64,000 bases of DNA, taken from the NCBI GenBank assembly GCA_036172665.1, contig CM069876.1, positions 36,611,001 to 36,675,000 on the forward strand, written 5' to 3'. Shown here one piece after another: positions 1 to 64,000 of the stretch. This DNA is from Prosopocoilus inquinatus. Its lineage: Eukaryota; Arthropoda; Insecta; Coleoptera; Lucanidae. Below the pieces are notes generated by a model. It was not told the origin of the DNA, searched no databases, and saw nothing but the letters and a program-made list of their open reading frames with translations. Each line of letters opens with the position of its first letter. Position 1 is the first letter of the stretch. Position numbers and translations under genes: made by a program.

Positions 1-2040
1 ACCTTTTAATGTCGAGAATACTTAGAGCATCGTTTTCTTTTTTGTTCATTTCATTTTTTTGATTATTTTTTTTGTTTTACAGTTTTCATGTGTGGCACTT
101 TATCCAAGGTTCGTTTGTTTCATTTTGTCTTTTTGTCTCCAGAAACTTGCAAAAGTTTTCGTTTTTTTTTAAATTTTTAAATTTTTTTCCTATCGGCTTT
201 TATTATAATTTTTCATGTTTTTCGCATTTTTCTTCTTTTAATCAAAAAATTGATTTTCGCATTTTATTGACTCCTTTTTGTTTCCTACTGTTTGTTTTCC
301 TTTTCCAAAAAAAAAATCCTCGATTTTCATTTTTTTTCATTGTGGTATTTTGATACATTTTTAATTCATTTCATGCTGTCGTATTTCTCTTTTATTTATT
401 TTTATCAAATTAATTTTTAACATTTTGTTGATTGACCTTTATCTTTTGTATCCTACTAGACTTTTTTAAAAATTTTCGTCCGGAGATTCATTCGGTTCCT
501 ATTTATCTTGGTCGTCTTTTGTTTATTTCTTCTGTTTTCTACTTTCTTTATGCTTTCTTACTACGTATTTTCATTCTCGTTTCTTTTACAATTGATTTTT
601 CATATTTTATCAACGCTTGCTTGTAGTTCATCATTTTTCATTCGTTTTATGTCTCAGTTGTGATCTTCTTTTATTTTGCGCATTGTATTTCATTTTTTTG
701 TTTGTTTTTATTTTTATTTATTTATGAATTTTTGATTCGTTCGGAAAATGGTTTTTTTTTCGTTCGGCTTGATGTCGATTCTTTATCAAATTCATTTTTA
801 ACATTTTGTTGATTGACGCTTTTACAATTATCTTTTGTTTTCTACTAGATTTTTTTTTCATTTTTCGTCGGGAGATTCATTTTGTTTTTGTTTATCCTGA
901 TCGTCAATTTTCTTTTGTTTTTTTTCTTTTCCGTTTCTTTTACAATTGATTTCTCCCATTTTATTGGCGCTTGTTTGTAGTTCATCATTTTTCATTTGTT
1001 TTATATCTCAGTTGTTATCTTGTTTTATTTTGCATATTGTATAACATTTTTTGTTTTTATTTTCATTTTTATTTGTTTATCATTAATCTTTTTTTGTTTT
1101 TATTTTTATTTTTTATTTATTTATGAATTTTTGATTCGTTCGGAAAATCGTTTTCTTTTTCGTTCAGCTTGATGTCAGTTATTTATCAAAATCATTTTAA
1201 ACATTTTGTTGATTGACGCTTTTACAGCTATCTTTTGTTTTCTGCTAGATTTTTTTCTAATTTTTCGTCGGGAGATTGATTTACTTTTTGTTTATCCTGG
1301 TCGTCAATTTTCTTTTGTTTTTTTTTCTGTTTCTTTTCCGTCTCTTTTACAATTGATTTCTCCCATTTTATTGGCGCTTGTTTGTAGTTCATCATTTCTC
1401 ATACGTTTTCTGTCTCAGTTGTGATCTTTTATTTTGCGCATTGTATTTTGTTTCTTGTTTTTTTTTAATTCATGAATTTTTGATTCGCTCGGAAAATCAT
1501 TGTTTTTCGTTCAGCTTGATGTTGTCGATCTTCTTTAGTTTTCTTTTTGTTCACTTGCTGTTTCTTTCACTTCTTTTTTGTTTCTGACTTTTTACAGATT
1601 TCATTTATTTTGTTTTTCTTTTTTTTGTTTATTTCTTATTTGTGATTTTATATCCCAAATCGGCGACTTTTTTTATTGTCCTTGACTTTAGAAAAAATTG
1701 GCGCCTTTTGGTTACGTTTTGTCAATAAGTTGGCAAGCTTGTTGGTGGGAAAATCGTTGTTTTTCGTTCAGCTTGTTGTCGATCTTCTTTTGTTTTTTCT
1801 GTTCGCTTGATTTTCTTTTATTTCTTTTTTTTCTGATTTTTTGCAGGTTTCATTTGTTTTATTTCCATTTGTTTTTTTTTCATTTGTTTTTTTTTTCATT
1901 TGATTTTTTTTTCATTTGTTTTTTTTTCATTTGTTTTTTTATTTGTGATTTTATGTCCCAAATCGACGACTTTTTTGCTTTCTTTGTCTTTGACTTTTGG
2001 CTACATTTTGTCAATAAGTAAGCGACACTCCGTGCAAAAA
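1..2040. repeat. T-rich degenerate tandem repeat block
   Basis: The + strand is overwhelmingly T with scattered C and G and almost no A runs. Recurrent phrases mark a degenerate tandem repeat: a 'ttcggaaaat' phrase near 739, 1139, 1489 and (as gggaaaatcg) 1747, and 'gttgattgacgctttt' near 810 and 1210 with a diverged form near 428. Spacing falls from about 400 to about 260 bp, so units are being truncated. The open frames here are stop-poor only because TTT, TTC and TCT dominate; they encode F/S/L-rich nonsense and I do not call them genes. Confidence 0.75.
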
Positions 2041-4046
2041 ATTTAATTTTGACAAACAAGTTCATGGTTCACATAAAATAAAATCTAAGAGCATATGAAA
2101 AAGAGAACTACAAAGAGAAGCTTTTCTATGCAAACAAATTCAAATGGAATTAAATCATTTGGACGTACAATCATGCAAATAAATGATGCATCTCACAAAC
2201 ATAAACACAAAACGCAAAATATTTGTTTAAATAATATGTTGTGACAGTGGTCATTTTAGAAGATGAAATCATCCCAAAACTCGATAATAATTCATCCAAG
2301 AACAAACATGCTTATCAACAACAAATAAAATTAGAAGCATCCTTTCTGTACTTGTATCCAACAAGCACCGGATTTTCCAATGTTTGCGTTGTCACTGAAT
2401 TTAAATAATCCCCAAAAAAAAAAAAAATGATTCGCAGAAATTAAATTAGTATCACTTAATAATAATTACCTTCGGAGTAAGTTATAAATGTTATTTTAAG
2501 GCTCGCCGCACGTTTCCGAGAAGTTATGCGGGAATTATTTATTTTGTTGGATTGTAATTTGTTATTCTGCTTTATTAACGCTTAATGTAAGAATTCTACA
2601 GCTGCCTTCTTTGCGAACCAGCTGGTGTAATTCAAAGTACTTACCTATGTATGTATGTAAGGACATTACATATTTAAAAGGCGTTGGTCGAGTTACGTTA
2701 TTTTATTTACATAGAGTAGGAAAGGTAAGTACGTGGCCCTGTTCGTTCTTAAAATAGATGGAAATTAACGAAATTGCTGCAGGACATATAATTTAACTTC
2801 ACTTGGTATAATAAGAAAAATATAAATACAAAAAATAAGTGCTTTAAGTTAATCAAATATTCAAATAACTTTTTTTCTTCAATAATTTATAGTTACTTGA
2901 TTTCTACTATTTTTTTTTGCGTGACTGTATTGACGTATAAGGAAGGAATTTAATGCTGTTCAACATAAGTAGAACATCCTGTATACATATACACTGTGGA
3001 ACAAAAGTATCAAATCATGTCTGAAACTTTTTTATTTGCAAAGTTATGAAAAAATGTTTAATATAAAGGATGTTTGGTTTATTGCCACGCATTTTGTGAC
3101 CTTTTCGGTTTGTTTTTATCTTCTTTTGCCAACCAAGTTTGTTTTTTAAATGGTACCTATAATTATTTTTAGCGATTTTGAAACTAGCACATTTTTCTCT
3201 GTTTACTTAATTCAATTTTTAATATAGCGTGGACACTAAACAGCGAATAAATACAACATTTTCAAGACGATCATTTTTTTCAAAAAACTTTGGGATCCCT
3301 CAATTTCGTCTAATTTTCTGCCCATTCCAGAAATTATTTTTAATACTACAGGGCTTTTTTGCAAAAAGCTGGGCGAGTGTTAATTTTATTTTATGTTTTT
3401 AATGGGATCCTCCCAATTGGACAAAATAGACGGGTCCAAGCGCTTCTTTTTTAATTAATCCTCTTGTAAATATCGAATTCATCCGCCACTTAGTTTCCAT
3501 CCTGTATATTAATTACTTGACTTTTGTTTTTTTTTTTATTTGATTTCGTTTAATTTATTTTTATTTTTTAACCGTCAGTTTATCTTTAATTCATTTTATA
3601 TTTATTGATTATAATTATCAACTGATCGCCTTCTGTTTTTGTTTTTCTTTTCATTTACAATATTTGAGTTTATTTTGCATTTTAATATCCTGGATCGATT
3701 ATCATTTCTGTTTTCTATTTTATGCGATTTAATTTTATTTATTTATTGATTATCAATTGATAGTCTTTTGTTTTTGTTTTTGTTTTAATTTACTCGATTT
3801 GAATTTAGGGCAGGGATTAAAACGTCCTTTGGATCTATCGCCATATTTGTTTTCTCTTTTATACGATTTGGTTTCATTTATTGATTATTAATTGATCGTC
3901 TTTTGTTTTCTTTGTTTTATTTACCCGAATTGAGGTCATTTTACATTTTAATCCCTTCGATCGATGGCCATTTTTGTTTTCTCTTTTACGTTTTACGATT
4001 TGATTTAATTTTTTTAATGTAATTAATTATACATATTTCTTTTTAA
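2041..4046. other. AT-rich intergenic stretch
   Basis: No coding signal, RNA gene or clear transposon was seen. A short segment near 2974-2986 (acatcctgta) looks like the end of a mariner-type element, but I found no partner end. The right third (3530-4000) becomes T-rich again, with loose repeats of a 'gatcgtcttttgttttc' phrase. Confidence 0.4.
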
Positions 4047-4209
4047 CTGTCATTGGTGCTATTTTATGCTATGTAGTTGAATACACTGAGAAGTAAATAA
4101 TAAATTGACAGTTGTCATATTTGAGGTTACGCTCGTGCTTTGTATGTACAATATTATTTTGTTATTTTATTTTGTACGGATCTCGATTTAAATCCTTTTT
4201 TAGAATATT
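4047..4209. repeat. Partial copy of the ~300-bp MITE family (copy 1)
   Basis: This segment reads almost the same as the first half of the copy at 4504-4797 (shared phrases: ttggtgctattttatgct, aataaattgacagttgtcat, gtacggat). It stops before the second terminal repeat, so it is a truncated copy. Confidence 0.6.
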
Positions 4210-4234
4210 TTTTCATTTTTTTTTATTCTTTATA

Positions 4235-4450
4235 CTTATATCTTTGTTCTTTGCTTGAACATCCTTTTGTTCCTCTCTGATCCTATTTTTAGTAAAAGCA
4301 AAGACGAAGATGACTAATCCACATTGACAACTGTCAAATTAGTTGCATTTGTTTGATTAATTTTATTCGTTTTTGTTTTTTATTACCACACTTCTAATCC
4401 GAAAATTATAAGTTTATTTTGTATTGTTTTATTATTATAGAAAATTTATT
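4235..4450. repeat. Dispersed direct repeat, partner at 6975-7190
   Basis: About 215 bp recur in the same orientation at 6975-7190. Shared landmarks are 'tatctttgttctttgcttga', 'tcaaattarttgcatttg' and 'ctaatccgaaaat'. The two copies lie about 2.7 kb apart and bracket T-rich repeats, which suggests a segmental duplication of this block. Confidence 0.55.
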
Positions 4451-4503
4451 TTTTTTTTAAATTTATTAATTTTTTAATGTAATTAATTACACATTTTTTT
4501 AAA

Positions 4504-4797
4504 CTGTGATTGGTGCTATTTTATGCTGTGTAGTTGAATACACTGAGAAGTAAATAATAAATTGACAGTTGTCATATTTGAGATTACGCGCGTGCTTTGT
4601 ACAATCTTTATTTTGTTATTTATTTTATTTTGTACGGATGCCGATTTAAATCCATTTTTAGAATATTAGGGGTAAGACAAATCGGTATATTATCAGTCAC
4701 TAAAAAAAAATGTCACAATTCTGACATTTCAAATTTTTAATTTCAATCTGCAAGCCTGTGTTGCCAACTTTTTGAAAAATATCACAGCCTGCTCTAA
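4504..4797 (+). mobile_element. Non-autonomous DNA element (MITE), copy 2
   Basis: This is the same family as the element at 30008-30317, in the opposite orientation. Termini are ctgtgattggtgc on the left and atcacagcctgctctaa on the right, which are inverted versions of one another around 'ctgtgat'. It is about 294 bp and has no coding capacity. Internal phrases (gacagttgtcat, ttgccaactttttg) are shared with the 30-kb copy. Confidence 0.6.
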
Positions 4798-6974
4798 TTA
4801 TAAATTCCATTGATCGCATGGTCCTTACAAATTAAAATTAAAATTAAAATAGCGGCATGAGTAATCATTATTGATCACACTGTATATTTTTGTTTTCTCT
4901 TTTACGCCATTTGTTTTGATTTTTGACGGTTCGTTTGTTTCATTTGTTCTTTTGTTTCCTACCAGTTTCTTGTCTTAGAAAAGTTTTCGGCTGCGGAGAA
5001 TTGCCGTTTGTTCTTTTTTTAATCTATCCATTCTTCGTTTCTTCGTCTGTTTTTGCATTTTTCTTCGTTTTAATCGAATAAGTTTTCACATTTTGTTGAC
5101 TCCTTTTCATAGTTCATTTGTTTTTATTTACCAAAACTATCGTCGATATTTATTTCTTTGTCCATCTGAGTGTCGTGGTGTTTATTTTTTTTAAATTCTT
5201 TTCATACTTTCATATTTATCTTCTTTTCTTTATTTTTATAAAATTTATTTTTCACATTTTGTTGAGTGACGTTTATTACACTTCTCTTTTGTTTTGTATT
5301 ATTTTTCTATTTTCATTTTCATCTTGAGATTCATTTATATTGGGCGTCAATCTTATTTTGTTTCCCTCTGTTCTTTACGCTTTGTACTATGTATTTCTCT
5401 TTTTCTTTTCTTTTACACTTCCTTTTTGTTTTCTATTATTTTTTTTGTCTTGAGATTCATTTGTTTTTGTTTGTATATCTTAGTCGTTGATCTTTTTTTC
5501 TTTTTTCTGTTCTTTATGCTTTGAACCATGTATTTCTCTTTTTCTTCTGTCATCGAATTGATAATTTTCGCTTTTTTGTATTTCGTTGTTTTTAATTTAT
5601 TTTATATCCATCTTGCTTTTCCTATCGAATTGATTTTTTCTCATTTGATTGACGCTTATTTGGACCACATCGTCTTTCATTTGTTTTACATCCATTTAAG
5701 TTGTAACCTTCTTTCGTTTTACGCAATGTATTTCGACGTTGATTCCTTTTTTTTGTTTTATCTTTATCGTATTATTCTTTTTAAAGTTTGCTATTTTTTC
5801 TATTTTGGAATTGGTTTTCACATTTTATTGACTCCTTCTCACAGCTTTCATTTGTTTTTATTTGCCAAAACTATCGTCGATTTTCATTTTCTTGTTCATC
5901 TTAATGTCGTGGTATTCTGTTTTTTTTTTAATGCGTTTTATACTTTCATATTTCTCTTTTGTTTATCTTTATAAAATTTATTTATTTGTCGCATTTTGTT
6001 GACTGACGCTTTTTACACTTCCCTTTTGTTTTCTATTATTTTTTTTTTATTTTCGTCTTGAGATTCATTTGTTTTCCTTTGTTTATCTTAGAATTTTCTT
6101 TTGGTTTTCTCTGTTCTTTCTGCTTTGTACTATGTACTTCTCTTTTCTTTTCTTATAGAATTGATTTTTTCGCATTTGATCGACCCTTTTTTGTACTTCA
6201 TTGTTTTTCATTTATTTTATATCCATCTTGCTTTCCTTTCCTATCGAATTAGTTTTTCGCATTTGACTGACGCTTATTTATAGTTCATCGTTTTTCATTT
6301 GTTTTATATCCATCTCAGTTGTAAACTTCTTTCGTTTTACGCAGTGTATTTCGACGTTAATTGCTATTTTGTTTTGTATTATACCGTATTATTCTTATTT
6401 ACAGCTTGTTTCTATTTTTTATGAATTATTTGTTTTTTGTTTTTCGTTCAGCTTGGTGTTGTCGATCTTTTTTTTGTTTAATAATGACTGTCCATGCCGC
6501 TACTGTATGACAAGAATACTTTGTATTTCTTTGTTTATCTTAGTCGTCAATCTGCTTTTGTTTTTCTCTGTTCTTTGTGCTTTGTACTATCTATGTATTT
6601 CTCTTTTTCTTTTCTTATCGAATCGACTTTTTCGCATTTGATTGACGTTTCTTTGTACCTCAATGTTTTTCACTTGTTTTATATCCATCTCAGTTGTAAT
6701 CTTCTTTCGCTATTACGCAGTGTATTTCGATGGTCATTCCTTTGTTGTTTTGTTTTTATCGTATTATTCCTTTTTACAGTTTGCATCTATTTTATATGAA
6801 TTATTTGTTGTTTTTCGTTTAACTTGGTATTGTCGACCTTTTTTTTTCCACTTTATGTCGTGTATTTTATCGCTGCTTCTTTTATTTCTGACTGTAGCTT
6901 TCATTTGTTTTTTGTTTAATTTGCTCTGATTTTTAATATCCCAAATCGGCGATTTGTTATTTGTTTTTTCTTTG
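4798..6974. repeat. Second T-rich tandem repeat block
   Basis: T-rich on the + strand like 1-2040, with recurring phrases such as 'cattttgttgastgacg' (near 5255 and 5992), 'ttatatccatct' (5617, 5685, 6215, 6305, 6678) and 'cgttcagcttggtgttgtcga' near 6445. The units look related to the first block but are more scrambled. The translations are F/L/Y-rich and not protein-like. Confidence 0.65.
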
Positions 6975-7190
6975 TTATTCTTTATACATATATCTTTGTT
7001 CTTTGCTTGAACATTTTTCTGCTCATTTCTGCTCCTATTTTTAATAAAAACAAAAACAAAAAAGAATAGTCGGCCTTGACACCCGTCAAATTAATTGCAT
7101 TTGTAGATACGATTAATTTAATTCGTTTTTGTTTTTTATCACCACAGTTCTAATCCGAAAATCTTAAGTTTCTTTTGTATTGTTTTATTA
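6975..7190. repeat. Dispersed direct repeat, partner at 4235-4450
   Basis: Second copy of the ~215-bp segment described at 4235-4450, same orientation. It carries several small indels and A-rich expansions around 7043-7063. Confidence 0.55.
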
Positions 7191-7382
7191 TAGAAAAAAA
7201 AAAGTAGACAAACTTAAGTTTCCTATAATTACTCTTTCTCAAAATGCCATAGATTAAAGACGAATTCACAAATTGTTAATTTTGAAAGCTTTTAAATTTT
7301 CTTTAATGTTATCTGTAAAGTCATCTTTAATCACTGCCATTTTATTATTTAGAGGAAACTGTAATTTTTCTACTTTTTTTTG
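7191..7382. mobile_element. MITE with 'agtagacaaact' inverted termini
   Basis: The left end (agtagacaaacttaagtttcc from 7203) is the inverted complement of the right end (gaggaaactgtaatttttctact to 7374), with outer A-run/T-run extensions. The same family recurs at 36175-36372. It is non-coding and about 190 bp. Confidence 0.6.
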
Positions 7383-9431
7383 CTTCCAACAGTAAGTACA
7401 TATAGTTCGTTCCTTCACAATTTTCTATCGCAGTAGGCCGTAAGTTTTTAGCTAGTAGGTTGACCACCATGTTAAGTAAAACAAATGAAGTCAAATTTAA
7501 TTTAATGTCATTATAACACACGTCAAATTGTGATAATTCAAATCAGAATGATTAAGCGGTGTTCTCAATTATGTAAATTTGGTCGAAAATACACCTCGCA
7601 ATGAAAAGTAAATATTGCAACGTTGTTTAATTCGGAGTAACCTCAAAATCGAAATCAAAATGACACAAATTTGTCAAAATTTAGTTATACACATGAGTAC
7701 CAACCTCATCCTTATTAGACATGTACTGTACTGTACAAAATGATTAGTTTGCACTTGTAGACCTTTTAAGTTTAATTTGTCTGATATAAATAGAACATCC
7801 TGTATAGGTATTGTGAATGAATACATTGCATTGTGTTATTGTGTTCCATTGAACTATGAAACTGACTAGCGCTTGCTAATTAATTCCGTTAATTAAGCTC
7901 GCTATTTCTTTGTGATCTTTTCGCAACGAGAGGAATGCATCTGCGTTGCCAGGTGGGAAGGAAGAAGAAGCCTTTTGCCGGCGAGTGTACGTGTACTAGT
8001 TGTTTAGCACCATTATAAGTCAGAGATTCAAACAGGTGGATATTTACTGAGTAAGGCCCTGTAGTGGGGAAGTGACCGAGTGTGTGGCTGGTACGGCATG
8101 GCACCGTCCGTAACTTCGCTGCGAAGGACATAGCGGCCTCTCTCACTCCCATTCTGACAAATAACGTCTTACGTGCTCGGAGCAAAGCACTGGAATTAAT
8201 TGAATAACGTGCATCCAGAGACCGCAATGCAATTATGTTACGTCATTTTTAATTTCTTTTCGTCGGAAATTACGTCCGAAATAGATGCAAAATAGGTGGG
8301 CAATGGAAAACAATCACTTTTATCGGAGTTATTGTATTGGTAGATATTGATTTCATCAAAAAATATCGGGTGGTCATGAAAGAATAACCTGCGAGCATGC
8401 GTTATAACGTTATAATAACCGTTTTGTTTTAAATCGGCGCGAAGCACCTGTATAAACATCGACATTTTATTATTTGTTCGTACGATACGTTATACAATAG
8501 TGTTACCAAGTTAGGGAAAAAGTCGTTAAATCTAGTGATAATTTGAAACAAAAGAGAAACAGGTTGCAAAACTCATTAAAATCTAGGGAATTTCACAACT
8601 TCTTCCGAACAAAAGATAATCGCCAAATTTTGCGAGAGAATAAGACAGAAAAACAATCAGAAAAAAAAAACAAGAACAGCTTTAAAGATACAGAAACAGA
8701 TGCATTTGTCTATAACATTTGTTTCCATGGTCAACCTTATAACAATTTCGAAAGAGAAAAACTGCCGAATCTCCGTTATTTTTTTAATAAACATATCGAG
8801 TGATACATCGTTGGAAAGGTAAAAAAATGCCGCACTTTTCTCAACCATGGTCTACTAGGGTTTCCATTGAAAAAAACCAAAGTTTATGTCATAACTCGAA
8901 AATAGGAATTTACATGGAAAATTTAGTTCGACTATTTAATTAAGAACATAATTCAGTACAACTTTTGTCTTTACAACTTTTATAATAATGGAGCTATATG
9001 CATTTAACGAAATTGTAAAAATTCATTATTTTCGAAATATCTAGGCAGGCATGAACTTTAAGTAAGAAACAAAAGCTGCATTAAACTGACCACCTAAAAC
9101 TACAAATCTTTCCCCATTTAACCGTCTCTCTAGTTCTGCTAGTTTCCAAGATTCCCATACCATAATGAAAACATATTTTTGTTACGTTCTAAGAAGAGAT
9201 ATTCAGGGCTATTCTGTAACATTGATATGCATATCAATTGATATGGTCTTCAATAATTGAAGAGAATTTGTTATGATTTCATGACATTTCACGTCGATTG
9301 TCGACCGCAAATTGAAGAGAGATACATATTAACTCGAGTTCACACTTGAAACGAATAGCGAAATATAATATTATAATAATTATAATATCGAAATGCTATG
9401 TTCTGAGCTTTCTTTTACATAAAACATCATG
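7383..9431. other. Intergenic, no recognised gene
   Basis: Two open frames (about 7889-8227 on the - strand, 112 codons; 8543-8803 on the + strand, 86 codons) show no family I recognise, no signal peptide and no convincing start context. The 7.9-8.2 kb stretch is noticeably richer in GC than its surroundings and could be an old gene or transposon fragment. The remainder is AT-rich single-copy-looking DNA. Confidence 0.35.
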
Positions 9432-9433
9432 TA

Positions 9434-9935
9434 CAGGGTGGACCAAATTTGACACTTTTAAAGGGAAATACCTGGTTTAGAAGAGTTAGACAAAAACCGA
9501 CCTCGGTGTCTGGAGCTCGATTTTTATGACAAGTTCAATGGTAAAAACCGCATTTCGATATCTTGAACTATTTAGGCGCTAGGGGGCGTTTTTCAAAATT
9601 CTGCGATTTCTAAAAACCTTTATAACTTTTTTGTTTATTAAGATTTTTAATTTCTGTGAAAACTTCTTTTAGGCACTTTTTTATGCAGAATTCACTGCCC
9701 TAAATTACTTTTTTCTAGAGTGTTCAATATTTGAGATATAAGCCAGAACTTTAATTTTTTATATGGAACACCCTTTATATTTTTACATTTTTGAAAAGAG
9801 CAAAAAATTCTCTTTACGAAAACATAAAACACTTGATATTTTAATCAAAGTCTTTGAGATACATGGCATTCAAGTTTCAATTAAAAGTTTAATGTTTTTT
9901 GCAACAATCAAGTAGGCTATGAATGACAATAACTA
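9434..9935. repeat. Left terminal inverted repeat of the mariner element
   Basis: About 500 bp that match, in reverse complement, about 11475-11971 apart from small indels (for example around 9697-9710, where the right arm is shorter). Confidence 0.8.
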
Positions 9936-10009
9936 AATATGTTTTATATTTAAAGGGCTATGAACAAATATTGTTTTGTTATTAATATGTTTAATTAATT
10001 AACGATAAA

Positions 10010-11071
10010 TTAAAAGTGTTCAAATTGTCCACCATTTTGCTGCAAACATAATCGGCACCGTTTTCTTACAGCTTGAACTGAGTTTACCAATTCAAGGGCA
10101 CGCAGAAAATCAAAAGCTTGTAGCACCGCTGCCTCTAATTCCTCTCTTGAATTGAGAGACCGTTTGAAAACAAGATCCTTTATCCTTCCCCACAAGAAAA
10201 AATCCATTGGCGTTAGGTCTGTAGACCTTGCCGGCCAATGTACAGGACTCTGATTTCCCATCCGACTGTTGCCAAAGAGTTGATTTAAAAAATGGGTAAC
10301 AACTCGAGCATTATGAGGCGGTGCTCCATCTTGTTGGTAGTAAACCGTTTCCAGTTGAATAAGCGGCAGTTCATCGACAAGAGGTTCAATTTGTTCCGGT
10401 AAAATTTCTAAATAATTTTGTGACGTAAGGGTACCGTTGTAAATATAGGGACCAATAATTCTGCCTCGGAAAATGCCTGCCCATACATTGAAACTGTAAC
10501 GCCCTTGGTTTCTCCTTCCAACAGTAATATGAGGGTTTTGTCTAGACCAAGTATAACAATTATATCTATTACAGACCCCTGCACTGCTTATGTTGGCTTC
10601 ATTGGTCCAAATACAATTTAGGAAAAAATCATCATATTCTTCGCACTTTCTCAAGAACCACTGACAAAATTCCACACGGTCATTAAAATCTTCGGGATGG
10701 AGGTATTGCATTTTTCTTGTGCGGTAAGGATGGAATTTTTCTCTCTTTAAAATCCGTCTTGCAGAAGTTCTTGCTAAGCCGGATGTTTCTTCCAACTGTC
10801 GCGTGGAAAGGTTTGGGTTATTTTCGATTTGTCCTAAAACTACGATCTTCTCTAATTCTTTATCTCTTCTTTGAGATTCGTAATTTTTGGGTGTTTGTCG
10901 TTTAAATGACCCAAAATTTATTAAATTGTTTTTCAACCTGAAGAAAATTTCTCGAAAGGGTTGTCTTTTTTCAGGATATTGCTCGTAGTAAAGATTACAT
11001 GCTTCTTCTATATTCTCACCAACTTCTATAAAACACTTTAACATGTCGTACTTTTCGTAGTTTTCGTACAT
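10010..11071 (-). CDS. Mariner-type DDE transposase, uninterrupted but first Asp replaced by Asn
   Basis: 353 codons, ATG to stop. Residues 1-60 form the N-terminal helix-turn-helix typical of the arthropod transposases with a DUF4817-like head (NIEEACNLYYEQYPEK). A second HTH-like region follows at about 70-115. The catalytic domain shows WTNEA at 155-159, YQQDGAPPH at 245-253 and STDLTPMDFFLWG at 283-295, and the protein ends with the usual CLQQNGGQFEHF. In this family the first motif is normally F/W-S/T-D-E-A; here the Asp is Asn157 (codon AAT, one transition from GAT). The second and third acidic residues are Asp248 and Asp290, 41 residues apart. A dead catalytic triad in an otherwise open frame suggests a recently inactivated copy. 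It would cut and paste its own long-TIR element. Confidence 0.88.
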   Translation of the reverse strand: MYENYEKYDMLKCFIEVGENIEEACNLYYEQYPEKRQPFREIFFRLKNNLINFGSFKRQTPKNYESQRRDKELEKIVVLGQIENNPNLSTRQLEETSGLARTSARRILKREKFHPYRTRKMQYLHPEDFNDRVEFCQWFLRKCEEYDDFFLNCIWTNEANISSAGVCNRYNCYTWSRQNPHITVGRRNQGRYSFNVWAGIFRGRIIGPYIYNGTLTSQNYLEILPEQIEPLVDELPLIQLETVYYQQDGAPPHNARVVTHFLNQLFGNSRMGNQSPVHWPARSTDLTPMDFFLWGRIKDLVFKRSLNSREELEAAVLQAFDFLRALELVNSVQAVRKRCRLCLQQNGGQFEHF

Positions 11072-11199
11072 TTTTACTTATTTTCATACTTTGCACAAGT
11101 GTATCTTTAAAAACGCTACAATACAAAATAAATGCAAATGCATGGTCAAATTTTGACAGCAGCCTACCAAAATTACATAAAAAAACTTAAATTGTTTAG

Positions 11200-11473
11200 A
11201 AAAATTTTTGTGCAAATCGTTTTTCATTGCAGTGAGAACCTCGAGCAGCCTCTGGACAGCTGTTTCAGCCCTGCTTGGGGCTTCTTCAGCAGAAACGTAG
11301 CTCGACATTCCCACTGCAGACCAAAAACGACTTGCCCAATTTATTCGCAAATGCGACAGCAAGCATGGCCGCCTTGCATGGGGGACTCATTAGGAGCAAA
11401 TCCCGCTTCAATTTGTCTATCCTACTGCAATGTTAGGTCAAAAAGCGAGAGTAAGATGTCGCTATTTTATATG
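11200..11473 (+). mobile_element. Hammerhead retrozyme-like insertion (274 bp) inside the mariner element
   Basis: Perfect 13-bp target duplications, TTAAATTGTTTAG, lie at 11187-11199 and 11474-11486. The insert has two parts. 11200 to about 11345 is the inverted (-) half, containing a complete hammerhead. About 11346-11473 is the forward half, running from 'cagcaagcatgg' to 'gctattttatatg'. Together they make close to one 312-bp monomer of the family seen at 53 kb, with an internal inversion. The target duplication lies inside the mariner right TIR, so this insertion is younger than the mariner insertion. Confidence 0.85.
11243..11303 (-). ncRNA. Intact hammerhead ribozyme (type I-like), copy A
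   Basis: Read on the - strand the 61-nt motif contains, in order: stem I 5' strand (GAGC, internal loop TAC, GTTTCTG), core CTGAAGA (fits CUGANGA), stem II AGCCC-CAAGCA-GGGCT, core GAAA, self-complementary stem III CAGCTG, cleavage UC (GUC triplet), and stem I 3' strand (CAGAGGC, T, GCTC). Stem I pairs 7 bp (two G-U) plus 4 bp across an asymmetric internal loop. The predicted cut is between 11255 and 11254. The palindromic short stem III implies that activity needs a dimer or a co-axial neighbouring unit, as for other short-stem-III genomic hammerheads. Confidence 0.82.
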
Positions 11474-11973
11474 TTAAATTGTTTAGTTATTGTTATCCAT
11501 AGCCTACTTGATTGTTGCAAAAAACATGAAACTTTTAATTGAAACTTGAATGCCATGTATCTCAAAGCCTGTTTGATTAAAATATCAAGTGTTTTATGTT
11601 TTCGTAAACAGAATTTTTTGCTCTTTTCAAAAATGTAAAAATATAGAGGGTGTTCCATATAAAAAATTAAAGTTCTGGCTTATATCTCAAATATTGAACA
11701 CTCTAGAAAAAAAGTAATTCTGCATAAAAAAGTGCCTAAAAAAAGTTTTCACAGAAATTAGAAATCTTAATAAACAAAAAAGTTATAAAGGTTTCTAGAA
11801 ATCGCAGAATTTAAACGTCCCCTAGCGCCTAAACGGTTCAAGATATCGAAATGCGGTTTTTACCACTGAACCTGTCATAAAAATCGAGCTCCAGACAACG
11901 AGGTCGGTTTTTGTCTAACTCTTCTAAAAACAGGTGTTTCCCTTTAAAAGTGTCAAATTTGGCCCACCCTGTA

Positions 11974-12296
11974 CAGGTTGTCTCAGAAATGGTGTCCAAC
12001 CTTTTATTAGCGGACATTATTAGTGCCTTTAAAGTATCAAATCGTTTTCAGAAAAGCGTTACAAGTACTGCGATAGTTACCATTATATAGGAGCATCTTT
12101 TAAACTGGAAAATATTCATTATTTTTCCAAAATTAATGCTAAAAAAATATTGGAAATATTTAGAAAAATATTATAAATAAAGAATCTGCATACGCAACTT
12201 CATACTCTTGTAACTTGAAAAGTAAAAGATTGTTTGCGATTTTAAAGTCGTAAAGTTTGTGACGGAAAGAATGAACAATATTTTTGAGACACCCTG
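11974..12296. mobile_element. Mariner-like MITE sharing a TA with the neighbouring transposon
   Basis: Left end CAGGTTGTCTCAGAAAT and right end ATATTTTTGAGACACCCTG are inverted repeats. Each is bordered by TA (11972-11973 and 12297-12298). It has no open frame. The left TA is shared with the large mariner element, so one element probably integrated exactly at the terminal TA of the other. Confidence 0.7.
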
Positions 12297-12298
12297 TA

Positions 12299-13314
12299 TT
12301 TTTGATGTAGTTGGATAAAGAATTTAATGAACTATCGGAATTAAGAAAAAAATTTAAGGCTGTTATTTAAAAAAAGTCTAGGACGTCATTACTTGGAAAA
12401 CAAATGGCTGTCATGAATTAATTTTTACAAAGGGATATGTACAGTCGTGCACGACTTAAATGCACCTCCTGCTCAAACCTCACCCTTAGGATCCTATACT
12501 ACAAGGCTTACAGAATTGTCAAATTGTAGCACTTACGTTGCGCATGACTGCACCTACTTTTTTAAAACACATTTGCTTGTCAGCGTTTTCTTTTTTTTGA
12601 ACTGTCAAGAAAAAGAAATGATGAATTTATTTTGAGCTCATATTAGCAACTTTAACCTTTTCAAATATTTAGTTTGCTTTTATACCTTTATAAAAAAATT
12701 CATAAAGCTGTCTGATTGGGATGAATCTTGAACTTTTAAGCGGGACAAAGCGTTATACTTGTTATAAAAACGTATAATTTTGTAACTGAAATATATGATC
12801 TTCCAAAACGACTGTATTAAAAAGAAACAAAATTACTAGTATCAAAAATAAACCTTCGGTTTTTGAATTAATTTTGCAAATACCAATGAATACGCGACAA
12901 AATAAACTTTTACGTTTTCGTAAGAGCAGTGATATTCGGTAAAAAGGAATAAACGCTTCGCCTTGTTTAAACATACACTTTATTCTGCTGTAACCGGTTT
13001 ATGGTGGTCATGTGATGAAAAGCAATTACGCTATTGGTTAGAACGGGATGTCGACATTTGGGAAAAAGATAGCGGGAACTGATTTAAGTGGCTTTAATAT
13101 TTGGGGTTTTGGCCAGGATTTTATGAAATTTCGCCTGTGTGCGTCATCGTACGCCTAACATGACTGCCTGCCTGCCCACTTTAATACGACGTTTTCCTTC
13201 GCGCTTTGATTATAACAAAAACACAGAAATTCACGCGTTTTTGCAATGCGAAGTGTCCTTGATTTGGTCTTTTCTGGTAACAGCAGTCTCTCAAGCGTTA
13301 GATACGGCGTAAGG
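12299..13314. other. Intergenic, nothing recognised
   Basis: AT-rich sequence with two short open frames (12447-12635 + and 12762-12974 -) that look non-coding. No repeats or RNA genes were recognised. Confidence 0.35.
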
Positions 13315-13730
13315 CAGCGTTCCCCAAACTTTTAGGTTTCGTGACCCCCTTTTGAGCTGTGTTATGTTTCACGCCTCCTCTCCTCCCTTCCGTCGATACT
13401 CAAACTTAAATACTGATGCCAAATGATTGTCAAACGCTAAATTTTTAAATATTTAAGACACATCATTTTATTTCATAACTATCATAGATATGCGGTACAT
13501 GTACATAGCGAGCATTAAATTTGTGTTGTCATCGTAAAACAAAACGTCTGTTTTAATTCCAGAAATTAGAATCTCCTTAGTTTTAATCAAATATAAGATG
13601 CCAATCTATGATAATTTGATAAATTAGTTGCAATTTGCGTTCATTTGTATTTAGATTTATTCTGCTGCGCCCCCCTTGGAAGACTTACGCGTCCCTTTAG
13701 GGGGCGAGCCCCACAGTTTGGAAAATGCTG
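13315..13730. mobile_element. hAT-like non-autonomous element with 8-bp TSD
   Basis: Ends are CAGCGTTCCCCAAACTTTTA and the inverted CACAGTTTGGAAAATGCTG. They are flanked by GCGTAAGG (13307-13314) and GCATAAGG (13731-13738), an 8-bp duplication with one mismatch, which is the hAT hallmark. The 416-bp body encodes nothing. Subterminal blocks (gtgacccccttttgagctg and tccctttagggggcgagcc) resemble the subterminal regions of hAT MITEs. Confidence 0.78.
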
Positions 13731-13887
13731 GCATAAGGCTCTCTCTTACATAATCTAAGTTGAATATAAACTGCAATACCTATAAATCTGATTTCAAGTT
13801 ACTTTCTTTTGACAGTGACTAATATTTCTGGATAATTTATCGTCAAGAAATCTATTTTAAACATAATTTACATTCAAAACCGACATA

Positions 13888-13992
13888 CCCCTATATTTTA
13901 TCACTTCATGTTACACAGAACGTGAAGCTATCGATTATTTCATCAACGATAACGGCACGTTATGAATAACATAAAATGATACAACATAGGGG
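13888..13992. mobile_element. Small hairpin MITE (1 of an adjacent pair)
   Basis: Begins CCCCTATATTTTATCACTTC and ends with an inverted AAAATGATACAACATAGGGG. The inner arms pair through acgtgaagctatcg and cgataacggcacgtt. About 105 bp. It lies 6 bp from a related hairpin at 13999-14124. Confidence 0.6.
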
Positions 13993-13998
13993 AGAATC

Positions 13999-14124
13999 GC
14001 CCTTATGTTGTATCCATTTACGTTAAACATAACGTGACGTTATCGACGAGTTTATGTTCAAATTCCTATTTCAAAAAAGGTAACAGCACGTTATGTTTAA
14101 CGTAAATGGATACAGCAGAAGGGC
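13999..14124. mobile_element. Small hairpin MITE (2 of an adjacent pair)
   Basis: The arms gcccttatgttgtatccatt / aatggatacagcagaagggc and cgttaaacataacgtg / cacgttatgtttaacg are nearly perfect inverted repeats. About 126 bp, of the same sequence family as its left neighbour. Confidence 0.68.
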
Positions 14125-14495
14125 AAATGTCTGTGTTCATTCATTCTGCCTCTATTTAGTGAAGTTTTTGTTTTTAAATGATAGTGTACTATCTGCACTA
14201 TTTACTCTGTGAATAAAGTAATTCGACTTCGTACCATAGATGCCACTACCATCGCGTGACTGTGCACTGTCTGACGTCATTCCAAGATTGATAGAGGTGG
14301 ACTGTGTATTAGTTTTACCAACCTTGCGTCATTTCTGCTACAGCGACATCTATCATGTGGTTTCATCTTTAATAACTTGAATGAATTAGAAAATATTATT
14401 AATTATTTGAGATTATTTGGAATTGCGAAATATAGGTTCAGCTACAAAAGCTACTAATTATATTAATTAAATTTATGCAGTCGCCTTAATAAGAC

Positions 14496-14507
14496 TGCGC
14501 ATGCGCA
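14496..14507. promoter_or_regulatory. NRF-1-type palindromic promoter element upstream of HIRA
   Basis: TGCGCATGCGCA is a perfect match to the NRF-1 (insect Ewg) palindrome and sits 131 bp before the HIRA start codon, where a TATA-less housekeeping promoter is expected. Functional use is inferred. Confidence 0.5.
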
Positions 14508-14637
14508 CTCACAATTGCAGTTTGCAGATTAGGTTATGTTTACCGTTTTGTCGTAGTAGTTGAATTAAAAGCCTAATTTGAAAATGTTTACGCTTTTTTT
14601 TAGACAGTTTCCTTCGATGTAATTAAAGCATAAGATA

Positions 14638-17600
14638 ATGATTCTATTAAAGCCTGTCTGGGTGAGACACCAAGGTATTTTTCCACATTTTAATTAATGT
14701 TTAGTTCAGATTCAAATCCGCTTAATGTACAGATAACAAGCCGATTTTTTCCGTGGATATTCACCCTAAAGGCGGTAGATTCGCAACGGGCGGACAAGGA
14801 GGCCAAGGAGGTCGCATAGTCATCTGGAACTTCGCTCCTGTTCTGTCTGAGAATGATGAATCAGATCCGAAAGTACCGAAACAACTCTGCCAAATGGATA
14901 ATCACTTGGGTAGAATCACACGTGTTTGCTTCACTCAGGCGTAAACCTGTTGCTTTCAGCTTGCGTTAATGTAGTCAGGTGGAGCTGCCAAGGGCACTTA
15001 TTAGCATCGGGGAGTGATGACAAATTAGTTATGATATGGAAGTTGACGGGTGAAGGAAGTTCTACAATTTTCGGTGGAGGTGGTAAAGTGAACGTGGAAA
15101 GTTGGAAGTGCGTTTATACTTTGAACTCGCACAACGGCGATGTCTTGGATTTAGCTTGGGCTCCGCATGATGGTTGGCTCGCCTCTGGTAGTGTTGACAA
15201 TACAGTTATTATTTGGAATGCTCATAAATTCCCGGAGAAAGTTGCTGTGCTCAAGGGCCACACCGCCATGGTTAAAGTAACACAGTTTCAGTCATATTCG
15301 CAATATTTTAGTGTCAAGTTTGACTTTTAAGGGCGTCACTTGGGATCCTGTTGGTAAATACATCGCAAGTCAATCGGATGATAAATCGCTTCGAGTATGG
15401 CGAACGGCTGATTGGTGTCAACAAGAGACAGTTACGGAAGCCTTCACTGATTGTTCCGCTACCACCCATGTTTTGAGATTATCGTGGTCCCCTGATGGGC
15501 AGTATTTAGTGTCGGCACATGCCATGAATGGTGGCGGACCGACGGCCCAAATCATTGAAAGAGACGGGTGGAAACAAGACAAGGATTTCGTGGGACATCG
15601 GAAAGCTGTTACATGTGTGGTTTGTAGCACGAATCCTTCAGCTATGCAACTTTAAATTTAAAGTTACTTTTTAAAATAAAAGACGTTTTTGTGTTTTTAT
15701 CTTTAAAGTCTCCTTTAGTTCTATTATGGATGGACCTTAATGAGGTTAATTTTTTGTAGAGATTCAATTCCAACATTCTTAAAAAATTCAGTCCGGGAAG
15801 TCCAAAGGCTCAGCAGTATTGTTGCTGTGCAATCGGATCGAGAGATAGATCCATCAGTGTATGGTTGACCTCACTGAAAAGACCGCTGGTCGTAATCAAG
15901 GATTTATTTGATGATAGTGTCCTGGATATATCCTGGAGCAGCGATGGGCTTCACCTTCTAGCATGCAGCTGGGACGGTAGCGTGGTTTGCATCATGTTTT
16001 CACCAATGGAAGTTGGAACACCACTGTCCACAGCAGAAAAAGTAACCCCTTTCAACTGTATTCACCAAAAACCGTCTAAACAATAACTTGTAGAACTCCT
16101 TATACGAAAGAATGTATGGGAAGTCCCTGCAAAGGAACCTGCTGAGCCAGAGCTTTTCAGGCAGCCAAATCATAGAAAACCCCGAATTACTAAGGGCCAT
16201 GGAAGACTTGAATAATGCCCCAAAAATCGAGACAAACGTCATCACTGAAGTCCCCAAGGCAAAGGTCGAGTTAGAATCACCGAACACAAGCAGTGTTTTG
16301 GTGCCTGCAAATAAACAGATAGAAACGAGATTGCCAAGTGGAAAGCGAAGGATAACTCCGATGTTTTTAAAGCCGATGCCTTCAGCAACAACCAAGTGAG
16401 TTTCTTCGTTTTTCAAAAAAAAAAAAAAAAAAAAATGATAAGGTGAGACTTGTTTGTATTACCAGAGATTCCCTGGAGGTCCCTGCCATTAACGAAAACA
16501 CAACGTTCAGTAGTTCTTCTCCTACCAAAAGCAAGATCATCGTCGTGCAAGAAAACTCGGAGAACAAACACTTTAGCTCACCGAGCCACAACAACCTTTT
16601 AACAACACCAACCATGTAAGTTGAATGTAATTTTGAAAAGCCCACACAAATTTAATTATTTCTTTAACATTATCAGAGCTATTGAAAAAGATAAGACAAT
16701 TGTCAATCAAATGGTAACTGCTGTTCCACCTGGAACGCAGATTAATCAGCTTATGTGTTCAGAAGTACCCGGTGATCAACCTATAGTGCACTTTATCAGT
16801 ATTTTAGAGCCTCTGAAAATGCCTTCCGGGACCGCAGTAACGAAAAGAGTGGGGCGCATTAAATTACAAGTAATTTTTAATTTAATGTTCAACTATTCAA
16901 CAAGATTGAATTACAAAAAGGAAAAACTTTTAGGTAACAAATTCATGCCAAGTACTTTCGAAAGGATCATCGCTCTCTCGCTTAGAAGTCTTCAAAAAAG
17001 AAGAGGATAAGCAACCAGTTTGGGAAACATATTTAGGTTTAATAACTCAAAGATTTTTTTTGTTGTATCATGCATTAATGTTTCAGGCTCTTACATTCGT
17101 TGCATTGAAGGAAACCGAAAGATGATAGTCGTTTGTTGTGAAGACTTTAGTATTAATTGCTATTACGTCAGGTCAGGGGCAAGGGTGCAGCCTCCTTTAC
17201 TAATAGAAGACCTAGCCGTGTGTCTTTGTCTGACGGAAAGCTCCAACTGCCTCGTCCTAACCAGGACAGGCTTGATACACATGTGGAATTTGGAGACGGG
17301 TAAATCAGTATTAAATCGAGTTTCAGTTCGCAATTTACTATCAAATAAAGGTGAGTGAGTCATGTCATGCACTTAAGTAAAAGTTACAAAGGCAAACAAA
17401 CTTATTTTAGCCACCGTAAGTACTTGTGCTTTAACTTCTTTTGAGCAACCCCTGCTAACGTTAAGTGATGGAAGGGCTTACTCTTATAATTTAAATTTAC
17501 AAAGCTGGTAAGTGCAAGGGTGGGGGATGGGAGGGGGAGGCTTCGTAATATAATGTAAGGTTTTGCAGTTTGTAATTTTAGGGTTTTATTAACCAACCCC

Positions 17601-18235
17601 TTAGATTCGTTGAGCAGAGCGAGCGGATCAATGGCGAAAAGTGTATCACCTAATCTTCCCCTGGCTTCTCTTCAGAAGGGGATGACCACACATTTCCTGA
17701 GTGAAAGTCTACCGTCTGGTGTTACGCTTAGCTTTCTGGAATCTCAAATTACTTCAAGCATTGCCCTTCAATCAGCTACGGAGTTTAAACATTGGTTGCT
17801 TGCAACTGTTAACCACTTATTAGATAAAGGTAATGAATAAAAGATGTAAATAAATCATTCTGTATCGCATTTGATGTTTCACAACTAAATTTAAAGTACT
17901 TAAAATATAAGAAAAGCCAAGAATTTCAATGTGCGAACTTAGACTTGTGAAAAGGCAACGGTTTTCTTTTCTTTTTAGGCCCAGAATGTAGACTGAGGTC
18001 AATTCTCGATGATTTAATGGGACCTATACATTCAGCAAAACGACAGAAAACAGACACCATCATGGTAAGTACAATTTACAAAATAAAAAAGCCAGAAGGT
18101 TTTAACTTTAGCTTCCAGGGCATTTCGAAACGGAAACTGCTCGACGAAATCCTTTCGGTCATAAGAATGAAACTCCCCTGGCAGCGTTTGTATAAGGAAT
18201 ATAGCGAACAGTTAGCTCTTTTAAGCTGTGAATGA
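14638..18235 (+). CDS. Hira: HIRA histone chaperone, complete 14-exon gene
   Basis: Hand-spliced exons: 14638-14674, 14733-14909, 14960-15276, 15332-15619, 15760-16041, 16094-16395, 16466-16615, 16677-16869, 16934-17036, 17087-17350, 17411-17507, 17582-17829, 17979-18064, 18119-18235. All introns are GT-AG and the phases close to 886 codons plus TGA (human HIRA is about 1,017 aa). The N-terminus MILLKPVWVRHQDNKPIFSV and the WD repeats (CQMDNHLACVNVVRWS, VDNTVIIWNA, GVTWDPVGKYIASQ, LRLSWSPDGQYLVSAHAMN) fill residues 1 to about 360. The ASF1-binding B domain is SGKRRITPMF near residue 450. The C-terminal Hira domain ends HWLLATVNHLL...QLALLSCE. The product deposits H3.3-H4 independently of replication, in complex with UBN/yemanuclein and CABIN1, and in animals is needed for paternal chromatin assembly. 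It converges on Brambleberry, with 184 bp between the stops. Exon 5 begins where human exons begin (PYCCCA-type Cys triplet YCCCAIG). Confidence 0.95.
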
Positions 18236-18419
18236 CGTGTTAGTTTAGCTTTAACGACTTATTACAGGATAAGTTAAACACTGCCATAAAATACTTTGTG
18301 ATTTGTTTTTATGTTTTTGTATCGGATGAGATCGTGTCGATTTATACGTTTATTACAGACTTGTAAATTGTACTCCAAAATCACATTAAACCAACAAGTA
18401 AGACTTAAGTAAGTAAATC

Positions 18420-20373
18420 CTATTCTATTATAGAGTCACCTTTTAGATGGCGATAACAAAAATCACGGCCTGGCATTGATGTTATCTTACAGGGTGTTCC
18501 GGCTCTGGTTGATGCTTTGCATGTGCCTTTGAAAGATGTGTTTATATGTAAGGGTGTCCTACTGCGTGATCTAGAATTATAATGGCCAATCCTCGATCGG
18601 GGAGGGGTAGGACTTCCAAATCCATAGAAATCATCATCTTGCTCGGTGATGTTCGATTCATGACTAGACAGGTAATCACATTTGCCATTTGCATTAGTCA
18701 CAGGAGATGCAAATGAATAGTCTGTTTCTTGAACATCCGGCGAGCTCTTTCTTGTACTATAATCAGGAGTGCTTGTGCTTTGGTTTTGAGTTAAAGATGC
18801 AATCTTGTATGTTTGGTCATTTTTATACAACTTTAAGACACCATGCATCACATATTGTACTAAAAAAAAAACAAACAAAAGACTCTTGTTTTTCAAAATT
18901 TAAAGTATACTTGACTTACCTATTATGAAAGTACACAGTGTAAGGGTTAATTCTAAGGCCCCCAGGGCATTTTCCATGTTATGCAAACCTACAGCTAGGT
19001 TTAAAGGAGGCATTGTTGCCACTATAATTCGCGTGATCGTCTTAGCACCTAGGAAAGCGCAAATAATCATGGCTGTAATTAAGAACAGTACATGCCAGAT
19101 CATGAGGTAGAGGCGATCAACTGAGAGGTCTGTTCCTCCTAGCGCAGTCGTAATCCACGATAGCCGATCCTCTAAAGCCTGACGCGTGTTGCCAACCAAT
19201 ACAATCAAAGAATACAGCGTAGTGTTGATTTCTCTCAACTGCTCCAGTGATGCTTCATACTGCAGTCTTGCCTGCTCGCTCTGCTTTATCAACAGTTGAC
19301 TTGAATCCTCTAGAAATTACGTTTTTACAAAGTTGATCCCCTTACATGCCTACAATCTTACCAATTTTCTGGAAAATGCTTTGGGCCTTTGCTTGAATCC
19401 TCGTGAGATCTTCCAGTAATTCATGATGATTATCGTTAGTCTCTTTCGTTTGCTCTTCTAGTTGCTTGCTGGCCAGTTCTAATTTATTTTGCACCGACTT
19501 GGTCATGCCAGCTAATTCCTGATGGCTTTGAGTGATTAATCTCTTTTCATCGCTCAAGCGTTTGATGTTATCCTCGAGGGCCAACTGGCCGTGAAGTTGG
19601 GCTTGTTGGAGGTCTTTTTGTTGAATTATTAGAGTCTCATGACCTAAGGAAATGACAAACAAAATTTTGAATAAATTGAGTAATTAAATGTTTGTACCTT
19701 TTGACATGGCGTCCAATGTTGTCTGTGCAATCTCTCGAAGGTCCTCTTGATCCTGAACTAACTTCCCGAAGGAATCGACTTGCTTCTGGGTGGTATCCAT
19801 GAGTTTGTTGACGGCGTGCTCGGTTAAACCTATGAACTGACTCTGCCTCACAGAGTAACAAACGGCTCTCGCTCTGTTACTCATTAAATGGTAACTGTTC
19901 CATGCGTCAGCATCCATGGTGCTGGTGCAGTCTCTTATGCTCATTTCACTCGTGCAAGGGTACACTTGTCTACCCTCAACGGACGACTGGCAGTTAAGTA
20001 GCATAACTGCAAGTTTCGCGACTTCCTCGTCGTTCATGTGTTGACAACCAGTTTTTAATTTTAACACAACCTGATTGTGCAACCAAAATTTATTGAATCA
20101 ACCAAGGAGTGAAGGAGGAAAGGAACTTACCCGATGCTGACATGAATCTAGCTCCGATAGAGCAACGCCTGTTAATTTCGCGACTTCTGCTATGAACTTC
20201 TCGTCCATGCTGGAGACCTCATAAGGGACTTTTTGGCTGAATCCTTCCACCAAATCCGTGGAATCTTCCTGTCTGTGTCCGAAGAACGTGCTCAAACTTG
20301 TTAGGTAATTGGAGATCCATGCATTTGAAAAACTGAGAGCGCTGATTACTAGTATTAATCTTATCCCGTTCAT
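18420..20373 (-). CDS. bmb: Brambleberry/Kar5/GEX1-type nuclear fusion protein, complete 5-exon gene
   Basis: Exons on the - strand: 20131-20373, 19698-20070, 19362-19643, 18920-19309, 18420-18859 (GT-AG, phases close; 575 aa). Residues 1-18 are a signal peptide (MNGIRLILVISALSFSNA). The luminal domain carries six cysteines at 78, 90, 108, 120, 129 and 152, with the family signatures ELDSCQ, LNCQS.VEGRQ.YPCT and DADAWNSYHLMSNRARAVCY. About 165-345 is heptad-rich coiled coil. Three hydrophobic segments at about 366-387, 392-409 and 413-435 form the membrane anchor. The cytosolic tail has SRSRSRTP-type basic repeats and ends in a Cys/His knuckle, C-x9-C-x10-C-x2-H. Family role: nuclear-envelope fusion at karyogamy (yeast Kar5, plant GEX1, zebrafish Bmb). 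The insect function is inferred from homology. It lies tail-to-tail with HIRA and head-to-head with the first UTP6 copy. Confidence 0.9.
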
Positions 20374-20877
20374 TTTGAAGTTTTTAAAAAAATAAAGCTG
20401 TTCGTTATAGTTTAAAACGTCAATTCGAATTATATCACAGACCGTTTAATTGTTATTTAAAAGAAAATAACCGTTAACTTTAAACTGGATGTCAAACACC
20501 TGCGCCCAGTGTGACCAACCCACAGAATACCTATACCAACTTAAGACCCACGCCACGCTAAGACCTATGATTGCTCGAACGATTTGTGCTTTCTGTGAGC
20601 ACTTAATAAAGTAATTTACTCAAGTAATTAATTAACGCAGAGAATTTGTAAATAATGCAATTATAACGTTATTTGGAATAGATTAATTAATTAATTAGAG
20701 ATATTGATTAAAGAAAATAAGTGATGTCGCTGCCGTCCGCTACGCCATTGTAGATGTCGCTCGGGTTGCTGTCACTTGTTAATTGATTTCTGATTTGCGG
20801 TAACTTTAACTTATTTGGTTAATTTTGTAAAACGTGCTTCTTAAGTGCATTTAATTTATTGATATTTTAGTGCAAAA
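20374..20877. promoter_or_regulatory. Divergent promoter interval between bmb (-) and the UTP6 paralogue (+)
   Basis: The 504-bp gap between two oppositely oriented start codons must carry both promoters. No TATA box at a sensible distance was seen. A GC-richer core near 20720-20770 (ctgccgtccgctacgccatt) is the likeliest shared element, but I cannot name a factor. Confidence 0.45.
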
Positions 20878-22211
20878 ATGTCGGAAATCGTGCAGAAACA
20901 CATGGAGACGATGACCGAGGAGTTCGAAAACATGTCGCGCACCAAGCTGTTTACAACTGAGGAAAGCAGGTAAAGCCACCCCCATATACAGGCTAACAGA
21001 GAATAAATTACATACCTGGAATTTACTTCTATTTTGCTTTTAACGTGACCTTTACACTCGGTTGAATCAACAGAATAAGATGTTTTTAATAAGTGCTCCC
21101 TAAGAAAATACATTCTGTAATCAAAGGATTCTTAAATTATGTAATTCCTGCATATAGGAAGGTGATGAAGAAGCGTAAAGAATTTGAATATAAAATCAAC
21201 GGCGTTCACAAGAATTTGCAAGACTTTAAAGACTACATACTGTACGAGGAGATGATACTTAAAACGATTAAGCTGAGGCGAGACAAGTTGAAGATCGGAG
21301 AGAAGAAATCGAATCTGGAACAGAAAATGGCCTCCAGAATCAAAACACTGTACCAGACAGCGATAAGAAGATTCTCAAATGACCTGGACTTGTACTTACA
21401 GTTCTTCAAGTTCTGCAAGCAAGTCAACTATGTGCATGCAGCTTCATCAGTCGTAAAGATTTTGCTAGAAGTAAGTAATCTGATATTATTTTCATGATCG
21501 AGCATGAAGTTTGAGGTTCCAGCACTTTTCACAAACTCCTGAGACCTGGCAAATTGCTTCGAGGTGGTACGCTTACGATCGCAAAGATGTTGAAAAGGGA
21601 TTAAAAATTTTATATAAAGGCATCGCTTTGCATAAAGACAACAAGCTCTTATATACTGATGTCATAAAGCTAGAAATACGCAAGGTCGAGCAGAAAAGGG
21701 TAGCCAAAGAAGCGACACCCACAAACGTACTTGAAGAATTGGAGAAGAAATGCAGTGTTAAAATTCAGACATATGTTAAGGAAGCTATCAATAATATTTA
21801 TAATTACAAGTATTTCATTGGATTGTTGGCGTATTTGGAGGATTATAAGTATACACTTATTGCAAAGAAGCTGATTTATGATTACTTATTGAAGAATTAT
21901 GGGCATGAGGAAGATGTCAAGCAAATTTTGGAGCAAAAGAATTATGGTAAGTCGAAAGGGTGAAAGCTGATTGTAGGAAATCGTAATTAAAAATTTTTGG
22001 CAATAATTTCAGCTTTGTATTATTGACTGCAATAGTTTAAATAATGAATGGTAATCTCTATAAATCCTTTAACGTAAATGTTTGGCCCTGAAACTTTCCA
22101 TTTGGTACACCTTCAGCCCTGAATTTTAAATTGATTTTAGGTGATGAAGAGGAGGTTGAAATGAAGCAAGCTTCTGAGGAGCCTGAGGCAAGTACTTCCT
22201 CGAAAAATTAA
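20878..22211 (+). CDS. Truncated UTP6 paralogue (N-terminal half), 4 exons
   Basis: Exons 20878-20969, 21158-21470, 21523-21946, 22141-22211; phases close to 299 aa. MSEIVQKHMETMTEEFENMSRTKLF matches the UTP6 start. HAT-type helices follow (RIKTLYQTAIRRFSNDLDLYLQFFKFCKQVNYVHAASSVVKILLE; ETWQIASRWYAYDRKDVEKGLKILYKGIALH). The exon sizes and phases of exons 1-3 (92/313/424) mirror those of the full gene at 24200 (74/304/430). Where the full gene continues with two more exons of HAT repeats, this one ends in a 71-nt acidic exon (GDEEEVEMKQASEEPEA...). UTP6 belongs to the UTP-B subcomplex of the SSU processome. A half-length protein may act as a partial or competing subunit. The open frame, good splice sites and a polyA signal argue that it is expressed rather than a pseudogene. 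Confidence 0.82.
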
Positions 22212-22546
22212 AACCGGCAACTCATTCCGTTACTAAGTGTTTGTTGTACTGAATTGATTCTCTATTCTTCATCCACTCCTCAATTCAGTACTTAGTGTTC
22301 CCTTATTTATTCCAATTTTAATTACCATACTTGTGTGTATGTAACTGATATATGTAGTTTCTTTTCCTTTCAACAAATCGTAAATAATATTATTTCTATA
22401 TTATATTTACATTTGCTACACAGTTTCATTCAGTCATCCATGTTCTTAATGATGTTGAGGATTAACTTAAAAAAGAATAATATATTTTATATAAAAACAG
22501 ACTGTTACTAAGTTACTGATTTTATTATGAAATGTACATTTTGTTA

Positions 22547-22552
22547 AATAAA
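22547..22552 (+). terminator. Polyadenylation signal for the truncated UTP6 gene
   Basis: AATAAA followed by a GT-rich stretch, 336 bp after the TAA at 22209-22211 and just before the opposing UQCC6 coding end at 22588. Confidence 0.55.
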
Positions 22553-22587
22553 GTGTATTGATGTTAAATTAATTGCACTTTAATGTT

Positions 22588-22770
22588 CTATCCTACTCCT
22601 TTAACTTTCTGCTTTATAGCCTGCTGCCTTTCAGCCTCTATGTATTTATCTAGATCTTGCAGGGGCTTATAGTATACATGTACAGTTTGTGCACCTGCCA
22701 ACATTGAAAACATTGCAGCCGTAAAGAAAGTTAAATATCGACTCCAGGACACTCCTGCCGGCATCATCAT
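22588..22770 (-). CDS. UQCC6/Brawnin micropeptide homologue
   Basis: A 60-codon frame. The product begins MMMPAGVSWSRYLTFF and continues AAMFSMLAGAQTVHVYYKPL, matching the animal Brawnin pattern (MPAGV, a hydrophobic segment with MxAGAxxVHxYYxP). The start is one of three consecutive ATGs (22770, 22767, 22764); the third gives the canonical MPAGV. One transmembrane helix covers about residues 12-32 and a basic, polar tail follows (EAERQQAIKQKVKGVG). In vertebrates this inner-mitochondrial-membrane micropeptide is required for assembly of respiratory complex III. The insect copy is shorter than the human protein (about 71 aa). It lies tail-to-tail with the truncated UTP6 gene. A 5' UTR intron is possible. 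Confidence 0.8.
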   Translation of the reverse strand: MMMPAGVSWSRYLTFFTAAMFSMLAGAQTVHVYYKPLQDLDKYIEAERQQAIKQKVKGVG

Positions 22771-23344
22771 ATTAAACACCTTCTTGTGACACTATGTCTT
22801 TTGCTTGCCTTTTCTTGTAAGTGTGATCTGTAAAATACAAATACAGATTTCTGTTAATACAAGATGATTTTTTAATAATGATAAAATGAAACTCTTAAAA
22901 TAGATTACTGCCTTTCAAAAAAAAAAAATCACAAAACACCCAATATTTGTTAAATAAAGTACCGAAATTCTTAAAATAGGTGCATCTGGGAAACTTAAAT
23001 AAGAAATCGAACATTTCATTCAGTTTCATTTTTAATTATCTTCTGACTTTCCCGTTGTTGAACTCTGTTGTTGCTCACTCTGTATTTTATAACTTTAATC
23101 GTTCGTCGTCTATTATTTTGTTAATTTATGTCAATTTATTGTTTTAACATTATCAGCAATTGAGTGACTTTGGATCAGGCCAGATGAGATTTTTCCTATG
23201 AAATACAACTCATTATTGAATAACTTGTTTATTTGAGCATTCTTGTTTCAAAGTTTTAATCATTTATTTATACTACCAAATCATCTTTTAGTTACATTTT
23301 AAATATCAAACATCGGATTGTCCAACTCAGGGCTATTTCTGCCG
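22771..23344. other. Intergenic / 5' region of UQCC6
   Basis: AT-rich, with no coding signal beyond the flanking models. It probably contains the UQCC6 promoter and any 5' UTR exon. Nothing else was recognised. Confidence 0.4.
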
Positions 23345-23720
23345 ATGTTCTTGTCGTCGCTGGTGCTATGGGGAACTGTGTTGATTATTGTTTATCTTGA
23401 GAAAGTTATAGATTTAACAGCAAACATTTTAAAAGTTGTTAACAACTATTGTTACAATAAATTTGGCTTGTACACTAATTGTGAAATCTTACTTTCGTGA
23501 TAATTATTATATCCTATTTTATTGCCAATATACTATTGTTGTTTACTTACAGAAATTAGTTTCACCAACTCGCCAATTGATCATAGAAAATTCCAACGCA
23601 GCACCAAGTACGAAGAACAGAGGCAGAAATCGATATATCCCGAAGTACTGTTTTCCGGGCCACTTATTTAAAAATCTCTTCAGGCTGACGCTTTGTAATT
23701 TTATCGGCATACTTGTGGCT
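23345..23720 (+). CDS. Possible small spliced membrane-protein gene (uncertain)
   Basis: An ATG at 23345 in good context opens a 20-residue hydrophobic helix (MFLSSLVLWGTVLIIVYLEK) that meets a weak potential donor (gttata) near 23405. About 150 bp later an acceptor-like tract (tttacttacag, ending about 23552) precedes a basic stretch (KLVSPTRQLIIENSNAAP...RNRYIPKYCFPGHL) running to a stop near 23721. The pair could encode a single-pass protein of about 75-80 aa. I do not recognise the family and the donor is non-canonical beyond GT, so this may equally be chance open frame next to the UTP6 promoter. Confidence 0.3.
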
Positions 23721-23823
23721 TAAAGATACACGCATAATTTATTATGTAATCGCATTTTACCCCCTTTTTATTTCATTATGCTTTTAGGTTTGGAGGAAAA
23801 TTCTTAAGTCACTCGTCGTAGAG

Positions 23824-23834
23824 TAGATGGCGCC
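23824..23834 (+). promoter_or_regulatory. CTCF-like site (tagatggcgcc), first of two
   Basis: TAGATGGCGCC fits the insect CTCF core AG(A/G)TGGCGC. A second match lies 186 bp downstream, and both precede the full-length UTP6 gene. Motif match only. Confidence 0.35.
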
Positions 23835-24009
23835 TCAAATGATGACTTTTGCGACCATGGTGACTGCTATATTAAAATAGAAAATTTCACATTAAATTTT
23901 GAATGTGTTCAAACTTTTAATTTACTTTTATTTAATAAACTAAACGATAGGAAGCAATAAAGAAAAAATCTGCCACCCCTGGCAGCATTGCCGCAAGAGA
24001 AGCTTTGGA

Positions 24010-24020
24010 TAGATGGCGCT
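24010..24020 (+). promoter_or_regulatory. CTCF-like site (tagatggcgct), second of two
   Basis: TAGATGGCGCT, 180 bp before the UTP6 ATG and in the same orientation as the site at 23824. Further single matches occur at 61258 and 63256. Confidence 0.35.
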
Positions 24021-24199
24021 GGTGTCGTAGAAATGCAGTTGGTTAACCTGCAAGTTGACAAATGTCTGCAATGTTTTTAATTTAGGGTTAAAAATGATTA
24101 TTTTAGCTTAAATTTCTCATTGATAGTTTTAATTAAGTTCTAAACTGAAACTGATGTAATTTCTGAGACAGCATTAGTAATAAATTAAATCCAGCAACG

Positions 24200-26453
24200 A
24201 TGTCATTAAGACAAATCGACGAGGAATTCGAAGAGATGGGGCGGACGAAGTTATTTGATCCTACAGAGAGCAGGTAGGTACTTATTTTATGAATGCCATT
24301 TAATAACGGAGAAAATTACATAAGCTGCTGTTACTATCACTCTTTGCAAGTCACAATCCTTTTGATTTTTTTCCAGGAAAATACGAAGTAAACGCAGACA
24401 GTTCGAGCACAAAATCAGCAGCGTGGCAAGCGGCCCAACTCTACAGGATTATAGAGAATATATAAAGCATGAAAAGAACGTGTTAAGTGACCTTGGATCG
24501 AGGAAAAAGGGAAACGAAGGAAAAACCCTTGAACTCAGCGTGATGAGCCGAATTAAGAAATTGTATGAGACTGCCACGCGAAAATTCTCCAGCTTTGAGT
24601 TGTGCATGTCTTTCTTCACGTTTTGCAAGAAAGTCAATTATACACATGCAGTTTCTTCCATTGTGAAAAATATGATTCAGGTAAAAACTTACGTATACGT
24701 GAAAGACACGTGGAACCATCTTTTTTTTTGGTTGTTGGTAGAATCATACCAATGTACCGGAAGCTTGGCAGATTGCTGCAAAGTGGTATGCATATGAAGA
24801 ATGCAATATCCCTAAGGCTGTCCAAGTTGCACGGCGAGGGCTCGAAATACACAAGAACAGCAAACTACTCTACAAGGAATGCATACATTTGGAGTTGGTC
24901 GAGTGCCATCAGAGATTGCAAAACTGGTGCAAGAAATCGTCAATTGAATCTATACCTGATGAGGAGATGGCATGCATCGATAACTTGAAGATTTATGTCA
25001 AGGAGGTGATCAGTAAAGATTCTGAATGTGAATATCTTTTGGAAATTTTGGAGATCCTCGAGGAATACATGTTTACTGTTAGCGTGCAGGATATAATCGT
25101 CAAGCATTTGCGAGAAAATTATGCGCAAGAAGTCGAAGTATGGCATATTCTTGCACAGAGAGAAAATAAAGGTATTTTTTTCTAAAAGAAATTTGTTGCA
25201 AATCGTTTTTGTCTATCTTACTGCAATGTCAGGTCAAAAAGCGATCGTAGGATGTCGCTGTTTTATCTGTTCAGTATTTTTTTCTGTTTTCCCAAATTGT
25301 TACTTTGTTAAAAATGAAGTTTTGTTTGATTTATCAAAGTGATATAGCAATAGAAACATTTTTTTACATCTCGAACGTTTTTTTTTGTGTGCTTCTGGCA
25401 AAATATCAAGTATGCTCATTTCAAAACATTCTTTTTAATTTCCAATAAAAATAATTGTGATCGATACTTACCTTGTAGGATTATTTTATCCCTCTGATCA
25501 GCACTTAAGCTCAGCGTCAACAAGGACGAAACTCAAGCTGGAACGGTGTTGTGAAACATATAAAGAAGGCCTGAAGCAAATATCGGAGCTCAAAAAGGGA
25601 GAGTTGTGGTCACGTTATCTCGACTGTTTGCTGCAGCAGTGCGAAGACGATTTTGCTTCCTTCAAAGTCTCCAAGAAAGATATGCTACTGAATGCTTTAG
25701 AGCAGGCGTGCGAAGATCGCTGTTTATTAGAAAACCACTTCATTTTTTGGCTGGAATATGCCAGTGAAGACGAAGCCGCACAAATACTCGAGAAAGGTAA
25801 TGAACAGTTTTCTCGCTTGCCAAATTTTTATTCACGGGAATTTTCTTGAAGGTTTGAAGGTGTATCCGAACTCCTTGCAACTTTGGCAGTTGCGATTAAA
25901 GTGCGAAATCGATAAGAGCGATCCGATTGCAGTTGGCAAGGTTTTCCAGCGAGGCATAGATCAGTTAAGGGAGCGGTCTCTGTCACTTTGGACTGCGATT
26001 CTGCAGTACTACTTGCTGTATTCCAAGGACGACCTCGTCGAAGGCATTTATAGGCAAGGAGTGGAACAACCTCCTGAAATATCAGCAGTTTTAAAGCAGA
26101 GGTATTTAGAGTGGTTAACTGTGACGAAAGGGATTGAAGCAGCAAGGCTTCAATACTCGAAAATGGCAAATAAAGAGCCTCTTTGCAAGGGCTTGCATTT
26201 GACGATGGCCCGGTTGGAGTCTTACGAATTGCACAGTAATTTACCAGCGTGGGAGAAAGTGCTTAAAACTGGTTGCGAGCAGTTCGGGAAGGAAGACGTG
26301 GAGGTTTGGATTAATTACATACAATTTCTGTGTCAGTTTAAGAAGGAAAACCCGGTAGTCCTGCAGGAGGTTTACAAGTTGGTCAAAAACAGCCTGCCAG
26401 ATACGCTCTTTTTATCTTTCGAAGATGCCTACAAGCACATGATTCTGACGTAA
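24200..26453 (+). CDS. Utp6: UTP6, U3 snoRNP/SSU-processome protein, full length
   Basis: Exons 24200-24273, 24377-24680, 24742-25171, 25479-25796, 25852-26453; GT-AG throughout, phases close to 575 aa (human 597). N-terminal UTP6 domain with EFEEMGRTKLFDPTESRKIRSKRRQFEHKI. HAT repeats follow: RIKKLYETATRKFSSFELCMSFFTFCKKVNYTHA, EAWQIAAKWYAYEECNIPKAVQVARRGLEIHKNSKLLYKECIHLEL, ERCCETYKEGLKQISELKKGELWSRYLDC, and the C-terminal ALEQACEDRCLLENHFIFWLEYA...SLQLWQLRLKCEID block. It is a scaffold subunit of the UTP-B complex in the nucleolar 90S pre-ribosome, needed for 18S rRNA processing. Intron 3 contains a 91-bp hammerhead-family insertion (25184-25274) starting 12 bp after the splice donor. A diverged half-length paralogue lies 3.3 kb upstream in the same orientation. 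Confidence 0.93.
25184..25274 (+). mobile_element. Truncated hammerhead retrozyme-family insertion in UTP6 intron 3
   Basis: A perfect 11-bp target duplication TATTTTTTTCT lies at 25173-25183 and 25275-25285. The insert is a short inverted end (gttgcaaatcgtttttg) joined directly to the forward end (tcttactgcaatgtcagg ... gtcgctgttttatctg). It has the same outer termini and inverted/forward topology as the longer copies, but the ribozyme is deleted. The left TSD begins just after the exon 3 donor GT. Confidence 0.82.
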
Positions 26454-27919
26454 TTTCATTTAGCGTGTGTAGAATTAGCTCTGGATTTATTTATGAGTGT
26501 ATATTTAAGATTGACAGTTTAGGATGTATCGTTTATTTGTTGAAATATGTTCAGGTTACATAGCATACATTTATCTGCTTGTATATTTATCGATTTATTT
26601 AATATAAGTTTTATTGCAATCTTATTTACATCTGCTCATCACTTGATCCGGGTTCAAATTTAGAGAGTTAGAGAGAGAGAGGTGTGACATCGATACAACG
26701 TGTACACAAAAATATGAGCGTATCATATTGTATAGCTTGTATAACAATGAATTACAAACCTAGTGAATACAGATCAATATTTACTATAGTACACTCTAAT
26801 TATACAGCTCGTTTACATTTCGTAAGTTACAGTTTTGAGATCGACTGGGTCTCTGTTTAGTTTATAATATTAATTTAGTAAGGTTGATTTTATTAATTCA
26901 AATTATTGTCGGTGTATATCAATAAGACTTGGCACAAAAACTTTGGGGGAGTTCGTTTTGTTAAAAAAGAAAAAAAAAACTCGAAAGGAAATGATGCATA
27001 ACTTCCCCCCCGGTAGTTTTTTTAAGCCTTATTTTTATACGTGTACTGTAGAAATACGTCTGATGATGAGGACCGGAACTGAAACGTGAACTTACACATA
27101 ATGAGCTGGTGATAACATCAACAATAACAGCAACAACATTTTAGCAACAACAATGTAAATGTACATAAGGGAAATTTATATAGAATTTTTGTTATATAAA
27201 ATATATAATCATTCGAGACACTTTATTGGGGGGTTTGGGTGGCGATGGATAAATGATTCGGAGGGATGAGGGGTGGTGGGCTTGCGCGTATCTACACACG
27301 TGTCTCAAATGATTCTTAAAGCTATTTTTTTTTATTACATTTTACAGACGTGGGGATGCAGTTAAATTCTGAAATTGCAGTTACTTTTTCATATCCAATT
27401 TTCAAATGTTTTTTTTTCCTTTGGTTTGATAACAACAAACATAAAGCTCTAGGTAGAAAAAAATTAAACCATTAGCTCAAATAACTACAAGCCCATACAG
27501 GATGATTATGCAAAGTCGTTATAAACTATTGCGCGGAGTGTAACTGATTTCTTTGAATTTAATCAACATAGGAGCACGTCTGTAATTCCAGCCATTTTTT
27601 TAAATGTAATTAAGTGCTATTCTATATAATTTTCATTTGGCGTGTAACATATTCAGGCGACGGACGCTCCACCTGAATACGCCACGCTATTAATTAATTC
27701 GCTGTCCTACATTAATCTGGATGAGAAGTATAATTCGATAATGCAAAGGTGATTTGAGTCTCTGTTTCCCTAAGTATATAACAATTTGCACCACAATCAT
27801 AAGAGTTTTTCCAAGACGGGGAAGATGACTTTCTCTTGCTGGGGCATCGCGTGTAGCTGCCTGTCAATGTAGTAATCCTCTGAGGTTTTGGTGTTTTTCT
27901 TCTTAGTTTTGGTATTCCA
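26454..27919. other. Convergent intergenic region: UTP6 3' UTR and Nmdar2 3' UTR
   Basis: No independent gene was seen. It contains an (AG)n microsatellite near 26669-26682 and several A-rich tracts. An open frame on the - strand, 27712 to about 27958, reads through the Nmdar2 terminal exon in a different frame; splice phase shows it is 3' UTR. Confidence 0.5.
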
Positions 27920-27959
27920 TCACAGTACCGTTTCCATTTCCGCGATCTCCGTTCGAGGC
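27920..27959 (-). CDS. Nmdar2: Nmdar2 terminal exon with a PDZ-ligand C-terminus
   Basis: Acceptor ttgttgtag precedes GCCTCGAACG. Joined to the AA left by the previous exon, the frame reads KPRTEIAEMETVL and stops at TGA 27920-27922. The last residues E-T-V-L form a class I PDZ ligand (S/T-x-hydrophobic), the role played by the ESDV/ESEV ends of vertebrate GluN2. The alternative frame through this exon is much longer (about 83 codons) but is incompatible with the upstream splice phase. Assignment to Nmdar2 rests on strand, phase and position rather than on direct homology of these few residues. Confidence 0.72.
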
Positions 27960-28034
27960 CTACAACAAACAACCAAAGAAAACTTCCTCGTCTCGTACGT
28001 TACATTCACAACAAGAATTATTACTATTACATAC

Positions 28035-28118
28035 TTGTAGAGATTTGTATTGCTTCCGATGTATTCAGGATTTAATCCTCTTAACCTTGCTCTCGCTTGT
28101 TCTCCAGAAACAATGACA
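28035..28118 (-). CDS. Nmdar2: Nmdar2 cytoplasmic-tail exon
   Basis: An 84-nt exon between acceptor ttgattacag and donor gtatgt encodes VIVSGEQARARLRGLNPEYIGSNTNLY plus split codons at both ends. Its entry phase matches the CG left at the end of the 45457-46252 exon (giving Arg), and its exit phase matches the terminal exon 75 bp downstream. It forms part of the intracellular tail. Additional alternative exons inside the 17.3-kb upstream intron cannot be excluded. Confidence 0.7.
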
Positions 28119-30007
28119 CTGTAATCAATAATAACATAACGGATTAAAGCGCGCTGATTAAATGATACATGTAAGACATACTGTGCAATAATTTGTTGAT
28201 GGTAGAAAATTGCGAGGTGGCAATTTGATTGATTAGAGTGTTTTTTTTCTCCTTTTTTGGACGGGCGACGAATGAATTGGATTTGCGCCGCGTTAATCAA
28301 CGCTAACTCAATTTGCTTGTAATTTAGCGTCGCCGTTATTGCCGAAAAATGAAGTGCCAATTTGGGATCCAATTTGTGCGATACTTCCCCGGATTGTTGA
28401 TTAAATTCTCGATTTCGTTTTAGTGAACCACACGAGAGGATAATCTAATCGACGCTTCTATTTTAGGCTTTACGTTTCATCGTTTCATTACAAAAATTAT
28501 ATTTTAATTTAAATAAAAATAATTTTTCAGCAAAAATAAAAACTTAAAAAAATCAAACGTTAAGACGTAGATATACCGGTTGGTTCAGTAAGGGCAAACA
28601 AACACATAAATGAGAATAACCTAAGCACTAAATAAAAACAATGAACAATAAAATGTTAAATGACGGGAAGCACTTTGAACATTTATGAAATACTTTCTAA
28701 TCAACAGTGATTGAAGGTCTGCATCTAAAATATTTTCAAAATATTGTCGATCTTTCATTTCGAAATAGCTATTTACTATCCACAAGGATATCAATAATAA
28801 TTTCTACACAACTCCATGCGGACCGTAAAAAAATAAAGTAAAACTTTGTTGTTCACAGTGTATGATTATTGTTCACTGCTTTTATTTAGTGTTTGAGTTT
28901 TTCTTGTTTCTCTATTTGTTGGTTTGTTCTTGTGTTTAAATATTCTCTGCTCCCAAAAAACATTTAAATGCTTCTAAATAAAGTCCTAACATTAATAAAA
29001 TCTTTTACACGCATTATTTAATCTTAAAATTAAAAGTATTTCGTCAATTAATAGGTATATTAGCTCGAGAACGAAAAAAGTTAATAATTTCGAGTTTTCA
29101 CCGTAGTACGCACCACTTTGTAAACTTTGTAATTACTGCAAAAGAAACACACCTTTCCATTTAAATTCTTTTTGGAAAACAGAGGAAAAACTATTACTTT
29201 TGCAAATAGCGCTCTCTAACTGCTTTAAAGCAAACTAGCTGGAGTTGTTGAACAGAAATTTTAAATCAGCTGAAAAATTCGTCTTAAACGAGCCGAAGTT
29301 CGTTAATTTCTGATAAAGTGTACAGAAGTTATGATATGTTTTAAAGTAAATAATTCAGCTGTTTCCTCCACTCTTATTAACGGTGATACGATAATAAGTC
29401 TAAAATGAAAGTTGTGCGGAATTAATTCATCTTTCCAATGACGCTATCAAAGCTGCACATTATTCTGAAACTTTTTTTAGTAAAATTAACTTTTATTGTT
29501 GAGCCTTGAACCCATTGATTCGCCCCCTTGCGGTCAATTCAGATACTTAAAAATTTGAATTTCTGTTGGTCACTTTGACTACATTTTCTTTTCTCCTGAA
29601 GCTGTGGGCTTTCCGGTATGGTATATATCCCTTATTGAGACACCCGATATAGTACAGGCAACCTAATGGATACAGTCGTATGAGTAGTTGTCTATACTGC
29701 GCATCGTTTACCAAAAGAAATGACCGCCTACCTAAGATGAGCAAGAAATCAAAAAAATTTAAATTTGATTAAAATAGATATGGTAAAAATCTCGAATCAA
29801 GAGTAATACGTCATTAATGACGAAAACTCGTATCACCTTAAAATACTAGAGAAACATGTAAAATGCCGTAAGCGAATGTGAATTAAGTTGGCAATATATC
29901 GCCATGTTGTCAAATATAAACATAAATATGCGCACATAACCTCAATAATTTGTTAGCCGTGTTTCGTGTGTCCGACAGTTGTACCATGCGATCAACGGAA
30001 TTTATCA

Positions 30008-30317
30008 TTAGAGCAGGCTGTGATATTTTCCAAAAAGTTGGCAACACAGGCTTACAGTTTGAAGTTAAAAATTTTAAGTATCAGAATTGTGACATTTACC
30101 TTTTTAAATGATTGATAATAAACGGATTTGTCTTGTGGAAACCCCCCTAATATTCTAAAAAAGGGTTTAAACCAGAATCCATATAAAATAAAATAACAAA
30201 ATAAAGATTGGATAAAGCACGAGCATAACCTCAAATATGACAAATGTCAACTTATTATTTATTTCTCATTTTATCCAACCACCATCATAAAAAAGCACCA
30301 ATCACAGCCTCCTCTAA
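30008..30317 (-). mobile_element. MITE, 310 bp, same family as 4504-4797
   Basis: Termini TTAGAGCAGGCTGTGA and the inverted TCACAGCCTCCTCTAA (one mismatch). Internal sequence aligns with the 4.5-kb copy in the opposite orientation (ttggcaacacaggctt, acaaatgtcaacttattatt). This is the most complete copy in the window and defines the family ends. Confidence 0.72.
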
Positions 30318-31046
30318 TTGCGAATTCAGTTGATCACCCGGTATATCAGTGTAGTTATTTTGACTGTAAACTGAGTCTTACTATAAGTTTAATTACTTTC
30401 AAATTTCACTCTAGCAGACCGAGAAGTAATTATTGAGAAACTAAATAAAAGAACGTTTTGCCGTTTTTACCGCATGACGTTTGATATAAATTTCTGTTTG
30501 GCACCACTACTTGTGGCAACACTAGCCTATTTTGACGTCATTACTGGCAGTGACGCATTGCGCTTGCTTAGTGACGGGAACTATAAAATCAAATTTTAAA
30601 AAGATTATACGGGTTGTGTCACAAATTATCTGTTATAGCAATAGGTGTGAGAGAGCACACGCCCGTTTTTTTCGCTTCAATGCTATATACTTAAGCTTCA
30701 TCTTCTATCCATAATTCTCCGAATTTTGTTCAATCCAACAATTTGACTAATTATTTAATTAAGTAACTAACATTAATTAATATTCTTTGATGAGATGAAA
30801 ATTTTCAGGTTGCACAACAGTCTTTAAAGCTCGATTGGCGGTATCTGGCTTGTGCTGGTTGTTGATTGGGTAAAATTATCTTCTTTTCTTTCGCATTTGC
30901 CATTACCAGAAGTAACTGGATGTGGATACAACATGTATTATTTTTTTTTTTGGCTTGCGTTACGAATTTTTATTATTATGTGTTAAATTGATACGTAACA
31001 TTCTCTCATTTGTTTGCATGACAAGGATAGAAAATTTGTTACATTA

Positions 31047-31175
31047 GGCGTTTACGGAAATTCTAATACGATTAATCCGATCATTGCTTTTCTCACTCTT
31101 CCGCGCACGACGTCTATGCGGTCTCTCTCACTCTTTTCTACTCGGGTTAATCGGATTGGATTTTCCGTAAACGCC
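31047..31175. repeat. 129-bp inverted repeat (hairpin)
   Basis: The arms ggcgtttacggaaattctaa.. and ..ttggattttccgtaaacgcc are about 33-35 bp with few mismatches. The loop of about 60 bp contains a 'ctctctcactctt' phrase. Probably a short MITE; no clear target duplication was seen. Confidence 0.6.
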
Positions 31176-31263
31176 CATTGTGTCACAGGTATTACAGCTG
31201 ACAACAGCACACCATGATTATCCTGGAGAATAAATCATGTTTTTTTTTTTTAAATTACTTATC

Positions 31264-31305
31264 CTGATGAAGCTGTCAAACTTGAAACTTGCAGCGAAAC
31301 GTTAA
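31264..31305 (+). ncRNA. Hammerhead-like motif of Penelope type (probably decayed)
   Basis: Core CTGATGA (31264-31270), a stem II formed by gctg/cagc and caa/ttg around a loop, then GAAAC (31296-31300) followed by gtta. Both core blocks are consensus and stem III would be the palindromic aacgtt. Stem I pairs poorly, so this looks like a relic of the short hammerheads carried by Penelope-like elements rather than an active ribozyme. Confidence 0.4.
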
Positions 31306-32995
31306 TATTTAAGCTGAGTTCGGTAATGCACTCGGATTACTCTCTGATCAAAAGTGTGAGGGAGAGCGACTGCGTTTCACTGTACGTAAGAGTGAATAAA
31401 AGAAACTCTCCGAGCGATCTGAGCGCAAACGCGAACTCACTTTCTATTCAATTTTACAATTTTTTTAAGTGCCTCTTCAAATATAATAAAAATGTGGTCG
31501 ATTGCAAACCTGAAAAGTTCATCAAATTGGTTTCGGTCTTTTAACGAAAGATAAGGTGCTTTCTTTCGCTTAAAAGTTTTAATCGTGTTTCGAATGGTTT
31601 GGACCTGAATTTCGTAGTTGTTGCAACGAAACACCTGACCTGACTTGAATTTTTGATTGACAGTTCATTTGTAAATAACCATAATTCAATCCAAACAAGT
31701 TTTACAAATAGAGAGATTCAAAGAAAAGAATGTCTGTTTTTGAATTAAAACAAGTTTGGATCACGATTTTATGAGCGAAAGAAAGCACCTATAGAGTGAA
31801 AGTGGCAGGACTTCGTCAAACGTCAAAATTTCCTAAACGTCAAAGCTGACCTGACTGTGATGGATGACACTTGTCAAACAGTTATAGAGTGTTACTTAAT
31901 TTTCCTTGCATAAGAAAGTGTCTCAGTTACAAAAAAAACAAGAAAAAAAAGAAGAGTAACGAAAACTTTGGAAAAGAGCAATTCAAAAGCAAACAAAAAA
32001 AGAAAACGTTGGAAAACCAAGCTTAGGCTTCTTTGAAACTGAAAACAATTATAGGAAATGTGCACAAAAGAAATATTTTAGAGAAACAACTGAAAGAAAA
32101 ATCTAATTATATAAAATTAACTGCAAAATGAAGGTCAATACAAAAAAAATAAATAAATAAACAAATACTGATGAATTGTGAAATGAAACACTTCAAAAAT
32201 AATACTCCTGTAAGAAATTTGCAAAACTAATAAAACTGAATGAATTGCAGTAAGCCAAAGAATTAAGATTCGCCCTAATGATATCCTCTGTAATCTGAGA
32301 CGAAATGTTGACGGAAGAACGACGATCAGCCCGGAAACTGATTAAAACAGAAGTAGAAAAAGTAGTTTTGCGTTCCAGAAGACTAACAAAATTAAAAACT
32401 GTTAAAAACTAAAAAAAAATGGAACAAATCCGGGAAAAAAAGAAATATATATGGAAGGACAAAAAACTTTTCAGCAATTCAAACTTCATTAACGAAAGAC
32501 TCGGGTGGCGCAACACTCTGTACGCAAGTGTAGAGAGAAATTTGGAATTTCTTTTTTAAAGAAATAATTACGACAACTCTACATCATGCTCACATATAAA
32601 CAGAAAAATGAAAACAAATTTAGAACAAAATACAAACAAACAGAAACAAAAAATATCGATCAATTGAATTAAAAAAAAAAAAAAAAAAAACGGAAAGTTC
32701 AGATTGTATTGTACGAGAGACATGAGTACAGTAACACCCTGTATACTAGTTTAGAGAGAGATTTCGCATTTATTTTTACGGAAATAACCGCGTTAGTTCC
32801 ATAGCATCCAAGCATGTAAATAGAAAGATTGAAACAAGTTTGGAATATCAGAAGAAAATCACACTCGAAAAAAATACAAAAAAAAAAATAAATTAAAAAT
32901 CTCGAACTTCAGTATTAATGAAAGATTAGAGTACAATAATACCCTGTATACAAGTGTAGAGAGAAATTTTGGATTTCTTTTTAAGGAAATATGTA

Positions 32996-34142
32996 CAGGG
33001 TTTTCTTAAATATTTTGCACCCTATCTGGAGAGTTTATTTTAGGAGCTAGAGAAAAACTTTAAATGCAGAAGTTCTAGGGTTTTATGACTATTATCTTTC
33101 AGAGTTATCATAATGTTACGTTTCTAGGGTTTGAGTTTATTTATTTAAACGAATAAAACACTCGATAAAAACTTAACCGTAATTTAATAAAGCTTAAAAA
33201 CTAATTTATTTCTAACAATTTATTTTCACACTAAAATCTAACTTCGACTATCGCTGTTCGAATTCGACTGACTGGTGAGTCAACTCCGGGCGATTTTATA
33301 TCTACTGCTGGCGTCTGGAAGTCTCGATGCTGGAAGATTCTAGTTTGCTCGATATAGGCCCCGAACGCGTGACGGCCTATGACACATCGAAGCGGACCGA
33401 CTTCTTGACGCCTTGCGCTGAGTCAGGTTGGCTCGCCACAATAAGAAACAAAAGCGCATCGGAAATTGGAGAAAAAATGTAATTTTTGTTTTTTTAATTG
33501 GAACACCCTATGTTTTGTTTGACAAGATGAAAAATCATATTTTTCTGATTTAAAAAATATATAATGTGTGGGTGTAATGATATTTGGAAGAGCCGTTTAT
33601 GAGATATTTGAAGTTAGAATATCAATGAATTAATATTTAAAATATTAAGGCGTTGAGGTTAGAATATGAATGAATTAATATTTAAAATATTAAGGCGGCC
33701 TGGAATTTTGTTTTTTATTGTTAATCCACTGTGTAGGGTTTCCAGTAATCGAATTTCTATTGTTTCTTGCTAACTAAAACAGCCATTTAGAACTTTTGTA
33801 AGCACATTTACAGGCCGTCTTCATTTTTTAAACGTCATTAGGTTGATATTTTAAACTTAATTATATCACGAACGATTCCTCCAAATGTCAACATATTATA
33901 TATTTTTCAAATCAGGAAAATATGGTCTATCATCTTAGTAAACAATATACAGGGTGCTCCATTAAAAAAAAAAAAAAACAAAAATTGTATTCTTTTCTCC
34001 AATTTGCAATGCGCTTTTGTTTTTTCTGATAACTCTAAAAGATAATAGGCATAAAACCCTACAACTTTTGCATTTAAAGTTTTTATCTAGCTCCTAAAAT
34101 AAATCCTCTAGACAGGGGACAAAATATTAAAAAAAAGACCTG
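32996..34142. mobile_element. Long fold-back mariner-like element with TA target sites
   Basis: The left end CAGGGTTTTCTTAAATATTTTG and the right end (inverted, ..caaaatattaaaaaaaagacCTG) are flanked by TA at 32994-32995 and 34143-34144. If the LTR insertion is removed, the left arm pairs with the right arm for some 400 bp (for example ttttaggagctag / ctagctcctaaaa and aaaagcgcat / atgcgctttt), so nearly the whole element is one giant hairpin. It has no transposase. A tandem duplication of about 48 bp (gaatgaattaatatttaaaa) lies near 33620-33690, close to the axis. Confidence 0.75.
33114..33440. mobile_element. Solo LTR nested in the fold-back element
   Basis: A 327-bp unit begins TGTTACGTTTCTAGGG and ends GGCTCGCCACA (5'-TG...CA-3'). 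It is bordered by the 4-bp duplication ATAA (33110-33113 and 33441-33444). The homologous arm of the fold-back element (near 34017-34042) is uninterrupted at this point, which confirms insertion. It contains A/T-rich promoter/polyA-like sequence and no coding region. Four-bp duplications fit Ty3/gypsy-type integrases; no internal domain remains. Confidence 0.8.
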
Positions 34143-34777
34143 TACAGCGTCCAGGCATGTAAACAAAAAAATTGAAAAAAGTTTGGAATAAACAAGTGAC
34201 ACTCAAATTAAAAAACAAAAAAATAAAAACTGGACATTCAGATTGTACTTAAATTATTACTAATGAAAGATGATAAGATCAAAAACTTTAAATTATGTTG
34301 AGTTGTTGGTTTTAAGTATTTACGAATATTACAGTATTACTTGTAATTGTCGATGTTAGACAAAGGCAAATGTCATTTCGATAAAATGTTTATTGCTTTT
34401 CTGTTTGTAAACAAGGATGGCCACGAAACTCAAACATTTATTTATGTTAAAAACAATTGAAAATCTCAAAAACTTGATAGTCATTTGTTTTTCTGAAATT
34501 GCCATAAAATTGGGCAGGGGAGATCCTAAAACTCTTTCAATATAAGCAACCAACACACAACATAAAAGACACTTAGATTAAAAAGAAAACAAAAAAATAT
34601 TGATCCACAGAAACTAAAAAAAAAAAGACTTGAGTACAGTAACACCCTGTATACAAGTATAGAGAGAAATTTTGTATTTCTTTTTAAGGAAATAACTGCG
34701 AAGACTTTGCAGTCTCCAAGCATATAAACACCCAGTAATGTCCCAATGAGATGTTGAGTTCCGGATTTTATCTAATA

Positions 34778-34924
34778 CAGGGTGATTCAAAATTGGCGCC
34801 CGATATTTTCAGAACATCAAAAATAAGATCGTTTTTTTACGTAGGATGAGGTTACATAAAATTACATAAAAAGGCGTGGAGTTCCTTGATGTTCTGTTCA
34901 CCAAGATTATTTTGAATCACCTTG
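34778..34924. mobile_element. Mariner-like MITE, 147 bp
   Basis: CAGGGTGATTCAAAATTGG on the left and the inverted ATTATTTTGAATCACCTTG on the right, with TA at 34776-34777 and 34925-34926. Confidence 0.72.
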
Positions 34925-35460
34925 TATAAACGAGTTTCAACAACCAAATTATTGCACTTTGAAAAAAAAGGAGAAACTATTCTAACATCGACATGATCAG
35001 GCGCGTGAGGATCGCTTAGTTCTCTTTCTCATAAAAGCTACGAATGCGTGCTGGGTGCGTTCACATCAAACCAGGGAGGGACTAGTCTAGTTTTTGCAAC
35101 GATCATGGACTTACTCAGGTGAGTCGGCTGAGCCCAGGCAGGACGTGAGACACTTGCTGCGTCGGTGACGCCTACTTATACATAACAATTATCAAAAGTT
35201 ACACAAGACATTTACAGTAAAAAAAATGGAGAGACGACGGGGGGGCTACTCGTAATAAATAGTAACGCCTCGAATCATAATCGATAAAGGGACGACGTGG
35301 ACTTGATACGTCTCTGCGGAGTTCTGGCCTGGCCGGGAAATTTTGTTACAACAGCGTTCGGGGAGAGTTTACACACGTGAAAGGGGTTTGGGGGTTGAAA
35401 CATTTACTAGTTTTCGAGTTTACTTCACCTGGGTGATACTTTTTTGCGTTTAAAATATTA

Positions 35461-36142
35461 CGGGTTAATCTCTAGTTACACTTCGGCAACTACTGCTTGG
35501 TTTATTAATGTAGCAACACTTCTTTGCGGAAGTAACGTTGAAATGCCGTTTGAAATCCAGGATTTTCATTGGTCTAGTGTAACCACGTCCATCGCGTTCT
35601 GTGTTCCTATTGGTTCACCATGTTTGCTGAGGGTGCATTCTAGCTTCCATCTCTGACGTTTCACTTTACGATGCGAAAGCATACAACACTTGTTTTCTTG
35701 AATGTGCAAAATTGAGGTACAAGATTCATCTAAGCACTTTGACTGGATGGAATGAATTAAGCTCTTCGTGTCTATTGAGGTGTTTTGTAAGCATCCTTGC
35801 CAACGGCTTGAAAAGATTCGCAGAATGAAGATGATCATTGGGTATAAGCACGTGATTACATGTACTCTCCTTGTTTGTCTGTTTACTGGAACTGTTTAAT
35901 TGCGGGGTATGTTTCGGAATAATCTGGGAACCGTTACAAGTACGGTGAATTTCGCATTTCGGCTGTATCTTTTCATTGGAGTTGCCATCCGTTTACTCAG
36001 CGGCCCTCTTCAACGACTGCCCGAGGTAGGCGCTGACTCAAAATTTTGACAACCATCGACTTGTAAACGACCCTAGACAGCTGACTAAGTAATGTACCCT
36101 GCATTATATTTTATTTCATTTCATTATAGCGTCCCTTAAATA
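35461..36142 (+). repeat. ~0.67-kb dispersed repeat, copy 1
   Basis: Aligns along its length with 50700-51358 in the same orientation. Shared landmarks: cgatgcgaaagcatac, aggtacaagattcatctaag, tcttcgtgtctattgaggtg, gaaccgttacaagtacggtg, gtaatgtaccctgcat. No terminal repeats or strong reading frame, so the class is unknown. A third, shorter relative (about 90 bp) lies near 36445-36530. Confidence 0.75.
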
Positions 36143-36174
36143 TTCAGAAAGCGTTCTCTGTGCGATTTCACTTT

Positions 36175-36372
36175 AGTAGACAAACTATAGTTTCCTGTAA
36201 TCATTCTTTCTGAAAATGGTGGTGATTAACGTCGACTTCACCGATAGCATTCAAAAAATTTAAAATTTTTTAAAATTAAGAAGTTTAAAACTTTTGGTAA
36301 AATCTGTGAATTCGTCTTTAATCTATGACGTTTTGACAAAGAATAATTACAGAAAACTGTAGTTTATCTACT
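36175..36372. mobile_element. MITE, same family as 7191-7382
   Basis: agtagacaaactatagtttcc at the left is inverted at the right as gaaaactgtagtttatctact. The termini match those of the 7.2-kb copy. Confidence 0.65.
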
Positions 36373-37018
36373 TTTTTTTGCTTTCAACTGTATATTTGGG
36401 TATTTGTGTAAAATTGTGTTACAAAATACAACAAGATAGTTTGGTTGGAACGAATCAAGCTCTACGTGTCTGCTGAGTTGTTTCATAGGCACTCTTGCTC
36501 GCGGATTTTCTAGATTCGTGAAGATTAGAGAGGTACGTGGCACGATTGTTAAGCGTGGGCTGCGGTTAGAGATGTTTTCTTTGTTTTTGGAAAAGAATCC
36601 GTTTCATCCAACGGTTATTAGATGCGACGCAAAAGCAACCTGAACATGCGTTATTATGTCCAAAACGATTCGGTTCGGTTATTTTTGTGGCGGTAGTCAA
36701 AACGTATTAGACATCAAACTTATTGAAATCAGACGAATGATAGAAAGTTTGAAACTCTGGGAGTCGGTTCTATAGCGCGTACACCCGCTGGGGTTTCTCC
36801 CTGGCGCCCTTATTGCATTATTTAACCCATCCCCCACCTCCTTCAGAACCTAGTTTCGGGACAGCTGCTGTCTTCTCAGGGCCACTTGCCACCAAATTTC
36901 GTAAGTGTCCAGGAGGATAACATAATTATAGAAAAGTGGTAGCAAACATTCTTTCCGAGATAGATAAAATTAAAAGTTTATTTTTTATTTTAAGGATAGG
37001 TCTTTTGGGAAAGTTATT

Positions 37019-39000
37019 CGAAACGATTCTCGAGATGGAGCGACACGTTAATTAATTGATTAATTAATATTACAATGCGCGTTGTCGTAATATTCGAGTT
37101 ATTGATGAACGTGATTTATGTGTTTGCATCGATCAATAAGGGTGGACCATAATGTGTAGATACATAATAGAGGACAGTCACTGTGACAGTTACGGTAATT
37201 ACCTTGCATAAATCAGTTGTTTCTTGGGCCGTAGAACCAAATTACATGAATTGCTAATGGATTATTAAGTCAGAAGATATTGTTAAGCTTGTTTTAGTAC
37301 GCAAATCATATACAGAGTGATTTGTTACGGTTCGGAAAACTGCTTTTCTGGGTCACGCTGTATATATGTAAATTATCTCTCTTTATCCCTTATCTATTTT
37401 TTTTTCGTTCGCATTCGAACCGCCACCGCTATCGCTATTTTTTGTAATCATCTTACTACTGCGTGAGTCGGTAAACATCAAAATGACGTAGACGGGTAAG
37501 ATTTTTCACATTCCATTGTAAACACCAGCTGACTGTTGCAAAGAACAAACGCCTTTGTGTTCAGCGTGTCGCCTGCCGTTTGTTTCGGCGAATATTATTC
37601 AAATGGCCGATACGGGCGTGGCTTCCTCTTAAAGTGCACGTGCGGTTCTGCGTATTCGCAAGATCAAGGGGTACCGACAAAGTAGTTAAATATCAATTAC
37701 CCAATTATTATCAATTACAATTCTTAAAATGGATCATCAACGAGTTTATTAATAATTATTTAATAATACAATGTGTGTTGTCGTCGTTCAAATGATTGAT
37801 TTATGTGTTTGCAGCGATCAACAAGGGTGGACCATAAATGCATAGTTACATAATAGAGGACAGTCCCTGTGACAGGCTACGGTAATCACTAAAGCAAGGA
37901 TGAAATAGTACCGTCGCGGCGTACATGATCCGATTTCAATCGATCGCATCGAGAAACACTGCACGCAGGGACTTTTTAATCCTCGCTTTGGTAATCACCT
38001 TTCATAAACTGGCTGTTTCTTGGGCCGTACATCCAAGTTACACGAATTGCTAATTGAATCAGAAGAAATTGTTTAGCTTTTTTTTGTGGTACACGCAAAT
38101 CATACACAGAGTGAATTGTTACGGTTCCGAAAAACGCTCCGCTGCATATAAGCAAATTATCCCTGGCTAGTAAGGGCAAAATTCGCGATTCATCTCTCTG
38201 CATCCTTTATCTATTTTTCTTTCTTTTGCATTCAAACCGCCGCTGTCGGTATTCTTTGTAATCATCTTATTGCGTGTGTCGGTAAACATTAAAGTGTCGG
38301 AAAATATCAAAGTGGCGTAGACGGGTATAATTTACGACATTCAATTGTAAACACCTGCTGACTTTCGCAAAAAACAAACAAATTCCGCCGCCTTTGTGCT
38401 CTGCGTGCCGTCTACCGTTTGTTTTGGCTAATATTATTTAAATGGCTCTTAAAGCGCACGTGTGTTTCTGCGTATTCGCGAGATCAAAGTATACCGCCAA
38501 AGTAGTGAATATCAATTACTCAATTATTATCAATAACAATTCTTGAGATGGAGCAACGAGTTTATTAATTAATTAATATTACATTGTGCGCTGTCGTCGC
38601 TGTAGTCGTCGTGATTAAGTGCGAAAGTCGCGATTCATCTCTCTGCATCCGTTATCTATTTTTCTTTCCTTTGCGTTCAAACTGTCTCTGTCGCTTTTCT
38701 TTGTAATAAATAATTTTATTTCGTGTGTCGGTAAATATCAAAGTGTCGGTAATATAACAGTGGTGTAGACGAGTATGATTTCTGACATTCAATTGTCCAA
38801 CACCTGCTGTCTGTGGCTAAGAAGAAACGCATTCCGCCGCCTTTGTGCCCTTCGTACTGCGTGCCATTTGTTTTGGCGAATATTATTCAAATGGCCCTTA
38901 AAGTGCATGCGTGGTTCTGCGTTTTCGCGAGATCAAAGGATACCGACAATGTCGGTTTTGTTTACATTAGCCCAGATGCTTGTTTTGCTTGTCAATGAAC
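37019..39000 (+). repeat. Tandem array of ~0.7-0.8-kb units (three units)
   Basis: Unit starts near 37019, 37718 and 38538 share 'cttgagatggag', a 'gcgttgtcgtcg' phrase, 'cgatcaayaagggtggaccat', 'gtcggtaaacatcaaa' and 'cgcctttgtgytc...gtttgttttggcgaatattattcaaatgg'. The second unit has about 110 extra bp (near 37890-37995) and the third lacks a central block. No coding potential is preserved across units. Confidence 0.75.
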
Positions 39001-39119
39001 GCCTGCTTAGGTGTAAACGATGCCGCCGTCTGTCGATTGGTTTACCTACTTTCCTAACTTTATTGCTATATCTATAAATTTGAGAATTACAACTTTTGCA
39101 TACGACGCACGGAGAGTTT

Positions 39120-40320
39120 AACTCGCGTTTATTTTTAACCTTTCATACCATTGGTCTTTCCCTGCCTTTATTCTTATTTTATTGGATTTCTCTTCTCTAC
39201 CTCGAAAGGAGGGTACGGTCAGTTTCGGCTTTATTAACGTCCAACGTGCTTGGAGCAGGTAACTCATTCTTAATTAAATACAAATTGTCGCCTAAAATTT
39301 ATTAACATCATACTCAAGTTTTGTGATGTCTTCCGGTCTTTTCTAGAACCCCCCCCCCCCCCCGCAATTTCATGTTGAATGGAAATAACTCTTTCGTGTT
39401 GGAATTAATAAATTGCATTTACAGCTGACCCTTCATACCAATGGTCTTCCCACGCCTTTATTGTTATTTTATTGGGTTTTTCTTCTCTACGTCGAAAGGA
39501 GGGTATGGCTTTCGGCTTTATTAACGTGCAACGTGCTTGGAGCGGGCAGAGTCCGTCTCGCGGTAAATTTGGTAATTCATTCTTAATTAAATACAAATTG
39601 TCGCGTAGAATTTATTAACAGCTTCCTCACGTTCTCTGATGTCTTTCGGTCTTTTCTAGAATCCCACCGGCCGCAATTTCATATTGAATTTAAATAACTC
39701 TTTTATGTCTGAATTAATAAATTGAGTTTATATTTGACCTTTCATATCACCGGTCTTCCGCTGTCTTATTTTATTGGGTTCGTCTTCTTTACCTCGAAAG
39801 GAGGGTACGGCCAGTTTCGGCTTTATTAACGTGCAATGAGCTTTGAGCGGGCAGAGTCCGTCTCATGGTAAATTTGGTAAGTCATTTTTAATTAACTACA
39901 AATTGTAGTCTAGAATTTCTTAATATTTTCCTCAAGTTCTGTGATGTCTTTGGGTCTTTTCTAGAATCACCCCCCTCCCCTCCTTAATTTCATTTTGAAT
40001 TGAAGTAACTCTTTCGTGTTTGAATTAATAAATTGCGTTTACAGTTGACCCTTCATACCAATGGTCTTCTCGTGCCTTTACTGTTATTTTATTGAGGGTA
40101 CGGTCAGTTTTGGCTTTATTAACATGCAACGTACTTAGAGCACAGAGTCCGTCTCGTGGTAAATTTGGCAATTTTTTTAAAATTAATTACAAATTGTCGT
40201 CTAGAATTTCTTAACATTTTCCCCCAAGTTCTGGGCTGTCTTTCGGTCTTTCCTAGAACCACCTCGCCACATTTTATGTTGAATTCAAATAACTTCTTTG
40301 TGTTTGAATTAATACAATTC
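39120..40320 (+). repeat. Tandem array of ~0.3-kb units (about four units)
   Basis: Units begin near 39138, 39424, 39731 and 40041 with 'gacccttcataccaatggtctt'-like sequence. Each carries 'gaaaggagggtacgg..ttcggctttattaacgt', 'aattaaatacaaattgtcg' and 'gatgtctttcggtcttttctagaa' followed by a variable C-run. The C-run is expanded to about 15 C at 39350-39364. This is satellite-like DNA. Confidence 0.8.
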
Positions 40321-41379
40321 CAACTTAGTTGCAAATGTGTTCTTAAAATACTCGTGAGTCGTAAAAACTACCCGCTTGACTAATGCACATGAAAGGCAAG
40401 ATAAATCGTCTTCGCTAATCTCTCCTTATTTTGAATACCGGCCCCGTTAAATTGCCGTCTTATCCCGACAGGGTGCATATTAGCCCCCGATCCCGGAACA
40501 TCTATTATCCGATTAGTCACAAAAATGCTGCTGGTCGGAAATAAAATTGAACGCACCGGGGGTGATAGATGATCGCGCGTTCGGTTGCGGCCCCATTCGT
40601 TTTCTGCCCCCCCCCCCCCTCCCTCCCTTTCTCTCCCATCCGGGCCTTAATTTCACCCCGTAATTCGTAAGCGGCGATTAAGAATTCAGTAATTCCCCTA
40701 AGGAGATTGCCTGCCGACGAAAAACTAATATTTGACAGCGGCGAAGTTTCCAACTCATGTAAAATTCACGAGGGATAATGAGGGTTACATAAATAACAGC
40801 GTTGATAGTGTTTAATGTTTGAGTAAAGAGAGGGTAGATTTACGGGAGGATGTTTATATGGAACTAAATAACAAGAGTACTTACTGTAAAAAAAAAAAAA
40901 AAGAAGTACGCTTTAAACGTTTAGTAATATTACCTGACGGTGTTGACTTTCTTAATGAATATTTTTTAAAAATAATTTGTTTCGCCAATCTGTAATTTTT
41001 GATTTTTGTTTGTTTTGTGTCTTATTTTCTCTACGTTCAATTTTTACTTAAGCAACTTTTATAAATATGTATTTACAGTTTTGATTTTTTTAGTTTTATG
41101 TTGCTTTTCGTCTTTTTTCTTTTGTTACTAAACTTCGGACGTTCCGAGCTTTCGTTGTCATGGCTGCGCGATATGTGGACGATGAATGCACGCTAATCGT
41201 ACGTACCCGTACGACGATATACACTATTCATTGGTCGTCGTATTGCGCTATCGTGGCAGTGTCCAAAAAGTTCTAAGATTAGTTATTATTACAATTGCTC
41301 ATACCCGATAGTCTATAACTTAGATATCTGATATCTTTATCTCCTTACCTTTCGTTTGTATAATTAAAGTACATACAAT

Positions 41380-43620
41380 AAAATCCATTTGTCTCATGTT
41401 CTTCTTCAGACTTTCGTCTTTCGATTTTGTTTCGTCTTTTCTCATTGCCTTTAATTTTTTTGGGTTCTTTATATTCCATGCAAAGGTCTTTTCTTTGTCT
41501 TCTTTTTCTCCAACTCCTCTTCCCTCATCTTCCTCCTTCCATTGCATTTCTTGTTCTTTACTGGTCATCGCCATTTCTTTTTCTGATTTTCTTGCAATTG
41601 TATCTAATCGTTTTATCCCTTCTTCTATTTTCTTTTCTTCCTAGTTTGGTCCTCATCTTCTTTCCTTTCCCACATTTTTCTTCATTCATCCGTTTTCCCG
41701 CCTTGCCATCTATGTTTCTCATTTTCCTAGATTTTTCACAATTTTCTCATTTGGAAAACTTTTTCTATTGACTGGATCTTTCTCGATCGGTCATCTTCCT
41801 TTTTCTTTTTTTCTACTTCTTTAGAATACACTATTCATTTGCTTTCTCTCTGCCTCCACTTTCACCATCTACTCCTCCCCTCATCCTCCTCTTTCTTTTC
41901 ATTAAATTTTCCTTTTCCTGTTTATTTTCCAATGTTATCTCATTTCTGAATTTTTTAACAATTATTTGCAAATCTTTTTCTATTGACTCATCTTCCTCGT
42001 TATGTCATCTTCCTTTCTCTTTTTTTCCATTCCTTTGAATACTCTATTTATTTGCTTTCTTTCTGTATCCGTTTTTCCCGTCTCCTCTTCCCCCCATTTT
42101 TCTTATTTTTTTCATCTATTAATCTTTTTCTTTCCATGTGTCATTTCCGAATTAAGTACTGGGTGCGACATTGCCAAGCGGTCACGTAATTAAAACTTTT
42201 ATTTACGTGTTACATAAAAATAATTAAATAATAATATAACTTGTGATGTACAAGCAAAGTGCATACTTAGCACAACAAAGATAAAAAAAGCGCACCTGTG
42301 ATTACACAAAGGAATCTATTCTATTGTTCTTAGCAGTAAACAAGGCCAAGGTGAGATATCAAGGGAAATATGATTGCATTAATTATAGTCTTTTGTTATT
42401 ATAAATATATCTTATCTTCTTCTTTTTCCGCATTATCTTTTGGTTAACCTTTTCCTTTTTTGCCTCCTTTCTTGTCTTTGTCTTTATTTTTCATCTTTCT
42501 TTTCTTGAATTATTTTTCTGAGCAGTTATATTTTTTATTTTGTTTCTTTCTGATTATTTCCACTCTCATCTTCTTTATTTTTTACATTTTTTTACACATT
42601 TTTTCTCGCGTTCTCCACGTTGACCATTCTGTAATCTTCAGTACTTTACATTAATCCTTTTCATTTGCGTTCTTTTTTCTTATCTCGTTCTTATCTTTTG
42701 CTCTTTCTCGATCTTATTTTCTTAGTCCATTCTTTCTAATAGTTTTTCTTTTTTTATTTTTACTTTCCCATTTTCCACGTTGGTATACCGGAATTATTTT
42801 CATTTTCGTTTTCGCAAATGATACAGTTTTATCTTTGATTGCAAGGATAATGTAGTGGTGGTGTCTCTGCTTTAACCTGATTTATACTTTTTGTTATCTT
42901 TGGAATTAGTTGAAAGTCACCTGACCTTTAACATTCTGAATTTTAAATTATTATCGAAAATATCGGGTTAGTGGGTAATAAAAGACTTTTTTTCTTTTTA
43001 TGCTAAGCTTTCGGAAACCTTTATTGCCTTAATCAGAGCAAAATCTATTTTTATTTTTATATTTTCGATGATATTTAATTCCCAACGGTCAAAAACTCCT
43101 TGGTGCGTTATTCTGAATTTTCTTAAAATTTACTCTTCCCTTCTTTGCTTTCTTTCCACCCTCGTCTAGTTTAATAACGGTTAATACTATTTGATTTATT
43201 TACTTTTTTTGTCGTCTTTTTTTACCCATTTCGTCCCCTTTCTTTTTCCTACTATTTTGATAATTTTAATATCATTTCCTTTATCTTGTCCTTTTTGCAT
43301 TTCGAAACGGGATCGAAATCGAAAAATCTAAAATAAGGATAATCCTACTATTAGAAATTGAGTTTTTTAGAACCTCTTGTATTGTCTCATTTTCTTTAAT
43401 TTTTTGGATTTTTGCAATTGTGTTTACTTACGTTTTTTCTTGTTTCTTTCCTGACTCGTTTCGTCCTCTTACATGTTTCTCTTCCTTTACCTGTACCTTT
43501 CTTGCTCTTCTTACCTTCTTATTTGATTTGATTTTAATTGAAATTGTATTTGCTTGCATTATTTCTTTAATTCGTTTCGTTTTTCAATTGTTTTTTTTTA
43601 TAGTTACATAGGAAACGCAT
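41380..43620. repeat. Pyrimidine-rich (T/C) tract on the + strand
   Basis: Long C/T-rich stretches with few purines, rich in 'cttttct' and 'ttcctc' phrases (for example 41390-41770, 41980-42130, 42420-42780, 43140-43620). Open frames here are F/S/L-rich artefacts. Differs from the 1-7 kb T-rich blocks in its higher C content. Confidence 0.55.
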
Positions 43621-45456
43621 GTTTATTTATTCTTCTGTTCCTTCTCCTACTCGTGAATGGTTTTCAACTAGCTTTAGTTTTGTTTTGTTGTTCGAAATGT
43701 AAGTTTTTTTTTCATAATAATTTATAATTTTTGTTTAACCGTGACGTTTCTTTTTATTATTTTCTTGGGCGAGTAGATCGAAATATGTATGCGATAACAA
43801 ATGTACGAAAAGAAAAAAAGAAATTAAAGACTTAAACTTTCTTGTTTGAAGAACCGCCAGAAGACCTACAACACTTAGAGAAAAATTTAATTTGTGCAAT
43901 AAGTGCTGATTACTCTGTCAGTTTTGAGTTAAAAAAAAATAATTTGAATAATTTTCGAAATAAAATAACATTTCGAAAAGCAAATTATTATTTTTCTTTT
44001 TTTTATTAATCTGATTATTTACAAATTGAAAAAAAGTTTCTGGGATTTGGTCGATATACAGTATATATATAACATTGTCCACTGGCGTCATTACTTTACT
44101 CGTTTTTCACGAGTTCCTAAGTTTCTTATTTTTTTTTAACGAATGTTTACGAAATGAATTTTTTCTTGCAGCAATACTTGAGAAAACACAATCTCTCATG
44201 GGGAGTAAACATTATGTTACAAACGTGTATGCTTGGTTGTCCTAGGTACTCGGCTGTAAAATTTTCACAGCAACACCTAATAGATAGGCAACCATTAATA
44301 CCGGTGAGTATATCCAGTAGCATAATCTCAAATTTATTATTGTTTTTTTTTCTGATACTTTTTCTTAACTCATTACAACCACAGTTACAACACGTACGAA
44401 AGTTGACCCATAAATAATTCCACAGTGACATAACTTACCAATTGTAACGAATTTTGTAACGAATCATGATCATCTTCAGAATTTATTGCATAGAAAAATT
44501 TAAACTCCGAGATGAGAAATAGTAAAAAGAATTCAACATTCAACAACATAAATAATAAAATGTTTGAACCTATTCAGTCACATGGAGGCCTTTTAATTTA
44601 ATGTTCTTTTTAAGTTTACAAGCGAGTTAAACGACCGGGCCCAAGTTAATTACCAGTGGTAATTATATAACTGATGTTATAATCAATAACTTTGATTTTT
44701 GTTAATCCAAATAAATTTATGAAAAAGGTAGAATGCGTGCAAGATACTATTACTCCAATACACTCGTGATATTACGGTTGCCTACCCACTTAGGCGGTGC
44801 CATGAGAAGTTGCTGCCGGAAAAGTTCTTCCCGGATTTATTTAGGGGTGCGGCAGCCCGGCGTATAATAGAGAACAGTTTATAAATAACTTAGCAGCGAT
44901 AGGCAACCGCACATACACATTTGGCACGTAATGTTACTTCTTTATAAGAAAGTGGCTCAGGACTTTGATGAAATTGAAAAGATCAATCGTGTGTGTCATC
45001 GCAGGCGAAGAACTACATCCAACTTAGATTATTACTACAGTTTGCGTCTGCCATAACCCATTAACGAGTCGACTCAAACTTTTGCTCGGCAACGATTCAT
45101 AAAAAAAGTTTAATTGGGCGACAAAGTCCGGAGGTCCATCCGAACTTCTTTGATTATCGCAGCGAATTCTGACTTATTGCAATTTTGCCACTACAACTGG
45201 ACAAAACTCTGCTAACTCGTAAATTCGTAAATTTAAACGAAAAAGAGTTTCAGTTTAATGGGAGACGAAGTACTTATTAACATTTTACTAGCGAAGTTAT
45301 AAAAGAACTTCGAAGATCATCAAGTCCTATCATCCCTTTATTAAAACACGTGATTGTGCAAGAATAGTATAATAAAGTTGAGAGTGAAATACGCATTCTC
45401 ATGCTACGTGCTTCATATGTAAATGATCGAAACGGAATGAATTCGATAGAACTTAC

Positions 45457-46252
45457 CGTTTACACGCCGGGGGTGGCTTAATCCCGTGCGCCTCGAGCTC
45501 CTTCTCAAGCTGTTTACACCTCATTTGAGATATATCGAGTTCTCGCTTGACTTTCCACAAGTGCGTGTCGCAGATGGGATCTCTGCATCGGTGATTTCTT
45601 AGAATGTCCTGGGCTTCGTAGACCGCTCCCCGGAACGTTAGGCTCTTGCCCATGGAGAGGCTGATGAGGGCGCAGCACCCGCCCCGATCCGTTTTCGCCA
45701 AGTGCTTGCGGACGTACTTGAAATAAAGGTGTTCTAAAAATAACAAAAGGGCGGCCAGTAAAATTCCGGCCATCAGGAGGAGGAAAGCGGACAAGAACTG
45801 TTCCAGGGCTAGGGGGTCGGAACTCTTGACTTCTTGCTTGCCGGGCTTGCACGAGCCGGTCATCCAGTACCGCCTCAGTCGTTCCAGGTCGCCGTTTTCT
45901 CGGAAGTCCAGCATTTTCTTGTTGAACATCTTCAGGTATTTGGAATTGCGGGGAAAGGCCAGGCCGTAGCCGGTCATCGCGTACCACGCCCCAACGGTTA
46001 GCAGGCGGCAGTCTTCGTCTTGCGAGGTGAGGTAATCTAAAACGGTGCCGTCGTAGATGAAGGCGTCCATATCGCCTGCGACGACGGCCTCGACGCCTTC
46101 CAGGACCGTACTTTTGTTGAAGCTTTTCATGTAGGCGTGCATCTCTTTGAAGTATTTGGCAAGCGTCGAGTCCGTGTGGGACCAAGGAATGGTTCCGAAT
46201 TTTATTAATGGTTTGTGCGAGAACGGGCGGGAGAGACGATGGTCATCCACAC
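45457..46252 (-). CDS. Nmdar2: Nmdar2 exon: ligand-binding S2 lobe, M4 and start of the tail
   Basis: Acceptor ctttag, donor gtaagt; 796 nt, entry phase 1. It encodes [23 protein letters not shown], the S2 lobe with the GluN2 glutamate-site signature [13 protein letters not shown] (the Asp contacts the ligand amino group in vertebrate GluN2) and [13 protein letters not shown]. The end of the lobe is [13 protein letters not shown]4 is [25 protein letters not shown] and is followed by a basic juxtamembrane tail with a heptad-like segment ([24 protein letters not shown]). It joins in phase to the 56740-56959 exon upstream across a 10.5-kb intron, and to the tail exon 17.3 kb downstream. The exon is distinctly GC-richer than the surrounding introns. 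Confidence 0.93.
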
Positions 46253-46517
46253 CTAAAGACACACAAAAAAATGTTATTAAATTAAACAAAATATATTTCA
46301 ATTAATATTTATTTGCTCTACCAAGAAATCAAGCTTCCCAAATAATTTATTGTAGAAATGAAGAAGGGTTACTCCTTGAAAATGTCAAAAAAATAAAGAG
46401 GTGGAGAAAAGAAAGGAAGAGAAGAGAAGACCAATAGAAGAAAAGGGAAGAAAACAGAACGAAAATGCGCAACATGTGCTACAACCCCTAACAAAAGTAT
46501 TGCCAGTTTCAAATCAA

Positions 46518-46653
46518 TTTAGGCCCGATCTTTCCAGCTTTAGATAAATTTATCTGCTAGATAAGATCCTAGGAAACTATTATCGACACAATGGTTTCCA
46601 AGGTTATTACTTAGCAGATAATTTTAACGAGAGGTGGAAAGACCGGGCCTTAG
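46518..46653. mobile_element. Hairpin MITE, 136 bp
   Basis: tttaggcccgatctttcc and ggaaagaccgggccttaga are inverted ends. The inner arms gataaatttatctgcta and tagcagataattttaac also pair. Confidence 0.65.
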
Positions 46654-46767
46654 AAACATTAGGTACGTAATATTCTAAGCAGTTTCGGGCAAAGTACTTT
46701 GCGAGAACAGACCTTATTCAACGACTTACGTTTCACGATTGAATCTTCCTTTTGTTTCCTTAGGGTA

Positions 46768-47006
46768 CGATCATGCCGATGATGCCTCGCTGTTCACTCT
46801 CGATGTTTAGCTCGCGGTCGATACCGCGATATTACCTCGATGTACAACAAACGAACAGTTTTAAATAGAACCAGAAGATGAATAGTAGCGCGCATCTTCG
46901 ACATGCAAGATTTCATTTAAATCTACATATGCGTTTCTTTTATATTGATCTATCGAGCGCGACCTAAACATCGAGGATGAACAGTGTGGCATCTTCGTCA
47001 TGCTCG
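46768..47006. mobile_element. Hairpin MITE, ~240 bp
   Basis: About 55-bp inverted arms (46768-46823 and 46951-47006) with shared core cctcgatgtttag / ctaaacatcgagg. Central 127 bp unique. Confidence 0.6.
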
Positions 47007-47452
47007 CACCCATACATGGGTATTACGCGGTTAAACTCGCTGATTGGTTTAAAAAATTGAAACGCCATGTCGCGTTATCGTTTATGGTTGTGCGGCGTAT
47101 TCCACTTTTGTCGTTCCTCGGTGCGAGTTTTGAGATATTTTTATAAGGATTTGAAATTCCAGTAGGTAGAAAGAAAAAAACTAACTTCATTTAATATCTC
47201 ACGTAGATGGCAAGCTTCAGTGAGAACTACAACGCCCGTTTCTTTCCACGAGAAAATATGATGTTTTTTCTTTTGTTTCACGCATTTGATAAAATACGAA
47301 ATTAAGTTAGTTTTTATGTTTCATTTTCTGTTGAGCGTATGAAAGCTGACGATGCAATTCTCACATGAAACTCCAAAGCTTTAAAGAAACAATGCGAAAC
47401 AGGTGCTTTACACGAATGTGGGAGGTGGGAGGGGCAAACGTTTTCCCGCGGA

Positions 47453-47474
47453 GTGTGTGTGTGTGTGTGTGTGT
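47453..47474. repeat. (GT)n microsatellite
   Basis: About eleven GT dinucleotides in the run gtgtgtgtgtgtgtgtgtgt, then gtatgtat. Confidence 0.85.
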
Positions 47475-47490
47475 ATGTATCTAAACTATT

Positions 47491-47630
47491 CCGCTTGACG
47501 AAGCTATCAAGCGATAGTGAAACAGTGTCCAGTTAAAGGCTAAAAGCATTTCCTTTGATAAGACTGTTGTTCAGAAGGGTTTAGATACTGAAATATCGCT
47601 TGATAGCTTCGTCAAGCGATTGTGAAACGT
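47491..47630. ncRNA. Pair of degenerate hammerhead-like motifs
   Basis: First motif: TTGACGA (47495-47501, consensus CUGANGA with C3 changed to U), stem II gctatc-aagc-gatag(t), then GAAAC (47519-47523). Second: an inverted form of the same stem (cttgatagcttcgtcaagcg, 47599-47618) followed by tgtGAAACGttg. They look like decayed Penelope-type hammerheads; a related relic lies at 58490-58525 on the other strand. Confidence 0.35.
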
Positions 47631-48014
47631 TGAGTGTTCTTCCTAATTTTAAAAGTGTCCGATTAAAGGTTAAAAATTAAAATTTCATCGAACAAGAGTC
47701 GACTTCAATATTTTATCATTAGATTTTTTCTTATCATTAGATTTTTTTAAAATCATTATGTCCCATAAAATAACGGATACGAGAAGACCATTAGAATCCG
47801 TTTGGTAAGCGAATTAATACCGCTTGAAAACAAACTAATCACTGCAAACGGCAAAAAAATCCTTGCCTCTCTCCTCTTATATTATCCGATTTTGTAAAAT
47901 TTTGTTTTCTTATGTTTAACGTTACTACAATTATAAAGGATTTATTTCGTAAACTATCTACACGCTATTGGTTGTTATTTCGGTATTATTTTATTATCTT
48001 TTTCTTTTAATATT

Positions 48015-48425
48015 AAAAAAAAAAAAAATTGTTGCAAATCGTTTTTGATTGCAGTGAAAACCTCGAGCAGCTTCTGTACAGCTGTTTCAACCCTATTTGG
48101 GGCTTCTTCAGCAGAGACTAGCTCGAAATTTTCACTTCAAATTTTCATTCGCATTTGCGTAATAAGTCTTTTTTGGTTTGCAGTGAAAATTTCAAGCTAG
48201 TCTCTGCTGAAGAAACCCCAAATAGGGCTGAAAGAGGCTGCTTGAGGTTTTCACTGCAATCAAAAACGATTTGCAACAAAATTTTTTAAATCTTTCATTA
48301 TGCTTTGACAGCAAGCATGACCGCCTTGCATGGGCTAGCTTATTATGTAGCAAACCTGCTTCAATCTGTTATCCTACTGCAATGTCAGGTCAAAAAGCTG
48401 TCGTAGGATGTCACTGTTTTATCAA
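48015..48425 (+). mobile_element. Diverged hammerhead retrozyme-family insertion
   Basis: The 9-bp duplication TTTAATATT lies at 48006-48014 and 48426-48434. Topology is inverted half (to about 48150), then forward ribozyme-bearing half, then forward end (cagcaagcatgaccgcc ... tcactgttttatc). The outer termini correspond to those of the 11-kb and 25-kb copies. The sequence is an older subfamily: aaatagggct replaces aagcagggct in the stem II loop. Confidence 0.78.
48065..48124 (-). ncRNA. Hammerhead ribozyme copy B, near-intact
   Basis: On the - strand: gagc, loop ta, gtctctg, CTGAAGA, agccc-caaata-gggtt, GAAA, cagctg, TA (GUA triplet), cagaagc, t, gctc. The core is consensus. The cleavage-site nucleotide is A rather than C (allowed by the NUH rule, usually slower) and stem I has one mismatch. 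The forward twin at 48195-48245 has lost stem III and the cleavage site (ctGAAAgaggctg) and cannot cleave. Confidence 0.68.
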
Positions 48426-49176
48426 TTTAATATTTTTGTTAAAATTACCACTCTTTTTTATTTGAGTAATTTTAAATACAATCAATACCTTCATCAAGTT
48501 ATTCGAGAGAGGAGAGAAAGACAACGACATAGGAGAGAAAGACAGCGAGAGAGAAGAATTTGACAATTTTTAGGTAAATAACGGTCCTGTTCCGACGTCT
48601 CGAGGGAAACACCTTCGCGAGAGCATTTTTCGGCTATCAATTCAAACCAAATAGCTGCCGAACAAGAAAATTGCTCTTCAGCGGTGGCTCGTTCGACAAG
48701 AAGCAGGTTGGAGCAGTTTATTTGTGAAGGGGGGGGGGGGTTGTTGTGTATCAGGGTAAAAGAGTTTCGAGTGCGTATTCGGATTGACCACCCCTAAATT
48801 ATTAGGCAATTAACCCGCGGTTGCTACATTTTTATCGAGAGTTCTGCCTGGGCCTTCTACGAAGGGAAGATAAGAGAACGGAAGAAATGGGACGAAAATG
48901 GAAGAGAAGGAAAATGTGCCACAACCCCTAGCAAATGCTTTACCATGTAATAGTGTCACGGTAAAGAAAGGGCTATATTATCTAGGTTTTTTCTTAAATC
49001 TACCCAGCGCCTCCACCATGTTACGGACAGAAGAAAAGGGCGTTACTCCACCAGGTCACGAAAATAGAAAGAGAATTAACTGCCCCTCCGTCATGTCACG
49101 TGGAAAGTAAGAAGATTAAAAGTTTATAATGTCTATGCGCGTCATTTAATAAAAAAGGGGTTTTAACCGTCTAAGG

Positions 49177-49320
49177 GGGGTATTCTGTAAGTTTTTAACG
49201 GGTTATTAAAATTTAGAGGTCCTTTAAATATTTAAAATATAGTTCTATGATTGGGTGTTACCGTAGCAATAAAATTTAACAGGCCTTTAAACTTAACGGT
49301 TTTAATACAGAATAGGCCCC
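49177..49320. mobile_element. Tandem MITE pair, copy 1
   Basis: About 144 bp with an internal hairpin: gggtattctgtaa ... ttaatacagaatagg at the ends, and taaaattta / aaaatttaac inside. Followed after 4 bp by a second copy. Confidence 0.6.
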
Positions 49321-49324
49321 TTAA

Positions 49325-49465
49325 GGGGAGTATTTTGTAACCTTTTAACGGGCTGTTAAAATTTAGAGGTCCTTTTCAATTAAAAATACAGTTCTATGAT
49401 TGGTTATTACCGTAGCAACAAAATTTAACAGCCCTTTAAATTTAACGCTTTTGGTACAGAAAAGA
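49325..49465. mobile_element. Tandem MITE pair, copy 2
   Basis: About 141 bp, head-to-tail with copy 1 and similar throughout (tttaacgggctgttaaaatt, atagttctatgattgg-like core, accgtagcaa). Probably a local duplication. Confidence 0.6.
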
Positions 49466-50335
49466 GTAGGCGTGGATAAAAAGAAACAGCTCTGTTCATT
49501 ATATGTTTTCTTTTACAAATCACAAAGCACATTTGTTCAAATTAATTGTTACTTCCCGAAATATAAGTAGTCGTCGCAGTCACTCGCTTTTTTGGCAAAA
49601 CCGAACATAAAAATAATTAATGTTCATATTATTATACTTCTTCTTTGTCTCTTCATCCGGGGCCAACATATCAACGATTCACTAATTCCCTGTGACGTAC
49701 TGAACCAAACTCCTTACTACTAATCATTGATTGACTCTAATTGATAACTAACCCAATGATCCCATACAAATCTTCCTCTTCAAACCATCCGTACAGGACG
49801 AAGTAAGTGCAATTTTCTAAAAATTCTGGTCCAAAGGTTGATGTATCAAAACCGTCAGTGTCTTCTCAAAACACATTTAATGAGCGAACGCGTTAATTAC
49901 TTTGAATGAAATACGATCTGCTTGTAAATAACGTCAAACGACTTGGATTTCATTTGCCATCTCATCACCCCCTTTGGTAAATTTCGAAAGAGCATCGCCG
50001 TCGGTTTAAGATGAAAAATCATCAATATTTAGGACAATGACGTCGGTCGGAGAAATTAACCTCGTTGCAGTTTCCTGAGCCGGAAGACCAATTCTAGATC
50101 GAAACAAAGCGACAGACGCAGACGGGCCGATGATGATCCAGGGTAGTATTAAATCAAATGTTACGTTTTCGGTGCATTTGTGCGACACGTGCGCGCAGCT
50201 CGTTGATTAGAATTCTGTCAAGTTTGACGCCTAGATTAATGAAATATCGCTTGAGTGTGGTACCGTTTAACACTGCAAGAGTTGCATCGTGTGTCACTTT
50301 GTGACGGGTTGGGGTTTTGCAATAGAATTAAGTTC

Positions 50336-50475
50336 TTAAGCCTCATTTGCACCACTCTATATAGATTAACTTTAAGCGGCGATTATTTCCCATAGAAGCA
50401 ATTATTGTAACAAACATTTCTATGAAGTTAACTTGACCTTAAATTTTAACCGAAAGTGGTGTAAATGGCCCTTAG
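50336..50475. mobile_element. Hairpin MITE, ~140 bp
   Basis: cttaagcctcatttgcaccact and agtggtgtaaatggccctta are imperfect inverted termini. The inner arms gattaactttaag / cttaaattttaacc also pair. Confidence 0.62.
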
Positions 50476-50699
50476 ACATTTCATTCTTGTGTTTAAAAAT
50501 TAGATTAAGCTCTATTCTGAATGTATGTAGATACTGCAGAGAGTGAAATTATCTCGGGAGCCCCGAGGTCATTTACTTTCGATCTTGTGGAGATTCAAGG
50601 CAATTAGAGAACGTTGCTTGAGATTCAACCGGTCTTGGCTTGATCACGTTCAGTTTGGCGCCCTTATTAATTATTTGAAATACGTCCATTCGCCTCTTA

Positions 50700-51358
50700 C
50701 GGGTTAATCTGTTTGTACGTTTCGGCAACTATACGTATACGTTTGCTTTGTTTGTAAACTTGGCAACATTCCCTGGAAGTGACGTTAGCGCGCCATTTGA
50801 AATCGAGGCTCTTCGTTGGTCTGATGTAACCACGTTCGCCCACTTCCTGTGTTTTGACTGACTATACGATGCGAAAGCATACACACTTGTTTCCTTGAAT
50901 GTGGGAGTCTGCATAAAGTTGAGGTACAAGATTCATCTAAGCACTTTGACTGTATGCAATGAATCAGAATGAATTAAGCTCTTCGTGTCTATTGAGGTGT
51001 TTTGCAAGCATCCTTGCCAATGGTTTGAAAAGATTCGCAGAATGAAGATGATCATTGGGTGTAAGCACGAGATTATATGTTCTCTCCTTGTTTGTTTGTT
51101 TACTGGAACTGTTTCATTGCGGGGTATACTTCGGAATATTCTGGGAACCGTTACAAGTACGGTGAATTTCGTCTTTTTATTGGAGTTGCTATCCGTCCGC
51201 TAAGCGGCCCTGTTCAACGACTGCTCGAGGGAGGCGCTGATGCAGAATTTTGACAACTATCGACTTATAAGACTTGTAAATAGCCAGCTGACCGAGTAAT
51301 GTACCCTGCATCATATTTTAGTTCATTTTAATTTTATTATAACTTACCTTAAATATTG
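50700..51358 (+). repeat. ~0.67-kb dispersed repeat, copy 2
   Basis: Homologous to 35461-36142, same orientation, with a few short deletions (for example the segment after 'tgtgttttgactgac'). Both copies lie in Nmdar2 introns. Confidence 0.75.
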
Positions 51359-51753
51359 TGTTTCATATTGAAGTATTATATAGTGACTTATAAGTCAAAT
51401 TTGCAATACTTAAGTAGTGTTAACGTTTTGCAACTTCAAGTAGATTCTGTGCTGTCAGTACTGATCTTTAAATCATTTCATTCGTTGTGTAAATTAACTA
51501 CCCGGTTGAGTGACGAAATTCTTTTAATTATTTATTTCACTTTGGCCACGAATGCTAACTTGTATTGTCAACACAAGCTTTGTAAGTGTACCAATGTATT
51601 AATTAATATTTGTTCTTACCACAAAATGTTTAATTTGAACATTTCTGATTAATTTAACTTAAAAACAGGGGACAATTGGGCTGTTTTTTTTTTGCATCAG
51701 TTGTAGCCCTAACCAACTCTGCAGGAAAAGGGCGAGATAATTAATTAATTAAT

Positions 51754-52033
51754 CGCCTGAACGGTCCAGTGGTAAGGGACCGGCCTTGCAATCGTAAGGT
51801 CATGGGTTCGCATCCGCTCGAGATAATTCTCGAGGGTTGTTACTCACTTCAGGTACCCTTTAGTGTTGGGGAGAAAATTCGACACTACTTCCCCTTCAAC
51901 GGCGAGGAGGTTTGGAAGTAACGAAGCGATGTAACACTTTACACACACAAAAATACACTCCCCTGCTCCTGAGGTCCTGACAAGTCTATTACTTAGGACC
52001 CCGTTGGGCAAACACCAGAGATAAAAAAAAAAA
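51754..52033 (+). mobile_element. tRNA-derived SINE with poly-A tail
   Basis: The head (51754 to about 51825) is tRNA-like. A box region cggtccagtggt at 51762-51773, an anticodon-arm-like hairpin ccttg..taagg, and a B box GGTTCGCATCC at 51805-51815, close to the GGTTCGANTCC consensus. A unique body of about 195 bp follows and ends in an A-run (52023-52033). It is a Pol III-promoted SINE rather than a functional tRNA, because there is no proper acceptor stem and the downstream body continues. An 84-codon open frame on the opposite strand is a by-product. Confidence 0.78.
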
Positions 52034-53377
52034 TTAAGGCGCCTGGATGAACTCTTTGACCCAAGTGACTGCGACAGAATGAAGACCAGTGCTTCCAAAT
52101 TGCTTCATTTTGGCAGAAGTTCACACCAATTGACCAGGAGATTTTGTTTGTTCGATTTAAATCCGATTAGGTTGTAATGAAGTTTCTCCTTCAGTTATGG
52201 CTTCCGGCGGGAAAAATGCGTTCCACATATTGTAACGTTGATAATTGGTAATCTGGTTTTTACAAAGAAGTAACATATACTTTTAGGGGTTGCGTAGCCG
52301 AATTAATACAAGACAAAAAACATCAAGTACATTTATTATCAGTTTGAAACACTGAACAAAAAGCACTATTACGGACGATATGAGTTCACGCACTATAATC
52401 AGTATATTGATGAACTGATGCTATCGGAAATTTATATCTGAAGTTGATCTATTTTCCGGTGTTCGTGGGCGATTGACGTAACGCTGTGTTCTTGGAGCTC
52501 TCGATGATTAATTTTTCTCTGTTGCCGGATTATTGTTATGTAATCATATCCAAGGTTTTCCATCAAGGATTTCTTTGCAATGTAAGACTTATTGGATAAT
52601 TATTTCTTCTGGTACATTATAAACAACCATCAATCTGGAGTCGATCCGAGGATTCGCGCAAGAGGACGACTTGATGACATAAACAATAACCAATAGAGGA
52701 AAAGTATTAGCAAAATTTCCTTTTATGCGACGAAAATGGTCGCGCCTGATCAACACAGCAAAATGTTTAATAATCATCAGGGTTGCCACTTCTCTAAAGG
52801 AGAATTTCGGAACGTAACAGAACCGGAAAATGTGGAAGGAGAGTCTCGAAGGCCTGTAGCTTTCACACAAATGACGAATTTAAAAAAAATTGCCAATTGT
52901 TTTGAGAATCGGAATAGTTCTGATATTGTTTAATATAATAAACAAAAAAACACCAGAACCAGAAGTTCTAATTATTTAATTTAGGAAGTCATATAAAAAA
53001 TTTGGTGACCCAATCTCAATTAAGTTAATAACACTACTACCCCAACTAAAGGTTCATACATGACTAATTCTATTTCTATTCTAAAATTCTTTCACAACCT
53101 CAGAATAGAAGATTCGACGGTGGGGATGTGTTTCTAAGAAGAGCTAGTTCATCCTAACTTCTGCATTTTTAACGATAAAATGATAAACATATAAAATAGC
53201 GACATCTTACTATCGCTTTTTGACTTTTGACCTAACATTGCAGTAGGATAGACAAATTGAAGCGGGATTTGCTCCTAATGAGTTCCCCATGCAAGGCGGC
53301 CATGCTTGCTGTCAAAGCATAATGAAAGATTTTAGAAAAATTTTGTGCAAATCGTTTTTGATTGCAGTGAGAACCTG

Positions 53378-53438
53378 GAGTAGCCTCTGGACAGCTGTTT
53401 CAGCCCTGCTTGGGGCTTCTTCAGCAGAAACGTAGCTC
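53378..53438 (-). ncRNA. Hammerhead ribozyme copy C (intact core)
   Basis: Same 61-nt layout as copy A on the - strand. The predicted cut is between 53390 and 53389. One change in the outer stem I (ctactc for ctgctc) breaks a single outer pair. All core positions are consensus. Confidence 0.82.
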
Positions 53439-53450
53439 GACATTCCCACT

Positions 53451-53498
53451 GCTGAAGAAGCCCCAAGCAGGGCTGAAACAGCTGTCCAGAGGCTGCTC
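53451..53498 (+). ncRNA. Hammerhead ribozyme copy D, 5'-truncated at the inversion junction
   Basis: Starts at the head-to-head junction. CTGAAGA, stem II, GAAA, CAGCTG and the GUC site (cut after 53486) are present. The 5' strand of stem I has been replaced by cattcccactg, leaving at most 3 bp next to the core, so cleavage in cis is doubtful. Confidence 0.7.
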
Positions 53499-53749
53499 GA
53501 GGTTCTCACTGCAATCAAAAACGATTTGCACAAATTTTTTCTAAAATTTTTCATTATGCTTTGACAGCAAGCATGGCCGCCTTGCATGGGGGACTCATTA
53601 GGAGCAAATCCCGCTTCAATGTGTCTATCCTACTGCAATGTTAGGTCAAAAAGTGATAGTAAGATGTCGCTATTTTATATGTTCATCATTCTTACATCGC
53701 ATCTGCGAATGAATTGGGCAAGTCTCTTTTGGTCTGCAGTGGGAATGTC

Positions 53750-53810
53750 GAGCTACGTTTCTGCTGAAGAAGCCCCAAGCAGGGCTGAAACAGCTGTCCA
53801 GAGGCTGCTC
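53750..53810 (+). ncRNA. Hammerhead ribozyme copy E, fully intact
   Basis: GAGC 53750-53753, loop tac, GTTTCTG 53757-53763, CTGAAGA 53764-53770, stem-loop II 53771-53786, GAAA 53787-53790, CAGCTG 53791-53796, UC 53797-53798, CAGAGGC 53799-53805, GCTC 53807-53810. Predicted cut after 53798. Every consensus core nucleotide is present. Confidence 0.87.
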
Positions 53811-54061
53811 GAGGTTCTCACTGCAATCAAAAACGATTTGCACAAATTTTTTCTAAAATTTTTCATTATGCTTTGACAGCAAGCATGGCCGCCTTGCATG
53901 GGGGACTCATTAGGAGCAAATCCCGCTTCAATGTGTCTATCCTACTGCAATGTTAGGTCAAAAAGTGATAGTAAGATGTCGCTATTTTATATGTTCATCA
54001 TTCTTACATCGCATCTGCGAATGAATTGGGCAAGTCTTTTTTGGTCTGCAGTGGGAATGTC

Positions 54062-54122
54062 GAGCTACGTTTCTGATGAAGAAGCCCCAAGCAGGGCTGA
54101 AACAGCTGTCCAGAGGCTGCTC
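54062..54122 (+). ncRNA. Hammerhead ribozyme copy F, core C3 mutated
   Basis: Same as copy E except that the first core nucleotide is A (ATGAAGA instead of CTGAAGA, at 54076). C3 pairs with G8 in the folded core, so loss of activity is expected. The cut would have been after 54110. Confidence 0.8.
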
Positions 54123-54892
54123 GAGGTTCTCACTGCAATCAAAAACGATTTGCACAAAATTTTTCTAAGATAATATGATAGAAAACTAGATGACGAGTTT
54201 CTTAATAGAAGTATACTTCTAGAAATATCTCGGTTAGATTATGAAGCCCGCACATTAGTGAAGCTACTAATAGCATTGTGGGTGGTCTGTACATCATGAT
54301 GAAAATCTGTTTTATAAATATAAGAAAATACATAAGTTTTCTTGTGTAAGTGATTTTGAATAAATTAACTGCCTCCGCCTCGTCGTCTAAACTTAAACAC
54401 GAGTTCTTGAATCTTGCTCGGTGTAATTTCGCCGGATGGAGTCCAAAAAGTTGCGCGCATAGTTCACAAACGACTAACTATTCCACAAAGGAATTTGTCC
54501 TCAAACTTGGCTCGTCTTCTTAGCATAATAATGTGTGTACGGTTTGCTCGTCACATACGAAATTCGTTTTCTGCGGCTTCCTGTGTCTAAATAATCAACC
54601 CTCCTCCTTCTCCTCCTCCTCTTCGCCCGCCCTCTCAAAAATTCACTTCTCTAAGTTTCTGAGGTTATTAAACAATGCATGCTTAATTTGGAACGTCTGC
54701 CTTCAATGATTCCATACACTTACGATTCCTCCAAAGAAACTCGCTTTTATACAGGGCGCATAAAAGGGAGTGCAGTAAATAAATTATTTTTTCGTCATAA
54801 AGTGGTCTCGGGGGAGTCGTCGTGGTCGTAAAAGATGTTTTTCGTCAGAGGAAGTAAGTCGTTCCGTGCGGACGTAATATGTTTGAGTGCAG

Positions 54893-54915
54893 TGGTTCTC
54901 AAACTTTCGCGACTT
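54893..54915 (+). other. hAT-like terminus without partner
   Basis: CAGTGGTTCTCAAACTTTCG is typical of hAT-type 5' ends. A related start (cagtagttctcaaacgg) occurs at 56486. I found no matching inverted 3' end for either, so these may be truncated elements. Confidence 0.4.
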
Positions 54916-56739
54916 CACTGTCCTTTGTGCACTTAGAAGTAAGTTCTCTTTATGGAGGGATCATTTTTATTTGTTTTGTTTTTCCTTTTTACTTTCATGC
55001 CAACAATAAACAATTGCGATTTGATCTGGGCTGGGAATCTCTTAAAAGTACACAAAATAAAATGCAGACCAGCAATTAAGATGATGGTAAATCTTGAAGA
55101 CGTTTTCTTGAAAGGGAATTTAACTTGCGGGGCTAATTGAAGTTTTTCTTTACGAAATAAATTGAATTGGATTAGTCCGAACTGTAAATGCTGAAGCTAT
55201 TTTCCCCTTCCCCCCTCCCCGGGTCTAATTTCGATCCTTTCCAGTGAAGATAATGTTAACAAATTGATGAGATTCCCGCGTTAATAAAATTTCCACGTCA
55301 CTGACGGCTTAACAGAATACCGCCGGCAAAGTAGGTTAAGAGGAAATTGCGTCCTCCGGAGCACCAATAAAACACCGGACACGAAATGATATTTCAGCTT
55401 TATTAAACTTTAAATCGTCGTTTTGCTGCAGTTATAATAAATTTCCCAAATGCGATGCACAGGCACAATGTATCTTGCAGGAGGAAGAGGAAGAGCCTTC
55501 CGCCTCTATTTTAAGTTTTTAAAATCGAGCACTAAGAAATCTGCATAAATACTGGAACAGGTTCAGGTGCGCAATATTTCAAGCTTTTAAGGAAGAAGCA
55601 CCGCGTAAATAAATGTTGGGGTAATGGTGAGGGGATCAGTTTGATTCTTTCAAATTAATCTCTGCCATTGCCGGAGTGAAAGGTGAGGTATTATTATAAA
55701 GCGACGGTTCTGGATTAATATTTAAAGTTGGAAAACGGTCCTATTTACACTTTCGACGTTGACGGATGCTCGTGGCTTCGCGCGAATAAAAGGTTTAAGT
55801 GCAACCGCGACTTTTCGCAGCGAACAAACGGTTTTGTGCTTGGTTGACGAGCGGAGAATTGATCGTTAAAAAGGGGAAAACCCGGAGAAATTTATGGCGT
55901 ATTCGAGGCTATCAGTGCGCAGTTAAATTTTAAAAGCACCTACACAACACGGCTTACTTGAACTGTAATTATTATGAGCTGTGTGGTATCTCGAAAAATA
56001 CCTACCAAAAGATCGTAAAGTGGAAAACATAGTAAAAAGCTAGTAAACGATCATAAATTTAAAGAAAAAGTTAGTGTAAGTACTTTTTTCCTTCAATGAA
56101 GAAAAGAGGCAAAAATTAACGACATTTCGACACCTTCTAAGAGTATGATATAAAAACAATTTGGAAATAGAAGGGCAAAGAAAAAGATAATATACAGAAA
56201 AATAAAAACAATAAATTAAGCAACGTCTTCAGTTAGTTTCAGTTGAGGAAAAACGCACCGACAGAATTACTATATAATAATATAATAATAATTAATTACT
56301 TGCAGAGAAGTTACATTTATTTTAATAAATCCCGGCACATTGTAAACGTTTTGATTGACCAGCCCCCGGGCGGCTGATTAACGTCGTTCGTGCTCAAGTT
56401 CAAGTGAAGTACTGACCTTGACCTATCTTCGGCTTCAGGTCGTAATTCAAGAGGCGGCCGCGTTCCACTTTTAGCTATGCCAGTAGTTCTCAAACGGTTT
56501 AGTGAACATCTGCCACTGCATTTTTCTCGAAAACTATTAAATTTTTGTTAAGAACATTTGAGTTCAACCGTTGCCATTTATGGTGATATATTACAGGTTT
56601 AAATATTTGCACACAGCAAAAGAACATCCAGTATAGTAATCACAAATTCTATAATCATCTGTAATAATTAATTCGTTTAAATTGAAAATCAAGGTGGATG
56701 AATGAGACGTGTTAAAACGTGTTAACTGGGAGCTTTTAC

Positions 56740-56959
56740 CTGTAAAATCGTAGAATTCCTCACGGGTAATCATAAAGGCGGCTAAATTGGCAGTGTATAT
56801 GGCGAGGAAGACGACGGCGAACATGGCCCAGACGTTGGTCATGAAACGGGCTGTGAAGCCCCTCGGAGAGTCCACGTGCACGGCTGCTTGGAACAATACG
56901 GCCCAGACGAGCCAGTAGGTCCGGAAGAGTGAAAATCGATGTGACGCCGAAGGCGTCGA
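56740..56959 (-). CDS. Nmdar2: Nmdar2 exon: channel pore (M2) and M3 gate
   Basis: Acceptor tttttgcag, donor gtaaaag; 220 nt. It encodes [75 protein letters not shown]2 re-entrant loop: [13 protein letters not shown], with Gln at the position of the vertebrate GluN2 pore Asn. M3: [21 protein letters not shown], the YTANLAAF gate motif with Ile where vertebrate subunits have Ser (SYTANLAAF). The exon ends in phase 1 and joins exactly to [10 protein letters not shown] of the next exon. The amino-terminal domain, S1 and M1 exons are not in the window. Product: glutamate-binding subunit of a neuronal NMDA-type receptor, paired with Nmdar1. Confidence 0.92.
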
Positions 56960-57050
56960 CTGCAAAAAAGTCAAGAAAAGTGTAAGAGTCCGTATTCTTG
57001 TGAATATTATTTTTATAAGTCGATACATTTTATTTAATTAAGAGACTTAT

Positions 57051-57275
57051 GGCCGTTTTCATAATCAGACTTTAAGGAAGCTTTAATTTAAAGTCATTTT
57101 AAGAATATGGAAATAAATGTATATTTTTCTCTTGTGAACAAGAAGAAGGCAGCATAGCCGGCGAAATACGTATCTAGTCTTTAAACAAACTTTTTGTGGT
57201 TAGGAGGTTAAGTCCAAGTATTTTTTTTTAAGGTTAAAGTAACTTCAAATTAAAGTTTTATTGTGAAATCGGTCC
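57051..57275. mobile_element. MITE, ~225 bp
   Basis: ggccgttttcataatcagac and the inverted attgtgaaatcggtcc, with inner arms ctttaatttaaagtc / acttcaaattaaag. Flanked by ttaatta-like sequence on both sides. Confidence 0.55.
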
Positions 57276-58447
57276 TTAATTATGAGTATGACTCTTTACC
57301 CCGCCACACACGCACATACTTTCAAACGCTCCCGGCGCGTGGAGGACTTGGCGCGCGGCGGCAAGTCAGCTACGAGCCGGGTACGCTGTTGCCCACAGAT
57401 TAATAAGCCAAATTGAAATACTTAGACGGCAGATTTGAATAAAAACTGAACAAGATGTGCATTCTAGCTGATAAGTGGCCCAATAGCTTGTATCAACCGT
57501 TTCATTTTTTATTAAATTTATTAAAACCTGATTTGCCCGTAAACGTAGTTTTAGAACAGAAATTTAGACGTCATGGCTCGCGTACCAGGAGCGAAGGTTT
57601 TTTTTCTTTAAACATACACGCCAAGTCTGCGCGCCAGATATGCCACGTGCCAGGAGCGTCGAAAAGTATGTGCGTGTGTGGTGAGCTATTAGAAAACACA
57701 AATGCTGCGTTATGTAACGAAAGAACTAGTCAGCTGGCAATCAATGTACTCAGCTAGAAATGAGATCAAGGGCGTTATATTAAAAAAAGCAAGCTTGTGT
57801 TATGCAAAGCTTTGCGGAACGTAAAAATCGTTGAATCACCATTGAGTCATTGTGTTACAGAAGAAATAATTGTATAACGGCTCCTGATTCCCACAAGCAA
57901 ACCTAGGCCTACATCAACATCAGTTACATAATAACTGCGCCCAGTAAAATAAAACGAGTCATCAGGATTTTCTAAAACTAACGCCTAATGCAAAGCCCAC
58001 GCAGATTGGAAATTAAGTTATTTCAAATTTAAGTAAACACTTCGCTTTTCTGATCAGAGAAAGGTGGACAATGCACTTGCCACGCTGCACGAATTCCTGT
58101 CATCTAGGAAAGTTCTCTTCTGTTCACCAGTGTGTGTAGGCTGTTTGACACGCGTCTCAATATTCCTCATAATTAAGTATTCAAAAGTTCATTAGAAACA
58201 ACAAACAACAGAGCAACAAACAAAGAACATTTTTCTACATTCTATTTTCGTAATTTAATTTAAATAAAGTACACCTAAGAAGTATCCACGACCGGCGAGG
58301 GTGAGTTGAAATGAAATAGAATCATGAAATGAAATAGAATCATAGAATTATAGTTGTTTGTTTTTAGAAATAAACTGACTTTTTGGTTGATCTTCCCTTC
58401 TCTCTTTCATATTCTAGTTTCAATTTTATAAGTGAAAAGTTTTTTTT

Positions 58448-58536
58448 TAATCTTGAACCGTATAGAAATATGATTGGAAAAAACAATCAACGTTTCGCTA
58501 TCGCTTAATAGCATATATCTGCCCGGTTCAAGATTA
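58448..58536 (-). ncRNA. Hammerhead-like relic inside a small inverted repeat
   Basis: Outer arms taatcttgaaccg (58448-58460) and cggttcaagatta (58524-58536) are perfect inverted repeats. On the - strand the interior has stem II gctattaagcgatagc followed by GAAACGttg, as in the 31.3- and 47.5-kb motifs, but CUGANGA has decayed to cagatat. Not expected to be active. Confidence 0.35.
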
Positions 58537-59615
58537 AAAAAAAATTTATAATTTTCTTCGGACAAGAATCACCTTCGTCTTTTTCAATTTTATGTTTCAA
58601 CTTCTCAGTTGAGTAAATAAATTTTTGTTTGAAGCATTATGGTTCACGATTACTATTAACAAAAAAAAAATGAGAATTTAGTAAAATCTTGCATATAACA
58701 AGTTTGCTTTTTTTAAATTAATGCTGTAGACATCGTACGAGTGACATTGTGTGTATACCGTTCCGTGAATTTGTGCTATAATTGAGAGCAATATTCAATT
58801 TCAATCCCTAATAAAAGAAAAAAAACGAGAGACGACTGAAAAGAAGGAAGATTATGAGGAACAAAAAACAAAAAAAAAATCAACACGTCAAGTGTAAGAA
58901 AATGCCAAAACTGATAAAAAATGAAAGAAAACCGAAAAGAACGAAGAATAAGGGGAACGAAAACGAGAGAAAATCGACGTGACTGGAATTTGATCAACTC
59001 GCCGTGTCTTGGAAAATGCAATTAACATTTTAATTGAACGATTTTGCTTACTTAAGCAGATACCTATGGTAGGAATTCTCGCGTAGTCACCCTGTACAAG
59101 GTTTACACCAACTGTTCTGCGCGGGAATTTTGAAATGTAGCATGCCTATTCGATTTTGTTTTTCAAAAAACCGATTAGGTCCGTTGCTACCGTTAGAGCT
59201 GAAGAGACTGCGGATCATTTGGTATATTTATTATAACTAGAATGCTTTAGTCTAGAATTAGGGTGGGAGGTCTTTATTAATGAAGGGGTCTGAATGAATT
59301 TCGTGTTATTTTTTTGTTCTTTTTATTTTACATTTTTTTAATAACTTTTATCACCAGAAATAGAGGTATCGTATTTTATAAAAAAAAATGTCGGTAGACT
59401 CAATCGTTTTTCTTAATTGGTCGTCATTTGTTTTAAGTTGGCCATTTGAACACGTTTCATTATTTTTTTCGATATTTTAAAAATTGTCTTATACCCGCGT
59501 TTCTTTCACATCTTTTTTTTTCCTTAGTTATTTGTTTGTTTTCTATTTATTATCATCCGTTTCCCGTCTGTTTTCTGGTTTTTTGTTTGTTTTTTAAAAT
59601 CGTTTTAATCTCGCG

Positions 59616-61331
59616 CAGAGGCGGCCCCGGGCGAGAAGTTTGGTTGGTTGAGAAATCCCCTCAACAAACAATAAAAAACTTAAAGTTAACAAATAAATGA
59701 AGAAGAAAATTCGACTTCGACGTCAAGCCAATTGAACTCCATTCAATCCAAGTAAAAAAATTAAAACAAATTGAAATGAACCCTAGTAAATCTCAAGGTC
59801 AACTGAATCCTTCCAACTTATTATATTACATTCCATTTCCATTCTACACAAGTAAAAAAAATTAAAAATACTTGAAAAAGGTTTTAAAAATGTACATGCA
59901 TTAAAGTTAAACAAATCTCAAGGTCAATCCAAGCCAGCTGCCATCAACCAAACAAGTAAAAGATTGAAAATTGCTGGAAAAACTAAAAATAAAGATTAAC
60001 AAAAATTAAAAATCTATTAAAATGAAGTTCAACTAACGTCAAGGTCATTCCAACCCAACTCACCTCGACCTAACTCCATTTAATACAAATAAAAATAAAA
60101 ATCCAGAAAAATTAAAAGTTTAATAAAAAATTAAAAAAAATTAAAAGTCAATTAAAATCAAGCTCAACTAATCGTCAACGTCAACATAACCCAACCCAAG
60201 CAAAAATTAAAATAAAAATATAAAAGCAAAAGAAATCCGTTGAATGACTTAAACTTAATTTTTCCGTGCTTTAGAATTGTCACTGACAACCAAATAAAAA
60301 TTAATTCGCCTATTTTGGTCGTCAGTAGCCAAGAATAGTAAGCCAAATGATAACCAAAAGTGAACCACGTGACGATAAATCACCACGGTTGGCAACACTG
60401 TCTGACTGTAAAATCGGGTAGCAATTATTTGAATTGGTTCAAAGCAAACGTGGGCATAAAATACGAGAAGAGCCAGCTCGTAGTATCCCTCACCTATGGA
60501 CGGTAACGATGAATCCATTAACAAACAAGTATTATTGTGATTACATAGAAGTTACAAAAAAGTTTCCCGTATCATTGATTGCTGAGATAAGCGCGCAACT
60601 AATATTACAAAAAAAAGGGATATACTCCCGTCACGTTCCGCTACAGTGCCAACGGCTGGGTCAAAGTAAAGCAAAAGTTTGTCAAAATAAGCTTTTTTAA
60701 CACAAGTTTTGGAAAAATAATGGATGTATTCGAATTTAAAGTATGAAATTACTTACAATACTTTTTCTACAATCGATTTCACACTTTAGAAGAAGCTTAT
60801 AAAAGATGCATACTTATTTTTTTGAGACAACTGTATAAATTCACGTGAATTTCTTTCTTTTTTCGTTTTGAAAGAGAGGCGCCAGTTATAGTTTACAAGA
60901 AAACTTAAATTCTAAAGAAAGGCGTTATTGTGGATTATAAAATCTAGTCCTCATACAACAGATATTATTCTTGGAATAAGAGCAGGTCTGAAATATTATT
61001 TCAAAGTACGACTTGTAACTTCCTTAACAAATCGTACTTTAAGAGACACAATATTTCAGAGATCTGTTCATTTAAAAAAGAATTCTTTTTCCTTTTAACA
61101 GAATAGACTTCTAATATGTCTATTTTATACAGATATGCAAATATTTCCGGATTTATATGTACATTTGATTGTAGGAGTAGATTTTATGCAGATTTTCGAA
61201 AATCTGAATTCTGACTGCACTGTCATGGGTTAAAAAATTGAAAAATTCGCACATTCTAGATGGCGCGGGGCCCCAGAAAACGCGAGGCCCCGGGCGGTTG
61301 CCCACCTCGCCCGCCCCTAAATCCGCCACTG
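59616..61331. mobile_element. hAT-like transposon, 1.7 kb, perfect 8-bp TSD, no transposase
   Basis: Starts CAGAGGCGGCCCCGGGCG and ends CCCGCCCCTAAATCCGCCACTG. ATCTCGCG is present immediately outside both ends (59608-59615 and 61332-61339). The terminal 9 bp are inverted with one mismatch (cagaggcgg / ccgccactg). The interior has A-rich ~120-bp degenerate tandem repeats (about 59700-60230, phrases such as 'aaggtcaatccaa') and one 88-codon frame (60434-60700, MVQSKRGHKIREEP...) that I do not recognise. Non-autonomous or gutted. Confidence 0.82.
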
Positions 61332-62653
61332 ATCTCGCGGCTCCTCCACCTTTTTTCTTTTATTTTTGCCTATTCTTAGGCAATAATCAATTATTCTCCG
61401 TTTAGTTTATTTTTTGTTTTTTCAATATTCGTCGCTGTTTTTCGTAGCAGATCGTCTTTTGTTCTAAATTCGTCAGTGGCTTCTCGAATAAGAATTTCGG
61501 AGGCGCGGAGAATTTAATGTTTGAAATATTAGCGTACGATCAAAAGAAGTCGCCAGTTTATGAGTTGAGTTGAGCGAAACGTCTGTTTACGTTCCAAAAA
61601 TAAGAAAAGCAACGAAACACTCCAAGCCTCAAATATACAGCATCCCCTGACGAAATAGGATTATACTCTTACCCTAAACCGCTATACAGTTGCAATAAAG
61701 CTGTGAACAAGAAGACGAGCTTTGATTTACGAGTGACTCCAAGTTGCTCCGCTTTATTTTTGAGGAGACAAAGTCCTGAAGCTTAAAGACGTTTTACAGT
61801 CGAGATCCGCCGCCGATTTTAAGAAGTCCCAGATCTCGGCATTGTGTTTGCGATCACATATAAAACGTGACGTCGCGGATGGGGGGTTTCAGTTGTAAAC
61901 AATCTGGAAGCTCTTGAACGCACCCCAAGGATCCATTCACGTCAATCCGCCTAAGTATAAATCGGGTACAGGGATTTAAACATCTTATTTATTCATCGTT
62001 GGTTGCATTTATTTTTAAGTTCTTTTTGGTATATTCAAAACGATTTATCTCAAAAAGCAAAACAAGGATATCGAATTTTCCGGGGGTGTTGTGTTATTAT
62101 TGTAGTATCATTTATTACTATTATTAAAGTGAGGATCAACGTTATTCACTGTCATTCGCAAAGTTGCCCGCTGGGAAATATCAATTGACAAAGAGCGGTT
62201 TTATGTGCGTGTACGCAATGCAGAAATGTATTTTATGTATGCGTTCCAGTGGTTGTGGATATTCACAAGTGGTTGTTACAAAGGGGAGTTAATAACTGAC
62301 GATCATTCACAATGTTCGGGTTATTTTATGATTTGATATTGTTTTGACATTGTTGCGGATTTAGTGTAGATACGTTTTAACATCAACTTACACACAAATT
62401 CATATTCATTAACAAAACAGAATTTAAACCGCCTATCATTAACAGAGACAGAATATAAATCGAATATAAACAATATTCGATTGCTTCGTTTTTGAAAAGT
62501 TGTTGTGTCTCGTGAGAGCCTCATCATCGGCGGTTATTTATTTTTGGAGATTCATGCCTAATTAAATTGCACTCTGCATTAATTCAATGTCTTCATGAAA
62601 GAAATTTTTTTAAATCATTAAAACGTATTTAACACCCTTTAAGTAGATTACAG

Positions 62654-62885
62654 TTGAATCGATGAGTGCATAATCGTGTTCAGTCCAAATTTACTGTGTT
62701 GAGAAAACAACAAATAACTTCATCTAGATTTTTATTTTAAGTGAATTATTGGTTTAAAATTCTTTCAGATAAGAATATCTGAAGCCAATAATTACTTGAA
62801 ATAAAAATCTAGAGAAAGTTATTTGTCGTTTCGTCTCAACACAGTAAACTTGAACTGAACACTATTATGCACTCATCGATTCAAT
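62654..62885. mobile_element. Near-perfect fold-back MITE, 232 bp
   Basis: Left arm ttgaatcgatgagtgcataa... and right arm ...ttatgcactcatcgattcaa pair over about 105 bp each, with few mismatches, around a short centre (ttctttcagataagaatatct). Confidence 0.75.
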
Positions 62886-63393
62886 TAATTCCAAAAAAAT
62901 TTATGTGTGCAGATACAGGTTAGTGTTAGTGTTTAAAACTTAAAGAGTTACTGAAATGAAATTGCCAATTCTGAAACTCGGATGTTATTAAAGTTACTTT
63001 AATAACTACTCACTGCGACAACTATTTGGTTTGACGACTTTAATAACAACTTTCAGAAACTAGTTAGTAATAAGCCCGTTAATTGTTATCGACAAAGACA
63101 AGCAACAGCGACTCGTTATTAATCAAGTGAATGAAGTTAAATACTCAACTTCCTGTCTATATTTATACGACAACAAACGATTCTGGTCTTAAAGCATTTT
63201 CGATTCACTGCACTCTCACAGTAGCTAATGTAATTCGCGAAAATCTATAACCAACAGATGGCGCTTTTAATAAGGAAAATAAAGAGCTATTTTATTGAAT
63301 CTATCAACGTTTTTCTTCTTAGTTTTATTATTATGTGTACGTTATTCTAAAAGTACGGGAGCGTCACAAAACTCAGAATCGTTGAATCTAATG

Positions 63394-63525
63394 GCCAGTT
63401 GCACAAAACACTTAAGCCGAGCTTAAATTTAAGTATTGCTTATAACGTGATATTGGAGGTTACATAACTCACATTCTAAACGGCGCTTAAAGTTAAGCTC
63501 GGCTTAAGTGTTTGGTGCACCTGAC
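63394..63525. mobile_element. Hairpin MITE, ~130 bp
   Basis: cacttaagccgagcttaa and ttaagctcggcttaagtg are perfect inverted arms inside the wider ggccagttgcac / gtgcacctgacc ends. Confidence 0.7.
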
Positions 63526-63587
63526 CCTAAACGTTTTATAAAACCAACAAAAGTTTTTTTTTTTAATATGGTTTACTTATCTGACAG

Positions 63588-63654
63588 AATGTCACAGTCT
63601 AAGATACAGTGCTGATAAACTTTCAAGCTCCTGAGAACTGAGACTGTGACATTT
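63588..63654. repeat. Short inverted repeat
   Basis: aatgtcacagtct and agactgtgacattt, about 13-bp arms with a loop of about 40 bp. Confidence 0.45.
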
Positions 63655-63878
63655 TTGCGACATTTCTGCAATACTTTTATTTGTTTTCAAATTTATAGGT
63701 CCGTTTTAGCTTTGGCTTTTCGAATGAAAACGATAAATATTGTTTCATAATAAAAATAAGTTGTTGAGGTTTTTCAACATTATGTATTTCTACAGAAATT
63801 CCTTTTATTGAAAAAATAAAATAGAATTATTTTTAATAAACACAGTTCAAGTGATAATGACTATAATAATGTAGTACT

Positions 63879-64000
63879 GGGCTTCCCAAACTTTTTTTAA
63901 GCATCGACATCTTAAAAAAGCAAATAAAATTGACATCGATCCCCTCTTAAATTTAATTAATTGAATAATAATACCAACAACATCAAATTTCGTTTATTTA
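63879..64000 (+). mobile_element. Probable hAT-like end running out of the window
   Basis: ctgggcttcccaaacttttt resembles the end of the 13.3-kb hAT element (gcgttccccaaactttt). Its other end, if present, lies beyond 64000. Confidence 0.4.

What the first reader, a model, noticed from the sequence alone, without database searches (positions are those of the whole stretch)
53186..54168. Tandem hammerhead-ribozyme retrozyme: three cut sites exactly 312 bp apart
Seen: two complete 312-bp monomers that differ at about two positions, bounded by hammerhead cleavage sites after 53486, 53798 and 54110; consensus core CTGAAGA/GAAA, 5-bp stem II, palindromic stem III CAGCTG, GUC site, 7+4 bp stem I with an internal loop; a 12-bp target duplication around the whole insertion. 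Known: metazoan retrozymes are short tandem hammerhead repeats whose RNA self-cleaves, circularises and is reverse-transcribed. Inference: this is an insect retrozyme family recently copied from a multimeric or circular RNA. The particular family may be undescribed.
Basis: partly seen in the sequence, partly recalled or inferred. Interest (0 to 1): 0.92.

Follow-up and report, generated by a model that had tools for sequence, protein, structure and literature searches.

The report
Ribozyme retroelement inserted as a fold-back
A tiny self-cutting RNA element of an insect genome appears to be written into DNA from an RNA circle starting at both broken DNA ends, at two fixed start points, much as a reverse-transcriptase element in the same genome does, which suggests what kind of enzyme moves such elements.

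Summary
Insertion A (53186-54168, 12-bp target duplication, one mismatch) is a fold-back: an inverted copy of the 312-nt hammerhead unit (53186-53452) joined to 2.3 direct units (53449-54168). One + strand hammerhead (cut after 53798) is complete; the 53486 site lacks outer stem I, the 54110 site has lost core C3. The window holds three more copies, all fold-backs; one unit segment occurs 20,553 times in the genome.

In 39 mapped loci plus 13 consecutive places, with few exceptions, arms end at two fixed unit positions, S (c54-60) and L (c190-199). Of 40 two-armed insertions with target duplications, 39 use one of each, one uses S+S. Targets are cut before GTT. Arms run up to 7 laps; variants sit mostly in one lap or in all laps, as one RNA circle would give.

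The same genome carries a young Penelope-like element whose fold-backs also pair a short and a long end (17 of 17 with target duplications) and share the GTT preference. Best reading: a metazoan retrozyme inserted by Penelope-type, two-ended, target-primed rolling-circle reverse transcription. RNA, cleavage and helper identity are untested.

The parts
53174..53185 (.). left target-site duplication GATAAAATGATA
53186..53452 (-). L arm of insertion A: inverted copy of the unit, outer end at unit position c197, inner end about c250
53359..53451 (-). hammerhead ribozyme on the - strand (core intact; cut between 53390 and 53389; middle of stem I carries two changes)
53449..53452 (.). 4-nt microhomology CTGC at the join of the two arms
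53449..54168 (+). S arm of insertion A: 2.3 laps of the unit, outer end at about c58
53487..53798 (+). complete 312-nt unit 1 (c1-c312)
53799..54110 (+). complete 312-nt unit 2 (differs from unit 1 at 2 positions)
53734..53826 (+). the one complete + strand type I hammerhead, cut after 53798
54046..54138 (+). third hammerhead copy with core C3 changed to A at 54076; probably inactive
53510..53530 (+). locally predicted hairpin (c24-c44) just before the S start site; not formed in the predicted circular fold of the consensus
53652..53671 (+). locally predicted hairpin (c166-c185) just before the L start site
54169..54180 (.). right target-site duplication GATAATATGATA
11200..11473 (.). fold-back copy B (S arm left on - strand, L arm right on + strand); 13-bp exact target duplication TTAAATTGTTTAG at 11187-11199 and 11474-11486
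48016..48425 (.). older fold-back copy C (about 81-88% to the unit); 9-bp target duplication TTTAATATT
25184..25273 (.). shortest fold-back copy D: only the S end and the L end regions; 12-bp exact target duplication GTATTTTTTTCT

Best explanation
It is a non-autonomous metazoan retrozyme family that is inserted by a Penelope-like element's machinery. Proposed cycle: genomic units are transcribed, the hammerheads cut the RNA into 312-nt units, these are ligated into circles (all inferred, not shown). A GIY-YIG/RT protein cuts both strands of an AT-rich target just 5' of GTT, 11-15 bp apart (inferred from the target duplications and the flank motif). The two free 3' DNA ends then prime reverse transcription on the RNA at two fixed internal sites, one end at S (c54-60), the other at L (c190-199); each cDNA runs round the circle for a variable distance, up to seven laps. 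The two antisense cDNAs are joined, usually by a short microhomology, and filled in, giving a fold-back insert with its 3' ends outward and a target duplication. Shown from sequence in the copies mapped: fixed S and L ends, one of each per insertion, target duplications, GTT flanks, joins that differ between insertions, continuity across the ribozyme cut site, lap and arm variant sharing. Inferred: the circle itself, the enzyme, and that the young Penelope-like family called PLE1 here is the helper.
For: Fold-back with fixed ends: 39 loci mapped (35 genome loci with the best full-length matches plus 4 in the window); 38 of 39 have arms on both strands. 31 of 39 have both S and L ends and a target duplication (30 of 11-17 bp, up to one mismatch, and one of 9 bp); of the other eight, L051 is S+S with an exact 13-bp duplication, L052 is one arm (c221 to S) with 11 bp, L009, L015 and L017 are S+L without a clean duplication (L015/L017 one duplicated locus), L014 has an L arm ending at c170, L047 (duplicate of L045) and L053 end at c247. 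In 13 consecutive places taken in list order from exact matches on contig C1: 8 S+L with duplications (L124, L125, L128, L130, L131, L134, L135, L136), L127 a single L arm, L126, L129 and L132 old or complex, L133 cut by the region edge. Together 39 of 40 two-armed insertions with duplications are S+L; if each end chose freely, at most half would be (P about 4e-11 by the same binomial that gave 7e-11 for 38 of 39). Target: GTT follows the duplication at 22 of 60 ends against 1.8% background. Variants at positions covered by at least four laps (27 of 39 loci kept, 13 contributed): 43 in one lap, 11 in all laps, 7 intermediate. Variants fixed in all laps are shared by both arms in 9 insertions (11 variants; in L012, L038, L041 and L048 one that no other kept locus has, in the others polymorphisms seen elsewhere too) and confined to one arm in 1. 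Join microhomology of 2-5 nt in 20 of 33 joins scored against about 17% of 2 nt or more simulated. PLE1: RT and GIY-YIG domains in one ORF of L073; 150 GIY-YIG matches listed, 130 of equal score, 94 of them in 47 neighbouring '-' then '+' pairs by my count of the list; of 28 pairs tested 17 had an exact target duplication (15 of 11-14 bp, 2 of 8 bp) and all 17 pair one short with one long 3' end about 40 nt apart; GTT at 8 of 34 ends. Published Penelope biochemistry: cleavage and extension of both strands and internal initiation at two adjacent sites (PMC11167929, main text read); inverted pLTR inserts with 8-10 bp duplications and a 31-bp tail (PMC3846280, passages).
Against: No RNA data: neither cleavage, circles nor transcription were tested. 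The unit shows no sequence similarity to PLE1, so the helper assignment rests on architecture and target preference; other PLE families in the genome were not examined. The window's own copy A is the exception to arm sharing: its S-arm variants (three at positions covered by both arms) are absent from its L arm, so two RNAs or later conversion are needed there. Seven variants are in an intermediate number of laps (four of these at position 49), and 5 of the 9 arm-sharing insertions share only polymorphisms that other loci also have. PLE1 pairs without a found exact duplication (11 of 28; 20 windows plus 8 loci) include four that look long+long, two of which show 8-9 bp matches with one mismatch; they were not shown to be single insertions. 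Four of the 11 looked like short+long with a duplication by eye, one is long+short without one, two have unclear ends. The first 35 loci were chosen by match score and the 13 by an exact L segment. Hammerhead pairing across 8 copies is high (93.8%) but not above shuffled controls for most measures, and no Rfam hammerhead reaches gathering. The hairpins before S and L are local predictions; in the predicted circular fold of the consensus the S region pairs elsewhere. A hammerhead-like motif near the PLE1 end seen by eye was not found by Rfam.
Confidence: 0.82

Rival explanations
1. Same dual-primed insertion, but the template is an uncleaved linear multimer transcribed from a genomic array, not an RNA circle; the hammerhead is then not needed for transposition.
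For: The Anolis Penelope works in vitro with hammerhead mutants and unprocessed RNA (PMC11167929). All DNA data only require a template continuous across the cut site. A recently made array would itself have identical units.
Against: Variants fall mostly in one lap or in all laps (43 and 11 of 61; 7 intermediate), and all-lap variants run through up to 8 covered laps and both arms (L038 7 of 7, L048 8 of 8), which one 312-nt circle gives directly. Hammerhead cores are kept in 156 of 162 regions.
Confidence: 0.25
2. LINE-mediated retrotransposition with twin priming: a LINE protein made the inserts and inverted their 5' parts.
For: Twin priming also gives an inverted segment joined to a direct one, with microhomology at the join and a target duplication (general knowledge, recalled).
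Against: Twin priming is recalled as using variable internal sites in a fraction of copies; here both outer ends are fixed and 38 of 39 mapped loci have arms on both strands. No poly-A or simple-repeat tail was seen at the ends. A Penelope-like family in the same genome makes the same structure. LINE families of this genome were not examined.
Confidence: 0.05
3. A DNA transposon or MITE/foldback element: S and L are its inverted termini and the inside varies by deletion and tandem expansion.
For: Fixed ends, target duplications and a palindromic AAC...GTT target would fit a transposase.
Against: Ends vary by several bases and duplications by several bp; by eye S and L ends are not inverted repeats of each other beyond short stretches; inner joins differ between insertions, apart from two duplicated loci, and often carry microhomology; up to 7 laps of a ribozyme unit with variants mostly in one lap or all laps.
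Confidence: 0.04
4. An ordinary satellite or tandem repeat that happens to contain a hammerhead.
For: Head-to-tail units with few differences.
Against: Matches lie on at least 11 of 173 contigs, and 31 of 39 mapped loci have their own target duplication next to both kinds of end.
Confidence: 0.01

Closest known systems
Metazoan non-LTR retrozymes (Cervera and de la Pena 2020, PMC7229834)
   Same: Type I hammerhead in the unit, 312-bp unit without a recognised protein, 43% G+C, tandem units, target duplications longer than 4 bp, strongly self-paired predicted circle.
   Different: The sections read describe direct tandem repeats and leave the mobilising element open, LINE or PLE (sections 13 and 17); the word 'inverted' does not occur in the main text. 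Here 38 of 39 mapped loci are fold-backs with fixed ends. I could not compare target motifs or start sites with theirs; supplements were not read.
Penelope-like elements (PMC3846280, passages; PMC11167929, main text)
   Same: Head-to-head inverted inserts, target duplications of about 8-14 bp, one arm longer by a tail, internal reverse-transcription start sites, both strands cut and extended.
   Different: PLEs encode RT and GIY-YIG endonuclease; this unit encodes neither and has no sequence similarity to PLE1. Its two start sites are about 140 nt apart on the unit against about 40 nt in PLE1 and 30-40 bp tails in the papers.
Newt satellite 2 / axolotl retrozymes
   Same: Short palindromic helix III that favours dimeric cleavage (PMC7229834 passage; newt details recalled).
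   Different: Vertebrate families; their unit sequence was not compared.
Plant LTR retrozymes (PMC4918200; seen in search listings only)
   Same: Ribozyme-bounded non-autonomous elements thought to move through RNA circles.
   Different: Type III hammerheads, LTRs, 4-bp target duplications, thought to use Gypsy elements (passages of PMC7229834 and PMC7761336).

Membership tests
Metazoan non-LTR retrozyme | Type I hammerhead in the unit | tested here: met
   RF00163 alignment with the core matched, 23.8 bits, E 5e-4, below gathering 34; cores intact in 156 of 162 complete regions
Metazoan non-LTR retrozyme | Unit of roughly 150-450 bp in tandem copies | tested here: met
   312 nt, up to 7 laps in one arm
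Metazoan non-LTR retrozyme | G+C below 50% and target duplications longer than 4 bp | tested here: met
   43%; 11-15 bp in the 30 cleanest insertions
Metazoan non-LTR retrozyme | No coding capacity; no LTR, PBS or PPT | tested here: inconclusive
   Longest open stretch 103 aa on the circle, no Pfam match at E 0.01 in the 53565-53876 ORF; PBS and PPT not searched
Metazoan non-LTR retrozyme | Strongly self-paired circular RNA | tested here: met
   Predicted circular fold of unit 1 -108.4 kcal/mol against -76.6 +/- 5.2 in 100 shuffles
Metazoan non-LTR retrozyme | Ribozyme cleaves; linear and circular RNAs in tissue | not testable with these tools
   Needs RNA
Penelope-like element (as the unit's own class) | Encodes RT and GIY-YIG endonuclease | tested here: not met
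   No domain in the unit's longest ORF; PLE1 has both, so the unit is not itself a PLE
Penelope-type insertion mode | Head-to-head inverted arms with target duplication | tested here: met
Penelope-type insertion mode | One arm carries a longer 3' end (tail) than the other | tested here: met
   39 of 40 two-armed retrozyme insertions with duplications are S+L, L051 S+S; PLE1 17 of 17 with exact duplications, 11 of 28 pairs without
Penelope-type insertion mode | Cis-acting end sequence shared with the helper | tested here: not met
   No blastn similarity between unit and the 30 GIY-YIG loci apart from one retrozyme copy in L055 and a 22-base match in L078
LINE twin priming | Variable internal priming site, fixed 3' end only (recalled) | tested here: not met
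   Both outer ends fixed
DNA foldback/MITE | Exact inverted termini and fixed duplication length (recalled) | tested here: not met
   Placed ends spread over 7-10 positions, duplications 11-15 bp

The most novel reading that the evidence does not exclude
A single 312-nt RNA circle is bound by a Penelope-like enzyme so that its two start sites face the two ends of one staggered DNA break; both ends are extended by rolling-circle reverse transcription of the same molecule, and an obligatory one-short/one-long choice of start sites is the general integration rule for Penelope-like elements and their retrozyme parasites.
Probability: 0.55. Interest if true: 0.88.

Novelty: new variant of a known kind. 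Interest (0 to 1): 0.78.

Why it matters
A 2020 review by the group that defined animal retrozymes says their repeats show no conserved motif from which the mobilising retrotransposon could be deduced (PMC7761336, passage). In the copies mapped here the ends supply such marks: two fixed start sites, a GTT target and an insert structure shared with a Penelope-like family of the same genome. This makes two open questions directly testable: which enzyme moves animal retrozymes, and how an RNA circle becomes chromosomal DNA. The one-short/one-long rule also gives a structural constraint on Penelope integration, whose later steps the 2024 in vitro study calls yet to be validated (PMC11167929).

Tried and rejected
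Reading insertion A as a simple tandem array was dropped when the left third proved to be an inverted copy. Twin priming as an accident of one copy was dropped when all four window copies and 31 of 39 mapped loci had the same pair of ends with a duplication. A snap-back of one cDNA was dropped because copies B and D have arms from different, non-overlapping parts of the unit and because the two ends differ. A search for unit relatives outside this genome gave nothing: viral contigs 0, prokaryote genome contigs 0, both expected. Whole-window Rfam at gathering gave 0; a wide-region search was headed by miRNA and other matches on the palindrome. Hammerhead covariation on 8 copies is weak: 2 pairs with double changes, 41-389 of 500 shuffles as high. 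Pairing of the S and L sites with each other in the folded circle was looked for and not seen. In one search the script missed the duplication of L134 because it took a neighbouring old fragment as the edge; with the right edges it is an exact 12 bp. A first core count (195 of 199) held loci fetched twice and a pattern that passed the dead third core; it is replaced by 156 of 162.

Absence from print: the searches showed no title or abstract start that describes fold-back retrozyme inserts or paired start sites; passages of PMC8490949, PMC11722881 and PMC6431247 did not either. The library lacks most subscription papers, and supplements were not read.
Full report
WHAT IS THERE. The window comes from a 650-Mb assembly of 173 contigs. 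The nearest named relatives of the glutamate-receptor ORF at 45453-46301 are from Diabrotica (87% over 94% of the query) and Ceutorhynchus (91% over 56%), with cricket, louse and bee also high, so the host is an insect, probably a beetle. Insertion A (53186-54168) holds two 312-bp units that differ at two positions, a third partial unit, and to their left an inverted copy (94%). Its flanks are a 12-bp duplication with one mismatch. Of the hammerheads on the + strand only the one cut after 53798 is complete: the third has A for C3 at 54076, the first has lost the outer strand of stem I to the fold-back. Rfam's type I model fits the middle one, below its gathering score.

MORE COPIES IN THE WINDOW. 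blastn of the unit finds three more copies, B, C and D, and all are fold-backs. Placed on the unit (c1 = first base after the cut), the outer ends of the four copies fall at the same two places: one arm at about c54-61, the other at about c197-207, although the inner joins differ. D is little more than the two end regions back to back. Once target duplications are set aside, the ends that could be placed by an exact word tighten to c54-60 for S (14 of 30) and c190-199, most often c197, for L (28 of 30).

GENOME SET. One search lists 154 matches from 40 scored of 1829 candidates. I fetched 35 loci, refetched ten with wider windows and mapped them with the four window copies. Of these 39, 31 have both ends and a target duplication. 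The others: L051 is S+S with an exact 13-bp duplication; L052 is one arm from c221 to S with 11 bp; L009 and the duplicated pair L015/L017 are S+L without a clean duplication; L014 has an L arm that ends at c170; L047 (a duplicate of L045) and L053 end at c247. To offset choice by score I took the first 13 places of a genome-wide pattern list in order (exact matches on contig C1): 8 are S+L with duplications, L134 among them after its edges were corrected; L127 is a single L arm with a 9-bp repeat, L126, L129 and L132 are old or complex, L133 is cut by the region edge. One S and one L therefore holds in 39 of 40 two-armed insertions with duplications; free choice at each end gives at most one half (P about 4e-11; one search gave 7e-11 for 38 of 39). 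The L-hairpin segment occurs 20,553 times at up to three mismatches, the backward control 0 times; this counts laps, not insertions. Of 76 laps of exactly 312 nt, 26 equal the consensus and 72 differ at three positions or fewer, so the burst is recent.

TARGET. In 30 clean insertions duplications are 11-15 bp, 24 of them 12 or 13. Turned so that each end reads outward, the base after the duplication is G in 34 of 60, the next T in 47 of 60 and the next T in 34 of 60; GTT in 22 of 60 against 1.8% in the flanks. So both strands are cut just 5' of GTT more often than chance.

TEMPLATE. 28 of the 31 insertions exceed one lap in at least one arm, up to 2286 nt; such arms cross the ribozyme cut site without a scar in the alignments, so the template was continuous there. 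At positions covered by four or more laps (13 insertions contributed), 43 substitutions sit in one lap, 11 in all laps and 7 in between, four of these at position 49. Substitutions fixed throughout an arm are shared by the other arm in 9 insertions; in 4 of the 9 at least one is found in no other kept locus, in 5 they are polymorphisms that other loci have too. In one insertion, the window's own copy A, they are not shared. A circle copied lap after lap by both primers gives this pattern; a fresh multimer could too. Inner joins overlap by 2-5 nt in 20 of 33 scored cases, where simulation gives 2 nt or more in about 17%, as if two single-stranded cDNA ends had annealed; 8 of the 33 (two of them duplicates) have extra bases of 1-13 nt and WC 43.

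A PENELOPE-LIKE ELEMENT THAT DOES THE SAME. Of 150 listed GIY-YIG matches (2232 candidates) 130 have the same score and 94 stand in 47 neighbouring '-' then '+' pairs by my count of the list. One locus has RT and GIY-YIG domains in one ORF. Its 3' end is found at two points about 40 nt apart. Of 28 pairs tested (20, 8 loci), 17 had an exact duplication, 15 of 11-14 bp and 2 of 8 bp, and all 17 combine one short and one long end. In 11 the script found none: four look long+long and were not shown to be one insertion, four by eye are short+long with a duplication, one is long+short, two have unclear ends. GTT follows the duplication at 8 of 34 ends. There is no sequence similarity between the retrozyme and PLE1. 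Other PLE families were not examined.

KNOWN BACKGROUND. Animal retrozymes are known, and PLEs have been proposed as their helpers (PMC7229834 sections 13 and 17; PMC7761336 passages). PLE inserts with an inverted pLTR and an optional 31-bp tail are known (PMC3846280 passages), and a lizard PLE protein cuts and extends both strands and starts at two adjacent internal sites in vitro (PMC11167929 main text). What I did not find in print is a retrozyme with fold-back inserts, fixed paired start sites, or the one-short/one-long rule as a statistic.

VERDICT. The finding is real; it is a retrozyme family that I did not find described, and the better discovery is how it is inserted. Steps shown by sequence in the mapped copies: paired fixed ends, GTT target, duplications, lap and arm sharing, microhomology joins, architecture shared with PLE1. 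Steps inferred: transcription, cleavage, circle, PLE1 as helper.

Noticed in passing
L011 (C10) and L025 (C3): Two insertions with different joins share the same 12-bp target TAAGCTTAATGC and similar flanks, as if inside one repeated sequence that offers a favoured site.
   Followed up: partly
L015/L017 and L045/L047: Two pairs of loci far apart on contig C5 share flanks and inner joins; the first pair differs by exactly one lap (406 against 718 nt S arm), so lap number seems to change after duplication.
   Followed up: partly
L049:1513-3125: One insertion with five segments of alternating strand between an S and an L end, as if several template switches occurred.
   Followed up: no
L073:1920-1965: Hammerhead-like motif with palindromic helix III about 45 nt before the short end of PLE1; seen by eye, not found by Rfam at E 5.
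   Followed up: partly
L055:2142-2467: A retrozyme copy lies near a GIY-YIG match that does not align with PLE1, a different and unstudied family.
   Followed up: no
window 10010-11077, - strand: 355-aa ORF with weak HTH_Tnp_Tc3_2 and DUF4817 matches below cut-off: perhaps a Tc1/mariner-like transposase, just left of copy B.
   Followed up: partly
window 39258-40319, 693-1446, 49172-49461: Other tandem repeats (305 bp x 3.5, 400 bp x 1.9, 149 bp x 1.9) without a hammerhead core in the scan.
   Followed up: no
window 1-8000 and 40001-44000: Long stretches with strong A/T strand asymmetry (AT skew about -0.3) rich in T runs.
   Followed up: no
window 14914-15330, 18420-20445, 25731-26453, 45453-46301, 56591-57037: Host gene pieces: HIRA-like WD40 repeats, UTP6-like HAT repeats, glutamate-receptor exons; the 18420-20445 ORFs resemble a nuclear-fusion (brambleberry-like) protein only by recall, the one tested had no Pfam match. 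Copy D overlaps the end of a UTP6-like open stretch (24742-25185).
   Followed up: partly
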